NCBI GenBank assembly: GCA_016871445.1
Contig: VHDH01000002.1
Coordinates: 1-64,000 of the forward strand
Direction: 5' to 3'
DNA: 64,000 bases
From: Verrucomicrobiota bacterium
GTDB taxonomy: Bacteria > Verrucomicrobiota > Verrucomicrobiia > Limisphaerales > SXTU01
The notes beneath the pieces were generated by a model. It was not told where the DNA came from. It saw only the letters and a list, made by a program, of their open reading frames with translations, and did not search any database. A program made the position numbers and the translations under genes. Of this stretch, positions 1 to 64,000 are shown one piece after another (within the stretch, counting starts at the first letter, position 1; every line of letters begins with the position of its first letter).

Positions 1-331
1 ACCGGCGCGCGCCGAAACGTAGCGCACCAATATGCGGAATGAGCACCAGCAGGAGAAGTAGGATGCTGGCCCAGTAGCCCAGATAAGACCAGCGCGCCAA
101 CGTCTGGTAAGGGATGAGGCACGTCATCGCCAGCGCGCCGAGCCCCAGCGTGTAAAAGACAGCCTGGCGAAAATGAAGTTGCTTGAACCAAGGCACCCCC
201 GCGCTGGACTCGGTCGCATAACGCGCGCTATGGATGAACAAGACACCTAAAGCCATTAGCCCAAGCAGCGCGCAAAGCAGCACCCAGTCAATCCGGGCAG
301 GCTTCTCAGCGATATTGGTGCGGGCGAGCAT
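1..331 (-). CDS. rodA: Rod shape-determining protein RodA / FtsW-like (partial, N-terminal part; runs off the left edge)
   Basis: Reverse complement from 331 reads MLARTNIAEKPARIDWVLLCALLGLMALGVLFIHSARYATES...FYTLGLGALAM, typical of the SEDS family N-terminus; lies directly downstream of mrdA in the mre operon. Confidence 0.8.
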   Translation of the reverse strand, partial: MLARTNIAEKPARIDWVLLCALLGLMALGVLFIHSARYATESSAGVPWFKQLHFRQAVFYTLGLGALAMTCLIPYQTLARWSYLGYWASILLLLLVLIPHIGALRFGARR

Positions 332-620
332 CAGGCAGTTGGCAAGTGATGGGTGTCGAGTGACTTGGGACGGAGGTTCGGATCTAAAAAGCGCGGCCTC
401 TTGCTTTTTGCCTCAACCCGATTCTTTCCCACCGGGGAAGGGAGAATGATAGCTAGCGCGCGGCTGATTATAGTGTTGTGTTCATCAGAGATTGGACTGC
501 TTTTTTCCCTATCGCCACGAGCGAGAGCCAATGCAAGCGAGAGCGTTGGCAACGAGTTCTCCCTAGCTTCGGACGTAACCGGCCGAGTCGCATTTACCCG
601 CATGGTCGTTTCTCGCCGCA

Positions 621-2576
621 TTAGTTCGTTTGGGCTAAGACTGCGTTTTTTTGCCCGCCGTCGCGCTCGTGCTTAAGCAAAGCCTCATAAATCAAGCGTG
701 CGATCGGGGCGCAGGTTTTGCCGCCGGACGCGCCGCTCTCGACCATTACAACGACCGCCCACTTGGGCCGGTCCACTGGTGCAAATGAGGCGAACCAAGT
801 CGTCTTGTCCACCACCCTGCCGCCCTGCTCAATTTCCGCCGTTCCAGTCTTGCCGCCAATCTTGAGGCCCCGAATGGTGGCCCCAACACCGGTGCCGCCC
901 GCTTCCTCCACTTCCGCGAGCATCGCTTCGTGGATCAGTCGCAAGTTCTCCGGTTTCACGCCTAGTTCGTCGCGCACTTTCACCGGGAACTCATTCGCCT
1001 GATCGCCGGACTGCGGGTCGCTCGGCTCCGTCCTCAGCACTAGGCGCGGTGAGAGAACCTTCCCACCATTGGCAATCGCAGCCGTCATCACGGCAATTTG
1101 CAACGGGCTGACGGACACTTTGCCTTGGCCAATAGCCAGGTTGGCCGTGTCGCCGGGTTGCCAGCGGCGCAGCAAGTCGGTCTGGTCGGGAAATTCTCCG
1201 GCGGTCTCTTGACGGGGCAGGATCCCCGTACGCTCGCCGAGGTGAAACTTCTCACCGAGCAGAATCATCTTTTGCAGCACGCCCGGCTTGAGTGCTTGGT
1301 GAATGAAATAGGCGTTCGAGGAGTGCATCAGCGCCTTCTTGAAATCGTAGGGACCGGCCGCGACGGTATCCTTCACTTTCCGGTTACCCACGTGATAGCA
1401 ACCCTTGCCAGGCCGCTCAGGGTCTTCCACGACGTTAAAAACCTCCTTAGGGTCAAGCCGCTCCAACTCGAGGGCGGCCAGGCCGGTAAGCATCTTAAGC
1501 ACCGAGCCAGGGTGGTAGTTCTCCTGCGTGGCGCGGTTGAGCATTGGTCGCTGCACGGGGTGGTTCAGCACGTTGGTCCAACGCTCGGTCGCAATGTGGC
1601 CCATGAACTCTACCGGCTCAAAGGTCGGCGCGGAGGCCATCGCCAGCACATCGCCATTGTGGACGTCCAACACCACCGCCGCGCCGCGCGTCTGCGCGCC
1701 AAACAGGGACGTAACGAGGGCAGCCTCAGCTGCACGCTGAAGCCGGAAGTCGAGCGTGAGCACGAGATGATTACCTGGCTCGGGCGCGCGCAGCATAATC
1801 TCCTGCTGCCGATAACCAAGGCGGTTCACGGTCATGGACTTCGTGCCTGCAGTGCCGCGCAACTGCACGTCGAAAATCCCCTCCATGCCGGTCATGCCCC
1901 TCCAATCAGGCAGGCGGTAGTGATAGAAGGCGTCCTCTTCCACCTGCGAACTCTGGTCGCGCGTAAGCGTGCCGAGGACCTGTGCAGCCAAGCCGCCGTG
2001 GGGATAAACGCGCAGCGGCTGGATCTCTAGGTCGAGGCCGGGAAACACGCCGGGCCGTTCGGCGAAGCGCGCGACCTGCCCGGGGTTAAGGTTTTGCAGC
2101 AAGGGGATGGGCAGCGCACGTACCTCGTTGTAATGCCGCTGAAACCGGCGCTGATCGATGACCTGCGGCTGTTGAAGCCAGTCGCTTACCTGCGCGGTGA
2201 TGTTGCTGACCACGTTGTAGCGCGCAGCCCATTCCAGGGACTCGCGCTCCGCCCGAGTGAGGCGCACGCCGGCTGGCCGGAGACGGACATATTCAGTTTG
2301 GAAGTGCTTGCCTAGCTCAGCAAGGTAAAGCTCGACGTTGTAGGTCGGGCGGTTCTCTGCGAACGCCTGGCCATGGCGGTCGAGAATCTTCCCGCGCACA
2401 GCCGGCAGTCGCACAGTGCGCACGGCCTGGTCCTCAAGGCTGTCAGCAAACTTCTTCGAGGAGAACACCTGCACATACCACAACCCCGCCAGCAGCACGC
2501 CGAACCCACCGCCCATCAGGATGGCGAGTACGCGAAGCTGCGTGTCGGGCGGCTTGGTTGGGTTAACGGGAACCAT
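621..2576 (-). CDS. mrdA: Penicillin-binding protein 2 (peptidoglycan transpeptidase)
   Basis: 651 aa; N-terminal TM, RGKILDRHGQAFAENRPTYNVELY, HPGSVLKMLTGLAAL (SxxK-like), SSNAYF (SxN), GGKTGTAEI (KTG). Confidence 0.93.
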   Translation of the reverse strand: MVPVNPTKPPDTQLRVLAILMGGGFGVLLAGLWYVQVFSSKKFADSLEDQAVRTVRLPAVRGKILDRHGQAFAENRPTYNVELYLAELGKHFQTEYVRLRPAGVRLTRAERESLEWAARYNVVSNITAQVSDWLQQPQVIDQRRFQRHYNEVRALPIPLLQNLNPGQVARFAERPGVFPGLDLEIQPLRVYPHGGLAAQVLGTLTRDQSSQVEEDAFYHYRLPDWRGMTGMEGIFDVQLRGTAGTKSMTVNRLGYRQQEIMLRAPEPGNHLVLTLDFRLQRAAEAALVTSLFGAQTRGAAVVLDVHNGDVLAMASAPTFEPVEFMGHIATERWTNVLNHPVQRPMLNRATQENYHPGSVLKMLTGLAALELERLDPKEVFNVVEDPERPGKGCYHVGNRKVKDTVAAGPYDFKKALMHSSNAYFIHQALKPGVLQKMILLGEKFHLGERTGILPRQETAGEFPDQTDLLRRWQPGDTANLAIGQGKVSVSPLQIAVMTAAIANGGKVLSPRLVLRTEPSDPQSGDQANEFPVKVRDELGVKPENLRLIHEAMLAEVEEAGGTGVGATIRGLKIGGKTGTAEIEQGGRVVDKTTWFASFAPVDRPKWAVVVMVESGASGGKTCAPIARLIYEALLKHERDGGQKNAVLAQTN

Positions 2577-2746
2577 GGGCTATTGGGCGGAAAAAATTAA
2601 GTTGAGGAGACAAGCCGGCGGGTGGCTGCGGTTGGCTGACAAAGGGGGAACACGCGAACTGCACAAAGCATACGCAACACACAGCAAGCAGCACGCGCTG
2701 GTGGTTTAACGTCTGATATTCATGCTTAACCATATTCATCAGTAGT

Positions 2747-3298
2747 TCAAAATCTGGTTCGCTTGATTTGCCGTGTCTCGCTGTAGTGCGATTCCGGCAC
2801 GGGCTGATAGGCAAACAGCTGTTTCACCTGCGCGAAGAGCCGGAAGACCAGCGGCGTCACGAGCGCTCCGCCCGCCGCCATCACGAGCCACTGCCCGAGC
2901 AGCCGCCAAGACAGCGGCACCGGGTGGTGCGTGTTCATCAACACAACCATGACGCACGCGGGCACCAACGAGCTGGCGAGGAAACCTGTCATCACCTGCG
3001 CGTAAAGTTGGTCGCGTAGCACAAGGTCGCGCTGGCGATGCAACATGAAGCCGGTTAGCGACAGCGCAAGCGTGGTGACCCCGAGCGGATTAGCGGAGAA
3101 AGCGTCCTGCATCAGCCCGCCCACAACGGCGAGCATCGCCATGGTCGGGAGCGAGGAGGAGAGCGCGACATAGACCATCAGCGCGGGCAGCAGGCTGAAC
3201 TGCGCACCGAGTGTGGAGCGGAAGCCGTTGAACGTAATCTCGAACGCAACCGCGAGCCACGCAGCGAGCAGGATAGCAATGGATTCAAGACGATTCAC
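2747..3298 (-). CDS. mreD: Rod shape-determining protein MreD
   Basis: 183 aa multi-TM protein between mreC and mrdA; MQDAFSANPLGVTTLALSLTGF motif. Confidence 0.8.
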   Translation of the reverse strand: MNRLESIAILLAAWLAVAFEITFNGFRSTLGAQFSLLPALMVYVALSSSLPTMAMLAVVGGLMQDAFSANPLGVTTLALSLTGFMLHRQRDLVLRDQLYAQVMTGFLASSLVPACVMVVLMNTHHPVPLSWRLLGQWLVMAAGGALVTPLVFRLFAQVKQLFAYQPVPESHYSETRQIKRTRF

Positions 3299-3392
3299 GG
3301 CAGAGAGGGAGGATTGGAATAAAGCGAGAGAGAGACGGCCGCATTGGCGTTCTTGCCCTTGGTCGAGGTCTTAATCTTGCTTCTCTGGGTCT

Positions 3393-4238
3393 TCATTGCA
3401 CCACTACCCATACTCGGTCGAGGGAGTTAAGGTTCACAGCGAGTTTCACACGCGCTTCTTGGTAAAGGCCGAAGCCGACGTTGCGCACGTCCACGATTTC
3501 TCCGATGCGGATGCCACTTGGGAACACGCCGCCGAGGCCGCTGGTGAGGACGGCGTTGCCGGGTTTCAACTCCAGCCCGCTCGTCACAATGGTCTGGCCG
3601 CCCTTCACCGGGCTACCGCGAGAGAGATAGGTGAGCGTCACGACGGCGGGGTCGGCAGCGTAGGGCATGATGATACCGTTTTCGGCGGTTTCCTTGACCA
3701 GCGCGGCCACGCGACAGTTCTGGTCACCGAGCAACACGACCTGCGACCGCGTCGAGCCGACGGCGGCGACCCGGCCCACGAGGCCATCGGGTGCGATGAC
3801 TGGCATGTCTGCGCGCACGCCGTCACGGCTGCCCACGTCAATGAACACGGTGCGCCACCAGTTCGCCGGGTCGCGGGCGATTACGCGCGCGGGCTTGAGT
3901 TGCCACGGCACGCGGGCGGGCAAGCCGGCGTGCTGGCGGAGTTGCTCGTTTTCACGGAGGGCTCCTTGCGCTTGGGCGAGGTTGAACTCGAGCTTCTGCT
4001 TTTCGGCGCGAAGCTGCTCGAGTTCGCGCACAAGGTCTTCGCGGGGAACAATGGCGTTACCCGTGCGACGGGCGGCACTTTGAGTAGCCTCGGTGAGGCC
4101 AAAGAGCGGGAGGAACAGGCCGGTTAACGCGAGCTTGACGCGATTGGTCGTGGACTCCGGCAGGCTGAGGAATATCAGCCCAACCAGCGCCACGAATCCG
4201 AGCGCGATATATTGCGACTTGCGTAGCATGGCCCGCAA
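3393..4238 (-). CDS. mreC: Rod shape-determining protein MreC
   Basis: N-terminal TM then coiled coil; VIARDPANWWRTVFIDVGSRDGVRADMPVIAPDGLVGRV is characteristic. Confidence 0.95.
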   Translation of the reverse strand: MRAMLRKSQYIALGFVALVGLIFLSLPESTTNRVKLALTGLFLPLFGLTEATQSAARRTGNAIVPREDLVRELEQLRAEKQKLEFNLAQAQGALRENEQLRQHAGLPARVPWQLKPARVIARDPANWWRTVFIDVGSRDGVRADMPVIAPDGLVGRVAAVGSTRSQVVLLGDQNCRVAALVKETAENGIIMPYAADPAVVTLTYLSRGSPVKGGQTIVTSGLELKPGNAVLTSGLGGVFPSGIRIGEIVDVRNVGFGLYQEARVKLAVNLNSLDRVWVVVQ

Positions 4239-4261
4239 ACAAATGCGGGCGAACGAACTGA

Positions 4262-5290
4262 TCAGCCTTGGCTGGAGGTGGCGACGCGCTTGAGGAACTG
4301 CAGATTTTGGAGGACTTGGCCGGTGCCTTCGGCTACGGCGGTAAGCGGGTCGTCGGCAATATGAACCGGCAAGCCGGTCTCCTGCGCGACGAGCCGATCT
4401 ATGTTCCGCAGCAATGCGCCGCCGCCAGCCATGACGATGCCGCGGTCAATCAAGTCCGCGGACAGTTCAGGTGGGCAGCGTTCCAGCGTGATGCGGATCG
4501 ACTCCAAGATGCTCGATAACGGTTCCTTCAGGGCTTCGCGAATCTCTTCTGAGCGGATGGTGATGGTCTTGGGTAGTCCCGCGCTCAAGTCGCGGCCCTT
4601 AACCTCCATCGTGAGTTCCTGCTCCAGCGGAAAGGCCGAACCGACGCGGATTTTGATCTCTTCCGCGGTCCGTTCGCCAATCATCAAATTGTAGGTGCGC
4701 TTCATGTGCGCGACGATGGTCTCGTCAAACTCGTCTCCGCCCACGCGGAGACTCCGGCTGAACACGATGCCCGCGAGTGAGATAATCGCGATCTCGCATG
4801 TGCCGCCGCCTATATCCACGATCATGTTGCCCGCCGGCTCATGAACCGGCAGGCCGACGCCGATGGCCGAGGCCATCGGCTGCTCGATTAAATAGACTTC
4901 CCGCGCCCCGGCATGGGTGGCCGAGTCTTTTACCGCGCGACGCTCCACTTCAGTGATGCCCGAAGGGACGGCGACGACCACGCGCGGCGCGATCAACTTG
5001 CGATGGTGAACCTTCTGTATGAAGTGCCGCAACATCGCCTCCACGATTTCGAAGTCGGCGATGACGCCGTCTTTCATCGGACGAATGGCGAGGATGTGTC
5101 CGGGAGTGCGACCGAGCATTCGCTTGGCCTCCTCTCCGACGGCTAGCACATTGGTCGTCCCCGCTTGGATGGCAACGACAGACGGTTCCCGTAAGACAAT
5201 GCCTTGATCACGCAAGTAAACCAGGGAATTTGCAGTCCCTAGGTCTATTCCGATATCGTTGGAAAACAGGCTTTTAACTTGCGACAACAT
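4262..5290 (-). CDS. mreB: Rod shape-determining protein MreB (actin-like)
   Basis: [65 protein letters not shown]. Confidence 0.97.
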
Positions 5291-5393
5291 GAAATGCGCC
5301 TAGCAATGTCGACAGCGTATGGGTCCGCTGGAGGGGCGGCAAGCCATTTCAAGGCTCAGAGTGTCAAGTTCCACCGGGCGGCGAAACCGTGCT

Positions 5394-6437
5394 TTAAGGC
5401 GACTGTAATTCGCTCAGGGCGATGGACTTCTCAAGCTGCACTTGGGCATTCACGTCGAGGATTTGCAAGGTCAGGCGCGGCTCGGCGCGCTGCCAGTCAA
5501 TACGCAAGCGGCCCACATTCGCTTCATGAAAGGTCTTCGCGTCGTGGCGGTACCGGTTGGGTGTAGGTGTCTGGCGCGGGTGCCGCTGCGTCATCGCGCT
5601 GGCAGTGAGGTCGTAAAGCGGGTAGCCGGCCGGGCTATCCATGCGGGAAAGCTCGCACCAGTGACGGTCGCCGCTGACGAAGAGGACGCCGTTGGCGCGG
5701 GTGCGGCGGAGGAGTTCGAGGAAGCGCTGCTTCTCGCGCGGGAAGTTCGCCCAAGACTCGCAGCCGGCGAATTCCGCGACGAACTGGATGCTCGACGCGA
5801 TGAGCCGCACCTCCGCCGGTTGGCGCAACTGCTCCTCCAGCCAGCGCCATTGGGCGTCGCCGAGCACGGTGGCCTGCGGGTCTGGGCTGGGCACGTAGGG
5901 GCCGCCGCTGGGTTCCGCGCCGTGGTCGCCGCGCACGAGCGGGCTGCGGAAGTAACGGGTGTCCAAGAGAATGACCTGCACGCGCCGGCCAACCGGACCG
6001 AAGATTTGCGCATGGTAAATGCCCTCCTGCTTGCGACGTGTTGAATCGGCGGGCTCGTCCAGCCAGTTGAAGAATTCCAACTGCGACTCGCGGCGCATCG
6101 GGTAGGACGCGCCGGCGTCGTTCATGCCGTAATCATGATCATCCCACGTCGCGAGCACGGGAGCTTTGCGGCGGACAGTCTGAAAGAACGGCGTAGCCTT
6201 CAGCGAATTGTATTTGGCGCGCATCACCATCATGTTCGTGGTGTCGGCGTAGATATTGTCCCCGAGGAAGACGAAGAGGTCCATCGGCAGTTTGGCCGCG
6301 CGGTCGAGCATGGGGTGCTCGGTTTTGTTCAGGCAGGAGCCGAAGAGAATGTCGCGCAGTGGGCGGTCGGCGGAGCGCGGCGTGGTTCCGCAACCAGCAA
6401 GGAGAGCGGCGGCGAGGAGCAAGAGGAGAAGGCGCAT
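5394..6437 (-). CDS. PhoD-like alkaline phosphatase family lipoprotein
   Basis: ORF 5394..6506; likely start 6437 (MRLLLLLLAAALLAGCGTT, lipobox LAGC); FGSCLNKTEHPM, FLGDNIYADT, TWDDHDYGMNDAG, SGDRHWCELSR. Confidence 0.88.
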   Translation of the reverse strand: MRLLLLLLAAALLAGCGTTPRSADRPLRDILFGSCLNKTEHPMLDRAAKLPMDLFVFLGDNIYADTTNMMVMRAKYNSLKATPFFQTVRRKAPVLATWDDHDYGMNDAGASYPMRRESQLEFFNWLDEPADSTRRKQEGIYHAQIFGPVGRRVQVILLDTRYFRSPLVRGDHGAEPSGGPYVPSPDPQATVLGDAQWRWLEEQLRQPAEVRLIASSIQFVAEFAGCESWANFPREKQRFLELLRRTRANGVLFVSGDRHWCELSRMDSPAGYPLYDLTASAMTQRHPRQTPTPNRYRHDAKTFHEANVGRLRIDWQRAEPRLTLQILDVNAQVQLEKSIALSELQSP

Positions 6438-6518
6438 GACGGTGAAGCAACTGGTGATTAGTTGGCGGAAAGCGTCACGACGCGAGCGGAGGAAACGACT
6501 AATCACTAGTCTTTTCCC

Positions 6519-8048
6519 TCACTGCCCTGGCTTGCCCATCGGAAACGGGATGACCAGCGAGAGCAGCCACGTGGCAAGCATTCCGACGAACGAGTTAACC
6601 GTGAGTAATACGGACCAAGTCTTGAGGGTTTCAGCTTCCGTAAGACCACCGAGCTTGCTCACGACCCAGAACCCGCTGTCATTCATCCACGAGAAGCCAA
6701 AGCCGCCGAAGCCGATGGCGAGGAACAGATAAATCGGGTCGTAAGGCAGCGGAGTGCCACCGGTGATAATGGGATACATCATCGCGCTAGTGGTGAGCAT
6801 CGCCACCGTGGCGGAGCCTTGGGCAATACGGATAACGACGGCAACCATGAAGGAAAGCCAAAGCATCGAGATGTCGTGGCCCGTCGCGGCGGCCTTGATG
6901 GCGTCGCCTACGCCAGCGTTGCGGAGCATGAGGCCGAACGCGCCGCCCGCCGCCGTGATGAGGATGATGGTGCCTGAGGTCTCTAGCGGCGGGCCAATCA
7001 ACTCACATATTTTCGCGACGCTATAGCCCCTTTGCCGCGCGAGCACGAACATCGAGACCAGCGTGCCGATGAGCAACGCGACGTTCTTGTTACCGATGAA
7101 CTCAACCGCCGCGAACGTGGACGCGAAGGCTTCCCGGCCCCCGAGCAGTTTCACAAAGGCTTCGTTCTCCTTCCCGATGACCATGAACGACGAGAGGCTG
7201 ATGAGAAAAATCGGCAGGATGACTGGGGTGATGGACCACGCGAAAGACGGCAACTCCGACTCTGGTTTGTCCACGATGGACCGCAACTCGGCAAGCGAGG
7301 TGCCGGGCGTCTCACGCATCGGGACGTCGAACTTGCGGTTTAGCCACTGGCAGACGAACCACCCCACCGCCAGCGGGAACAGCCCGACGGCCATGCCCGC
7401 AAGGATCGATACACCGACGTCAATCTTCAGGTTCTCGACCATTGCCAGCGGCCCCGGATGCGGCACGGTCATCGAGTGCGTGATCACGCCACCGCAGCAC
7501 ACCGCCATGACGTAGAGCAGGTAGTCCTTGCCCGTCCGCAGCCGCAGCGCCCGCGCCAGCGGCACCATGAGCATGAACATCGTGTCGAAGAAGATGGGCA
7601 CGGAAAGAACGTAGGTGCTCAACAGCAGCGCGATACCCGCATTCTTTTCACCAAAAAATGCGAGGAAACGCCGCACCACCTTGTCTGCCGCACCGCTTTC
7701 CATCAGGCACATGGAAATAATGGTGGCCAAGCCGATGACGATCGCGATGCCGCCCGCCGTTCGTCCGAACTCGATGCTCGTCAGTTCCACGGCCTGCACC
7801 CAGTGGTTTTTGAGCGGCTTGCCGTCGGGCGAGACCACCGGTGAATCGGGCTTCGGCACGCGGGCCTTTGCGCCAGGCAGTTGCTCCGCCATGAGGCCGG
7901 CGAAGATTGCCGCAAGGATGAGTGCGAGAAACGCGTGCGCGCGAACGACCGAGATCATCGCCACGACGAACGCAACGGAGATAACCAATACGGCCAAGGG
8001 CCAAAGGCTGACTTCGCCGGCCGCAAAAAGACCAAAGGGCATGGACAT
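6519..8048 (-). CDS. GntP family permease (gluconate:H+ symporter type)
   Basis: 509 aa multi-TM; STYVLSVPIFFDTMFMLMVPLARALR and GGVITHSMTVPHPGPLAMVE. Confidence 0.85.
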   Translation of the reverse strand: MSMPFGLFAAGEVSLWPLAVLVISVAFVVAMISVVRAHAFLALILAAIFAGLMAEQLPGAKARVPKPDSPVVSPDGKPLKNHWVQAVELTSIEFGRTAGGIAIVIGLATIISMCLMESGAADKVVRRFLAFFGEKNAGIALLLSTYVLSVPIFFDTMFMLMVPLARALRLRTGKDYLLYVMAVCCGGVITHSMTVPHPGPLAMVENLKIDVGVSILAGMAVGLFPLAVGWFVCQWLNRKFDVPMRETPGTSLAELRSIVDKPESELPSFAWSITPVILPIFLISLSSFMVIGKENEAFVKLLGGREAFASTFAAVEFIGNKNVALLIGTLVSMFVLARQRGYSVAKICELIGPPLETSGTIILITAAGGAFGLMLRNAGVGDAIKAAATGHDISMLWLSFMVAVVIRIAQGSATVAMLTTSAMMYPIITGGTPLPYDPIYLFLAIGFGGFGFSWMNDSGFWVVSKLGGLTEAETLKTWSVLLTVNSFVGMLATWLLSLVIPFPMGKPGQ

Positions 8049-8343
8049 CGGATTGATGAGTCCAGTTCACCAGAGGCCGCGCAGCGCGGTCAAGGCTGGA
8101 GGCCAAGCAAATGGGTAAATTACGCATCCTCTTGAACACGGCGGGGGCAGCGTGACCACCTGTTTAAGTTGAGCCGTAATATATCCTGCCGCAGGGCCAG
8201 CGCGCTGTCGTTTAAGAACAGCATGGCTGGGCGCGGCATCGCTCTGACTACAAACCTGAGTTTCTAGCGCAGCGATGCCGTCAAAGTTTTATTCTCTACG
8301 GCTGGGTTGCTCAGCGGGGGAAATCTTGATTAATCTTACGCCA

Positions 8344-9657
8344 ATGAAATTTACCTTGTTGTTGTCCGCGCTCGTAAGCACCGCCTCGTGCGCCCTCGCC
8401 GCCGATCACTGGCCGCAATTCCGTGGCCCGACAGGCGACGGCAAGTCCGAAGCCAAGGGCTTGCCGGTGCAATGGAGCGATACCGAGAAAGTGAAATGGA
8501 AGACGCCCATCCATGACAAAGGCTGGTCCTCTCCCGTCATCTGGGGCGACCAAATTTGGCTCACCACCGCCACAAGTAACGGTACCGAGCTCTACGTCCT
8601 CATGCTCGACAAGAACTCCGGAAAAATTGTTCGCGACGTAAAGCTGTTCGACGCGCAGCAGCCAGAGCTGTGGATGCGCTACAACAGCTACGCCTCTCCT
8701 ACGCCGGTCATCGAGGCGGGGCGGATTTACGTGACGTTCGGCGAAGCAGGCACAGCGTGCCTGGACACCAAGACGGGTGTGAAGCTGTGGGAACGACGCG
8801 ACTTGAAGTGCAACCATTATCGCGGCGCAGGCTCATCCCCAATTCTCTTTAACAATCTGCTCATCCTTCACTTCGATGGCGCGGATGATCAGTTCATCGT
8901 CGCGTTGGACAAGCAAACAGGCAAAGACGCCTGGAAGGTAAAACGCTCGACGGACTATCGCGATCTTGACGCCGCTGGAAAACCGAAGGCCGAGGGCGAC
9001 CTTCGCAAGGCCTACGGTACGCCGCAAATCGCGACCCTTGAAGGCAAACCCGTCCTCCTGAGCAACGGCGCAAAGGCGCATTACGGCTACGATCCGCTGA
9101 CCGGCAAGGAACTATGGCAGGTGGAGTATCAGCCATTCCACTCCTCGGGCGCGCGGCCCATTTTTGGCCACGGGCTATTATTTTTCGCCGCCGGTTTCTC
9201 GAAGGGCCACTTCTACGCCATCCGGCCACCGCCTGCATCCGCGTGGAGGGCGGGTAACATTCTCGACGCGGCAAAGGAGTCCGAGCCCGCGACCGGCAAG
9301 CCGCAACTGGTTTGGAAACTCATCAAGGGTGTTCCGGAGACTCCCTCGCCCGTCCTGCACGGCGAGCACCTTTATCTCTTGGACAACAACGGTTTTGCCA
9401 GCGCTGTCGAAGCCAAAACCGGCAAGGTGCTGTGGTCGGAGCGCGTGCTGAAGGCGGTGTATGCCTCACCCGTGTTTGCCGAGGGCCGCATCTACGCCGC
9501 CGACCGCGAGGGCAAGTGTGTGGTGTTTGCCGCCGCGCCAGAGTTCAAGCTGCTGGGTGAGAGCAAGCTCGACGGCCCCATCGAGGCCTCGCCGGCCATC
9601 AGCGGTAAGGCACTCTACCTCCGCACGGCCAAGACGCTATATCGCATCGAGCAGTAA
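8344..9657 (+). CDS. PQQ-binding-like beta-propeller repeat secreted protein
   Basis: ORF 8275..9657; the internal Met at 8344 gives a signal peptide (MKFTLLLSALVSTASCALAADHWPQFRGPTGDGKS); repeats such as CLDTKTGVKLWERR, ALDKQTGKDAWKV, AVEAKTGKVLWSE. Confidence 0.87.
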   Translation: MKFTLLLSALVSTASCALAADHWPQFRGPTGDGKSEAKGLPVQWSDTEKVKWKTPIHDKGWSSPVIWGDQIWLTTATSNGTELYVLMLDKNSGKIVRDVKLFDAQQPELWMRYNSYASPTPVIEAGRIYVTFGEAGTACLDTKTGVKLWERRDLKCNHYRGAGSSPILFNNLLILHFDGADDQFIVALDKQTGKDAWKVKRSTDYRDLDAAGKPKAEGDLRKAYGTPQIATLEGKPVLLSNGAKAHYGYDPLTGKELWQVEYQPFHSSGARPIFGHGLLFFAAGFSKGHFYAIRPPPASAWRAGNILDAAKESEPATGKPQLVWKLIKGVPETPSPVLHGEHLYLLDNNGFASAVEAKTGKVLWSERVLKAVYASPVFAEGRIYAADREGKCVVFAAAPEFKLLGESKLDGPIEASPAISGKALYLRTAKTLYRIEQ

Positions 9658-9689
9658 GAGGAGCGCGGTGACTATACTGGTGGGCTGCT

Positions 9690-10196
9690 TCACAGGAGAA
9701 ACAGCAGACTCGCCAAGTTCACGTAGAGCGCCGCCAGCAGGTCATCTACTGTCACGCCCCAGCCGCCTGGGAGCGACTGGCTCTGGCGCACCGGCCACGG
9801 CTTCCAGATGTCAACGAGACGGAAAGCAGCGAAGATCAGGGCGGTTCCAATCCAATGATTTCCGTCGAAGAAGTAGCCGACCTCGGGCATTCGACCGGTG
9901 TTGTTTGCCACGCTCAACAACCACGCACTAAAACACAGCGGGACAGCGATAATTTCATCCAGCACCACGGAGCCGGGATCTTTCTCACCCAGCGCTTTTT
10001 CCGCCTCGCCACAAATCCATGCGCACAGTGGGATGCTCAAAATAATGCCGCCGAAAAATCCCCACAACGAACCGGTCGCCACCAACCCAGCGAACCACGC
10101 CACCCCGACTAGTGAACCCCATGTCCCCGGGCCAGGCTTGAGCCGACCGGAACCAAATCCTTGCGCCACCCACACGGCGGGATCAAATCCGCTCAC
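9690..10196 (-). CDS. pgpA: Phosphatidylglycerophosphatase A
   Basis: GSGRLKPGPGTWGSLVGV and DPGSVVLDEIIAVPLCF motifs; GTG start at 10196 overlaps the pgsA stop (GTGA); the listed ORF runs further upstream to 10337. Confidence 0.88.
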   Translation of the reverse strand: MSGFDPAVWVAQGFGSGRLKPGPGTWGSLVGVAWFAGLVATGSLWGFFGGIILSIPLCAWICGEAEKALGEKDPGSVVLDEIIAVPLCFSAWLLSVANNTGRMPEVGYFFDGNHWIGTALIFAAFRLVDIWKPWPVRQSQSLPGGWGVTVDDLLAALYVNLASLLFLL

Positions 10197-10822
10197 ATGT
10201 CCTCCAGGTAAATCTGGCGGTTCTTCCAGAGGTAAATCGCGCCGGAGGTGAACGTGAGGAGCACCGTTACCCAAAGCGAGAGATGCGCAAACCACGGTAA
10301 CAACAAACCGAAGAAATCTCTTAGCCACGGCCACCACTCGACATGCGCATCTAGCACTAGCAGCGCGATGACGGCGGTGATTTGGGAAATGGTCTTGTGC
10401 TTGCCGAAACGCTCAGCCGCAAGCGTCACGCCCTTCGACGCCGCAAGCAAGCGCAGGCCAGTGATGGCTAATTCGCGCGCGACGATGAGCACCGCCATCC
10501 ACGCTTCAACATGCACGGCCGGCAGCGACCCGCCTGAGCCGGGATCAAACCGCCCGCGTGCAACCAACGCGATGAATGCGGAGCAGGTGAGAATTTTATC
10601 TGCCAGCGGATCCATGAGGATGCCAAAGCTGGTGATGAGCTTGCGCTCGCGCGCGAGCTTGCCGTCGAGGTAATCCGTCAACCCAGCGATGCTGAACAAT
10701 ACCAGTGCGATAGTATCATTCACCGGCGAGCGCGAGAACATCGCCACGAGGAACAAACCCGTGAGGACAAAGCGCGAGACGGTGAGTTTGTTGGGGAGGT
10801 TCAAGTGAGTGCTCGGCAGCAA
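10193..10822 (-). CDS. pgsA: CDP-diacylglycerol--glycerol-3-phosphate 3-phosphatidyltransferase
   Basis: NLPNKLTVSRFVLTGLFLV; DYLDGKLARERKLITSFGILMDPLADKIL (CDP-alcohol phosphotransferase motif). Confidence 0.93.
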   Translation of the reverse strand: MLPSTHLNLPNKLTVSRFVLTGLFLVAMFSRSPVNDTIALVLFSIAGLTDYLDGKLARERKLITSFGILMDPLADKILTCSAFIALVARGRFDPGSGGSLPAVHVEAWMAVLIVARELAITGLRLLAASKGVTLAAERFGKHKTISQITAVIALLVLDAHVEWWPWLRDFFGLLLPWFAHLSLWVTVLLTFTSGAIYLWKNRQIYLEDM

Positions 10823-10910
10823 CTTACGTTTTGCATCTCATTCTTACGCCGGACCGTAAACAATTTGAAACGCAAAACGTAATGCGTGACGCGCAACTGG
10901 ATGCCATCGG

Positions 10911-12575
10911 TCACGCCGGCTCGGCCATCAAATCGTAGTCGGTATGGCCGATGATTTTGACGCGGGCGAACTGGCCAAGAGGCAGCTTGCCGCGCACATA
11001 GACACGGCCGTCAATGTCCGGCGCGTCCGCCTCGCCACGGGCCACGAGATAGCGGCCTTTGAGTTGGGCCAGATCCTTGTCGGCTCCGCGAATTAATCCG
11101 TGCTCCCAAGAGGCGACTTTCGCGGCCTTGAGTTCCTTGGCTGACGCTTTTCCCTCAATGAGCACCTTAAGCGTTTTGCCCCCGAAGCGTTCCGCAACGG
11201 TGCGGGCGACCTCGTGCTGCGCGGCCATCGCTTGCTCACGGCGGTATTGCTTCACCTTGTCACTAAGTTGGCTGGTCATCTTGCCAGCGATCGTGCCGTC
11301 CTCTTTTGAGTAGGTGAAGACGCCAAGCCGCTCGAACTGCGTATCCCGAATAAAGTCGAGCAACGTTTGGAAATGCGCATCCGTCTCACCGGGGAAGCCA
11401 ACGATAAACGTGGTCCGTAAGGCGATGCCTGGAACGCCAGCGCGGATGCGCCTAATAAGGTCGCGGATGTATTGGCCGGAGGTTTCGCGGCGCATGCGGG
11501 TAAGCAGGTCGTCATGGATGTGCTGGAGCGGCATGTCCACGTAGCGCGCGACCTTCTTGCACTCAGCGATGGTGGTAATGAGGTCATCCGTCCAATGCGC
11601 GGGGTGGGTGTAAAGTAAGCGGATCCAAAAGTCGCCGCGCAGCGCATTTAATTCGCGTATAAGGGTGCAAAGCGTGGTGGCATCGGCGGCCAACGACTTC
11701 GTGGCGGCCTTGAATTTTTCCGGTGAGGAAATCGCGCGGCTGTGGTTCGTGCGGAGGTCGAGGCCGTAATAGGTCGAGTCCTGAGAAATGAGATTCAACT
11801 CCTTCACGCCATCTTTGATAAGTGCCTTTGCTTCGGCCACGACGTCCGCCTGCGTGCGGCTGCGGTGGCCGCCCCGCATCCGAGGGATGATACAAAAGCT
11901 GCACGGGTGATTGCAGCCCTCGGCAATCTTCACGTAGGCGAAGTGACGCGGCGTGAGGCGGAAGCGGGGAGTGGCGTAGTCGGGGATGTAAAAAGGGCGC
12001 GGAGTGACATCCAAAAGAGGGAATGGGGAATGGGAGATGGGAGATGGGGCGGAAGTAAGGACGGTTTTGGTTTTCCCGAAGGCGCCTGTGCCACGGAGAG
12101 ATTCGTCGAGGTCGTGGCCGAAGGGTTTGGCCTTGTCCATTTTGGCGATGGTTCGCGCGACTTTGGACTTCAGACCTTGGACTTTGGAATTTAGCCCCGC
12201 TTGAACTTTCGCCTGCCGACGCGCCATCGCGTCACGGACGAGTTCGCCCACCTGCGCGACCTGGTCAATGCCCATAAAAGCGTCCACCTCGGGCAGGAGC
12301 TTCGGCAGTTCCTCGCGAAAACGCTGGCTCAGGCAGCCAGACACAATGAGCGCTTGGCCTCGCTGATTTGCCTCGCGGACGGCGGCGGAGTCGAGAATGG
12401 CGTCCACGCTTTCCTCCTGCGCAGCGTCAATGAATGAGCACGTGTTGACGATGACAGCGTCAGCCGTGGCCGGGTCGTTGGTGATTTCTGCCCCGGACTT
12501 GAGCAACGTGCCGAGCATGATCTCGGCGTCCACGAGGTTCTTGGCACAACCGAGGGAAATCATGCCGACCCGCAC
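10911..12575 (-). CDS. rimO: Ribosomal protein S12 methylthiotransferase RimO, with atypical linker insertion
   Basis: ORF 10911..12656; VGMISLGCAKNLVDAEIMLG, IAEGCNHPCSFCIIPRMRGGHRSR radical SAM motif, TRAM-like C-terminus ADAPDIDGRVYVRG. GTG at 12575 is a likelier start than 12656. Confidence 0.9.
   Translation of the reverse strand: MRVGMISLGCAKNLVDAEIMLGTLLKSGAEITNDPATADAVIVNTCSFIDAAQEESVDAILDSAAVREANQRGQALIVSGCLSQRFREELPKLLPEVDAFMGIDQVAQVGELVRDAMARRQAKVQAGLNSKVQGLKSKVARTIAKMDKAKPFGHDLDESLRGTGAFGKTKTVLTSAPSPISHSPFPLLDVTPRPFYIPDYATPRFRLTPRHFAYVKIAEGCNHPCSFCIIPRMRGGHRSRTQADVVAEAKALIKDGVKELNLISQDSTYYGLDLRTNHSRAISSPEKFKAATKSLAADATTLCTLIRELNALRGDFWIRLLYTHPAHWTDDLITTIAECKKVARYVDMPLQHIHDDLLTRMRRETSGQYIRDLIRRIRAGVPGIALRTTFIVGFPGETDAHFQTLLDFIRDTQFERLGVFTYSKEDGTIAGKMTSQLSDKVKQYRREQAMAAQHEVARTVAERFGGKTLKVLIEGKASAKELKAAKVASWEHGLIRGADKDLAQLKGRYLVARGEADAPDIDGRVYVRGKLPLGQFARVKIIGHTDYDLMAEPA
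12018..12049. repeat. Heptamer-type imperfect tandem repeat inside the rimO ORF
   Basis: gggaatg gggaatg ggagatg ggagatg ggg. Confidence 0.65.
12159..12194. repeat. Second heptamer-type imperfect tandem repeat inside the rimO ORF
   Basis: actttgg acttcag accttgg actttgg aatttag. Confidence 0.55.
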
Positions 12576-12741
12576 GGGCTGAACGGAGGTAGATTTGCGA
12601 TTATCTGTCACGGGACGAAGCGAAGAATGACCAATTGCGAGATGTCCAATGACCAATCAATGCGCAATTCCCAAAGCCCTCAGGGCGGCCGCATTCAGCT
12701 GGTAATTGAGCATTGTAACTTGGTCGTCCATCGAAACCAGG

Positions 12742-13287
12742 TCATGGGGCATTGGGCGTTTTCGCCGGCGCGTTGGTCGGCACGGCTCCTGGCGGAAAAG
12801 AGAGGTATTCTACGACACTCTTCTCCGGCGGCAATTTGTAGTAACCGGGGCCAAGGTTCAGGAGCGGGTCGATGGACTGCTGGCGTCGCCACGCGCCATA
12901 GGCCCAGACAACCAAGCCGATGCACAGGGCGAGGAGGATGAGCGGCAGCAACAAGCGGAGATTGAGCTTCGAAAACTGAAGCATGATCCAGTCGAGCACG
13001 CCCTTCTCACGCGGAATGAGGCTGGGCGGCTCGGCAAACTTTTCCGTGCGCGCCAATTCAGCGTCGAGGGCGGCAAGGACGTTAGACCGGTCGAGGTGAT
13101 AGTGGCGCACGAGCGACTTAACATGACCGCGGATGTAAACTGGCGCGCTAAAGGGATTGAAGTCGCCCGCCTCAAGGGCCGTGATATGGTCGGACTTGAT
13201 CTTAGTGGCGTCGGCCACCTGCGACACGGTGAGGCGGCGCGACTCGCGCGCTTTCCGAAGCAGTTCACCCACATTGCTGCTAACCAT
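12742..13287 (-). CDS. RodZ-like helix-turn-helix protein with TM segment
   Basis: VGELLRKARESRRLTVSQVADATKIKSDHITALEAGDFNPFSAPVYIRGHVKSLVRHYHLD followed by a TM segment; ORF extends upstream to 13338. Confidence 0.85.
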   Translation of the reverse strand: MVSSNVGELLRKARESRRLTVSQVADATKIKSDHITALEAGDFNPFSAPVYIRGHVKSLVRHYHLDRSNVLAALDAELARTEKFAEPPSLIPREKGVLDWIMLQFSKLNLRLLLPLILLALCIGLVVWAYGAWRRQQSIDPLLNLGPGYYKLPPEKSVVEYLSFPPGAVPTNAPAKTPNAP

Positions 13288-13504
13288 GCTCGGAAAGGAA
13301 AGCAGTTCATCGCTAGGGAAAGCAACAACGGAAACCACCGCTGCGGGGAGGGGAGCCGGCCGAGCTGATGTGGAATGTTTACCTCATTTGACCATTGGAC
13401 CAGCAACTCAGCCGATCAACACACATCAAGCAGTAGCACCTGGGCCTAAAGATGTGCAGGCGAGAGCGAGCAATTTGCGAACTGGCGACAAAGTTGGCGC
13501 CGCC

Positions 13505-15553
13505 TCAAATCGGTGCTGGCGCAGGGGCGCCAAGGCCGGGTTCGAGCGGCGGGGGGGTGGGTTTGGGTAACTCGGGAACTGACGTGCCAGCGGGTGCCCC
13601 AACAGGAGCCGAGGGAGCGAGTGACGCGGGCGGCGGCGGATTGCTCATCCTGCCAGTGCGAACGATCTCGTCGACTTGGGCGCCTTCCAGCGTTTCGAAT
13701 TCAAGCAAAGCCTTTGCGATGGCCTCAAGCTTGTCGCGGTGCTCATTAATAATGCGCGTGGCGACGGCGTAACCTTCGTCGATGATGCGTTTCACCTCCG
13801 CGTCAATGGCCTGCGCGGTATGCTCGCTGTAATCCTTGCCCCGGCCCAACTCGCGGCCGAGGAAGCGCTCGTCCTCGCCGGCATATAGAACCATGCCTAG
13901 CTTGTCGCTCATGCCGAACTGGCAGACCATCGCGCGCACCATGCCCGTGGCCTGCTGGATGTCGCCAGCGGCCCCGGTGGAGATGTCCTCCGAGACAATC
14001 TCCTCCGCGATGCGGCCGGCCATTGTGACAGCGACCATGTCGAGCATCTCCTTGCGGCGGCGGCTATGAATGTCGTCCTTGGGCAAATACATCGTCGCGC
14101 CAAGCGCTTGGCCGCGCGGGATGATGGTCACTTTGTGTAGTGGATGAGTGTGCTGGAGTAAGACATTGACCAGCGCGTGACCAGCTTCATGCCAAGCGGT
14201 ATTTTTTTTCTCCTCGTCGGTCATGGCGAGGCTACGGCGCTCGCGGCCCCAGCGGACTTTGTCGCGCGCCTCTTCTAACTCCTTCATGGTCACGGCTTTC
14301 TTGTTTTGACGGGCAGCGAGGAGGGCGGCCTCATTCAACAAATTTGCCAGTTCGGCACCAGAAAATCCCGGCGTGCCGCGCGCGATGACCGAAAGGTCGG
14401 CGGCGGGGTCAAGTTTGACGTTGCGAGCGTGAACTTTCAAAATCGCCTCGCGCCCACGCACGTCGGGAAGATTCACGGTCAGTTGGCGGTCGAAGCGGCC
14501 GGGGCGCAGCAGCGCGGGGTCGAGAACATCAGGGCGATTCGTGGCCGCGATGATGATGATGCCTTCTTGCGTGTCGAAACCATCCATCTCAACCAGCAGG
14601 GCATTGAGCGTTTGCTCGCGCTCGTCGTTGCCGCCACCGAGACCGATGCCGCGGCTACGTCCCACGGCGTCAATTTCATCAATGAAGATGAGGCATGGCG
14701 TATTCTTACGGGCCTGCTCGAACATATCACGCACTCGACTTGCACCAACGCCGACAAACATTTCGACAAAGTCAGACCCGCTGATGCTAAAAAAACTTGC
14801 GTCCGCCTCGCCAGCGATGGCCTTGGCAAGCAGCGTTTTGCCCGTGCCCGGCGCGCCAATCATGAGGATGCCCTTGGGGATGCGACCGCCAAGCTTTTGG
14901 AACTTTTTGGGGTCTTTGAGAAACTCGACCAACTCGACGACCTCATCTTTAGCCTCCTCGACGCCAGCCACGTCCTTAAAGGTGGTTTTGTTCTTGTCCT
15001 TGGCGAGCATGCGAGCCTTGCTTTTCCCAAAGCTTAAGGCGCTTTTGCCTGCCATCTTCAAGTTGCGGATGAAGACGAAGTAAATGAATACACCGATGAG
15101 AATGATGGGTAACAGGCTGATCACCATCGACCAGAACAACGTGTTCGGCTCCTTGGTCACGAACAACCCGCTCTCAAGAAGCTTCTCAACCATTTTGTCC
15201 GTGACGGGAATACGGATTCGAAAGGGAACCTCCTCCTTATCGCCTTTGGCATTAAGCTTCTCTTTGAGGTTGCTGTCGGTTCGGATGTATGTGCCAGAGA
15301 TTTCGCGAAGGTCGGAGGTTTGGGGATTATAGGTAATGACACCGTTGCGAATGAGTTTGTTGTCCACCTTTTGGATGAAGTCCGGGTAAGTGAGGACTTC
15401 CGGCCCGGGCTGACCGGGCTTGCGAAAGACCATCAACACGGTGATGGTCGCCGCGATTCCCAGCCACACGAAGAGTGTGTTGCGTCCGCCCAGCTTGGAC
15501 TCTTCGTTCTGGTCGTTTTTGCCGTTTTCCGGACTGCGATTTGGATCAGACAT
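13505..15553 (-). CDS. ftsH: ATP-dependent zinc metalloprotease FtsH
   Basis: Walker [29 protein letters not shown], zinc motif HEAGH; start taken at [14 protein letters not shown] extends to 15643. Confidence 0.97.
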
Positions 15554-15768
15554 TTTTTTAGTTAAGCGAAAATAGCACCCAAAGCGGGAGGAGGCAACAC
15601 CGGCGTTGGCGGGACTTTTGCGGAGAGTAAGGTGGAAAACCAACTCTACCTAGTTAGCCCCAGAAAGCAGGACGTTGAGACGAAGCAACACGTTTAGGTT
15701 CAGCGTGCTGAGGGTTCGCCCTTGGGGGATCCAGCTGTCGTCACGCGATCTCGAAAACGCAACGCGTT

Positions 15769-18417
15769 TTATCGACCACTCAACTGAACCGGTTCGCTCC
15801 AATGGCTCCAACGCCCGGTGTTATCCCGGTAGCGGGCGCGCACGCGCAGCACTCCGGCGTCTGCGAAGGCTTCCTTCGGCAGTTTCGTTTGCACGTCCAT
15901 GCGAAGGAGCTCGCCGCTGTCCCAGTGCGGCTCGATTTCGTAGCGCCACGGCTTGCCGGGCTCCCCACCCGGCTGCCCGGGCGCGGTGCTTCGGCCCACG
16001 CGCCACTGCACGGCGGCGAAGCTGTTCGTGGCCGACGGCGTGGCGAAGGGCGAAATTTGAAAGACCTGCGCGCCCTTCTTCTCCGCGCCGAGGTGCCGGA
16101 TGACCGGGCGCTCGGGGATGTTTGCGTCACGCGATTCCCACCAGAGGTGGCCCCAGCCGTAGCCATTCATGTTGCCGTCGTTGGGCGCGTAGTTCCGGTT
16201 CGTGCGCGTATCAGTGCAGAAGTCGGTGATGACCTTGCAAAAGCCATTGAAGTCGGGCGTCGGCAACACGCGGCGGAAGTTGCCGCCCATCATGCCTTGA
16301 TCGTAGGGCGTTTGGTAAAACGCGCCCTTGCTGCTCGTGCGCGGGTGGTGGTTCCACATCGCCATGTCCAGTTCGCTCCAAGTGCGCTCATGGCCGGCTG
16401 GGCGGATGGCGCGGGCGAGTTCCTCGACGAGTTGCCCAACCTGCCCGCCACGCGGCGAGTTGTCGGCGCAAAAGAGGTCGAGGATTTCGCGCGCGCGGTT
16501 CTGGTATTCGCGGCGCAGCGTGGCGAGGTCGAGGCAGCGCGCCTGGTCGGTGATGCCCGGCCAGTGCGTTTTCGGGATGAACATCATGTCTAGATCCCAG
16601 GGCACCGGAGACCAACCTGCGCGCGGCGAGTGGTAAAGAAAGTGGTTCGCGCCGTGGCGGAGGTCCACGTTCGAGACGACGCGGTTGACCGCGTGAAAGC
16701 TGTAATAATCAGGCAGGTTTAAGTTCTCGCGCCACCAATCCTCGGCCTTCGTTGTGCGTGAGCCGTGCATGAATTGGTTGAAGTCCGAGCCGTCGCGCGG
16801 CAGACCGCCGCCGAGATGCTTGCGGCCGGTCTCGGGACTAAACGTGTTGCCATCAGGTAGCCCGCGCTCCTTGAGCCATGGCCCATCGGGGTCTTGCACG
16901 ACGAGATACAAGCCCCACAAGTCGCCTTCGTATTGGCTCTTCGCGCTTGCCTCGTCCGCGCGCGAGACGACGCGCCAGTGAATCCAGTGCGTGTTCGGAC
17001 TCGGCACGCCCGCGAGGTGATACGCGCGGAAGGACACGGCCTCGTCCATGCCCGCCATGCCGCGGTTCACCTGCACCCACGGGCTGGCGCACCCGCTCAG
17101 GTTGAGATGGTCCCACGGGCGCACGTAAGGTTCGCCCCAGTGGTTCTTCGGCGTGAACTCGTGCCCGCGTGGGAAGTGGATGCCCCACTTCGTCTTGCCG
17201 CTGACATAGGTGCTGCCCTGACCACGATTCTGAAACAGCACGTGGTCGAAGACCTGTCCGTCGCACACGAACGTGCCGAACAGCCGACGCTTGTTGTAGC
17301 CGCCATCCCACTGGCTGCGCTCCACGTCCTCGTGCCGTGCGAGCAGATGATACACGGGCAAGGTGGTGAGGAAGGCGCTGGAGAACTGAATCGGCGGCGT
17401 CTTGCCCGGCTGGCTTGCGCCGGTCCACGCAGGCACGCCGTCGTAACAAAACCAAGCAAAGTTCGGCGACTCGTCGTCTGCGCCGGGCAGTCGCATCGTT
17501 ACACCGCCACGGTCGGTGAACACAACGCGATAACGCAGCAGCCAACGGTGCTTCTGAAAGTCACTCGGCACCACCGCCGTGAACGTGTTGTCCTGCGCGT
17601 GCGCGTCGCCGTCCTTGCCATCATCGTGTAGCGGGAACTCGCGCCAGCCTTGTTCGTAGCTCGGGTCGGACTTGCGGATGTATTGGCCCGGTTCGACGGC
17701 CTGCACGAGCAACTTCGCCGTGTGCCCGCGCGCCTCCGCGAGCCGCACGGTCACGGTGACGGGTTGGCCCGAGCGTGGCTGCTGTGGTGCATGCGCGACA
17801 GCTTCGACGGCTGGCGGTTGCGTGGCGGAATACACCGAATTGGTCTTGCCGGGCGTGGGCGATTTGTTGCCGATGGAGCCATCGAGCTTGAAGCCCGACG
17901 CGCGCCACGAACTGGCGACTGACGACGAGAAATTGGGATGCACACGCTCCAGCGAGGAGCCGCCGCCGAGCGTCGCTGTCGGCCACGGCGGTGTCACGCC
18001 GTAGCGGACCTCATCTACCACGCGCCCGGCGGCATCGCGCACGGCGAGGCGCTCGCCCTCATTGCGAAGCTTGCCCGGCAGCGGGCCGAGCGGCGCGAAG
18101 CCGAAGGCTTTTTGAAACGCCGCCGGATCCGCTGCCACCACGATGAAGCCGCCGGGCGCAAGCACGTGCACCGCGCCAAAGCGGAACTTACCAAGCTGCC
18201 AGCCGTTGAGCTGAGCTTCGCTGGTACCCGCATTATGTAGCTCGACGAACTCCAGCGGCTTCTTCTCCGCCGGATCAAAATGGATTTCGTTAATGACCAC
18301 GCGCGACTGAGGCACCGCGGCCAGCACGCCGCTAAACAAGGCCAGCGGTGCAAGCCACCTTCGCCATGGTCCGGCAACCGGATTCCAACTCGGCGGTGGC
18401 GTTTGTTGTGGGCGCAT
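15769..18417 (-). CDS. CotH kinase family / lamin-tail-domain secreted protein
   Basis: ORF 15769..18852; Met at 18417 avoids overlap with the divergent DUF692 gene. VVINEIHFDPAEKKPLEFVELHNAGTSEAQLNGWQLG (LTD); NRGQGSTYVSGKTKWGIHFPRGHEF and PVPWDLDMMFIP (CotH-like). Confidence 0.78.
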   Translation of the reverse strand: MRPQQTPPPSWNPVAGPWRRWLAPLALFSGVLAAVPQSRVVINEIHFDPAEKKPLEFVELHNAGTSEAQLNGWQLGKFRFGAVHVLAPGGFIVVAADPAAFQKAFGFAPLGPLPGKLRNEGERLAVRDAAGRVVDEVRYGVTPPWPTATLGGGSSLERVHPNFSSSVASSWRASGFKLDGSIGNKSPTPGKTNSVYSATQPPAVEAVAHAPQQPRSGQPVTVTVRLAEARGHTAKLLVQAVEPGQYIRKSDPSYEQGWREFPLHDDGKDGDAHAQDNTFTAVVPSDFQKHRWLLRYRVVFTDRGGVTMRLPGADDESPNFAWFCYDGVPAWTGASQPGKTPPIQFSSAFLTTLPVYHLLARHEDVERSQWDGGYNKRRLFGTFVCDGQVFDHVLFQNRGQGSTYVSGKTKWGIHFPRGHEFTPKNHWGEPYVRPWDHLNLSGCASPWVQVNRGMAGMDEAVSFRAYHLAGVPSPNTHWIHWRVVSRADEASAKSQYEGDLWGLYLVVQDPDGPWLKERGLPDGNTFSPETGRKHLGGGLPRDGSDFNQFMHGSRTTKAEDWWRENLNLPDYYSFHAVNRVVSNVDLRHGANHFLYHSPRAGWSPVPWDLDMMFIPKTHWPGITDQARCLDLATLRREYQNRAREILDLFCADNSPRGGQVGQLVEELARAIRPAGHERTWSELDMAMWNHHPRTSSKGAFYQTPYDQGMMGGNFRRVLPTPDFNGFCKVITDFCTDTRTNRNYAPNDGNMNGYGWGHLWWESRDANIPERPVIRHLGAEKKGAQVFQISPFATPSATNSFAAVQWRVGRSTAPGQPGGEPGKPWRYEIEPHWDSGELLRMDVQTKLPKEAFADAGVLRVRARYRDNTGRWSHWSEPVQLSGR

Positions 18418-18573
18418 GCGGCGCGCAGCCTTTCGATGGTTGATTGCGTTGGCAACGGGAATTTTCCTTGGCGTGCGGGGCAGGCAGCCTAAAGAATTGG
18501 GCAATGGACTTAAAAACATGTCCCGACCGCAGCGCACAGGCGTGGTCTCGCGGTGTAAAAGCTTGACCGACCC

Positions 18574-19434
18574 GTGGGCCAAAAGACCGAAATATCGAAC
18601 CTGCTCGCCAATCTCCCGCGCCTCGGGGCGGGGTTGACCTATCACGAGCCGTTCCTCGCCGACCTGTTGCAAAAGCAGCCAGAGGTGGATTTTCTGGAAG
18701 TTCACGGCGACCGCTACCTTGACGCTCCGCCCGCGCGGATGGACGAGTTGGCGATGCTGGCCGAGCATTTTACGGTGATACCACACTTCACGGGGCTTTC
18801 GCTGGGCAGCGCGGAGGGTTTGGACGCCGTGTATTTGGAGAACGTGGCCCACCTGATCAAACAGCTGAAATCACCGTGGTGGAGCGAACATATCGGCTAC
18901 ACCCGCGCCAACGGAATATTGTTGGGTCAGCCGGCGCCGCTGCCATTCACCAAGGAAGGCATCGAGGTGATGACGCGCAACATCGTCACAGCACGCCGTG
19001 CCATAGCCGCGCCTTTGATCCTAGAAAATGTTTTTGGGCCATTGGTCTGGCCTGGCAGCGAGATGGACCCAGCGAGATTCATCGGCGAAGTGCTCGGCTT
19101 CGGCGGCGTCGGGCTTCTGCTGGACGTGGCTGACCTGTTTACCTACGCGCCAGGCCTAGGCATCGATCCAATAAAGCTTCTCGATCGCCTCCCGCTGGAC
19201 CGCGTAGTACAGGTGCATTTTTCCAGTTCCCACGATTCGCAAGCGGACTCCTCCGAGAGCCGCGTGCAGCCGGTAGCTGAAGGCGTATGGCAATTGCTTA
19301 ACGCCGTCGTGACCCGCGCGCCGGTGCGCTGCCTATGCCTCGAACTAAATGATAATCCCCCGCCGCTTGGGGATGCGCTCAAGGAAGTGGAGCGCGCCCG
19401 CACGGTTGGGCGGCAGTACAAGCGATGGAACTGA
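18574..19434 (+). CDS. DUF692 family protein (MbnB/TglH/BufB-like multinuclear non-heme iron enzyme, MNIO)
   Basis: GAGLTYHEPFLADLLQKQPEVDFLEVHGDRYL, IPHFTGLSLGSAEGLD, KSPWWSEHIGYTRANG, LILENVFGPLVWPGSEMDPARFIGEVL, GLLLDVADLFTYA. Confidence 0.87.
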   Translation: MGQKTEISNLLANLPRLGAGLTYHEPFLADLLQKQPEVDFLEVHGDRYLDAPPARMDELAMLAEHFTVIPHFTGLSLGSAEGLDAVYLENVAHLIKQLKSPWWSEHIGYTRANGILLGQPAPLPFTKEGIEVMTRNIVTARRAIAAPLILENVFGPLVWPGSEMDPARFIGEVLGFGGVGLLLDVADLFTYAPGLGIDPIKLLDRLPLDRVVQVHFSSSHDSQADSSESRVQPVAEGVWQLLNAVVTRAPVRCLCLELNDNPPPLGDALKEVERARTVGRQYKRWN

Positions 19435-20006
19435 TCCGCCAACAAAAGCTCGTCGTCCAGCTTTGCACCGACCACGCGTTGCTCGAGGAATTTCTCGCGG
19501 CCCCGGCGCAGGTCACCACCCGCGAGGGGCTGACGGTGGGAGCCGAGAGCCTGGCTAAACTAAATCCGGGGCAGCTCCGGCAGTTCGCGCGGCTGCTGCG
19601 CATGCGCCGACTGGGAGAGGCGGGTACCGCGTTGCCGTTGACGCGCCGCGCGCTTGGCCACCGCTTCGCCGAACTGTTTACGGCCTACGCGCTCCAAAAT
19701 CCGCCGCCCGGCAAGCGACTAGGTCAGGATGCGATTGCCTTCGTGAACTACCTGCTGCAAAGCAATCCGACAAAGCCGCTGAACCCGGTTTGGTTGATGT
19801 CACTTGCGAGTTACGAGGCGGCACGGGTGGAGGTCGAGTGGCTGGGGCAGCGAAAGCTCCTCGTGCGTAAGTTTCCGCACGCCCTGCGCCGGCTGTTAAC
19901 AGCATTCGAGGCCGACGGGGTACCCAAAGGCGATTTTTCTGGGTGGACCTTGGCGGTCTGGTGCAGCTCATCGTCCGGCCGGCAGCCGAGGCATTGGCTT
20001 TGGTGA
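19425..20006 (+). CDS. Putative HvfC/BufC-like (DUF2063-type) partner of the DUF692 enzyme
   Basis: Overlaps the DUF692 3' end by 10 bp; LGHRFAELFTAYALQNPPPGKRLGQDAIAFVNYLLQSNP...PVWLMSLASYEAARVEVEWLG and a tryptophan-rich tail resemble HvfC-type partners. Confidence 0.6.
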   Translation: MELIRQQKLVVQLCTDHALLEEFLAAPAQVTTREGLTVGAESLAKLNPGQLRQFARLLRMRRLGEAGTALPLTRRALGHRFAELFTAYALQNPPPGKRLGQDAIAFVNYLLQSNPTKPLNPVWLMSLASYEAARVEVEWLGQRKLLVRKFPHALRRLLTAFEADGVPKGDFSGWTLAVWCSSSSGRQPRHWLW

Positions 20007-20138
20007 GAGCAAGCGAGGGTGTGCCCTGGGCAAAGGTTGCCTCTCCGCCGCGGGGGAGACTTTAGGATGGCAGACTCTTATTGAGATTTGGGGGAGGTAA
20101 TGCAGAAAAAATAGGATTGCCAGCTTGCTGCTGGCTGC

Positions 20139-20177
20139 TACTTTGCGCCCTCTTTTCGCCAGAAACGGCGGAAAGTA
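20139..20177 (+). promoter_or_regulatory. Hairpin in the rpsB 5' leader (possible structured leader RNA)
   Basis: tactttgcgcc (20139-20149) pairs with ggcggaaagta (20167-20177), one mismatch in 11; about 140 nt upstream of rpsB. Confidence 0.35.
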
Positions 20178-20313
20178 ACGGCCTTAAACCAAACAGCCGC
20201 AGCCCGTGTGGGCGGCGGTGGCCACCGTAACACCAAATCCAATCCCGAGTTCTGCGGGATGGCCCACCGCGCATTGCGGCCGTGGCTCGTAACCAACCGG
20301 AACAGCTAGAAAC

Positions 20314-21099
20314 ATGATGACCATCGGTATTAAGGAACTGCTCGAGGCGGGCGTCCACTTCGGCCACCAAACCAAGCGTTGGAACCCCAAGATGAAGCGC
20401 TTCATCTTCGAGGCCCGCAACGGCATTCACATCATTGACCTCAGCCAAACAGCGCAACAATTTCAAAATGCCTGCAAATACCTCGGGGACCTCGTGCGCG
20501 GTGGCGGCAGCGTCCTTTTTGTCGGCACCAAGAAGCAGGCCCAAGAGGCGATCCGCGAGTCCGCCAAGGCTTGCGGCCAGATGCACGTCACCGAGCGCTG
20601 GCTCGGCGGCACCCTCACCAACTACAAAACCCTGAAGCGCTCGCTTGCTCGCTACAAGAAACTCGAGGCCATGTTCACGGATGGCTCCGCTGGCAAATAC
20701 GGCAAAAAGGAGCAGTCCTCCCTGCAGCGTGAACTGGACCGCCTGGTCAAGAACCTCGAAGGCCTCCGCTCACTCGACAAAATGCCCGACGCCATGTTCG
20801 TCGTGGACATTAAGCGTGAGCACAATGCGGTGGCCGAGGCCCGCAAGCTCCGTATACCCATCGTCGCCATCGTGGACACCAACGCCGACCCTGACTTGGT
20901 GGACTACCCCATCGCCGGCAATGATGACGCCCTCCGCTCCGTGCGCCTCATTCTCGCCGGTGTGACCGAGGCCTGCGGCAAAGCCCGCGCCGAGTACGAG
21001 GCCAAGCACGGCCGCAACAAGCCCGCCGAGCTGACGCCCGAGCCGGCCCCGGCCGTCACCCCAGAGGCGCTCGCCACTGTCGCCACGCCCGCCGCCTGA
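20314..21099 (+). CDS. rpsB: 30S ribosomal protein S2
   Basis: [55 protein letters not shown]. Confidence 0.97.
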
Positions 21100-21184
21100 T
21101 CAACCGAAGTTAAGTTGACGCGCCGGCTCAACGCCCGGCGTGCTCTCAACCCTCAAACAGCAACTCTCAAAACTATTTAATCAC

Positions 21185-22024
21185 ATGGCTGAAATCACTG
21201 CCGCAACCGTAGGGAAACTCCGCGAGATGACCGGCGCAGGCTTGATGGATTGTAAAAAGGCCCTCACCGAGAACAATGGCGACCTCGACCTTGCCGTCGA
21301 CTGGCTTCGCAAAAAAGGCGTCGCCAGCGCCGCGAAAAAGGCCGACCGCGCCGCCAACGAGGGCGTCATTGCCCAGCACATCGCGCCCGGCTCCAAGACC
21401 GGCGTCCTCCTCGAAGTCAATTGCGAGACCGACTTCGTGGCCAAGAACGATCAGTTCAAAGCCTTCTGTGACGAGCTGGCCAAGAAAATCGCCAGCAACC
21501 CGAGCGTGGACCTCGAGTCGGACCGCGTTGCCGCCGTCGCCAAGATCGGCGAGAACATCCGCATCAACCGTCATGTGCGTTGGGAAGTCAGCGGCAACGG
21601 CCTCATCGCCGCCTACATCCACACCGGCGCGAAAGTCGGCGTGCTCGTCGAAGTGGGCGCAGGCCGGGAAGCCACCGTCGGCAGCGACGCCTTCAAAGAA
21701 CTCGTGCGCGATATTACCCTGCAAATCGCCGCCGGTAACCCCACTGCGGTGAGCCGCGACCAGGTTCCCGCCGAAGTCCTGGAGAAGGAGGACGAGATCG
21801 CCCGCAACTCCGACGCCCTGAAGGGCAAACCCGCTGCCGCCATGGCCAACATCCTGAAGGGCAAACGCGAGAAATACTTCCAGACCGTCTGCCTCGTGGA
21901 GCAGGGCTTCGTGAAGAAGAACGGCGAAGTCACCGTGCGCGAGCACATCGCCACGGTTGGCAAAGCCCTGGGCGACGAGATCAATGTCCGCCGCTTTCTT
22001 CGCTATCAAGTCGGCTTAGCCTGA
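21185..22024 (+). CDS. tsf: Translation elongation factor Ts
   Basis: MAEITAATVGKLREMTGAGLMDCKKALTENNGDLDLAVDWLRKKG; ORF extends upstream to 21140. Confidence 0.97.
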   Translation: MAEITAATVGKLREMTGAGLMDCKKALTENNGDLDLAVDWLRKKGVASAAKKADRAANEGVIAQHIAPGSKTGVLLEVNCETDFVAKNDQFKAFCDELAKKIASNPSVDLESDRVAAVAKIGENIRINRHVRWEVSGNGLIAAYIHTGAKVGVLVEVGAGREATVGSDAFKELVRDITLQIAAGNPTAVSRDQVPAEVLEKEDEIARNSDALKGKPAAAMANILKGKREKYFQTVCLVEQGFVKKNGEVTVREHIATVGKALGDEINVRRFLRYQVGLA

Positions 22025-22042
22025 GCCTTTAACTCACCTAGT

Positions 22043-22080
22043 GCAAACGGGCGTTCCGTAGGGAACGCCCGTTTTGCTTT
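22043..22080. terminator. Rho-independent terminator, probably bidirectional (convergent tsf and prepilin genes)
   Basis: aaacgggcgttcc-gtag-ggaacgcccgttt perfect 13-bp stem followed by tgcttt. Confidence 0.85.
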
Positions 22081-22102
22081 GTGGGTGAAAGATTCGCTGA
22101 CC

Positions 22103-22939
22103 TCAGAACTGGAAGAAGTTAGTTTGGCCGAGCGTCGTGCTGTTGATGAAGCGGGCATTGTGCGGGCCCGTGGCGTCAACTGGCTTGGCCTTTACCACCG
22201 CGCCGTCCATCAACGTCCAGTGGAGCCGGCCACCGTGGGCGCCCCGCCTGGCCAACTGGCCCGTGAAGCGCGTGGGATCTTGATAATAACCGGGCGGCGC
22301 ATTGGCATCGTGGCCCACGACGTTGGTGCTCATGTCGGAGGTGACGAAGTTTCGGTTGGGCTGGGGCCATTGCTGCACGCGCTTGCTCGGCGCCCACGCA
22401 GCGGTCGCGCCGGTGAAGGCGTTGACGCCATTGAGCCGGCCCCACATAAGGGTGACGTTGGCGTTGCGCTCGTCCACCGGGCGGTCGTTAAAGCGCATTT
22501 CGTAGCGGCTGACCGCATTGCGAAAGTTTCCCGCAAAGCGAGACTCACCATCCAGTGCCGGACAACGCGCCACTTTCACTTCCTGCGCGGTCGTGGTCCA
22601 AGCGTTGGTTGGCGGGATGCCGAGATAACCACGGAGGAAGAACGCGCCATAAACGCGGTCGGTCAGGTCAGTGTCCTGCCGCATATATCGTGGGTAAAAC
22701 GCTGTGCTCATGCCGCCGGGGAGGAAATCGTCGTGGTCCCCGTGGTAGAGGTTCACCGCGAGAATGACCTGCTTGCTGTTGTTGGCACAAACGGCCCCCT
22801 TGCCGGCCTGCTTGGCCTTGGCCAGCGCAGGCAAGAGCATTCCCGCGAGGATGGCGATGATGGCGATGACGACGAGAAGTTCAATGAGGGTGAAAGCCTC
22901 GGTAAAAGGCTGGTTGGGTCGCATGGGTTTCATGGCCAA
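22103..22939 (-). CDS. Prepilin-type N-terminal cleavage/methylation domain protein
   Basis: [47 protein letters not shown]-terminal [11 protein letters not shown] (DUF1559-like architecture). Confidence 0.9.
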
Positions 22940-23029
22940 TCAGTTCGTGACTATGCAAGCATAGTAAGGGGGGGGGAACTTAGTCCGTCAACGGGAAGTT
23001 TTGCCGCGTGATCGACCGGCAATGGGCTT

Positions 23030-24427
23030 GTGCAAGGGCGCGCGGCTACGCAGCATCACGCCATGCATGCGCTTGTGGCACAAGTGACAGCCGCCGTCCG
23101 CCAACGCGGTCTGCTGGCCGAGGGCGCGGGGGTGCTGGTGGCGGTGTCCGGCGGCGTGGACTCGATGGTGCTGCTACGGGTGTTGCACGCGCTAGCGGCC
23201 GGGCTCAGCGTGCGTCTGGTGGTGGGGCATTTTAATCACAAGCTGCGCGGCACGTACAGCGAGGGTGACGCGCGGTTTGTGGAGCGAACAGCGCGGCAGC
23301 TGGGCTTGAAGTGCGTGGTGGAGTCAGGCGATGTGCGTGGGCTGGCGCACAAGCGGGGGTGCTCGGTGGAGATGGCGGCGCGGGAGTTGCGGCATGAGTT
23401 TTTGGCGCGGACAGCGCGGCGACTGGGTCTGGGCGCGGTGGCACTAGCTCACCATGCGGATGACCAAGTGGAATTGTTTTTTCTCCGGCTCTTGCGCGGG
23501 GCAGGTGGCGGTTTGGCAGGGATGAAATGGCGCAATCCTTCGCCAGCTGACAAAACAGTGCTGCTGGTCCGGCCGCTGCTCGACCAGCCGAAGGCCGGGC
23601 TGCTGGCGTTCGCGCGGTCAGAGAAGATTCGTTTCCGCGAAGACGCCTCAAACAATTCAGTGGATATCCTGCGTAACCGCGTGCGGCACGAGCTGCTCCC
23701 GTTGTTGCGGCGGCATTACGCACCGGCAGTTGGGCGCACGGTGTTACGAGCAATGGAAACCATCGGGGACGAGGCGGCGTTTGTGCAGGCGGCCGCGCGC
23801 GGCTGGCTAAGACAACGGCAATGCAAGCCGTTCGCGAAGCTGCCGGTAGCGGTGCAGCGGCAGTGCGTGTGCGTGGAACTCGCGCGGCTTGGCTTGGCCG
23901 CCGAGTTTGAATTGGTAGAGCGACTGAGGCTGCGCCCGGGCGTGCGGCATTCGTGGCAGGACGCTTGGCTCGTGCGCAATGCGGCGACGGCACGGGTGAC
24001 GTGGCTGCGGGCAGAGGCGGTGGTCGATTCCGGTGAGCAGCAAATTAAACTGCGGGCCACGAGCGGCACGGCTGGGCTCGCAAGCGTTGAGGTGAAATGG
24101 CGACTCTTGCCACACGTTACCAAAAGGCCAATTAATCAGTCGCGGAATTGTGAGCGCTTTGACGCGGACGCGGTCGGACCATGCATTCTGTTGCGACACT
24201 GGCAGCCTGGCGACCGATTCCAACCCAGCGGCATGGCGCGCCCAGTGAAACTGCAGGATTTGTTCACGAACGCAAAAGTGCCAGCAGGCGAGCGGCGGCG
24301 GCGGCTGGTGGCCGTGGCTGTGGACGGGCAGATTTTCTGGGTGGAAGGGCTGCGGATTTCTGAACCGTTCAAATTAGGGACGGCGACGCGCAGAGAATTG
24401 GTCTGGCGATGGCGACGCGTGGGGTGA
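23030..24427 (+). CDS. tilS: tRNA(Ile)-lysidine synthase
   Basis: VLVAVSGGVDSMVLLRVLHAL PP-loop; GHFNHKLRG; AHHADDQVE. Start may be Met at 23063. Confidence 0.93.
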   Translation: MQGRAATQHHAMHALVAQVTAAVRQRGLLAEGAGVLVAVSGGVDSMVLLRVLHALAAGLSVRLVVGHFNHKLRGTYSEGDARFVERTARQLGLKCVVESGDVRGLAHKRGCSVEMAARELRHEFLARTARRLGLGAVALAHHADDQVELFFLRLLRGAGGGLAGMKWRNPSPADKTVLLVRPLLDQPKAGLLAFARSEKIRFREDASNNSVDILRNRVRHELLPLLRRHYAPAVGRTVLRAMETIGDEAAFVQAAARGWLRQRQCKPFAKLPVAVQRQCVCVELARLGLAAEFELVERLRLRPGVRHSWQDAWLVRNAATARVTWLRAEAVVDSGEQQIKLRATSGTAGLASVEVKWRLLPHVTKRPINQSRNCERFDADAVGPCILLRHWQPGDRFQPSGMARPVKLQDLFTNAKVPAGERRRRLVAVAVDGQIFWVEGLRISEPFKLGTATRRELVWRWRRVG

Positions 24428-24638
24428 ACGGCAAAAACTCGAGCGCGATCACGATTCCACTTCAGCTTGGAGACAAAGGGGAGGCAGCCGTGCACACCGC
24501 CGTTTCGTAAGGAACACGGGCTGTCTTTTCCCCGCGGCAAAAGGCTTCAAGCATACGTAAAAAAATCCTTTGACCTCGAATAAGGCCCATCCAACTCCGT
24601 CAGCCAATGTGGACGAGCAAATAAAAATAACGACCCGT

Positions 24639-25961
24639 ATGAGCATTCATCAACCTCGCTGGTGCAACTCGGCTGAACACAGCTTTTACACCTCTCGCCG
24701 CAACTTTCTCCAAGTGGGAGCCCTGGGAACTCTCGGGCTGTCGCTGGGCGACGTCTTTAAGGCACAGGCTTACGAGGCAGCCCCCTCCAAGGAAGGCAAG
24801 GCCAAGAATGTCATCAACATTTATCTGCCCGGTGGTATGGCGCATCAGGAGTCTTTTGACCCCAAGATGTATGCCCCAATCGAGTATCGCGGGCCGATGG
24901 GCACCGTGAAGACAAAGCTCGATGGCGTGTATTTCTCCGAGTTGATGAAGCAGACCGCGAAGGTCGCGGACAAGATCACGGTCGTCCGCTCCATGACCCA
25001 CGGCGAGGCGGCGCATGAGCGCGGCACGCACAACATGATGACGGGTGTCCGCCCCAGTCCGGCGCTGGTGTATCCGAGCTTTGGCTCGGTGGTGTCGCAC
25101 GAACTCGGGCCACGCAACAACCTCCCGCCCTATGTGGCCATCCCCTCGGTCACTGCGAACGGTGGCACGGGTTATCTCGGCTCGGCCTTTGCGCCCTTCA
25201 GCCTCGGCTCGGATCCCGCAAGCGCCGGCTACAAGGTGCGCGACCTGACGTTGCCCACGGGCATTGATGACAAGCGATTCGCCACCCGCCGCTCCATGCG
25301 TGCAGCCGTGGACGAGCACTTCTCGAAGCTGGAGAAGACCGACGCGCTGGACGGAATGGACACCTTCTATCAGCGCGCTTACAGCCTCATTTCCTCCGAA
25401 AAGGCGCGCGAGGCGTTTGACATCGAGAAGGAATCGGCCCAGTTGCGCGACGAATACGGCCGCAACACCGCCGGCCAGCGAATGCTGCTGGCCCGTCGCC
25501 TCGTCGAGTCGGGCGTGCGTTTCGTCTCCCTGACCTACGGCGGCTGGGACATGCACGATGGCATCAAGCGGGCGATGGAGAACCAGATGCCCAGCTTTGA
25601 CCAGGCCTTTGCGCGGCTGATCCGCGACTTGGACGATCGCGGCTTGCTCGACAGCACGCTGGTGTATGTGACGTCCGAGTTCGGCCGCACGCCTAAAATC
25701 AACCAAACCGCCGGCCGCGACCATTGGCCCAAGGTGTTCTCCATCGTCATGGCGGGCGGCGGCATCAAGCGCGGCTACATCCACGGTTCCTCGGATGCCC
25801 AAGGCGCGGAGCCGGAGAACGATCCGCTCACGGTCAGCGATTACAGCGCGACGATTTACAGCCTCATCGGCATTGACCCGGAGAAGCGCCTCATGTCGCC
25901 CGGCGGCAGGCCGCAGGCAGTCGTCATCGACGGCCACGTCCAGAAGGACTTGCTCGCCTGA
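24639..25961 (+). CDS. DUF1501 domain-containing protein
   Basis: ORF 24570..25961; SRRNFLQVGALGTLGLSLGDVFKAQA (Tat-like signal), INIYLPGGMAHQESFDPK, VTSEFGRTPKIN, GRDHWPKVFSIVMAGGGIKRG. Confidence 0.92.
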   Translation: MSIHQPRWCNSAEHSFYTSRRNFLQVGALGTLGLSLGDVFKAQAYEAAPSKEGKAKNVINIYLPGGMAHQESFDPKMYAPIEYRGPMGTVKTKLDGVYFSELMKQTAKVADKITVVRSMTHGEAAHERGTHNMMTGVRPSPALVYPSFGSVVSHELGPRNNLPPYVAIPSVTANGGTGYLGSAFAPFSLGSDPASAGYKVRDLTLPTGIDDKRFATRRSMRAAVDEHFSKLEKTDALDGMDTFYQRAYSLISSEKAREAFDIEKESAQLRDEYGRNTAGQRMLLARRLVESGVRFVSLTYGGWDMHDGIKRAMENQMPSFDQAFARLIRDLDDRGLLDSTLVYVTSEFGRTPKINQTAGRDHWPKVFSIVMAGGGIKRGYIHGSSDAQGAEPENDPLTVSDYSATIYSLIGIDPEKRLMSPGGRPQAVVIDGHVQKDLLA

Positions 25962-25994
25962 GCGGAATGGTGCTCCGAGCGAAGGTCTGATTCC

Positions 25995-26032
25995 CAACGG
26001 GGCAATGTCCGAAAATCGGCATTGCCCCGTTG
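25995..26032 (+). terminator. Terminator-like hairpin downstream of the DUF1501 gene
   Basis: caacggggcaatg ... cattgccccgttg perfect 13-bp stem, with an inner ccga/tcgg extension; weak T-tract (gctctt). Confidence 0.55.
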
Positions 26033-26052
26033 CTCTTAAAACCATGAACAGC

Positions 26053-26122
26053 GGGAGCAAAATTGAGATTAGGATGAAGAGGAGGAACTGGGTTCCGATT
26101 CGCGCTTTCTCTTTTTGCTCCC
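26053..26122 (+). promoter_or_regulatory. Second long-range hairpin between the DUF1501 and PPC-domain genes
   Basis: gggagcaaaa (26053-26062) pairs perfectly with ttttgctccc (26113-26122); the loop contains ggaac-tgg-gttcc. Confidence 0.35.
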
Positions 26123-26158
26123 AACTTTACGCCTAGTTCTGATTCTCCCTCTCTCCGC

Positions 26159-28543
26159 ATGAATACCCGCACCCTCTCCCTCACCCTGCTCGCTGCCTCC
26201 GCGCTCACCGCCGGGGCCGTTGCCCCCTCGTTACAAAGCACCACGCCCAACGGCGTGCAACGCGGCACAGAGGTTGAGTTGAAGTTCAACGGAGCCCGGC
26301 TCACGGATGCCGAAGAAGTTTTCCTTTATGAACCCGGCGTCAAGGTGTTGGAACTCAAAGAGGTTAAGGAAAGCTTCGTGCTCGCGCGCGTGAAAATTGA
26401 TGCCGACTGTCCGCTCGGCGAGCACAAGGTTCGCATCCGCACCAAGACGGGCGTCTCCGATTTCCGCACTTTTACCGTGGGCGCGTATGCGCAGGTGGAC
26501 GAGACGGAGCCAAACACCACGCTCGACAAGGCGCAAAAGGTGGCCATGAACTCCACCGTGCTCGGCACGGTGTCCAACGAGGATGTGGATTATTATCGAG
26601 TCGAGGCCAAGAAGGGCGACCCCATCGCCGTGGAGGTTGAGGGCATCCGTTTGGGCCGCACGTTTTTCGATCCCTACGTCGCCATCCTCGACAAGAACGG
26701 CAAGGTGCTAGCCAAGGCCGACGATACGGCCCTATTGATTCAGGACTCCTTTGCGACCATCGTCGCGCCTGCCGACGGCGAGTACGTCATTGAGGTCCGC
26801 GAAACGAGCTACGGTGGCGGCGGCAATCCTTATCGTGTTCATATCGGTAATTTCCCCCGGCCCAGCGCGGTCTTCCCGCCCGGCGGCAAGGCTGGCGAAT
26901 CGCTGGAAGTGAAATTCTTGGGCGACGCTGCCGGTGAGTTCAACCAGACCTTCAGCCTGCCGCAGCCCAACCGCTTCAAATACGGCGTGTTCGCGGAGCG
27001 CAAGGGCCTCACTGCCCCCTCTTCTAACTTGGTTCGCATCTCGCCCTTCGCAAATGTGATGGAGAAGGAGCCAAACGACGACGTGAAGGCAGCAGCCGTT
27101 GCGGCCGGCGACCTCCCACTCGCCTTCAACGGCATCATCGGCAAAAAGGGCGACGTGGATTGGTTCCGCTTCAAAGCCAAGAAGGGCGAGACGTTCGACA
27201 TCAACGTCTATGCCCGCCGCATCCGCTCGCAACTCGACACCGTGCTACACATTTGCGACGCCGACGGCAAGTCACTGGGCAATAACGACGATAGCGGCGG
27301 GGCCGACAGCAAATTACGCTTCACGTTCCCAGGGGATGGCGAGTTCACCATCAAGATCACCGACCACCTCGGTTACGGCGGGCCGGAATGCACCTACCGG
27401 GTTGAATTCACGCCGGTGGTGCCCGAAGTCAGCACCTTCATCGCGGATACGGCGCGTTATGACGCGCAAACGCGTAAATCCATCGTGGTTGCGCGGGGCA
27501 ACCGCTTCGCCTCGCTGCAATCCGTCCGCCGCACCGACCTGCCCAGCGACTCAAGCGACCTGGAGTTTGCGATGGAAGACTTCCCGTCCGGCATCTCGAT
27601 GCAGGCTGTGACCGTGCCGCGCGACCAGACGACCTGGCCGGTGGTGTTCGAAGCTCGCGCGGATGCCCCCATTGCGGGCAAGCTGGCGAACCTTGCCGTC
27701 CGCACCACGGCCGAGGCGAAGACGCCCGCTAAGGGAGGCATTTGGCAGAACTACGACCTAGTCCAGGACGGCAACAACGGCGTTTATTATCAGACTTGGA
27801 CTGACAAGATAGCCGTAGCCGTAGTGGACGAACTTCCGTTTAAGATATCGCTTGAGCCGGTTAAGGCCCCGCTCGTGCAGAGCGGCTCACTCGACGTAAA
27901 GATTCTCGTCGAGCGCAAAGAAGGCTTCGACGAGCCTATCCGCGTCATTAATTTGTACAACCCGCCCGGCACCGGCAGCACGCCGGAAATCACAATCCCG
28001 AAGGGCGAAAAATCCGCCGTTTATAGCCTCAACGCCAACGGCAACGCGACGACCAAGGTTTGGAAGATCGCTTTTCTAGGTTCCGCCACCGTGAGCGGCG
28101 GCACTGCCTATGCCTCCACGCAGCTCGCTGACCTAGAGGTTGCCCCGGCGTTTGTGAACGGTAAACTAACTCAGACCAATGCCGTTGTCGGCACGCCTGT
28201 GAAGTTCATTTGTACGCTCGACCAAAAAACCCCGTTCGAGGGCCGCGCCGAAGTCATGCTCACGGGCTTACCTGCCGGGGTGACGGCCGGATCTAAATCC
28301 ATAACCAAAGACGACAAAGAAATCGTGTTCGACGTGAACGTTGCTACCAACGCCATCAAGGGCATGCACCGCACTGTTTTCGTGGCGATGAACATGAAGT
28401 TCAACGGTCAGCAAATCGGACAGAGCTTTGCCAGCGGCGGTTCACTGCGCATTGACCCCGTTCGGCAACCAATCGCGGAAGCTAAACCCGCCGCCAAAGC
28501 AGTAACTCCTGCGGTCAAGCCGACGCCCAAGACCGGCAACTGA
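26159..28543 (+). CDS. Secreted protein with pre-peptidase C-terminal (PPC) domains
   Basis: Signal peptide MNTRTLSLTLLAASALTAGAVA; VDETEPNTTLDKAQKVAMNSTVLGTVSNEDVDYYRVEAKKGDPIAVEV and a second copy EKEPNDDVKAAAVAAGDLPLAFNGIIGKKGDVDWFRFKAKKGETFDI. Confidence 0.87.
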   Translation: MNTRTLSLTLLAASALTAGAVAPSLQSTTPNGVQRGTEVELKFNGARLTDAEEVFLYEPGVKVLELKEVKESFVLARVKIDADCPLGEHKVRIRTKTGVSDFRTFTVGAYAQVDETEPNTTLDKAQKVAMNSTVLGTVSNEDVDYYRVEAKKGDPIAVEVEGIRLGRTFFDPYVAILDKNGKVLAKADDTALLIQDSFATIVAPADGEYVIEVRETSYGGGGNPYRVHIGNFPRPSAVFPPGGKAGESLEVKFLGDAAGEFNQTFSLPQPNRFKYGVFAERKGLTAPSSNLVRISPFANVMEKEPNDDVKAAAVAAGDLPLAFNGIIGKKGDVDWFRFKAKKGETFDINVYARRIRSQLDTVLHICDADGKSLGNNDDSGGADSKLRFTFPGDGEFTIKITDHLGYGGPECTYRVEFTPVVPEVSTFIADTARYDAQTRKSIVVARGNRFASLQSVRRTDLPSDSSDLEFAMEDFPSGISMQAVTVPRDQTTWPVVFEARADAPIAGKLANLAVRTTAEAKTPAKGGIWQNYDLVQDGNNGVYYQTWTDKIAVAVVDELPFKISLEPVKAPLVQSGSLDVKILVERKEGFDEPIRVINLYNPPGTGSTPEITIPKGEKSAVYSLNANGNATTKVWKIAFLGSATVSGGTAYASTQLADLEVAPAFVNGKLTQTNAVVGTPVKFICTLDQKTPFEGRAEVMLTGLPAGVTAGSKSITKDDKEIVFDVNVATNAIKGMHRTVFVAMNMKFNGQQIGQSFASGGSLRIDPVRQPIAEAKPAAKAVTPAVKPTPKTGN

Positions 28544-28579
28544 CCACTACACTAAGCACTAATTGACCTTCACCCTTCC

Positions 28580-31006
28580 ATGAGATCCCTCCTCACCCTC
28601 ACGCTCGCGCTGCCACTCGCTGCGCTCGCCGCTCCGTCGCTTGTCGAGGTCCGCGTGTTCCCACCGGACATCACCCTTAACTCGAAGCAAGACCTCCAGT
28701 CAGTCATCGTGCAGGCTATTTATTCCGACAGCACCACACGTGACGTGACCACGCAGGCACAGTTCTCCCTCTCGGATAAGACGCTCGCGCGGATGGAGAA
28801 GTCAGTCATTCGTCCAGTCGCAGACGGCAAGACAGAGCTAACCGCGAAGTTTGAGTCTAAGACCGTGACGCTACCGGTAAAAATCGAAAAGTCCGCCATC
28901 ACTCCGCCCATCGCCTTCAGCTTGGACGTGATGCCCGTCTTCACCAAAGCCGGCTGTAACACCGGCTCCTGCCACGGCTCCGCACGCGGCAAAGACGGCT
29001 TTCACCTGTCACTTTTCGGCTACGACCCCGCCGGCGACTACGACAAAATCACTCGTCAGATGCTCGGCCGCCGCATCAACCTCGCATTGCCCGAGGAAAG
29101 CCTGCTGCTCACGAAGGCATCCGGCGCCGTGCAACACACCGGCGGGAAGCTCATCGAGCCAAAGGACGACCTTTACCGCACGCTGGTGCAATGGTTGGAA
29201 GCTGGCGCCCCACCCGACCCCAAGGACACTCCACAAGTCACAAGCATCGAAATTTTCCCCGTGCAAGCCGTGTTAGAGGGCTCCGGCGCGACGCAACAGT
29301 TCACCGTGCGCGCCAAGTACTCCGATGGTACTGACCGCGACGTGACCAAAATCGCGAGCTTCGTGAGCAACAACGACGTGAGTGCCAAAGTCACCAAGTT
29401 CGGCTTGGTAACTTCCGATAAACCCGGCGAAGCATTCGTCATGGCACGCTTCGACGCATTTACGGTGGGCGCGCAGATTTTGGCGATTCCCCGCGCGGCG
29501 AACTTCGTTTTTCCAAAGGTGGCTGAGCATAACTACATTGACTCGCTCATCCACAATAAGCTGAGGAAAATTCGTATCACGCCCAGCGAGGTAGCCGACG
29601 ATGCGACCTTCCTGCGCCGCGTGACGCTCGACATCACCGGCACCATGCCCGCGCCCGACGAGGTCCGCGCATTTCTCGCCGACAAGAACCCGAACAAGCG
29701 CGAGAAAAAAGTGGATGATTTGCTGGAGCGACCGGAATTCACCGAGCTGTGGGTGATGAAGTTCGCCGAGTTGCTGCAAATTCGAACCGATAACAACCAG
29801 TTCCAATACAAGTCCGCGCTTCAATACTACGATTGGCTCAAAGATCAGTTTACCCGGAACATCCCGATGGACAAACTCACGCAAGAGTTGCTCACAGCAA
29901 AAGGTGGCACTTTTGCCAACCCAGCGGCGAACTTCTACAAGGTAGAGACCGACGTGCTGAAACTTTCCGAGAACGTCGCGCAGGTCTTCATGGGCATGCG
30001 GATGCAGTGCGCGCAGTGCCACAACCATCCCTTCGACCGCTGGACGATGAACGACTACTACGGCTTCGCCGCGTTCTTCGCGCAGGTGGGCCGCAAGACG
30101 GGCGAGGACCAGCGCGAGACCGTGGTGTTTGACCGCGGCAGCGGCGGCGTCCGGCATCCCGTGGGCAACCGCGACATCCCGCCCAAGTTCCTCGGCGCGG
30201 ACGGCGGCAAGCCCGACGCAGGCCAGGATCGCCGCGAGGTCATGGCCAAGTGGCTCGCCTCACCGCAGAATCCGTTCTTTGCCAAGAACCTCGCCAACAT
30301 CGTCTGGGCGCATTTCTTTGGGAAAGGCATTGTGGAACCGGTGGACGATGTGCGGATCAGCAACCCACCGTCGAACCCCGAATTGCTAGACGAGCTGGGT
30401 AAACGTTTCACCGATTCGAACTATAATTTCAAAAAACTCGTCCGCGATCTGTGCACCAGCCGCACCTATCAACTCACGCCCAAGTCCAACGCGACCAACG
30501 CCGAGGACACGCGTAATTTTGCCAAGGGCTCCATCCGCCGCCTGCGGGCCGAGATTCTGCTCGACGCCATCAACCAGGTGACCATGCGGCAGGACAAGTT
30601 CCGCGGCCTGCCGTTGGGCGCGCGCGCCGTGGAGATCGTGGACGGCCGCACCACCACTTACTTCCTCACCACTTTTGGCCGGGCCAACCGCGACACCGTC
30701 TGCGCATGCGAGGTCAAGATGGAGCCTAATCTCTCACAAGCCCTTCATCTTTTGAATGGCGACACCGTCAACTCCAAGATTCAAGGTGGCGGCCTCGTGG
30801 CCTCCTTAATGAAGGAAAACAAGTCCGATGCCCAAATCATCGAGGAGTTCTACTGGCGTGCGCTCTCCCGCCCGCCGACGCAGACCGAACAAACCAAGCT
30901 AGCGGAGTACTTTGCCGATGCCAAGACTCCCGCTGAAAGGGCATCGGTCCTCAATGACATATTCTGGGCTGTGCTCAACTCGAAGGAGTTTATCTTCAAC
31001 CACTGA
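28580..31006 (+). CDS. DUF1549/DUF1553 domain-containing (planctomycete-type) protein with Ig-like domain
   Basis: AGCNTGSCHGSARGKDGFHLSLFGYDP; TFLRRVTLDITGTMPAPDEVRAFLADKNPNKREKKVDDLLERPEF; CAQCHNHPFDRW; SNPPSNPELLDELGKRF. Confidence 0.92.
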   Translation: MRSLLTLTLALPLAALAAPSLVEVRVFPPDITLNSKQDLQSVIVQAIYSDSTTRDVTTQAQFSLSDKTLARMEKSVIRPVADGKTELTAKFESKTVTLPVKIEKSAITPPIAFSLDVMPVFTKAGCNTGSCHGSARGKDGFHLSLFGYDPAGDYDKITRQMLGRRINLALPEESLLLTKASGAVQHTGGKLIEPKDDLYRTLVQWLEAGAPPDPKDTPQVTSIEIFPVQAVLEGSGATQQFTVRAKYSDGTDRDVTKIASFVSNNDVSAKVTKFGLVTSDKPGEAFVMARFDAFTVGAQILAIPRAANFVFPKVAEHNYIDSLIHNKLRKIRITPSEVADDATFLRRVTLDITGTMPAPDEVRAFLADKNPNKREKKVDDLLERPEFTELWVMKFAELLQIRTDNNQFQYKSALQYYDWLKDQFTRNIPMDKLTQELLTAKGGTFANPAANFYKVETDVLKLSENVAQVFMGMRMQCAQCHNHPFDRWTMNDYYGFAAFFAQVGRKTGEDQRETVVFDRGSGGVRHPVGNRDIPPKFLGADGGKPDAGQDRREVMAKWLASPQNPFFAKNLANIVWAHFFGKGIVEPVDDVRISNPPSNPELLDELGKRFTDSNYNFKKLVRDLCTSRTYQLTPKSNATNAEDTRNFAKGSIRRLRAEILLDAINQVTMRQDKFRGLPLGARAVEIVDGRTTTYFLTTFGRANRDTVCACEVKMEPNLSQALHLLNGDTVNSKIQGGGLVASLMKENKSDAQIIEEFYWRALSRPPTQTEQTKLAEYFADAKTPAERASVLNDIFWAVLNSKEFIFNH

Positions 31007-31101
31007 TCCAGAAAATGATCCTGCGGATTGAAATCAACATCATAATAAAAAGCCCGACCCAAGCGGCCTGATCCTAATCTTTCTGCTCCGCCCACCCTGC
31101 C

Positions 31102-33108
31102 ATGAAGACGCCGAAGCTTCTCCTTGCCGCTGCCGCGCTTGCCCTCCCGTTGAGTTTGCACGCGCAAAAAATTACTTACGACGAGCACATTCTTCCGCTT
31201 TTCAAGAACCAATGCCTCAAGTGCCACAATTCCGACAAACCCAAGGCCGACGTAGACCTCTCCACCTATGGCGCGCTCATGCGGGGCGGTAGTTCGGGCA
31301 GCATCGTGACTGGCGGCGACCCGGACGGCTCCGTCCTTTACAAGGTCACCACGCATGCGGCAGAGCCAACCATGCCGCCCAAAAACAAGCTGGCCGATAA
31401 AGAACTTGATCTCATCAAGAAGTGGATCGCTGGTGGCCTGCTCGAGAACTCCGGCAGCAAAGCCGTCACCTCCAACCGCCCAAAAGTGGATCTGAGCCTC
31501 AGCGGGGCGTCGTTCGATAAGCCCGAGGGCGCGCCGCCCATGCCCGGCGACCTATTGTTAGAGCCGGTCCTCCGCACTCCGCGCACCAGCGCCAGCACGG
31601 CGTTGGCCGCCAGCCCGTGGGCGCCGCTTGCCGCACTAGGCGGTCAAAAACAAGTGCTGCTCTACAACACGGACACGCTCCAGCTCGCGGGAGTGCTCCC
31701 GTTTCCAGAGGGCTTTCCGCATGACGTCAAGTTCAGCCGAAACGGCAAGCTATTGCTCGCCAGTGGCGGGCGCGGCGCGAACAAGGGATTGGCCGCTGTC
31801 TGGGACATCACCACCGGCGAACGTATCCTCACCGCCGGTGATGAGCTCGATGTGGCGCTTACGGCTGACATTTCCTCGAACCAGAAGTGGATCGCCCTCG
31901 GCGGACCGGACCGGCTGGTAAAAATTTACGCCACCGCGACCGGCGAACAGCTCTACAAAATGAAGAAGCATACCGACTGGGTGCTCGCCGCCGAGTTCAA
32001 CCACACGAGCACCTACCTCGCAACCGGTGACCGTAATGGCGGCGTGATCGTGTGGGACGCCGAGGCCGGCCAAGAGGTGCAAACCTTCACTGGCCATCGC
32101 GCCGCCATCACCTCGCTGGCATGGCGCTCGCCAGACCTGCTCGTTTCCGCCAGCGAAGATGGCACCGTCAAGACTTGGAGTGTGAAAGAGGCCGTGCAGG
32201 TCAAGACCGTCAACGCTCACAACAGCGTGACCGGCCTACGCCTGACCGTGGACGGCGCGATGGCCACCTGCGGTCGCGACAAGACCATTTCGACTTGGGA
32301 CAAAGAAGGTAACAAGGGCAAAACCTTCACCCTCACCAACGACGTGCCCGTTCGCGCGACGCTGACCCACGACGGCAAACGCGTCATCGCGACCGACTGG
32401 ACAGGTAAGGTGTACGCTTGGAACGTCGCCGACGGCAAGGAACTCACGGGCCTTTCACTCAATCCGCCCACCATCGCTGAACAGCAGCAAATCGTGGCCG
32501 AAAATATCTCCGCTCTGGAAGCCGCACTATTAAAACTCAACGCCACGCTCACCGAGAGCACCGTTGCCGTCGGAAAAGCCAAGACCGACCTTGAGGCCGC
32601 AAAAGACGACAACGCGAAACGCTCCCTCACCCTCGCCGCCGAAGTCGCTACCAAGAAGCAAGCCGACGCCAAACTCGCTCTTGAACAAGCAGACGCCGAG
32701 TTAAAAAATGCAAGGAGTGGGGTGGATCGCCTCAAGCTAGGCGCGTTCTACGCGAAGTTCTGGCGCGCAAAGGAAGATTTCACCGCAAAGAAAGACGAGC
32801 AGAAGCGACTCCTCGCCACCGTCGAGTCCGCCAACGCCGCCATCAAACAAGCTGAGACCGACCTAAAGGCTGCCAAGAAAGTTAAGACCACGACTAAGGA
32901 GGAGAAGAACCAGCTTGCGAAACGCATCACAGATTTAGAGAAGAGCATCACGGACAACAAGAAGCTTGCCTCCAACTCAAAGTCCGCTGCTGAGAAGTTA
33001 GTCAAGCCGTTAGCTACTGAGGAGAAAAGGGTACAGGCCATGGCCGCCGAATATCAGAAGCTAAAGGCCGTCTCCATCCCAGCTTCGGTCAAATCCGCCA
33101 AGCTTTAG
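31102..33108 (+). CDS. Planctomycete-type cytochrome c domain + WD40 repeat protein with C-terminal coiled coil
   Basis: YDEHILPLFKNQCLKCHNSDKPKADVDLSTYGALMRGGSSG (CXXCH); WD40-like TGDRNGGVIVWDAEAG, SASEDGTVKTWSVKE; Lys/Glu/Ala-rich helix at about 32500-33100. Confidence 0.9.
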   Translation: MKTPKLLLAAAALALPLSLHAQKITYDEHILPLFKNQCLKCHNSDKPKADVDLSTYGALMRGGSSGSIVTGGDPDGSVLYKVTTHAAEPTMPPKNKLADKELDLIKKWIAGGLLENSGSKAVTSNRPKVDLSLSGASFDKPEGAPPMPGDLLLEPVLRTPRTSASTALAASPWAPLAALGGQKQVLLYNTDTLQLAGVLPFPEGFPHDVKFSRNGKLLLASGGRGANKGLAAVWDITTGERILTAGDELDVALTADISSNQKWIALGGPDRLVKIYATATGEQLYKMKKHTDWVLAAEFNHTSTYLATGDRNGGVIVWDAEAGQEVQTFTGHRAAITSLAWRSPDLLVSASEDGTVKTWSVKEAVQVKTVNAHNSVTGLRLTVDGAMATCGRDKTISTWDKEGNKGKTFTLTNDVPVRATLTHDGKRVIATDWTGKVYAWNVADGKELTGLSLNPPTIAEQQQIVAENISALEAALLKLNATLTESTVAVGKAKTDLEAAKDDNAKRSLTLAAEVATKKQADAKLALEQADAELKNARSGVDRLKLGAFYAKFWRAKEDFTAKKDEQKRLLATVESANAAIKQAETDLKAAKKVKTTTKEEKNQLAKRITDLEKSITDNKKLASNSKSAAEKLVKPLATEEKRVQAMAAEYQKLKAVSIPASVKSAKL

Positions 33109-33421
33109 AAGGGGGAATGCCCGGGGACAGGTCGACACTTTCTGTTGCTCCGTTTTTCGTGGGCGATGTTGAGTCTGAGTTCCACCTAATCAAGCTACAA
33201 GGGATGGTCAACTTTACGTCCTCATAAATTACCCGAGGCTCAGAGCTATTTCATGAATAGTAGGATTACAGAACTGTGCGTGGGCGAGGCGGCTGGTCCA
33301 TTGGGAAACTATGCGAACTTCACCCCGGACGACATGGTGGTTCCTATGCCCTAAATTTTCCACTGGCAATTCGGAGGCGTGCGGACTAGGAGTAATCCGT
33401 AAGTTTGGTGTTGTACCCGAC

Positions 33422-33513
33422 GTTCCCATTAACGTCGCAATGGGAACTCAGCCAGCCGTGAGCGGCTGGGCGCAAGCTAAGGGTCCTATTTTCAAAATGA
33501 CTGCCGCACGAAC
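33422..33513 (+). promoter_or_regulatory. Structured 5' leader of a prepilin gene, possible GEMM (c-di-GMP)-like riboswitch
   Basis: Hairpin gttcccatt/aatgggaac (33422-33430/33439-33447), then ccagccg-tgag-cggctgg (33452-33469), then gcgcaagctaagggtc...gactgccg, resembling GEMM P2 + GACGCAAAGCC + GGGTC...GCCG. Confidence 0.38.
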
Positions 33514-34272
33514 ATGAAAAGCAAATCACCAAATAACTCCCACGCGGGGTTTACGCTCATCGAACTTCTCGTCGTCATCGCCATCATCGCGATTCTGGCG
33601 GGCATGCTGCTACCGGCGCTGAGCAAGGCCAAAGCCAAGGCCCACGACGTGTCTTGCAAAAACAACCTGAAAACCTTGGCCTTGGCATCGGTGCTTTACG
33701 GGCAGGACTATGACGACATTACCCCGATTACCTTCGGACCCACTACAGGGCCTACATCAATCGGCGCTTCGGGCGTCTGGTATCGCTCGCTGGGATTTTA
33801 TGTTGGTAAAGCAGGTAACTTGGCAGCTGGACGCGCAGGCAAAGTCTTCGAGTGCCCAGGCTTTAAACCCTTTGCGGCGCAAAATACGCCCGGTTTCATC
33901 GCCGGCATTGGCATCACTTACGCCCAGAATCGCTACCTGACACAATACCCAAACCCAATCGTGAGATTTGCTCAGATTGACGATCCCACCGAGACTCAGA
34001 TCCACGCGGACACCGATGGCTATAATGCGGTGAACTACCAAGACAACTTGGCATCCTTTCCATCGGGCATTAACACCACGCTCTACCGACACAACGGCGG
34101 AACGGAGATGAGCAGTCTGGGCAACCAATACACCAGACCGCCTCCGGTTGGCTTAGGACTTCCACAGGGGCCACGGTCGGGTTCCGCGAATCTCAACTGG
34201 GTGGATGGTCACGTGTCTCAGCTCAAGTGGACCAACAACATCACCCGGCTTTTCACGATCCAACGCGACTAA
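33514..34272 (+). CDS. Prepilin-type N-terminal cleavage/methylation domain protein
   Basis: [63 protein letters not shown]-terminus. Confidence 0.9.
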
Positions 34273-34285
34273 TCGTCGGGTAGCA

Positions 34286-35482
34286 TTAAAGACCACGCCA
34301 GATCAGCTCCAACGAGATGAGTGCGTAGCTGGTAGTCAGTGCGGTCTCCTTTTCCCACCAGCGGGCATTAGCGTTTTCCCAAGAACCATCCCGCTGCTGT
34401 AGGTTCATCAGGCGCAGGGCGACTTCGCGACGCCAGTTGACCTTCCGGCCGTCCTTCAGTTCCAGTTCCCACACCTGCGCCGCGCTCAGGCCTTTGGTAA
34501 GCAGGTGCAGGTAGTAGTAAAGGCCCTGCGGCCCCATGCCGGGGTTTTCCTCTAGCGTGTAGTTGGCGCGCAACCAGTCCAGCACGGCGGTCACGCGAGT
34601 GTCATCCCGTTTGAGGTCGGCGTAAATGTAGCTGAGCAGGCCCGCGTAGCTCGCGCTGCCATAAGATCGGAGCGCCACGCGGCCGGTCTGCGAGTTGGTC
34701 ACCCCGCCGGCCATGCTGTGGCCGGGGTAGTAAATGAAGCCGCCCTTGTTGGCCGGGTCTGCGGAAGCCCATGACTCGGGGTTCGAACCGGGTAGGTTCT
34801 GGCAATGCTGGAGGAACCGGATGGCCGCCTGCCAGTCGAGGTCCTTCGCATCCGCCGCCTGCGAGTCGGCCACGAGGCGCTTGCTGTGATGGAGTGCCTC
34901 CAGGGCCATGAGCGTGTTGTTCAGATCCGAGTGCGCATACTTGTTCCCATAGCCCACGCCGCCGTCGAAAGGCGTGTCTAGCCGGCCCTTCTCCCCGAAG
35001 TCAACCTGCGTGCCGACAATGAAGGCGCGGGCTCGGCGGGCAACGGCGTCGTATTCGGGACGGTTCGCAGAGACGAGGGCCAGCAGGGCGAGCGAGGTGT
35101 TGTAATTCGCCATGTTGGTGGCGTAGATGCCGCCGTCGAGCTTGGCGCTGGCGAGCAGGTGCGCGTAGCCGCGCCGGATCTGCGGGGTGGGCTGCTGAAG
35201 GAACTTTCCCGAAGGCTCACCGTTCAGGGCGATGAGCGGCAAGGCCGTGACCGCAGGATGATCGGGGGTGGTCCACCAACCGTTGGAATTCTGATTGGCC
35301 AGCAGCCAGGCAATGCCCCGGTCAATGGCTCGCTGGACCTCGTGCCGAAGAGACTCGTCGTGGCCGAACGCCACGGGCACAGGAGCGCGCTTCGGGGCAT
35401 CGGCGGCGAAGGCTGGCACCGCAAGCAGCGTGGCGAGGGCAAACTTGGCGGAAAGTTTCAGATTCATGGCAAATGCATTCAA
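34286..35482 (-). CDS. Secreted prenyltransferase/squalene oxidase repeat (terpenoid-cyclase-like alpha-toroid) protein
   Basis: AIDRGIAWLLANQNSNGWWTTPDHPAVTALPLIAL; QQRDGSWENANARWWEKETALTTSYALISLE; N-terminal signal peptide. Confidence 0.8.
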   Translation of the reverse strand: MNAFAMNLKLSAKFALATLLAVPAFAADAPKRAPVPVAFGHDESLRHEVQRAIDRGIAWLLANQNSNGWWTTPDHPAVTALPLIALNGEPSGKFLQQPTPQIRRGYAHLLASAKLDGGIYATNMANYNTSLALLALVSANRPEYDAVARRARAFIVGTQVDFGEKGRLDTPFDGGVGYGNKYAHSDLNNTLMALEALHHSKRLVADSQAADAKDLDWQAAIRFLQHCQNLPGSNPESWASADPANKGGFIYYPGHSMAGGVTNSQTGRVALRSYGSASYAGLLSYIYADLKRDDTRVTAVLDWLRANYTLEENPGMGPQGLYYYLHLLTKGLSAAQVWELELKDGRKVNWRREVALRLMNLQQRDGSWENANARWWEKETALTTSYALISLELIWRGL

Positions 35483-35916
35483 CAGTGGGGACTGCTATCA
35501 CAACTAAATGTTTAACGCGAGCGAGAAGGTGTGTAGCCATGCGATGGGTGAATTGACTTCGCACGCGGCTTCGCGGACAAATTCGTCGTGACCAAGAGCC
35601 ATACCGCTCATAAGCCTACCGCAAATTCGCGGGATACGGGGGAACCGCATGGAACTGCATCTTACTTTTGCTTGATCCGGCATGCACGGACAGTGGGTGA
35701 ACCAATCGACCTATACGTCGATAAGGCTCGTCGGCAGGCGGCGGGTAACTGGGCGGCACGGCAACTGAGCAAACTCAAAGCGAGCTGGGCGATGCCTGTT
35801 CCGGCCCGGAATTTTTACGCCGTCACTAATAGCGACACCGTTCGTGTGAACGACCAATTCCTCCCCCAATCCGCACCGCGTAGGAGACGAAGTGATGGGT
35901 ATCCATTTGGATTCCA

Positions 35917-35944
35917 CCTTTCGCCTTTCACCCTTCACCTGGGC
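35917..35944. repeat. Short heptamer-type imperfect tandem repeat
   Basis: cctttcg cctttca cccttca cctgggc, just upstream of the VWA-like gene. Confidence 0.45.
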
Positions 35945-35985
35945 CAGGGCCTGCTTGCGTCAGCCCTTACCCTGGAGGACGTGCC

Positions 35986-38178
35986 TTGACAACTTGGTCT
36001 TTCGCCTCATCACCGTGGCTCATTTTACTCGGCGCAGCTGTATGGTGCGGGGCAGCGTGGCTGTGCTGGCAGAATGCCGCGCGACGCGGCGGCAAAGCAG
36101 CGGCGTTCATGGAAGCGCTGAGGCTGTTGATCATGACGCTGCTGGTCTTCACGCTATTCCGGCCCGAGCTAGTGCGGCGCATTGAGCGCAAAGAGTCGCC
36201 GCAAATCGCTGTGCTGCTCGACGCTTCCGGCAGCATGGCCACACGCGACGTGCGCGGCTACTCGAACGTGCTGACCCGCGCTGAATGGCTCGCCGACCGG
36301 CGCGCAACGAACGCTTGGAAACCACTCGAAAAGTCCGGCAAGGTGATCATCGAAGACTTCTCCGCGCCACCGGCGGACACAAATTTTGCAGTGCAGGCAG
36401 AGGCTGGCACGGACTTGAGCGCGGCTCTGGAAACATCACTGCAACGGCACCAGAACCTCCGCGCCGTGCTGGTGCTAACCGACGGTGATTGGAACGTTGG
36501 CAAGCCGCCGCTGCTCGCTGCGTCGCGGTTCCGGGAGACGGACACGCCCATATTTGCCGTGGGCGTCGGCGCGGAACAGCCTTTGCCGGATTTGATTTTA
36601 GAGCGCGCCACCGCGCCAAGCTACGGCCTGATCGGTGAACAGATTTCCATCCCGTTCCGCATCGCAAGCTACCTGCCGCGCGAGGTGAAGACGCAACTCA
36701 TCATTGACGCGGGAGATGGTGAAGAAGTGCGTAAGGAGATCACCATTCCGGCGGGCGGGCAGTTGCAGGACGCCATCGTCTGGTCACCCCGCAAGGTCGG
36801 CGAGCAAACCGTCGCGCTGCGCCTGCCACCCGAGACTGACGAGACATTGGCGGACAATAACGCGCAACAGTTCCGCATCGCCGTGCGATCAGAGACGCTC
36901 AAGGTACTCGTGGTGGACTCGCTGCCGCGCTGGGAATACCGCTACCTCCGCAACGCCCTCGAACGCGACCCCGGCGTGGAATTGCAGTGCGTGTTGTTCC
37001 ATCCGTCGCTTGGGCCGGGCGGCGGGCGCAGCTATCTCTCCGCCTTCCCGGGCACGAAGGAGCAACTCCAGCGCTACGATGTAATTTTCCTCGGCGACGT
37101 GGGCCTCGGCGAAGGCGAATTGAAGGAGTCCGACACCGCGCTGATTCGCGGCCTCATCGAGCAACAAGGCAGCGGCCTCATCTTCCTGCCGGGCCGACGC
37201 GGACGGCAAATGTCCCTGCTCAACAGCCCGCTCGCGGACCTTGTGCCCGTGCAGCTCGATGACAAGCGCCCCGACGGCGTCGCGTTGCAAAACGAAGTCC
37301 CGCTGCTGCTTTCGGCCACCGGCAAGGGCCATTTGCTCACGCGCTTCGATGGTGACGAAAACCGCAACGACGAGATTTGGAAGAATCTGCCCGGCTTTTA
37401 CTGGAGCGCCGCCGTGGAAAAAAGTCGGCCCGGCAGTGAGGTGCTGGCTGTGCATGCCTCAATGCGCAATGCGTGGGGCCGGGTGCCATTGCTAGTCACG
37501 CGCCCCGCGGGCAGCGGCAAGGTGCTCTTTATGGGCACAGACAGCGCGTGGCGCTGGCGGCGCGGCGTCGAGGACAAGTGGCATTACCGCTTTTGGAGCC
37601 AGGTCGTGCGCTGGATGTCCCACCAGCGCCACCTCGCCGAGCGCGCGGGCATGCGGCTCACCTTCAGCCCCGAAACGCCGAACGCCGGCGACACCGTCTT
37701 CCTCCAAGCCACGGTGCTCGATGCAAGCGGCTTCCCACTGGAAAAGGGCAAGGTCGACGGCAAAATCATTTCGCCCGGCGGCCGCACTGAGCGACTCGAT
37801 TTCGCCGCGCTCGATGGCGGCTGGGGCGTGTTCAAATCTGGCTTCGTGCCCAAGCAGGGTGGCCCGCACAAAATTCTCCTCACCGCCGATGCCGCCGGTC
37901 GCAAGCTGGAGACCGAAATCAACGTAACGCAGCCCGTGCGCGAGAAAGTCGGCCAACCCGCTAACTTCTCTGCCTTGCGCGAACTCGCCTCACTCACCGG
38001 CGGGGCCATCGGCCCGACCGCTGAACTCGCCAGGGTAATCGAGCAAATCACGCTGCTGCCCGAGCCAAAACCATTAGAACAACGCATTCGCCTTTGGGCC
38101 GACCCATGGTGGGCCGGGAGTATGCTCTTCTTGCTGACGGTCTATTGGGTGAGCCGAAAGCTAGCTGGGATGGTGTAG
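35986..38178 (+). CDS. Membrane protein with VWA-like and glutamine-amidotransferase-like regions
   Basis: TTG start; IAVLLDASGSMATRDVRGYSN (VWA MIDAS-like), TFALVLTDGDWNVG-type segment, SLPRWEYRYLRNALERDPGVELQCVLF, GSGLIFLPGRRG; N-terminal and C-terminal TM segments. Confidence 0.78.
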   Translation: MTTWSFASSPWLILLGAAVWCGAAWLCWQNAARRGGKAAAFMEALRLLIMTLLVFTLFRPELVRRIERKESPQIAVLLDASGSMATRDVRGYSNVLTRAEWLADRRATNAWKPLEKSGKVIIEDFSAPPADTNFAVQAEAGTDLSAALETSLQRHQNLRAVLVLTDGDWNVGKPPLLAASRFRETDTPIFAVGVGAEQPLPDLILERATAPSYGLIGEQISIPFRIASYLPREVKTQLIIDAGDGEEVRKEITIPAGGQLQDAIVWSPRKVGEQTVALRLPPETDETLADNNAQQFRIAVRSETLKVLVVDSLPRWEYRYLRNALERDPGVELQCVLFHPSLGPGGGRSYLSAFPGTKEQLQRYDVIFLGDVGLGEGELKESDTALIRGLIEQQGSGLIFLPGRRGRQMSLLNSPLADLVPVQLDDKRPDGVALQNEVPLLLSATGKGHLLTRFDGDENRNDEIWKNLPGFYWSAAVEKSRPGSEVLAVHASMRNAWGRVPLLVTRPAGSGKVLFMGTDSAWRWRRGVEDKWHYRFWSQVVRWMSHQRHLAERAGMRLTFSPETPNAGDTVFLQATVLDASGFPLEKGKVDGKIISPGGRTERLDFAALDGGWGVFKSGFVPKQGGPHKILLTADAAGRKLETEINVTQPVREKVGQPANFSALRELASLTGGAIGPTAELARVIEQITLLPEPKPLEQRIRLWADPWWAGSMLFLLTVYWVSRKLAGMV

Positions 38179-38234
38179 TCCGCAGAGACCTGTTGCCTAA
38201 AAATGGCATCAATTCTTGTCGGAAAAGTCCGGGC

Positions 38235-41200
38235 TTAGGGCACCACCAAGAACCGGTAGTAAAGGTTCTTGTTCGTCAGTGCACCGGAGTGGATGAAGCT
38301 GATCACCCCATCCAGCGGGGCGGTGAGGTTCGTCAGTACCGTCCAATCGGTGGCGGCCAAATTGGTACGATATTGGACCTGATATTTCTCACCGGGGACG
38401 CCGTTGAGGCCAAAGCCGAAGCCCGTGCCGCCGGTGAGCATGCTGGCACCGGGCGGGCGAACGATCTGGAGCGGGGTACTCCCGACCAGCACGCCATTGA
38501 CCGATTGCCGGGCCATAATGTTGTAGGTCACATGCGTCGTGCCAGGGTTCAGCACGCCGAAATACCAATCGCCAGCCAAGCTCGGCAGGCTCGCATTGGT
38601 GCGGAGGCTGATCCATTCCGGGGCGTTGTTCGAACGGGCATTGCCAAAATCGTAGGTCGTCGCGAGCGGGAAGGCGTTGCGGCGCACCACGAGATCGCCG
38701 TTGCCGTTGAGGCCGGTCACCTCGAAGAGCAGCGCCTTTTCCTCGGCGGGCACGTTAAGCTTGTAGAGGGTATTGGGCGCGTTGCCGGGGCTGGTGACGC
38801 CTGCGTGCGTCTGGCCGTTGGCGGAAGTGACAACGGTGTAAGGCGTGGCGTTGGTGACGGTGGCGCGCACGGTGAAGTTCACGGGCGCGTTGTGTGCATT
38901 ATGGACGCCCAGCAGCCACGTGCCCGGCGTGAGCGCGTTGGTGGACGCGCCGTTGGTCACGAGGAAGATCTGCTCCGTGCCGACGAACGGGTTGGCGCTG
39001 GCGTAATCGAAGCCACCGGGCCCAGGCAGCGATGCTGGACCGTTGGAGCGGCGCAGGTAGAGGTTCACGTTGCCGCTGGCGGCGGTGATCTCGAAAAGCG
39101 CAGCGGAGGCGTTGGGCGGGACGACGAACGCGTAGCGGTTCACGGTGGCGTTCGCAAGCGCGAGGCCGTTGACGGGCACGCCGACGGCCAAGTCGGTGAT
39201 CTGCGGCGGCAGTTCCGTGCGGTCAAAGCTGACCTCCACGGTTACTTCGACGGACGCGCCGAGGTTCATCGGCGTGATGGCCACGTAATACTCGCTGCCG
39301 GGGCGCAGCCGGGCAAGCGCGTTGGCGTTAGTGGAAACAACGAACGAGCCGGTGGAAGCACCGCTAAACATCTCACGCGTGCCGGGCTCACCGTCCGCAG
39401 GCACACCAGACGCGTGGAATGAAACGCGCACCGGCCCATTTGCGGTGACGAGGTTGGTGGCGGCGGTGGCAGCGGAGGGCACGGGCACGCGGAAATACCT
39501 CGGCCCAGTGGAGAGGGTGATGGGCGGGAAGGCGGAGCCGGGAGGCAGCGTGAGCGCCACGGTGTTGCTGGCCGCGTAGGAGAAGTTGAGACTCCACGAG
39601 AGCACCATGCCATTGGTGCCGACCACGTTCGTGCCGCCCGCGCGCGTGTCGGTGATCTGCAGCCGCCACGCGGTGTTGGTGATTAGAACGTTGGTAGTGT
39701 TCGTGTAGAAGACGCTCGTACCCCAAGTGGTGTCGCCCACGAATACGTTCAACGACTCCTCGGGTTGATAGAAGTTCTTTGCACGATAACGGAAGATGGC
39801 AGCCTGCCGGTCGCTGGGGTTACCATCCCCGGGGCCTTCCACGGCCACGTAAATGTCCACGCCATCGGTGGTAATGGCCTTCCCGAAGTTCAGGCCGTTG
39901 GTGATGTTGTTCGTGATGACCGAGATGACCGCGAGGGTCTGGAGGTCAATTTCCATCAGAAAGGCGTCGCTCGTCGCGCCACTGCCCACCGTGCCGACAG
40001 CATAGGCGCGATCCAACTCCTCGATGGCGATCAAGCCACTCAACTGACTCGGCCGACCCGTACCGAAGCTGTAACTGGTCGTCAATCGCGGCGTGCCCGC
40101 CAACGTCCAGCTCTCGATGAGGCAATTACTGGCTGCCACACTGCCAGCAAAATAAGTCGCGCCGGCGGCGAGGATGTTCGTGCCATTCACAGCCACAGCA
40201 TTGTAGTGGCCGCTGGTCAGCGAGTTGGTGGCCCAGCGCAGCGTGCCGTTGGTGGTTTCCAAACACAGAAGGAACGGCTGGTTGTTCGTGGTCGACACTA
40301 CGTCACTTATGTTCGTGAAGCCGGCAGCCACGACGTTCGAGCCGTGCATGACGGCGAGCGCGTGGCCGGGCATGTGCAGCGAAGTCGGGGCCTGGACATA
40401 CACACGTGGGGCAACGAACGGCCCGGCCAGCGGCATGGCGGGAGCGGAGATGCTCGTGACCACGCCGGCGGTGAGGCCAACCGTCACGGCAATATTACGG
40501 TTGGCCGGAGTGGGATTGAGCGGGTCGTGGATCCTCACCACCGGTGCGGTGGTATAACCTGCGCCCCCAGAGCCAATTACTAGATTCGTGATCGCCCCCG
40601 AGCCATTGGTCACGGCGCGGATGGATGCCGCCGGCAGATGCCCGTAGGTCCAAACCGGCTGACCGTTGGTGGCAAACTTGGTGAGAAACATGCGGTCATA
40701 TGCGGCAAACCCGCCCACGGAGTTCGTGCTGAACTGCGCGGAGCCGACAGCATAAAGCCAGTTCGTGCCGACCCCGTTAGTGCCGAGGTGTCGGTACGAG
40801 GCGATGCCAGTGAAGGTGTCGCGGCTGGCCGGGCTGTTGCCAGCCAACTCGGTGCCGAACACTGAGTTCGTGATGCCACGCGAAATGAATACGGGCGGCG
40901 CTCCCATGATGGGGCTATTAGTCGGTCCGTTGAAGGGGAAATAGGCTACGAAAGCATTCGTCGGCATGCCAGTTTGGTAGGGTGCGACGACGCGGATGCT
41001 ATTGTTTCCCGAGTCGGCGACGAAGAGCGTGCCAAAGCGGTCCGCCACCAGACCACGCGGAGTATTCAACCGGGCGGTGGTCCCGATTTCGTTGTTTACA
41101 TTGCCCGAAGAACTGCCGGCTATGGTCTGCACCTCTCCGGAGACCGTCACGCGGCGAAGGCGGTGCGACCCAGCGTCAGAGACATAAAGGTTGCCATAGC

Positions 41201-44200
41201 CGTCACGGGCAATACCGGAGGGCTGGTTGAACCGGGCCGACCCTCCCACGCCATCGGTGGTGCCCGCTGTACCAGTTAACCCGGCTAGCACAGAACCCAA
41301 ACCAGACAACGAGACTATGCGGTGGTTCCCGGTGTCCGCGACATAAACGTTGGTGCCGACCACGGTCACAGCTCGTGGCAAATTGAGGCCCAACAACGCG
41401 ACGGGCAGCGTGACACGGCCCACGGTTCCGTTCGTGTCAATGGTGCGGATCAGGCCATTGCCGGTGTCCGCGATGTAGAGAACTCCGTTGTTACCGAGGT
41501 GCAGGCCACGCGGGGCATTAAAGCGGCCTGCGGCAAAGGACGGGGTATCATTGCTGCCGGCGTTTGCTGGCGGGGCCACCGCAGTATCGCCCCAGACCTG
41601 CAAGAAGGTGCCATTACCACTGTAACGCTTGATGAGGTTATTGCCGGTGTCGGCTACATAGATGTCGCCGTTGGTGGCCACGGCCAAGGCCGCCGGCGAG
41701 TTAAGGGTGGCGAACGACGCGGGCACGGCGGGGGCCAGCGTCAGCGGTTCATAGGTGCCGTTTGTATCGGCCGCGTTGGGCGTGTTGAACGGATTGGGCA
41801 GCGTGAGGGCTTGGCGAAACTTGAGGATACGGTTGTTAGCCGTATCCGCGACATAGACCATATTCGAGGCGTCTAACACCACGCCCTGTGGCCCACTCAA
41901 GGTGTTCGGGGTGGGCGCGGCAGTTGCGGGCGGCGGCCGGATGGCGCCGGACACGAAGTTGTCCACAGCAAAGGTCACGCCGTTGCTGCGGAGAACGGTG
42001 AGGGTGTTGGTCCAGGTCGAACCGGCGGCTGCGTTCGCCGTTGGGTTCATCGCCACGCGCAGGAATCGAGAAGACCCGCGATAAACCAAATTGGTGGTAA
42101 AATTTACCGGAGCCGGAGCGAGGTCCATGAGAGTGCGACCTTCATATTGCACGAGGATGTGATCGGGATTCGTATCAGAGAAGTGGGCCAGATCGACGGA
42201 GCCCGACGTGGATCCAAGGTCGATATCATAGACCTGCCGCGTGTTGGTGCCAGACCAGGTAAGTGCGGTGGGTGGGAAATAGTTACGGGTCTGGCCCACG
42301 GCGAAGACGCCGTCCACGTTCAGCGCCACGCCGTTAAAAAAGGTCTGTTCGGCCAGCGGTGTGGTGGTGCCGTTGTTGGTGCCACGATAACCGCTCAGGG
42401 AGCCGGGCCAGAAGTTGGTCACGGTCCAATTAGTAACGGGGAAAAAGGACAGGTTAGTCGAAGTCGGGGTGGTCACCAGGTTTGAGGTGTACCGATTGGT
42501 CACAATCGGAGTCACATAAGCGGCCACGAAACCATCATTGGTACTGTTGCGGTTAACCTTGCCAGCCGTGACAAGCTGCTGGCCGAAGTGCGCTAGCCCG
42601 CCGGGCGACTCGTGCGGCGAAGTTACCATCGCGCCGTGGCCAAAGAGCAAGTTAGTCATGCTGGTGACCAGCGACGGCGGCGAGACGACGGCGGAATACG
42701 GCGCGGGCACGAACTTGATGGGCTGTAAGCGGCCGAGGTTGTGGAAACCGTTGGCGGCGCTGCCATTGGTGTCAATGTGGGTCACGAAGTTCGTGTTCTC
42801 CGTGAAGTTGGCGCGCAGGTCGGCGGTGGTGACGCCGTTGGTGCCGCCCCGGTTTTCGAAGAGTAATGCCTTGCGGCCGCTGGGCGCGACCAAGTGCAGC
42901 ACCAGGTCAGAAATACGCGGGTGACGGATGGCCACGCCCACATCGAGGCCCGCGATAACCCGGTTATCCGGAACGTTTAAAAAGAGGTTGGTGGTGTATT
43001 CGTCGAGGAGCGGAATGGCGACGTTGGTGTAATTGAACGAGACATCGGCCGTGGCGAGATTCACGCCTAGGGTGTAGCGCAACGTGAGGGTGAGCATGCT
43101 CGCCGAGTTGTTCACGATCCGGAAGTTCCAAGGACCCGGCGAGAGCGGGGGCGAAGAGATGGGCGAAATGCGCAGATGCGGAAAGAGGGTGGCATCGAGG
43201 TTATCTAGGTCGAAGGTGCCCAAGCCGTTAGAGCCCGAGGTAGGCACGCCCGCGCTGGGTGCACTGGCCAGAATATCCACCCCGTTGCTGGAGGCGGGAC
43301 CGGGCACACCGGCCAAGCCGCCCACGATGTCCACATCAAGGTTAGTTGCGTAGCTCGGCACATTGAAGAAATCCACGAAGGACTGGCCGGCCGCGAGATC
43401 GAAGGTGCGAAAGAAGACGTTGGGATTAGTGCTGCTGGATTGACCAATGAACGGGACGATAAAGAGATCCGCGGTGGTCACCCTGCCGGTCAGGAACGGC
43501 GCGTTGTCGTAAATCTCAAAAATCCACAAACCCACACCGTCCTGCCCCAAGAAGTCGGTCACATCGCCGGGGCCGTCGGCCGGGTTACGGAAAGAGTCAT
43601 AGACGAGGTTGTTGGTGACGTAGCCGCCGGGGGGGGTGGCCCCTAGGCCCACAGAGTGGTTATTCAGGGTGACAACCGTGCCATTGTGCGTGAGCGTGCC
43701 CACGAGATCGCCAAGGTTTTCATGTACGATGATGTTCGACATCGTGATGTTTTGCATGATGACGTTGGTGGGCAAGATGCCATAAAGCGTGACGCCGCCG
43801 GGGTTTTCGGGCGTGCCATCAGGGATATCCATGGGCACGGGGAACAAGACAACCTGAAAACCGCGGTTGGTGCCGTTGGTGTTGTTGAAGAAAGGGAACG
43901 GAGCCGACGCGCCGAAGAAGCCGTAAGTGCCGCCCTGCTGGTCCTCAGACTTAATGCCGACATAAAAGACCTCTCCAAGGGAAGAATTAGTAACGCTGAA
44001 CAGCTCATAGCCGCCGCGGTTGGTGGAGCGGAAGGTGTTGGCATGCGAAAGGACGGCGGGGTCGAGATTGGTCAACCCAGCAGCTCCAGAGCCTGGATAC
44101 CCCAGCGAACTGCGCGTGACGTAGAGGTCAATGTCCGCGTCGCCGTTACGGGCGCGGGCGAGGTTGGGCGGCAAGAAGGTGGAGAAGGCCACGAACGGCC

Positions 44201-46919
44201 CGCCAATGACGTTGGGCAACTGAACGACGTTGGTAATTATATTCGTAACGCCGGCAGTGATGTTGGTAGAGAGGTTGGTGACCGTGGGGCTGGGCGCGTT
44301 CTGGTTGGTAAACACGTAGAAGTTCCACTGGTTGGTCAGACCGTTGGTGTTTGCGTTCGCCGTGCCGTTGAGGGTGAACAACGGCGAGTTAGCCCCGACA
44401 CGCTCGTTGAGATAGGGAATGCCGTTGGTGACAACGTTGACGGGGCGGTTGGTGAAGCCGTAGCCACCGCCTGCCGCTGGGAAGGTGACGGTCACGCTAG
44501 TGGCCGGGTTGTCCGTGGAGATAACCAGCGAGTAATCCTGCGCGACCTGGTTGGTATTCCCAGAAACGGCGTTGACGTTGACCTTCCGGCCAATGACATA
44601 CACGCGGTAAACGTTGGCAGCCGTGTTCGTGAGGGAGATGAAGACGTTCTCCACGTTGTTAACCGAGTCGCGCTGGCTGATGCTGCTGGGCGTGGTGGGC
44701 TGGGAGACAACGCTACCGGGGGCAATATTGTTGCCCTCGAACTGTGAGCCGTTGACCACCAAGTTGGTGACGTAAAGGTCAAGGTCGTTGACCAGTTTGA
44801 CGGACGAGATCGGGTTGCCCGGCGGATCCGTCCACGCCAACGTGATCTTGAGGTTGTTCGTGCCGCCGGGGATGGGGGGGACGGAGACATCAAAGGCGTG
44901 GTACTCGCCAGAGGCGACGTGATTGGTGAGGAAGGCGTTCTCCTCGACCAGCACGATGGGCGCGGTGGCCGAGGCGGAGGCGGACAGCAGGGCGATCCCG
45001 GCGACGGACGGCAGCGTATTGCTGACCGATGGGATGCCCCAGCCTTGGTGTGTGACGGGGTTGTTAACCGCAAAGTCATAGGCGGGACCGAGGGACTGGG
45101 CGCGGTTGATGAGGAGCGCCTTATTCAACGAGGGGCGCAGTCCGTTGGTCCGACCAAAGTTCGAGCGGAAGAACTCCTCCACCAGCGCGAGTACGCCGGA
45201 GACCTTGCCAGCCGCAAGGCTGGTGCCGGACTCGTATCGCCACTGTGAATTGCCCAAGGCCGCGTCCGCCGGCTGCGGGTTGGTGAAGGTTGACGCGCGC
45301 AGGGTGGCGATGTACTGGCCGGGAGCAACTAGGTCGGGTTTGAAGCGGCCCGCCGTGCCTTCGATGCCAACGCCCACGTTACCGCGGCTGGAAAAATCGG
45401 AGACTTGGCCAAAGCTGTCGGAGCGGGCGTTGGCCTGCGGGTCGTTGGTTGAGTTGGGTACGAGGCGGAACAACTCGGAGGACCCGACGGTGATCACGTT
45501 CTTGGCGTTGCCGGGCGAGGCGATGCTGTCGGCCGCGCCGCCGAGGCCGCCGGAGTTGGCGTTGCCCGCGTTGCCGGCGGCGAAGACATGCGTTTGCGGT
45601 TGGATATTGGTGCGCCAGTCGAGCGCGTCGCGCACCTTCTCGTCGTAGAGCGCGGAATTGATGTCGTAAGTCGAGACCGGATAGCCCCAACTGTTGTTGA
45701 CGATGAAGATGTTGGTGGCGAGGTAACCGTTGGTGATGAGCCAAAGGTTGCCGTAGTTGGTGTAGTCGGTGGCGTAGATCGAGAGCGGGTAAAGCCGGGC
45801 GCCGGGGGCGATGCCGCGATAGGTCGCGCCCGCGATGGAGCCGTTGGTGGCGGTAGGTGCGGTGCTATCCGTGCCGACGATGGAACCGGCGACCGCCGTG
45901 CCATGGCCGTCCGCGTCGGCCGACGGGCTGAACGCATTCACAAAAGTGCGGCCGGAAAGCTGCGGGTGCGCCAAGTCGACCCCCGAGTCCACATGCGCGA
46001 TGAAGACGCCGGCGCCAGTCAAGCCGAGCCAGTTGCCGCCCGACGTGCCCGTGGACACATCCAAGCGCACGCGGGAGAGATCGTTCATCAACACGGGCGA
46101 GTGCCACGCCTCGATGTTCTGCACGGCGGGCATCTGCGCCAGCGCCACGAGGCTGCCGGCGGGCGGCGCGATGGTAACGACATGGCCGAAGGGGAACGGC
46201 TGCTCGGCCTTCACCTCTGCGCCGAGCGCGGCAAGGTCAGCCTTCGCGCGAGCCTGTGTGCCATTAAACAACACCAGGTTCAACCAGCGGCCGGCGGGCA
46301 TGGGCTCCTGTCGCACGGCCAGCGGAAGCAACTGCATGTCCAGCTTATAGAACGGCTCAAAGGGCAGCACGCTGTGCACGCGCGGGGCCACGCGAAGCTG
46401 CTGGGCGACGCTGGCACTGGCGCGGACGAGGTAGGTGTTGTTGGGGACGTAACTGACGATTTCTGCCCCCGCGCCCCGCAAGACTTCACGGAACTTGCCG
46501 TCAATGCTCCCACGCGCCTGCACCAGCCAGCTCCCCGGATCGCCCTGCGCGCGCAGGTGCGGTGGGATGTTCAGACGCACCGGTTCGCGGGTCTCAACCA
46601 GCGCGTTGCGAAGCAGCACGGCGGTGTCGCTGCGGAACAATTCGGCATCGGGCCGGACAGTATTGCGGACGCGGAAAGGTAAGTGTGGGTCATCGCCCAG
46701 CGACTTAACGTGCGCGGTGGACGGCGCGGCGGCGGGGACGGCCGGGGCGACAGCGGGGCGGCGACCCGTGAAGCGTTCCCACAGGCCTGGAGCTGCTGGT
46801 ATAGCGGCAGTGCCAGCGGCGGCCTGCTCGCGCGCGCGGCGGCGCTCCCCCTCGCGAAAGAGCAGTGCGGCTCCGATTAGGAGCAGCAATCCGGCCAAAA
46901 ACCAGTTACGGCTTTTCAT
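38235..46919 (-). CDS. Giant (2894 aa) secreted S8 subtilisin-like serine protease with NHL repeats, P-like and PPC-like domains
   Basis: Signal/anchor MKSRNWFLAGLLLLIGAALLF; catalytic-type motifs VFIAHVDSGVDLAHP (Asp), DADGHGTAVAGSIVGT (His), ESGTSLAAGKVSGVLAL (Ser); at least six NHL units such as LNSPAALAVATNGDIYVADTGNNLIKRY. Confidence 0.9.
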   Translation of the reverse strand: MKSRNWFLAGLLLLIGAALLFREGERRRAREQAAAGTAAIPAAPGLWERFTGRRPAVAPAVPAAAPSTAHVKSLGDDPHLPFRVRNTVRPDAELFRSDTAVLLRNALVETREPVRLNIPPHLRAQGDPGSWLVQARGSIDGKFREVLRGAGAEIVSYVPNNTYLVRASASVAQQLRVAPRVHSVLPFEPFYKLDMQLLPLAVRQEPMPAGRWLNLVLFNGTQARAKADLAALGAEVKAEQPFPFGHVVTIAPPAGSLVALAQMPAVQNIEAWHSPVLMNDLSRVRLDVSTGTSGGNWLGLTGAGVFIAHVDSGVDLAHPQLSGRTFVNAFSPSADADGHGTAVAGSIVGTDSTAPTATNGSIAGATYRGIAPGARLYPLSIYATDYTNYGNLWLITNGYLATNIFIVNNSWGYPVSTYDINSALYDEKVRDALDWRTNIQPQTHVFAAGNAGNANSGGLGGAADSIASPGNAKNVITVGSSELFRLVPNSTNDPQANARSDSFGQVSDFSSRGNVGVGIEGTAGRFKPDLVAPGQYIATLRASTFTNPQPADAALGNSQWRYESGTSLAAGKVSGVLALVEEFFRSNFGRTNGLRPSLNKALLINRAQSLGPAYDFAVNNPVTHQGWGIPSVSNTLPSVAGIALLSASASATAPIVLVEENAFLTNHVASGEYHAFDVSVPPIPGGTNNLKITLAWTDPPGNPISSVKLVNDLDLYVTNLVVNGSQFEGNNIAPGSVVSQPTTPSSISQRDSVNNVENVFISLTNTAANVYRVYVIGRKVNVNAVSGNTNQVAQDYSLVISTDNPATSVTVTFPAAGGGYGFTNRPVNVVTNGIPYLNERVGANSPLFTLNGTANANTNGLTNQWNFYVFTNQNAPSPTVTNLSTNITAGVTNIITNVVQLPNVIGGPFVAFSTFLPPNLARARNGDADIDLYVTRSSLGYPGSGAAGLTNLDPAVLSHANTFRSTNRGGYELFSVTNSSLGEVFYVGIKSEDQQGGTYGFFGASAPFPFFNNTNGTNRGFQVVLFPVPMDIPDGTPENPGGVTLYGILPTNVIMQNITMSNIIVHENLGDLVGTLTHNGTVVTLNNHSVGLGATPPGGYVTNNLVYDSFRNPADGPGDVTDFLGQDGVGLWIFEIYDNAPFLTGRVTTADLFIVPFIGQSSSTNPNVFFRTFDLAAGQSFVDFFNVPSYATNLDVDIVGGLAGVPGPASSNGVDILASAPSAGVPTSGSNGLGTFDLDNLDATLFPHLRISPISSPPLSPGPWNFRIVNNSASMLTLTLRYTLGVNLATADVSFNYTNVAIPLLDEYTTNLFLNVPDNRVIAGLDVGVAIRHPRISDLVLHLVAPSGRKALLFENRGGTNGVTTADLRANFTENTNFVTHIDTNGSAANGFHNLGRLQPIKFVPAPYSAVVSPPSLVTSMTNLLFGHGAMVTSPHESPGGLAHFGQQLVTAGKVNRNSTNDGFVAAYVTPIVTNRYTSNLVTTPTSTNLSFFPVTNWTVTNFWPGSLSGYRGTNNGTTTPLAEQTFFNGVALNVDGVFAVGQTRNYFPPTALTWSGTNTRQVYDIDLGSTSGSVDLAHFSDTNPDHILVQYEGRTLMDLAPAPVNFTTNLVYRGSSRFLRVAMNPTANAAAGSTWTNTLTVLRSNGVTFAVDNFVSGAIRPPPATAAPTPNTLSGPQGVVLDASNMVYVADTANNRILKFRQALTLPNPFNTPNAADTNGTYEPLTLAPAVPASFATLNSPAALAVATNGDIYVADTGNNLIKRYSGNGTFLQVWGDTAVAPPANAGSNDTPSFAAGRFNAPRGLHLGNNGVLYIADTGNGLIRTIDTNGTVGRVTLPVALLGLNLPRAVTVVGTNVYVADTGNHRIVSLSGLGSVLAGLTGTAGTTDGVGGSARFNQPSGIARDGYGNLYVSDAGSHRLRRVTVSGEVQTIAGSSSGNVNNEIGTTARLNTPRGLVADRFGTLFVADSGNNSIRVVAPYQTGMPTNAFVAYFPFNGPTNSPIMGAPPVFISRGITNSVFGTELAGNSPASRDTFTGIASYRHLGTNGVGTNWLYAVGSAQFSTNSVGGFAAYDRMFLTKFATNGQPVWTYGHLPAASIRAVTNGSGAITNLVIGSGGAGYTTAPVVRIHDPLNPTPANRNIAVTVGLTAGVVTSISAPAMPLAGPFVAPRVYVQAPTSLHMPGHALAVMHGSNVVAAGFTNISDVVSTTNNQPFLLCLETTNGTLRWATNSLTSGHYNAVAVNGTNILAAGATYFAGSVAASNCLIESWTLAGTPRLTTSYSFGTGRPSQLSGLIAIEELDRAYAVGTVGSGATSDAFLMEIDLQTLAVISVITNNITNGLNFGKAITTDGVDIYVAVEGPGDGNPSDRQAAIFRYRAKNFYQPEESLNVFVGDTTWGTSVFYTNTTNVLITNTAWRLQITDTRAGGTNVVGTNGMVLSWSLNFSYAASNTVALTLPPGSAFPPITLSTGPRYFRVPVPSAATAATNLVTANGPVRVSFHASGVPADGEPGTREMFSGASTGSFVVSTNANALARLRPGSEYYVAITPMNLGASVEVTVEVSFDRTELPPQITDLAVGVPVNGLALANATVNRYAFVVPPNASAALFEITAASGNVNLYLRRSNGPASLPGPGGFDYASANPFVGTEQIFLVTNGASTNALTPGTWLLGVHNAHNAPVNFTVRATVTNATPYTVVTSANGQTHAGVTSPGNAPNTLYKLNVPAEEKALLFEVTGLNGNGDLVVRRNAFPLATTYDFGNARSNNAPEWISLRTNASLPSLAGDWYFGVLNPGTTHVTYNIMARQSVNGVLVGSTPLQIVRPPGASMLTGGTGFGFGLNGVPGEKYQVQYRTNLAATDWTVLTNLTAPLDGVISFIHSGALTNKNLYYRFLVVP

Positions 46920-47173
46920 CGGGACTCTCGCGACGGTGGTAAGAACTTAGTCCCGGCGGGAACAAGCCAACAATACGGTGGATTGCTGAACCGGAAGCAC
47001 GTTGACTCCCCTGCCCTTGATCCTGCCCCCGACATTGGGCGGGGTAGATTAAGAGTGGGAGAAAAGAATACAGCGCTGGTGAGGGAGAACGGCCCTAACG
47101 ACCAAAGCCACGCTCCCCGCGGACGGCCGGGCGACGGCGCTCGCTGAATTATCTGACTCGCACTCATGGCTGA

Positions 47174-50100
47174 TTAAAATTCAGGCAGTTGTCTGAGACT
47201 CTCGATATAGATCCGCGGCGTGACCACAGGTGGCGCGCCGGCGGGTAGGCGCGGCAAGAGGCCTGGCTCCGGCAAACCCTCCACACGCACCAACGCCCGC
47301 ACCGCAGATTCACCAGTAATTTGGTAATTCGTGACCATTAGCGAGTAAGGGCCACCAGCCACATACACGCCGCGCTCGGCCGGGCGCAGCGACTGGCCAT
47401 AGGCGTAAATCACCATGCGGGGATGTTCTTCAAGGTACATTAGCCCAAGCGTCTGCTGCGGGATGCGCTCGATGGCAACGTCATTAATGGGGTAAGGCAT
47501 CGGTGTCCAATATTGATCATTAGGATCGCCGGTGGGATACTGATTATTGTTCGCTTGCCGCGACTGGTAATACCAGCCTTTCACGTAGGCGAGTTCTCCA
47601 TTCCCGTAGAGCCTAAACGCGTAAGTCTTAGGAACGCCCAAAAATGGCGACTGCACGCTCAACTCCGGCGTGCTGAGGATGCTGCCCACCTTAGTAAAGG
47701 AGCGCTGCGGGAACGACTCCCAGTCCGTCGGCACCGCCTCTGGCGGGCCGGCCGGGCCGCTGCGCAGCGCGTAAAAAGACGTACCCAACCGTTCGACCAA
47801 ATCACCCATGTTATAGATGCCTGCGGGGTTCCATGAAGCGAGTGTGGTCCAATTAGCAAAGTTACCGACACTGACCTGCGTGAACGGGTTCTGGTTTATT
47901 GGAATCGTACCGGCGACCGCCCGGTAGTAGCTCACGAAACCGTACGGACCGTTAAAGTAGGCCACCATGTCCCCAGCACTATAGTTTAGGGTTGGCTGCC
48001 ACATGGGGATGCGCTGCTTGGCTTGGATCAGGCCATTGGTGAGGCTACCGATGAGGTTGGAAAGCGGCGCGGAAGCCGGTTCGATGGTGATGGGGACTAG
48101 AGTAACGCCGCTATTGGACAGGACAAGCGTACCACCCAACGCTGCTGCCCAAGCGAGGCTGTTGGTCTGATTGACGGAGAGCAGGCCGCGCGTGGCATCT
48201 GCATTGATGGCCGTGGTGAAGACGTCCACCAGCCGCCAATCGTTGGTCGGCATGGTGCCTGTGCTGCGCGCCCAATAGAACCAGTTGGTCGAGTTCGGGA
48301 TGTCGGACTTGAGGTAGAAGGTTTGCCACGGTGTGCCGCGATGCACGCGCCCGATCCAGCCAAGGTTTGCGAACTTGCGCTGCGGAAAATCCCAGGCATC
48401 AGAATTCCAAGCCCCCGGGTCTTTCAGGCGCATATCGAAAGCCGTGGGTAGAAGATACGGGTTGGGAAGCCCCACTCGGCCGGCCAAGTTTGGCGGCCTT
48501 CCCCAAGGACTATAAAAGTTGTTCGTTCCACCGCTGGGCCGGTAAGTATTTCCCGGGCCAAAATCCAATCTGTAAATTGTTCCCGGCGGGGCCGGCGCAA
48601 AGTTTGGCCTGACTAACTCGACGGTGCTGGATTGGAAAGGATCAGAGATGTCGCGAGTGGTGTGGTGTACCAGCGGGTCGTTGACTTCCCACGACGTATT
48701 AAAAACCACAGTGCGGGTTGGGCTAAAGGGAGCCTGGACGCTAAGGACATTAGGGTTAAGGCTTTGGTTTGGCGGTATGCTTGGTACTCCAGAGAGGCCC
48801 ATCCAGCGCCTAAACCGGTCAACTTGCTGCAGCACATTTGGGCTCGGACTACCGCTTCGCCAACGCTGAATGTTGGGAAGGATCAAATTGGTGGCGACGG
48901 CAATCTGATTGCTGATGCCCCGTGTAATCCCGAACGGCGCGGGTCCCGTTCGATTCGCTGCCCAAAAATCTCCCATATCCAGGCGATCCAAGACCGCAGC
49001 GGCGGGGTTCGTAACCAAAGGACCCGGACCTGCAACCCGAAGCGCGGCGGCGAGGTTCATGCTGGCGGTAAGGTTGGTGAGGTTGACGAAGTCAACCACA
49101 CGGTTGTTGTCCACGAGCGCGAAGATAATTGAGTTAGTGATCGTGATGCTCAGCCGCAGGTCGGGGAATCCGTTGGAGCGGTTGAAGATGCTTGGGCCAC
49201 CGGAGGCAGAACCGGCCGGGATGAAGCCGCCGTTGGTGAAACCCGCGAGCGGCGGATAGTTGGTGGCATAGGCGTAACCTTGCGCCAAGTTGGTCAAGGA
49301 GAGCTGCGGGACGTTGGTAAAAAAGAAGCTCTTGAACGCCGCATACCCGCTCGCCGTGCCGGCCCAGTTGGAATAGGACTGGCTTAGGCTGTTGGTGGTG
49401 ACATTGGTGTAAATGGGGCCGAACTCGTTGTTCAGGACTAAGCGGGCGATATTGGTGGCCACCAACTGAAGCGGGCGCGGATAAGCTGAGGAATAGGAGT
49501 TCCACGCCTCGAAGCCATAGACGTTGGTCAGCCCAATGATCAGCGACTCGTTGGTCTGAACAATGGCGGTGGCGCTGAAGTTGGTGGCATTTGTCTTCAC
49601 GAACTCCAGCCGGCGCGTGACCGAAAAGCGAGTTTGCACGCCGAACTCGTTAAAATTTGGATACCCCTTTTTAACGCCGATGATGACCGGCGTGCCGGCG
49701 AAGTGGCACAGATCCGGCCCGCCGATCGTGCCGGCCGGGGTGCTATACATCAGCATCCGCGCGTTCGGATCGCTGAGGTCATACACCGGCAGGCTCAGCA
49801 GGTTCGTAGCGTCCGTGCCGTTGGTGGTGTAGCCAATGATGTTGACGAAGTCGTTGCTGGGCCAGAGGTTGGTGTTGGCGAAGCCGAAGAGCGGCCGCCA
49901 CACCGTCGGGTAGGCGGGGGAGTTCCCGTCCGATGTGGTTGCATCGTAAAGGTTGGCGGTCAACTGGAGCAGGCGGTGAACCTCCGGCAGGTAGTAACTG
50001 AACGGGAAGATCGGAATGTTGGTAAGGCTGAGGGTCGCGTTGAGGTTGGTGCTGATAAAATTGGTGCCAAGGTAGAAGTTGGTAGCCACGATGTTAGTGT

Positions 50101-51703
50101 CCGCGCCGCCAAAGCCGGTCCAGTTTGCATTCAAATTCACGCTGGGGGTGAGACTGGCGCGCAGCATCAGCTCGGCGGCGAACGGGAAGAAGGTGTTCGG
50201 GTGCCAGTTGGTGAAGCCGGACGCCTCGCCGCCCACCGAGTCGAACCGTAAGTTCGGCGCGACGTAGCTCACGTTGGGCCAGTTGAGGTTGAATTTGTTG
50301 CTCACCGGCCAAGACTCCGTGCCCAGCACCTCCATCAGCCGGTAGGGCGCACGGCGCAGGGCGTCACCCGCCAGCGTGGGGGCGAGGTTAATGGCAAGGT
50401 TGCTCAGGTTTACGGTGAACGGCTGGTAATTTGGCCGCGTGGCCGAGAACAGCTCAGTCAAGTCAAAGTAATGACGCGCCTGGGGATGGGAGTTGGTGCC
50501 TCCGGGCCATGGAATGTTCGTGGCATCAACATTGTTTATGAACGCGGTGGAGTTCATCAGCGGGCCGTCACCTAAAACATCGAAGTTCGCGTTAGCCAAG
50601 GACAAGGCCGGCCCCGCGCCGAATAGGGCGGCGAGCGTGGGGCGATTGGCGTAACTGTCGTTGTTGCGGTAGTTCAGCAACAGGAGCGCATCGCGAAACG
50701 CATCCCTCCCGATAGGCGTCGCGGAACTCGGGGCGCCGGCAAGAGCGTAATTGTACAGATAATAGGCTGGGCCCAACTCGGTTAGCATTGCCGCGAGGTT
50801 AAATTCTTGCGGGCCAAGACCGAGGTTTCGGTAGTAACCCTCGGTGTTCAGGCCCAGACGCTTGGCTTGGTTGTGGATAAGATTGAGGTCCATCGCCTTG
50901 CCCGCGGGCGCAATGAGGTAAGCATAACGGCTCACGAAGCGGTTGTTTGGCCCATGTGGCTGGTCGGGATTTTCGAGCTGCCCGATCCAGTGCGGGTCGC
51001 CGGGGTTACGGCGATCCGTCGGGTCAAAGATGCCGTTACGGTTGAAGTCGAGGTAAAAGCGGCCAGCGCGAGACTCACTCAAGAGAACGTTGTTCGGGAA
51101 ACCGGGTGCAGGAAAGGCGCGGTTGTTGGTGAAACTAGGAGAGAATACGGGAACGCGAGGTTTGTATTGGAGGTTGCCGAGATTGACGAGCCACGGATTC
51201 AGGCCGGCGGCCATCGCGTTGGTGTGGTTAACGTTGGTGGGGCTGCTCACCGCCGGGAGAAAGCCCGCCAGGTTCTCGTAGTTGGTGGACACCATCACGC
51301 CGTAATTCCACTTGTCGCCGCTGATGAGCAGGCGCGCGAGGAGGTCCGCTTGGGCGAAATTAAGCGCAGCGTCGCGCGCGACTTGCGACTCACCTTGAGA
51401 GGTGATGGCCTCAATGGCACGGCGCTCGCGTCGCGCCACGCCTAAAAAGGCCACGACCATGAACGTGACGAGCGAGAGCATGATGAGCGTGGCCACTAAG
51501 GCAACGCCGGCGCGCCCGACTCCTTCTCCCTTTGGGCTGCGGGGGAAAAAGCTAGCCGCAGACCGGATCAGGGGGGCGGCCGCTTGTGCCATCGCAACCA
51601 ACCCTTCAACCCGGCCCTCTCCCCCCACTCCGCAAAGGGAGTGGATAAAACGATGCGACGGCCGAGCCTTCAAACCAGGATTAACTTGGCGGGGCAGCTT
51701 CAT
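47174..51703 (-). CDS. Verru_Chthon cassette protein A-like (1509 aa)
   Basis: GVALVATLIMLSLVTFMVVAFLGVARRERRAIEAITSQGESQVARDAALNFAQADLLARLL; position next to C-, B- and D-like genes. Confidence 0.8.
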   Translation of the reverse strand: MKLPRQVNPGLKARPSHRFIHSLCGVGGEGRVEGLVAMAQAAAPLIRSAASFFPRSPKGEGVGRAGVALVATLIMLSLVTFMVVAFLGVARRERRAIEAITSQGESQVARDAALNFAQADLLARLLISGDKWNYGVMVSTNYENLAGFLPAVSSPTNVNHTNAMAAGLNPWLVNLGNLQYKPRVPVFSPSFTNNRAFPAPGFPNNVLLSESRAGRFYLDFNRNGIFDPTDRRNPGDPHWIGQLENPDQPHGPNNRFVSRYAYLIAPAGKAMDLNLIHNQAKRLGLNTEGYYRNLGLGPQEFNLAAMLTELGPAYYLYNYALAGAPSSATPIGRDAFRDALLLLNYRNNDSYANRPTLAALFGAGPALSLANANFDVLGDGPLMNSTAFINNVDATNIPWPGGTNSHPQARHYFDLTELFSATRPNYQPFTVNLSNLAINLAPTLAGDALRRAPYRLMEVLGTESWPVSNKFNLNWPNVSYVAPNLRFDSVGGEASGFTNWHPNTFFPFAAELMLRASLTPSVNLNANWTGFGGADTNIVATNFYLGTNFISTNLNATLSLTNIPIFPFSYYLPEVHRLLQLTANLYDATTSDGNSPAYPTVWRPLFGFANTNLWPSNDFVNIIGYTTNGTDATNLLSLPVYDLSDPNARMLMYSTPAGTIGGPDLCHFAGTPVIIGVKKGYPNFNEFGVQTRFSVTRRLEFVKTNATNFSATAIVQTNESLIIGLTNVYGFEAWNSYSSAYPRPLQLVATNIARLVLNNEFGPIYTNVTTNSLSQSYSNWAGTASGYAAFKSFFFTNVPQLSLTNLAQGYAYATNYPPLAGFTNGGFIPAGSASGGPSIFNRSNGFPDLRLSITITNSIIFALVDNNRVVDFVNLTNLTASMNLAAALRVAGPGPLVTNPAAAVLDRLDMGDFWAANRTGPAPFGITRGISNQIAVATNLILPNIQRWRSGSPSPNVLQQVDRFRRWMGLSGVPSIPPNQSLNPNVLSVQAPFSPTRTVVFNTSWEVNDPLVHHTTRDISDPFQSSTVELVRPNFAPAPPGTIYRLDFGPGNTYRPSGGTNNFYSPWGRPPNLAGRVGLPNPYLLPTAFDMRLKDPGAWNSDAWDFPQRKFANLGWIGRVHRGTPWQTFYLKSDIPNSTNWFYWARSTGTMPTNDWRLVDVFTTAINADATRGLLSVNQTNSLAWAAALGGTLVLSNSGVTLVPITIEPASAPLSNLIGSLTNGLIQAKQRIPMWQPTLNYSAGDMVAYFNGPYGFVSYYRAVAGTIPINQNPFTQVSVGNFANWTTLASWNPAGIYNMGDLVERLGTSFYALRSGPAGPPEAVPTDWESFPQRSFTKVGSILSTPELSVQSPFLGVPKTYAFRLYGNGELAYVKGWYYQSRQANNNQYPTGDPNDQYWTPMPYPINDVAIERIPQQTLGLMYLEEHPRMVIYAYGQSLRPAERGVYVAGGPYSLMVTNYQITGESAVRALVRVEGLPEPGLLPRLPAGAPPVVTPRIYIESLRQLPEF
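51515..51650. repeat. Repeat-like leader segment in the cassette A-like gene
   Basis: gaaaaagctagccgcagaccggatcag ... ccctctccccccactccgcaaagggag; similar segment in the cassette B-like leader. Confidence 0.45.
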
Positions 51704-52533
51704 TGCAGGCCGGTACGGATGGGCACGTGCAGGTGGAACATGTGCACGGCGTCAACATTAGTAGCGAGGTAAGTCTTAGCGAGGTTGATATTGGGCAGGT
51801 AAACCCGGGCGCGCTCGGCGGTGCGATTATCCACGAACCCTAGTTCGACCTCCACATAAGAGGGGAGCGCATGGTTGGTCAGCACGGCGGCCCACGTCGC
51901 CGTGGGTACGGCAACATTGGTCGCCATCACCGGCACGCCGCTGGTGACGGCGGTGACGCGGAAGTGAATGACGTTGTCCGCGACGCGCTGCCAATAGGCT
52001 GGCGGCGGGAGCTGCAAGAAGAGCCGATTTTGGAGGCTCTGGTCAAAACGGTTTGCGTTGGTGGTCCAGCGCCAAAGCGTGCCCAGCCCGTAGGCGGCGG
52101 GCTGGGTTGGGTCGTTGGGGTCGGCCACACGGTAGCTCACGCCCATCCAGTTGAAGGGCGTAGCGGCTGGATCGAGCGAGATGAAGTAGAGGTCCTGCAA
52201 GAGGTTCTGCTGCACGACGTTCGTCCCGTTGTTGATCATCGCGAATGAGCCGGCAGACCAGTTGGTGCTGGTATAGAAGTTGACCGCCAGCATGCCGGCC
52301 GCAGAATGCCCAGCCGCCATCTGCGAAACATCCCGCTGGATTAGGTGCGCCGCCGCACGACCGGTCTCAAACTTGTCCACCTCACGTACCGCCTTGCGCA
52401 TCTGCGTCTGCGTGCGATCGAACATCTGGTAGAGCGCCAGAATGATGAACGAGATGAGACTCACCGCCACGAGCAATTCGAGGACGGTCACGGCGCGAAC
52501 GCTGGGACGAAAAATCTGGCGGTGGAGGTTCAT
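51700..52533 (-). CDS. Verru_Chthon cassette protein C-like prepilin
   Basis: VRAVTVLELLVAVSLISFIILALYQMFDRTQTQMRKAVREVDKFETGRAAAHLIQRDVSQMA; ATGA overlap with A. Confidence 0.82.
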   Translation of the reverse strand: MNLHRQIFRPSVRAVTVLELLVAVSLISFIILALYQMFDRTQTQMRKAVREVDKFETGRAAAHLIQRDVSQMAAGHSAAGMLAVNFYTSTNWSAGSFAMINNGTNVVQQNLLQDLYFISLDPAATPFNWMGVSYRVADPNDPTQPAAYGLGTLWRWTTNANRFDQSLQNRLFLQLPPPAYWQRVADNVIHFRVTAVTSGVPVMATNVAVPTATWAAVLTNHALPSYVEVELGFVDNRTAERARVYLPNINLAKTYLATNVDAVHMFHLHVPIRTGLQ

Positions 52534-53384
52534 TGGCCCCGGTAGGTTGTGCTATGGAACAACTGTCCGCCGTAGGTGCTCACCTCTAACTGTCCGCTGA
52601 CGAGCGTACGCACCACTACTTGGCGCTCGCCCACTCTCCAAGGGGTCGAGGTTGAGTCATACACCGGCCAGGAAAAGGTAAGCTTTACTTCATATAGATT
52701 GTTAACGAGGAAGGTCGTGTGACCACCATCGTTGGTTCGACCGCGCGGATACTCTAATTGCAGGGGGTCCCCCGCGTGGCGACTCACCTCAGAGGTCACG
52801 ACGTAGCTGAACGCCATGTTGGTACCCGCGAGGGCCGAGTCCCCCAAGTTCCCGCTGAGGGCGCGAAAATGCGCCCGGTTCAGGCCACCGTTAGTTGAGT
52901 TGGTCGTGTCCCAGCGAGGGATGCTCAGGCGCGCGATCACATCCAGCGGCGTCCACGCGCCCGCCGGCGGCACGGACGGCCCGCTAAAGCCAAGCAACGA
53001 GCTAGAGAGCACGGTTAGCCCCGCGCTGTTGGGACCGCCCCGGATGGCCTCCAGCAGCAACGCCGCGTCTTGCGAGATTATAGTGTCCTCCCGGTTCTCT
53101 TTCTGCACGTTCAACCCAAACGGCATCACGCCAATGATGGCGACCATTGCAAATGCCACGATGGCGAGGCTCAACGCGACCTCGACCATCGTGAAGGCGC
53201 GAGTGCGGTGGGGATGGCCTTGGGCCTTCACGTAACGAGGAGAAAAAGTGGCCGCCGAACGCATGAGGGTTGTGACCTCCAACGCCAACACGGGCACCTC
53301 CTCACCCCTAGCTTCGCAAACGGCAAGGGAGGAATGTCCACCGCAGGTGCGCGGGGCAGTTAAAGATGGCAGCTTCACCTTCAT
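52530..53384 (-). CDS. Verru_Chthon cassette protein B-like prepilin
   Basis: AFTMVEVALSLAIVAFAMVAIIGVMPFGLNVQKENREDTIISQDAALLLEAIRGG; ATGA overlap with C. Confidence 0.82.
   Translation of the reverse strand: MKVKLPSLTAPRTCGGHSSLAVCEARGEEVPVLALEVTTLMRSAATFSPRYVKAQGHPHRTRAFTMVEVALSLAIVAFAMVAIIGVMPFGLNVQKENREDTIISQDAALLLEAIRGGPNSAGLTVLSSSLLGFSGPSVPPAGAWTPLDVIARLSIPRWDTTNSTNGGLNRAHFRALSGNLGDSALAGTNMAFSYVVTSEVSRHAGDPLQLEYPRGRTNDGGHTTFLVNNLYEVKLTFSWPVYDSTSTPWRVGERQVVVRTLVSGQLEVSTYGGQLFHSTTYRGQ
53205..53345. repeat. Repeat-like leader segment in the cassette B-like gene
   Basis: gaaaaagtggccgccgaacgcatgag ... cctcctcacccctagcttcgcaaacggcaaggga, resembling the cassette A leader. Confidence 0.45.
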
Positions 53385-54388
53385 TGGATTTGAGGGCGGA
53401 TGGCGCGGCCCCGCCCGGTCACACGATCCAGTCGCACGCCGTAAAGCTCCACTACTCGGGGCGAGCCTCCCACCGGGGCGTAGTTGCCGCTGGCCAGCGT
53501 GCCACGAAAGGTTCGGCCCGCCAGATAGGTCGTCGCGCCATACTGAACGGACGACCCTGGCATGCCGGCCACGAGATACTCGATGTTCGGCACGATGCCG
53601 CCCGCCGGCACGGACACAGCGACCTCAATGGCATCGGTGGGTTCCACGATGTTGCGTGGACCGTTGGCTTCCTTACGGTGTAGGACGCTGCCTTGGATAA
53701 TCGGCAGAGTTATGTCGCCGGGGTGGCGGTGCAGTTGGCCCTGCTCATCGAAGGCAATGAACGGCAGCGGCAGCGCCCACGCGCCGGCCGACTCCTCCAC
53801 TGGGAAACTATAGGTTAGCGGACTGCCCGCAACGTTGTGGAAAATGTTGGGATTGTAGAACGCACTGGTGGGAATGAATGCGCCGTCCGGCAGGGAGTGC
53901 CATTCTGTGAGGTAACGCGGCGTATTCTGGCCCGGTTGGTCGCCCACCTGCCGGGGCGTGAAAACCACGTAACTAGTCAACTGCCCGCCGATCACGCTGT
54001 TCGCAGCCTGATTGGTGAAAAGATAATTGGTTTGAAACGCGGTGAGGCTGCCGAACCAAGACAAGTCGGGTGCGAAGACTACATACACCTTCGTACGCCC
54101 GCTCATGGCCTTGAGCCGAGCGAGGGCCAAGTCGTCCTGCAACTGCCGGGTGGCGGACTCCAATGCTTCACCCTTCTTTCCCGCTTTCGTGAACGACGGC
54201 ACGGTCATCGCTGCCAACATGCCGATGATGCCCAACACCACCAACATCTCGATGAGGGTGAAGGCAGCTACTCTCGAACCCGTCAGCCCCCCCCTCGCCC
54301 CATCCCCCTCCCCTCCTCCAAGGAAGTGAGCGGGCGCCCGCAGTGCGGGTGAAAAGTGGCTCGTCGATTGAGGGGAGGCCACGTTCAT
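53381..54388 (-). CDS. Verru_Chthon cassette protein D-like prepilin
   Basis: AAFTLIEMLVVLGIIGMLAAMTVPSFTKAGKKGEALESATRQLQDDLALARLKAMSGRTKVYVVFAP; ATGA overlap with B. Confidence 0.82.
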   Translation of the reverse strand: MNVASPQSTSHFSPALRAPAHFLGGGEGDGARGGLTGSRVAAFTLIEMLVVLGIIGMLAAMTVPSFTKAGKKGEALESATRQLQDDLALARLKAMSGRTKVYVVFAPDLSWFGSLTAFQTNYLFTNQAANSVIGGQLTSYVVFTPRQVGDQPGQNTPRYLTEWHSLPDGAFIPTSAFYNPNIFHNVAGSPLTYSFPVEESAGAWALPLPFIAFDEQGQLHRHPGDITLPIIQGSVLHRKEANGPRNIVEPTDAIEVAVSVPAGGIVPNIEYLVAGMPGSSVQYGATTYLAGRTFRGTLASGNYAPVGGSPRVVELYGVRLDRVTGRGRAIRPQIQ

Positions 54389-54392
54389 AAAC

Positions 54393-55121
54393 TTACTTCC
54401 AACTTAGGATATTGTCCTTATTCGGCTCCGCATTTGCAGCAGTGGATGTGCTAAACATTCCATCCGGACCGAAGGAGAAGACCATCGCAGAGTCCTTAAG
54501 CGCCCAGTTGCCACCGAACTGGACCAATCCCGCGCCCCCTACACTCACGGTGCTGAGGCCATAAACCGGATTGGAAACCCAGCCATCGTAGTTTAAGTCT
54601 AAGGAGACGATGTATGGACTACCCCACGGGTCACGCATCACGCCGTCGGTGCCCAGGCCCGCGCCTGAGGCAGCCCCAGAGGACTTGGCATTAAAATAAG
54701 GAGTGCGCCGCGGGTTTTTGGCATTGCCTTGGATCGAGGCATGGGGCGTGTAGCCCGGGAAGGTTCCAGCCGTGAGGATGACCATCAGTTCCGCGTTGCT
54801 GGCCTGATAGCCGGTGCCGTTGACGATGTTCGTGCCGTAGCCGGTGCCCGTGGTGCCATACGTAAAGTCGCTGCCCACGCCCGCCGCCGCGCTGGATGCC
54901 GGCAGGCGGCTATAGTCGTTCTGATATAAGCTAATGGCACTCTTGATGTCCGCCGAGTCTTTCTGACCCTGCACGGTCTTGGCCCTTTTCTTTACATTGC
55001 CCACGGCGGGCAGAATGAGGCCGGCAAGCACGCCAATAATACTGATGACCACCAGCAACTCGATCAGGGACATGGCCTGCCGAGGTTTGCAGATGCGGGT
55101 GAGATAAGGATTAAGTTTCAT
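54393..55121 (-). CDS. Type II secretion GspG-like prepilin
   Basis: ORF to 55193; start taken at [91 protein letters not shown]. Confidence 0.86.
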   Translation of the reverse strand: MKLNPYLTRICKPRQAMSLIELLVVISIIGVLAGLILPAVGNVKKRAKTVQGQKDSADIKSAISLYQNDYSRLPASSAAAGVGSDFTYGTTGTGYGTNIVNGTGYQASNAELMVILTAGTFPGYTPHASIQGNAKNPRRTPYFNAKSSGAASGAGLGTDGVMRDPWGSPYIVSLDLNYDGWVSNPVYGLSTVSVGGAGLVQFGGNWALKDSAMVFSFGPDGMFSTSTAANAEPNKDNILSWK

Positions 55122-55135
55122 ATGGGTTATTGAAA

Positions 55136-55807
55136 TCAGTTCCAGTTGCCGATGATGTTGGTGCCGCCGCCTCGCCGCTTGAACTCGGCCCAAAGGTCGA
55201 AACTCTTCGGATTGCGACCGTTAACCGGATACGCACGGTAGCGCCAGACGTTGGTGACGCCCATGGGATGCTCGGCGGGAACCCGCAGGAACATCGCGGC
55301 GTTAGCGATGCCAGAAACGGCGTTGGTGACATAAACGAAGGTAGCATTTTCTCCCGAGCCGCCACCGGTGATGAAGGAACGTGCTTTCCCGCTCGGGGGG
55401 GTGACGTTCACGAAGCCAGCCACCGCAAAATAATGATTAACCTCATTTGGACCGGCCGTGCGAATGGTGTGGGCCGGATCCAATTCAGAGGTGAAGTTTG
55501 CACCTGACCGCCGCACGCCACCCAACTCGTAGGCAAGCGGGTTCCAAGCAGGGTTGTTGGAGGCCATTATCGGGTTGTCCGGCGGATAAGCCCCGTACTG
55601 CTTCTTATAACTCTCGATGGCCAGCACGAGTTTGGCGAGTTGAGTCTTTATTGCCGCCTCCTCCTTTTTGCCGCGCGCCGCGGCCAGGCCCACCACCGTG
55701 AGGCTAGCAATGATGCCGATAATCGAGATTACCATCAGCAATTCTATAAGCGTAAATGCCCGCCAGCCGCACCCTAATTGTCCCTTGTTGCTCGTCATCA
55801 TTCTCAT
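55136..55807 (-). CDS. GspG-like prepilin
   Basis: [68 protein letters not shown] overlap with the upstream antitoxin-like gene. Confidence 0.86.
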   Translation of the reverse strand: MRMMTSNKGQLGCGWRAFTLIELLMVISIIGIIASLTVVGLAAARGKKEEAAIKTQLAKLVLAIESYKKQYGAYPPDNPIMASNNPAWNPLAYELGGVRRSGANFTSELDPAHTIRTAGPNEVNHYFAVAGFVNVTPPSGKARSFITGGGSGENATFVYVTNAVSGIANAAMFLRVPAEHPMGVTNVWRYRAYPVNGRNPKSFDLWAEFKRRGGGTNIIGNWN

Positions 55808-56097
55808 CGTATTGCCTTATCTTTGAGTTCTTGTTCCATTCGTTCGCTTAACCACTGCTTGACCATGCTCTGATAGTTCAAAAAGCGCGATCGTGCTAGG
55901 CGCTTGATGCGCGAGAGCATCCGCGGATCCATCCGCAAGGTGACCGTCACCGACTCCGTCGATTCCGCGCCCGCCACCACCGCTGCATCCATCAGCCTCA
56001 GGTCCAACCGATGCTGCTGCCAAAAATCCGCCTCGTCGCCCTCGCTCTCGAAGGCCGGCACCAAGTCCCAATTGGAAATCACCGTCATTTTAATCAC
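55804..56097 (-). CDS. BrnA/CopG-type antitoxin-like protein
   Basis: DEADFWQQHRLDLRLMDAAVV...SVTVTLRMDPRMLSRIKRLARSRFLNYQSMVKQWLSERMEQEL (RHH-like C-terminus). Confidence 0.75.
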   Translation of the reverse strand: MIKMTVISNWDLVPAFESEGDEADFWQQHRLDLRLMDAAVVAGAESTESVTVTLRMDPRMLSRIKRLARSRFLNYQSMVKQWLSERMEQELKDKAIR

Positions 56098-56383
56098 GCG
56101 TTTCCAGCAGTTGCGTCACGCGCCGCTTGTAAAAGAACTGCTCTTCCTGCAAAAACTCCCGCGCGTAGATTACCCGTACCTGCTTGCCGTTCGTGCGATA
56201 CACGCTGAACACGCCCACCCCACGCGCCGAACGACCCAGATTAAAATAGCGCGCCTGACCCGCAAATCGCGGGGAGTCCGGCAGCAACCGCACCACAAAG
56301 GCGTCTTCAAAGGAATCCTCTACGTCCTGTTGCGTCAGCTCACCCGTTGGGGTGAACGAGGGTTGATTCCAATCAAAATCCAT
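56090..56383 (-). CDS. BrnT-like toxin
   Basis: MDFDWN...DVEDSFEDAFVVRLLPDSPRFAGQARYFNLGRSARGVGVFSVYRTNGKQVRVIYAREFLQEEQFFYKR resembles the BrnT fold; overlaps the antitoxin by 8 bp. Confidence 0.72.
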   Translation of the reverse strand: MDFDWNQPSFTPTGELTQQDVEDSFEDAFVVRLLPDSPRFAGQARYFNLGRSARGVGVFSVYRTNGKQVRVIYAREFLQEEQFFYKRRVTQLLETRD

Positions 56384-56665
56384 GAGAAATGCGCTATGCG
56401 ATGAATCTCCAATGAACGTCCGGTGTCACGACAATGTATTTACCGACCTGAGCATGGGTGGTCAAACCGGGTTTTCACCTTAGATTCTCAAAAATGACTG
56501 TTTTAAGCCTTTCCGCCAAATATCCACTGGCACCTGTGCTTTAGTGAGCTTTTTCAGTGACAAAATCGAATCTCTACACCTTTTGGGTCCAACTACAGGC
56601 TAAGCTCAGGGAAATGAAGCCTTGCGCTAAGGTGTTTTACCTTTTCAATTCCGCCCTTAATTGAA

Positions 56666-58555
56666 ATGAGCGGCCATCCCGGATTCGGTGCCCACACCGA
56701 CCCCAGCTTCAAATCGAAGCCGCGCTCGACCAGCGAGGTCGTGCGGCGCGTGGGCGTTTATTTGCTGCCCTACAAGTTAATGGCGCTTGGCACCATCGCC
56801 TTCGCGCTGCTCTCGCTTGCCGCCGCCTTCACCTACCCGAAACTCACCCAGCACGTTATTGACGAGGTCATCACCAAGAAAAACACCGCCAGCCTTGCGC
56901 CTGTGATGGCCTTACTCATTGGTGCGTTCTTTCTCCGCGAATTGTTCAACGGCTTACGCATTCGCCTTAACAACGGCTTGGAGCAATTGGTCATCCTCGA
57001 CATCCGCCGCGATGTGTATGCCCGCCTGCAGCGCCTGCCGGTCGGCTGGTTCGACCAGCGTGCATCCGGTGACCTGATGACTCGCGTCATCGAAGACGTA
57101 AACAGCATGGAGCGCCTGCTCATTGACGGCACAGAGCAAGGCACCGTCGCCGTCCTGAGTATTGGCGGCGTCCTGACGATTCTGTTTTGGACCAATCCCG
57201 TGCTAGCCGGCGTCGCACTCCTGCCGCTGCCCGTCCTCATTGGTGGCGCCCTCTGGTATACGCTCACCGCCCACCAGCGGTACCGCGCGCAACGCCAGGC
57301 CGCAAGTGCCATGAACGCCCTGCTCATGGACAACCTTCAAGGCATCCGCCAAATTAAATCCTTTGGCCGCGAGCGTCACGAGGACGCACGCTTTGGCGCC
57401 CGTGCGGAGGAACTCCGCCAAGGCACGCTGACCGTCATGCGCGCTTGGTCCATCTACTCCCCCGCAATGGCCTTTGCCTCCTCGCTTGGGATCGGCTTGG
57501 TGCTCTGGTTTGGCGGAACACAAGTTCTCGCGAATAAGATGACCGTTGGTGAGTTGGTGCAATTTCTCCTCTACCTCGGCCTCTTCTACGAGCCGATTAG
57601 TCGTCTGCATGGCCTAAACCAAATGCTCCAATCCGCCCGTGCCGCCGCCGAGCGCGTTTTCGACATTATGGATGCAACGGAAGAACGCGAGGTATCGGCC
57701 GACACAAGAAGGCGCCTTTCGAACGCGGAAAACGAAAAGGGGCAGGCAGGATCCAATGGAAGCCTCCTCAGGGCGGAAGCACCACGCATGCGCGGCGAGG
57801 TCCACTACGAAAACGTCGGTTTCCAATATAGTCCCGAACGCGTCGTGCTGAAATCTGTCTCCCTCCATGCCCGGCCCGGGCAGATGACCGCGCTCGTCGG
57901 CCCCACTGGCTCAGGGAAATCCACACTCGTCAACCTCCTCCCCGCCTTTTACCAAGCCACAGCAGGCCGAGTTCTTATTGATGGTAGAGACACCCGCGAG
58001 TTGCCGTTGGAAACGCTGCGCGAACAAATCAGCGTGGTCGCGCAGGAGCCGTTCCTCTTCAACGGCACCATCCGCGAGAACATCCTCTACGGCCGCCTTG
58101 ACGCCACCGAAGCCGACCTTCACGCCGCCGCGAAGGCCGCCAACTGCCACGACTTCATCACCCGCCTGCCCGACGGCTACGACGCGCGCGTGGGCGAGCG
58201 GGGCGTAAAATTGAGCGTTGGGGAAAAACAGCGCGTGAGCATTGCCCGCGCGCTGGTCAAAAACGCGCCCATCCTCATCCTCGACGAAGCTACTGCCAGC
58301 GTGGACACCCAGACTGAAAAGCTAATTCAACAAGCGCTGGAACGCCTCATGGCTGGCCGCACCAGCTTCGTAATCGCCCACCGCCTGAGCACCATTCGCA
58401 CCGCCGACCAAATCCTCGTCCTTCGCCAAGGGGAAATTGTCGAGCGCGGCACGCACGAGGAACTCCTGGCCGCCGACGGCCTCTACGCAAAACTCGCGCG
58501 CATCCAAAACACTACTTTCATCGAGGAAAGCTTCGAGAGGCTCGCGGTGAATTAA
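56666..58555 (+). CDS. ABC transporter ATP-binding/permease protein (MsbA/multidrug type)
   Basis: Walker A LVGPTGSGKSTLVNLL, LSVGEKQRVSIARALVKNAPILILDEATASVD; N-terminal TM domain. Confidence 0.94.
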   Translation: MSGHPGFGAHTDPSFKSKPRSTSEVVRRVGVYLLPYKLMALGTIAFALLSLAAAFTYPKLTQHVIDEVITKKNTASLAPVMALLIGAFFLRELFNGLRIRLNNGLEQLVILDIRRDVYARLQRLPVGWFDQRASGDLMTRVIEDVNSMERLLIDGTEQGTVAVLSIGGVLTILFWTNPVLAGVALLPLPVLIGGALWYTLTAHQRYRAQRQAASAMNALLMDNLQGIRQIKSFGRERHEDARFGARAEELRQGTLTVMRAWSIYSPAMAFASSLGIGLVLWFGGTQVLANKMTVGELVQFLLYLGLFYEPISRLHGLNQMLQSARAAAERVFDIMDATEEREVSADTRRRLSNAENEKGQAGSNGSLLRAEAPRMRGEVHYENVGFQYSPERVVLKSVSLHARPGQMTALVGPTGSGKSTLVNLLPAFYQATAGRVLIDGRDTRELPLETLREQISVVAQEPFLFNGTIRENILYGRLDATEADLHAAAKAANCHDFITRLPDGYDARVGERGVKLSVGEKQRVSIARALVKNAPILILDEATASVDTQTEKLIQQALERLMAGRTSFVIAHRLSTIRTADQILVLRQGEIVERGTHEELLAADGLYAKLARIQNTTFIEESFERLAVN

Positions 58556-58659
58556 CGTTTGCCCGCGGGTAAGGCGATGACTCAGTTGTAATGACCGTCG
58601 CCTTCCACAACGCCTTCTTATCACCCTGAATCCGCTATATCAGCGGGCACTCCTTCGTG

Positions 58660-59526
58660 TCAGCCCGCCAATTCTGCTGAACTCCAACGTTCGCCCGCCT
58701 GCAATACCCGGCACTTCTGCCCCAGCTTCCCGCACTCCGCCACGAACTCCTCAGGCGAAGCCGTGTTGAACGTGAACATGTCGTAGTGCATCGGGATCAC
58801 GAGCTTCGCGCCAATGGCCTTGGCCAGTTGCGCCGCCTCGCGACCGTCCAGATTCCCCGCGACCTTGCGCTCCGGTTTGTCGCCGTTGATGGGCAACAGC
58901 GCCACGTCCACGCGGAACGGGCGCACCCAGTCCTCGATACCCTCGTAGTGCTTCGTGTCGCCGGCGTGATAGATGCGCCATGGACCGAACTGCAGCAGGA
59001 AACCGAGGAATTTGTGATTGCCCGCTGCGTCCACCTCCAACTCATTGTGTGCCGCAGGAATGCCGTTGAACGTGAACCCGCCTGCTGACTTCACGTCGCC
59101 CGCGCGCACGCCGATGAGGTTCGCCGCCTTAAGACCCAGCCCGATGCGGAACGCACCCGCACCCTTGTTCGCCTCGGGCAGCACCAGTGGCAGTGTGGGC
59201 TTTGCCGCGAGCAACGGCTTGAGCGTATCCGGGTCGAAGTGATCGGTGTGGTTGTGGCTGCTCGTCACCACATCCACGAAGCCCAGCCGCTCCGGCGCGA
59301 TGACGCGCGCGGTCATGCGCACGTGCGGCTTGTCGGTTGCGGCATACTTCGCGGTGAGCGAGTCGGAGAGATAAGGGTCCAGTAGTGCGTGCCGTCCGTT
59401 GAACTGCACGAGAAATCCACTCTGCCCCAGCCACCATAGGCGGAAGTTAGGCCGGTCCGGCTTGGCAGCCTCAATGTCACCGAGCAACGCATCCTCTTGG
59501 AGCAACGGTTTGATCATCGGAGCCAT
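58660..59526 (-). CDS. MBL-fold metallo-hydrolase
   Basis: WWLGQSGFLVQFNGRHALLDPYLSDSLTAKY; TSSHNHTDHFDPDTL; RIYHAGDTKHYEGIEDW. Confidence 0.9.
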   Translation of the reverse strand: MAPMIKPLLQEDALLGDIEAAKPDRPNFRLWWLGQSGFLVQFNGRHALLDPYLSDSLTAKYAATDKPHVRMTARVIAPERLGFVDVVTSSHNHTDHFDPDTLKPLLAAKPTLPLVLPEANKGAGAFRIGLGLKAANLIGVRAGDVKSAGGFTFNGIPAAHNELEVDAAGNHKFLGFLLQFGPWRIYHAGDTKHYEGIEDWVRPFRVDVALLPINGDKPERKVAGNLDGREAAQLAKAIGAKLVIPMHYDMFTFNTASPEEFVAECGKLGQKCRVLQAGERWSSAELAG

Positions 59527-59642
59527 TTAGTCATGCGTTGAGTGAAAAAAGAAACTCCGATATCGCAAAGCTTGGCGAAGGTTTGCAGCTGGTTGGTCAA
59601 CCTGCCCTCGCGGAACAGTGAACTCCACCGCGGCCAACGACC

Positions 59643-60698
59643 TTAACACCCTAGCTCATCCCGCACGCGTTTAACCCCGGTCACCATGTTTACCAACTTT
59701 TGCTTCGCTGCCCAACGGGCCGTTTGGCTCAGTCCACAATCCGGCGCGAAGGCTAATCGTTCAGCCGGCGCGAGCTGCAAACATGACTTTACCCTTGCGG
59801 CGATGTCCTCGGGCGTTTCGATGTAGTAACTCTTCACGTCCACGATGCCGACGGCGGCGATATGCCGCTTCGCGATTTCACGGATGACCTCCAGCTCCGC
59901 AAACTCGCGGCCCGCCATCTCGACGTGAATTTCATCCACGTGCAACTCAAGGAAGGCCGGGAACATGGGCGCGTAGCGGCGCATCCCCACGGCGCGGCCC
60001 TTATAGTTGCCAAAGCAAAGGTGTGAACTGAGGTGGCACCGGCCTACGATCGGCTCGACGGTGCGGTTGAAGATGTTCACGAAGCGCTTCGGGTCCTCGC
60101 GGTGCGCATAGCAGCTCATACTCGGCTCATCCACGCAGATTTCTTTGCAACCCGCACGCACGAGCGCATCCAGCTCCGCGCGCACCAAGGGCAATAATGC
60201 CTCGGTCAGCTCCCAACGATTTTTGTATTGGTCATTAGGCAGCAGGCGACCCGAGAGCGTGTACGGGCCCGGCACCGATGCTTTTAAGACGACTGGCGAT
60301 GGCTGATGGTTGTTTGCCGACTGTGCGATGCGCTTCAGTCGCGCGAAATCCTCCACTGTACCGAGGCCGCGCGGGGCGCGCAGTTCACCCACGACCTTGT
60401 GCTTTCCACGTTGATCGTGCGCGGGCGGACCAAAGCGGCGCGGCGGTGCGCTCTCCAGTTCAATGCCCTCGATAAAGCCGTAAAAACTGAGGTTAAAGTC
60501 CAACCGCGTCTGTTCGCCGTCGGTGATGACATCCAGGCCAGCGTCACGCTGATCTTTCACAGCGACGGCGACGGCGTCGTCAACCAACTCCGCGCGATCC
60601 GCATCGCCGAACTGGTCAAGATGTTGGCAGGCGAATTCCAGCCAGCCGGGGAATGGGTAGCTGCCGATGACAGTGGTGCGGAGCGGTTGGGGTTTCAT
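59643..60698 (-). CDS. Cobalamin-independent methionine synthase (MetE) C-terminal-domain family protein
   Basis: TTVIGSYPFPGWLEFA; DAGLDVITDGEQTRLDF; EICVDEPSMSCYAHREDPKRFVNIFNRT; FAPDCGLSQTARWAAKQKLVNMVTGVKRVRDEL. Confidence 0.85.
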   Translation of the reverse strand: MKPQPLRTTVIGSYPFPGWLEFACQHLDQFGDADRAELVDDAVAVAVKDQRDAGLDVITDGEQTRLDFNLSFYGFIEGIELESAPPRRFGPPAHDQRGKHKVVGELRAPRGLGTVEDFARLKRIAQSANNHQPSPVVLKASVPGPYTLSGRLLPNDQYKNRWELTEALLPLVRAELDALVRAGCKEICVDEPSMSCYAHREDPKRFVNIFNRTVEPIVGRCHLSSHLCFGNYKGRAVGMRRYAPMFPAFLELHVDEIHVEMAGREFAELEVIREIAKRHIAAVGIVDVKSYYIETPEDIAARVKSCLQLAPAERLAFAPDCGLSQTARWAAKQKLVNMVTGVKRVRDELGC

Positions 60699-60785
60699 GT
60701 TTTAGATTTGCCGGCAAAAAGGTACAAGAGATGCAAAAGAAGACTTTCGATTGTTACCTCCGGGCATTGTTGTGGCTCAAATTGA

Positions 60786-61571
60786 CTAGCCCAAGTTTTC
60801 GTAAAGCTTTGCCATGCGGCGCGCGTGTTCATCATAAGCCGCCTCGAACAACTCAGTGGCCTTTGCAGCTCCAGCCACGGCTCCTGCGGTGAGCACCTTC
60901 GGCGGCTGACCCGCCTGCGTGAGCCGCGCGGCAACCTCGGCTTTGAGTGCGTTGACCAGCGCGCAACCGCCGATGGTCGAGCCGGGTGCGACCGGTGTGT
61001 CCAATCCAGGCACGCGCACCATCGCGTCGCCCGCGGGTGCGCCCGTGTCGAGCACGAGATCGGCGAAGTCCTGAAGCTTCTTTCCGCCCGGGTGCCGACT
61101 GGTGCTCGCCTTGCTGTGCGCGCGGCTGATGATGGCAACGACTTTCACCCCGCGCTTCCGAAACTGCTCCGCCATCTCGATGGACACAACGTTGCAGCCA
61201 GACGAGGACGCTACGAGCGCACAATCCTGCGCGGACAAATCGAAGTTACGTAGGATGCGCTCGGCGAGGCCGGGGACATTTTCGAGGAACATCGCCTGCC
61301 GCTGGCCGTTCGCGCCAACGACGAGATTGTGGAAGGACAGGGACAACTCGACGATGGGGTTGAAACCCGGGAACGACCCATAGCGCGGCCACATCTCCTC
61401 GACGAGGATGCGGCTGTGGCCTGAGCCAAACAGGTGTACCATCCGGCCCGCAAGAATGGTCTGCGAGAACCAGCTTGCCGCCTGCTCGAGGGCAGGGGCC
61501 TGACGCTCCACCACTTCGAGCAGGGCGCGGCAGTGCTGGAGATAATCGGCGGTTAAAGATGGCATCGGCAT
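60786..61571 (-). CDS. SIS domain-containing sugar-phosphate isomerase/binding protein
   Basis: GRMVHLFGSGHSRILVEEMWPRYGSFPGFNPI; CALVASSSGCNVVSIEMAEQFRKRGVKVVAIIS. Confidence 0.87.
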   Translation of the reverse strand: MPMPSLTADYLQHCRALLEVVERQAPALEQAASWFSQTILAGRMVHLFGSGHSRILVEEMWPRYGSFPGFNPIVELSLSFHNLVVGANGQRQAMFLENVPGLAERILRNFDLSAQDCALVASSSGCNVVSIEMAEQFRKRGVKVVAIISRAHSKASTSRHPGGKKLQDFADLVLDTGAPAGDAMVRVPGLDTPVAPGSTIGGCALVNALKAEVAARLTQAGQPPKVLTAGAVAGAAKATELFEAAYDEHARRMAKLYENLG

Positions 61572-61790
61572 TACGAGGACTAGTCATAGCAGGCCAGACC
61601 GTCAGCTGAATAGCTCAGAAGACCTTTCAGCAGGGAGAAAACGCTCTCCTCGCCGCCCTATTCCGCACCTCCATCAGCGCTCTGGGCAAACAAATCTGCG
61701 GATTTTATTGCCATTTTAGGCGGCATTTTTGCTATTGCTTGGATTTGGCTGGCCGGTATGTTGTCGCGCTCTATCTGATAGCCATTTAGC

Positions 61791-62033
61791 ATGAATCCTG
61801 AACTTGTTCGCAAAGCCATCGAAAAGGTCGGCAACCCTAACGTGCTGACCAACCTCGTCTCACGCCGTGTGCGCCAGCTCAATTCCGGCAATCGCCCACT
61901 GCTGGTCCTGCCGCCCACCACCGGCGCGGCGGATATTGCACTGCACGAACTGGTCGAGGACAAAATGCTATGGGACGCACCCGAGACGCCCGAGGCGGCG
62001 GAACCGCCCCGCAAGAAGCGCCGCAAGAACTGA
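61791..62033 (+). CDS. rpoZ: DNA-directed RNA polymerase subunit omega
   Basis: 80 aa; NPELVRKAIEKVGNPNVLTNLVSRRVRQLNSGNRPLL...DIALHELVEDKM; upstream of smpB. Confidence 0.8.
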   Translation: MNPELVRKAIEKVGNPNVLTNLVSRRVRQLNSGNRPLLVLPPTTGAADIALHELVEDKMLWDAPETPEAAEPPRKKRRKN

Positions 62034-62061
62034 GCCGCGGCGGCTGACCCTTTCCGCGCCC

Positions 62062-62094
62062 GCCAGAAGGTTCCCCCTTCTGGCTGTTTTCGTT
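62062..62094 (+). terminator. Rho-independent terminator-like hairpin between rpoZ and smpB
   Basis: gccagaagg-ttccc-ccttctggc 9-bp stem followed by tgttttcgttt; ends immediately before the smpB ATG. Confidence 0.6.
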
Positions 62095-62095
62095 T

Positions 62096-62551
62096 ATGGC
62101 CGACATTGTCTCCAACTCGAAGGCACGCCGCGACTACCACATCCTTGAGACCTACGAGGCCGGGCTGGTGCTGCGCGGCACCGAGGTGAAGGCCATCCGC
62201 GCCGGCCATGTGCAGATCAGCGACGCCTTCGCTCGCATTGACCGCGGCGAGGCTTGGCTACACAACGCGCACATTGACGAATATTCTCACGGCAACCGCG
62301 AAAACCACGTTCCTAAAGCCGCGCGCAAGTTGCTCCTCCACCAGTCTGAGCTCCGGAAACTACACGAGGCCACGGCCGTGAAGGGCAATCAACTAGTGCC
62401 GCTGTCCTTCTACTGGAAGAATGGTCGGGTGAAAGTCGCCCTAGCCGTCGGCAAATCCAAGGCGCAGTTCGACAAGCGCGAGGACATCAAGCGTCGGGAC
62501 GCCGATCGCGAAATGAAACGCGCGACGATGCAACGGATGAAGGGTCGGTGA
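62096..62551 (+). CDS. smpB: SsrA-binding protein
   Basis: MADIVSNSKARRDYHILETYEAGLVLRGTEVKAIRAGHVQISDAFARIDRGEAWLHNAHIDEYSHGNRENH. Confidence 0.97.
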   Translation: MADIVSNSKARRDYHILETYEAGLVLRGTEVKAIRAGHVQISDAFARIDRGEAWLHNAHIDEYSHGNRENHVPKAARKLLLHQSELRKLHEATAVKGNQLVPLSFYWKNGRVKVALAVGKSKAQFDKREDIKRRDADREMKRATMQRMKGR

Positions 62552-62571
62552 AAGCGCCCTGAGTCAGCTGC

Positions 62572-64000
62572 TTACACCACTTCCACCGGGCACTTGGGAA
62601 TCGCATCGAGAAACGCTTGACCATAGCGTTTGTTAAGCACGCGGTTGTCGAGCACCACTACGATGCCGGCATCGGTCTTGGTGCGGATGAGACGACCCAC
62701 GCCCTGGCGGAATTTTAGAATAGCCTCGGGCAAACTGAACTCGCTAAAGGCATTTCCCCCACGCGCCTCGATGGCTTCAATACGCGCCTCGATCAGCGGG
62801 TGGTCCGGCACAGCAAAGGGCAAACGAGTAATGATGACGTTGGAAAGTGCCTCGCCGGGCACATCCACGCCCTGCCAGAAGCTATCGGTGCCGAAAAGCA
62901 CGCTGTCCACGTCATCTTTGAATTTCTCCAGCATGGTTGAGCGCGGCGTGCCGGTGCCTTGAATGAAGCATTCCACACCCAATTTCTGGAAGAACGGTTG
63001 CATCCGCTCGCCCAACTCCTGCATGAGCTTGTAGTTGGTGAAGAGGACAAAGGCCTTGCCATGCGTTTGCCGGATGAAGTGCTCAATCCAGTGCTCCAAG
63101 GCTTCGCGATAGCCGGCGTCGCGTGGATCGGGCATCTTATTGGCGACATAAACTTTCATTTGCCGCTCATAATCGAAGGGCGAACCGAGTTGGACGGCTG
63201 TAGCTGATTCTGCACCGATGCGGCGAATGAAGTAACTCAGGCCAGGAGCAGGGACGGACTTTTGCGTATTGCGTGAGGCGGGTTGCGGGTTTTCAGGCTC
63301 AGAGCAAGGGGCGCGCGATACGCTCGTTCCCAAAGTGGCGCTTGTCATGACGACGCTGGTTTCGCTCTCAAAAAGCCGCCGCCGCAGGTAGTCCGCTACG
63401 TCCACCGGCGCGGCATTGAGCGAGAGGTTGCGCTGTGACTTGCCGCCGCGCTCAACCCAATAAACATAGTCTTGCCCTTCCTGGCTCAGAAAAGCCGCGA
63501 TAGCTTGACGCAGTTCCAACAAGCGGCGATTACATTCCATCAACTCCTGCCCTGTGTCCGAATCTTCGGAGCTCTTAATAAGTTCGCTCACCGACTCGCG
63601 CAGCCGCTGAATGGGCAGTGTGACGTTATCCTTGACCAAATCAGCTTGGCGAATGCGGAGTTCCTTCCAGTCCCGGCGCGAACCTTCACCGGAGCCGAAG
63701 CGAGTGCGAGACTCCGAATCCCGATTCCGCGCATTCAACGCGTCGCAGGCTTCCTCGACCTGCTGAAAAAACTTTTCTGATTCGCCGAGTAGTTGATCCA
63801 CAAGCGTCACCGCTTTGCCCTGCCGCAACGTCGCCAGCAGGCCCTTGCCGGACTTGGGATTCCACAGCCGTCCAAGGGCGAAGCGGAGCTGGCCGCTCGA
63901 AACGCTCAGGCCCACGTGCTTGGCCGCGACATTTTCTACCGTGTGCGCTTCGTCAAAGATGAGGAAGTCGTTCTTAAAAAGGATGCCGCCCTCCTGCTCC
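62572..64000 (-). CDS. DinG-like ATP-dependent DNA helicase (partial; continues past the right edge)
   Basis: Reverse complement of the right edge reads EQEGGILFKNDFLIFDEAHTVENVAAKHVGLSV (DEAH box); VLFGTDSFWQGVDVPGEALSNVIITRLPFAVPDHPL; FRQGVGRLIRTKTD. Confidence 0.92.
   Translation of the reverse strand, partial: EQEGGILFKNDFLIFDEAHTVENVAAKHVGLSVSSGQLRFALGRLWNPKSGKGLLATLRQGKAVTLVDQLLGESEKFFQQVEEACDALNARNRDSESRTRFGSGEGSRRDWKELRIRQADLVKDNVTLPIQRLRESVSELIKSSEDSDTGQELMECNRRLLELRQAIAAFLSQEGQDYVYWVERGGKSQRNLSLNAAPVDVADYLRRRLFESETSVVMTSATLGTSVSRAPCSEPENPQPASRNTQKSVPAPGLSYFIRRIGAESATAVQLGSPFDYERQMKVYVANKMPDPRDAGYREALEHWIEHFIRQTHGKAFVLFTNYKLMQELGERMQPFFQKLGVECFIQGTGTPRSTMLEKFKDDVDSVLFGTDSFWQGVDVPGEALSNVIITRLPFAVPDHPLIEARIEAIEARGGNAFSEFSLPEAILKFRQGVGRLIRTKTDAGIVVVLDNRVLNKRYGQAFLDAIPKCPVEVV

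What the first reader, a model, noticed from the sequence alone, without database searches (positions are those of the whole stretch)
47174..56383. Verru_Chthon cassette-like locus of prepilins as a tightly coupled minus-strand run with two GspG-like prepilins and a TA pair
Seen in sequence: four consecutive ORFs with type IV pilin-like N-terminal hydrophobic segments are joined by ATGA stop/start overlaps at 51700-51703, 52530-52533 and 53381-53384. Two more prepilins (54393-55121, 55136-55807) precede them. Established: the Verru_Chthon cassette A-D families were named as a conserved gene set of unknown function in Verrucomicrobium and Chthoniobacter. Inference: this is a dedicated pseudopilin-like export or surface-assembly machine. 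No ATPase, platform protein or prepilin peptidase is in the window, so it would use components encoded elsewhere.
Basis: partly seen in the sequence, partly recalled or inferred. Interest (0 to 1): 0.75.

Follow-up and report, generated by a model that had tools for sequence, protein, structure and literature searches.

The report
Giant-tipped type IV pilus operon
This is an order-wide, nearly invariant gene set for the tip of a type IV pilus in a mostly uncultured group of Verrucomicrobia; its presumed cap protein is several times the normal size, in this genus carries chitin-binding-type modules, and is always followed by a giant secreted protease.

Summary
The prepilin run is real: six prepilins (G1-G2-D-B-C-A in transcription order), with ATGA stop/start overlaps at the stated places. 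It is not the Verru_Chthon cassette by test: all four proteins fall far below the curated cut-offs, similarity of A to true cassette A stops after ~63 residues, and gene order and neighbours differ.

The locus is the order's own T4P-type minor-pilin operon. In 65 loci the order BrnT-BrnA-G1-G2-D-B-C-A-giant subtilase is nearly invariant. In 35 of 57 loci with enough flank, PilC (preceded by PilB/PilT) lies directly upstream; in this genome those motor genes sit on another contig. Protein A is found in 172/196 genomes of the order and in no other sampled Verrucomicrobiota genome.

D-B-C-A matches the H-I-J-K tip set: A lacks Glu5 in 65/65 loci and its N-terminus matches GspK, not the other pilins. 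In the window's genus A carries CBM5/12-like (chitin-binding-type) inserts. The subtilase holds PilY1's position, follows A in 54/54 loci, and keeps its catalytic residues.

I infer a retractile pilus whose tip binds polysaccharide and carries or exports the protease. Tip display and ligand are untested.

The parts
56090..56383 (-). BrnT-like protein (97 aa)
   Evidence: PF04365 17.7 bits, below cut-off 34.5; present in 59 loci at this position, median pairwise identity 65%
55804..56097 (-). BrnA/CopG-type antitoxin-like protein (97 aa); probable regulator of the operon (inferred)
   Evidence: PF12441 42.9 bits, above cut-off 28; 59 loci, median pairwise identity 69%, the most conserved gene of the locus
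55136..55807 (-). G1: prepilin, candidate shaft pilin
   Evidence: N_methyl above cut-off; Glu5 in 61/61 orthologs; TIGR01710 below cut-off
54393..55121 (-). G2: prepilin, candidate shaft pilin, sister of G1
   Evidence: N_methyl above cut-off; Glu5 in 62/62 plus one truncated; G1-G2 profile match probability 99.8
53381..54388 (-). D: minor prepilin of the H position (GspH/FimU-like)
   Evidence: best NCBIfam hit GspH TIGR01708 E=3e-8, below cut-off; Glu5 in 63/63
52530..53384 (-). B: minor prepilin of the I position (GspI/PilV-like) by gene order; sequence support weak
   Evidence: TIGR02598 N-terminus only, below cut-off; true TIGR02598 members also hit XpsI/PilV; Glu5 in 63/63
51700..52533 (-). 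C: minor prepilin of the J position (GspJ/PilW-like)
   Evidence: GspJ TIGR01711 E=1.6e-4 and TIGR02599 E=4e-6, both below cut-off; Glu5 in 64/64
47174..51703 (-). A: giant minor prepilin of the K position (1509 aa precursor, predicted mature 1443 aa)
   Evidence: no Glu5 in 65/65; N-terminus matches GspK profile (prob 93.8, E=1.8e-7) and not the other pilins of the locus (prob at most 6); ortholog model pLDDT 84.4 with 60-residue N-terminal helix
47714..48001 (-). Genus-specific insert in A: two CBM5/12-like modules
   Evidence: only Pfam hit PF02839 CBM_5_12 E=0.001 (19.5 bits, cut-off 26.2); predicted fold matches chitin-binding domains (Foldseek prob up to 1.00); absent from all other genera aligned
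47501..47632 (-). Second genus-specific insert in A, CBM-like by eye (GWYYQ motif); no Pfam hit for a relative's copy
38235..46919 (-). SUBT: giant subtilase (2894 aa) with N-terminal hydrophobic segment, S8 domain, P-domain and NHL repeats; in the position of pilY1
   Evidence: PF00082 E=6e-37; follows A in 54/54 loci with enough flank; catalytic Asp/His/Ser in 51/53, 53/53, 53/53

Best explanation
The locus encodes the pilin set and tip of a type IVa-pilus-like machine special to this verrucomicrobial order. D, B, C and A are its H-I-J-K minor pilins: they prime assembly in the inner membrane and end up at the tip, with giant A (the K subunit) as cap. G1 and/or G2 form the shaft. The motor is the PilB-PilT-PilB-PilC cluster, on contig C35 here and directly upstream of this operon in most relatives; PilT would make the pilus retract. 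A's bulky ectodomain, with CBM5/12-like modules in this genus, binds polysaccharide. The giant subtilase is carried at the tip, or pushed out, as the effector in the place PilY1 holds in Proteobacteria. BrnT/BrnA most likely regulates the operon. Shown: gene content and order, conservation, missing Glu5, module similarity. Inferred: tip location, glycan ligand, display or export of the subtilase, BrnT/BrnA as regulator.
For: Gene order BrnT-BrnA-G1-G2-D-B-C-A-SUBT nearly invariant in 65 loci and in 80 loci of named genomes, a set that overlaps the first. PilC preceded by PilB/PilT directly upstream, same strand, in 35 of 57 loci with at least 2 kb of flank. The C35 PilT is above the curated PilT cut-off, 425 against 319 bits. 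Prepilin peptidase and secretins present. Glu5 in all G1/G2/D/B/C but in no A, as in PilX and GspK (PMC7541494). A's N-terminus matches the GspK profile but not other pilins. Same order as H-I-J-K; FimU=H, PilV=I, PilW=J, PilX=K (PMC7248040), with PilY1 riding on PilX (PMC7541494). No canonical PilY1 above cut-off in this genome, while the subtilase is linked in 54/54 loci with a conserved catalytic triad. CBM5/12 similarity by sequence and by predicted fold.
Against: Beyond about 63 residues A matches neither GspK nor any solved structure. Assignment of B to I rests on order and weak profile hits. In this genome the motor cluster is unlinked, and other GspE/GspF systems in the genome could drive the set. 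CBM hits are below Pfam's cut-off, and these inserts are absent from other genera. The NHL propeller of SUBT is not conserved among orthologs, so it resembles PilY1 by position and size only. No experiment.
Confidence: 0.66

Rival explanations
1. A type II secretion-like pseudopilus dedicated to exporting the giant subtilase: D-B-C-A is a pseudopilin tip that pushes SUBT through a secretin, and no long pilus is made.
For: G-(G)-H-I-J-K is also the gspGHIJK order; K caps T2SS pseudopili; the linked partner is a secreted protease, a common T2SS substrate class (general knowledge); the best or second-best named hits for D and C are GspH and GspJ. PMC7541494 itself suggests that PilY1 is an analog of T2SS substrates.
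Against: The linked motor cluster includes a bona fide PilT retraction ATPase, which T2SS lack. No secretin or GspC/L/M is seen in the conserved locus. The genome already has two T2SS clusters whose own GspK carry T2SSK domains (C1, C21). G1 and G2 lack the T2SSG domain.
Confidence: 0.22
2. One reading: a divergent member of the Verru_Chthon cassette A-D with that family's unknown export or surface-assembly role.
For: Each of the four proteins has its matching cassette family among its NCBIfam hits, as best or second-best. A's best profile match is true cassette A over 63 columns (prob 95.9). True cassette proteins themselves weakly hit GspK, XpsI/PilV, GspJ and GspH, so both are HIJK-like sets with a giant K.
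Against: All scores far below cut-off. No similarity of A beyond the N-terminus. True cassettes mostly run A-B-C-D, and G1/G2, BrnT/BrnA, PilB/T/C and SUBT were not recognised in the flanks examined; several follow PEP-CTERM/beta-repeat proteins; above-cut-off hits fall in other families of the class and none in this genome.
Confidence: 0.08

Closest known systems
T4aP minor pilin-PilY1 clusters (fimU, pilV, pilW, pilX, pilY1) of Pseudomonas and Myxococcus
   Same: four minor pilins corresponding to H-I-J-K, K without Glu5, a very large non-pilin secreted protein encoded with them; PilB, PilT, PilC motor
   Different: K is about 1200-1670 aa instead of a small PilX; the last gene is a subtilase, not a PilY1-domain protein; two extra pilins and BrnT/BrnA belong to the unit
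Modular pilins (Streptococcus sanguinis PilB/PilC; Thermus ComZ)
   Same: binding modules grafted on minor pilins, placed at the pilus tip; PilC's module is a lectin (PMC9934059)
   Different: here the modules (CBM5/12-like) sit inside the K-type subunit, which is itself over 1000 aa
Verru_Chthon cassette A-D (TIGR02600, TIGR02598, TIGR02599, TIGR02596)
   Same: a giant K-like prepilin with I-, J- and H-like prepilins, in Verrucomicrobiota
   Different: other families of the class, other gene order, no similarity of A beyond the N-terminus, different neighbours
T2SS pseudopilins gspGHIJK
   Same: gene order; K lacks Glu5; N-terminal K profile
   Different: no T2SSK or T2SSG domains; linked to PilT; giant K

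Membership tests
Verru_Chthon cassette | Proteins A-D above curated cut-offs of TIGR02600/02598/02599/02596 | tested here: not met
   A/B/C/D 24.4/24.3/26.3/33.1 bits against 332.3/51.4/256.5/70, N-terminal ~30-63 residues only
Verru_Chthon cassette | Full-length homology of A | tested here: not met
   hhalign matches 63 of 1242 columns; the remainder prob <1
Verru_Chthon cassette | Gene order of true cassettes | tested here: not met
   true loci mostly A-B-C-D (one B-C-A-D); here D-B-C-A
Type IV filament HIJK minor pilin set | Four prepilins, K lacking Glu5 and H, I, J having it | tested here: met
Type IV filament HIJK minor pilin set | K-type N-terminal profile, specific against other pilins | tested here: met
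   GspK prob 93.8; other pilins of the locus at most 6
Type IV filament HIJK minor pilin set | GspK/PilX fold of the ectodomain of A | tested here: not met
   no Foldseek PDB hit at E<=0.01 with the 1192-aa ortholog model; no PDB sequence match to a pilin. A small core inside a giant chain could be missed
Type IVa pilus system | PilB, PilC and retraction ATPase PilT associated with the pilin set | tested here: met
   directly upstream in 35/57 relatives; in this genome on contig C35, unlinked; PilT above cut-off
Type IVa pilus system | Prepilin peptidase and secretin in the genome | tested here: met
   C183; C1, C21, C42, C152
Type IVa pilus system | Filament observed, extending and retracting | not testable with these tools
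   needs microscopy
PilY1 family (for SUBT) | PF05567 PilY1 domain | tested here: not met
   Pfam scan of SUBT shows no PF05567; nothing above cut-off in the genome
BrnT-BrnA toxin-antitoxin | Family models above cut-off | tested here: inconclusive
   PF12441 CopG_antitoxin met; PF04365 BrnT 17.7 against 34.5, not met; no PDB match for BrnT, no PADLOC match for either

The most novel reading that the evidence does not exclude
A retractile pilus that carries a ~300-kDa active protease and polysaccharide-binding modules on its tip: the cell reaches out, grips glycan through A, and places the subtilase on the target, with BrnT/BrnA recruited as the pilus operon's dedicated switch.
Probability: 0.3. 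Interest if true: 0.82.

Novelty: new variant of a known kind. Interest (0 to 1): 0.62.

Why it matters
It ties an unnamed >1200-aa protein family, nearly universal in one bacterial order and not found outside it in the sample, to a concrete role as pilus tip cap. It offers an explanation of the puzzling Verru_Chthon cassette as a parallel HIJK-like set with a giant K subunit. It also predicts a polysaccharide-binding, protease-carrying pilus in mostly uncultured bacteria. A single deletion (A or the subtilase) in a cultured member of the order would test it.

Tried and rejected
Verru_Chthon membership: rejected on cut-offs, profile comparison and gene order. Orphan T2SS pseudopilin operon (my first idea from the GHIJK order): demoted after PilB/PilT/PilC was found upstream in relatives. 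SUBT as a PilY1 homolog through its beta-propeller: rejected, because the NHL repeats are not conserved and PF05567 is absent. GspK ectodomain by fold: not supported. Similarity of the 'PWQT' motif shared by both A families: not significant (hhalign E=0.1, prob 0.6). BrnT in PDB and PADLOC: nothing. Promoter and terminator scans: not above chance. A first GspK profile picked wrong ORFs and was redone. Literature searches in the held library found no paper on Verru_Chthon or on pili in Limisphaerales, and none on minor pilins of Verrucomicrobia beyond passing mention.

Full report
OBSERVATION. The six minus-strand prepilin ORFs and the three ATGA overlaps are exactly as described; a fourth overlap joins BrnA to G1. 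In 63 related loci the same junctions are typically 4-base overlaps, so the coupling is conserved and not chance.

NOT THE VERRU_CHTHON CASSETTE. The NCBIfam cassette models for A, C, B and D are among the hits of the corresponding proteins, but match only the first 30-63 residues and score far below the cut-offs. I fetched true cassettes, whose A proteins score up to 1705 bits, and compared profiles: window-type A and true A share 63 columns (prob 95.9) and nothing else. True cassettes mostly run A-B-C-D (one B-C-A-D), in several cases after a PEP-CTERM/beta-repeat protein, and no G1/G2, BrnT/BrnA, PilB/T/C or subtilase was recognised in the flanks examined. They are nevertheless informative: true A, B, C and D weakly hit GspK, XpsI/PilV, GspJ and GspH, and in the loci read true A also lacks Glu5. 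Both systems therefore look like HIJK sets with an oversized K.

THE REAL UNIT. Protein A has homologs in 172 of 196 genomes of the window's order and in none of the other 288 Verrucomicrobiota genomes sampled at E<=1e-10. Titles of homologous contigs name Limisphaerales and Pedosphaera; a few public titles (Klebsiella, Akkermansia, Methylacidimicrobium) look mislabelled. In 65 loci the order is BrnT-BrnA-G1-G2-D-B-C-A-SUBT with few exceptions. BrnT and BrnA are both present in 59 of 62 loci that hold G1, and SUBT follows A in 54 of 54 loci with at least 1.5 kb downstream. In 35 of 57 loci with at least 2 kb upstream, PilC, preceded by PilB and PilT where the contig allows, lies directly upstream on the same strand. 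In this genome the same four genes (PilB-PilT-PilB-PilC) sit on contig C35, and PilT is above its curated cut-off. A prepilin peptidase (C183) and secretins are present.

ANATOMY. G1, G2, D, B and C all carry Glu5, while A never does, in 65 loci. Many orthologs of A start with a leader of about eight residues, e.g. MKxxSQRG|VALVITLIMLS. A's N-terminus matches a profile of 32 GspK proteins (prob 93.8, E=1.8e-7) but not profiles of G1, G2, D, B or C (prob at most 6), so the match is K-specific. Loss of Glu5 is shared by PilX and GspK, and PilY1 is placed on PilX (PMC7541494); FimU/PilV/PilW/PilX correspond to H/I/J/K (PMC7248040); HIJK sets are thought to initiate the filament, are capped by K and are interchangeable between systems (PMC9934059). 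D-B-C-A-SUBT thus parallels fimU-pilV-pilW-pilX-pilY1.

PROTEIN A. AlphaFold2 on a 1192-residue ortholog with 57 sequences gave pLDDT 84.4 and pTM 0.78: a 60-residue N-terminal helix, a large beta-rich region (550-734) and closing beta-strands at the C-terminus. Foldseek found no PDB relative at E<=0.01, so for the bulk of A no solved relative is known. The window and seven relatives of its genus carry inserts absent from all other aligned orthologs. The first insert hits only Pfam CBM_5_12, in the window and in a relative (E about 0.001, below cut-off). The predicted structure of this region (pLDDT 73) matches chitin-binding domains of chitinases and chitin deacetylases with Foldseek probability 0.97-1.00, e.g. 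2d49 at 1.8 A over 46 columns, although E-values below 0.001 are reached only by the deacetylases and some phage tail proteins. The modules lie in the C-terminal part of A. Chitin is only one possible ligand.

SUBT. The protein has an N-terminal hydrophobic segment, a subtilase domain, a P-domain, a variable middle (NHL repeats here, LamG or PPC in others) and a conserved C-terminal part. Catalytic Asp/His/Ser are kept in 51, 53 and 53 of 53 orthologs. It is PilY1-like by position and size only; no PilY1 domain scores above cut-off in the genome.

BrnT/BrnA. These are the most conserved genes of the locus (median identity 65-69% against 32-42% for the pilins) and occupy one fixed position across the order. 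That is unlike a mobile toxin-antitoxin pair. I infer a regulatory role; toxicity is untested.

JUDGEMENT. Shown: gene content, order-wide conservation, motor linkage, K-type N-terminus, module similarity. Inferred: tip location, ligand, display or export of the protease, regulation. The main rival is a T2SS-like pseudopilus for the protease; PilT linkage and the two separate T2SS clusters in the genome (C1, C21) argue against it but do not exclude it.

Noticed in passing
own genome G000:C1, about 47.4-59.3 kb (L049 from 17383 through L050 to 9319): A T2SS cluster (E-F-G-H-I/J-K-L-M) ends in a secretin of about 3939 aa with about 40 tandem short secretin N-domains (a usual GspD is ~650 aa with three). 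Secretin domains in open frames of 3112-5155 aa occur in at least 12 of 58 genomes of the order.
   Followed up: partly
51522-51644 and 53225-53308: The long leader regions of A and B contain copies of a ~120-bp interspersed repeat also found at G000:C46:11619-11741 (74% and 70% identity), apparently lengthening the prepilin leaders in this genome.
   Followed up: partly
own genome, 59 places, including 33514-34272 (+) and 22103-22939 (-) in the window: The genome has 59 prepilin-type N-termini at E<=1, most of them in single frames of about 240-420 aa outside the clusters examined; most pilin-like proteins of this genome have no assigned machine.
   Followed up: no
prepilin cleavage sites of G1, G2, D, B and C across the order: About a third to three quarters of orthologs have Ala instead of Gly at position -1 of the prepilin cleavage site, while A almost always keeps Gly.
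   Followed up: no
own genome G000:C137:1-4170 (L054): A further GspF-H-I-J-K cluster cut by the contig end, with a GspK-like protein (101 bits to NF037980, cut-off 130).
   Followed up: no
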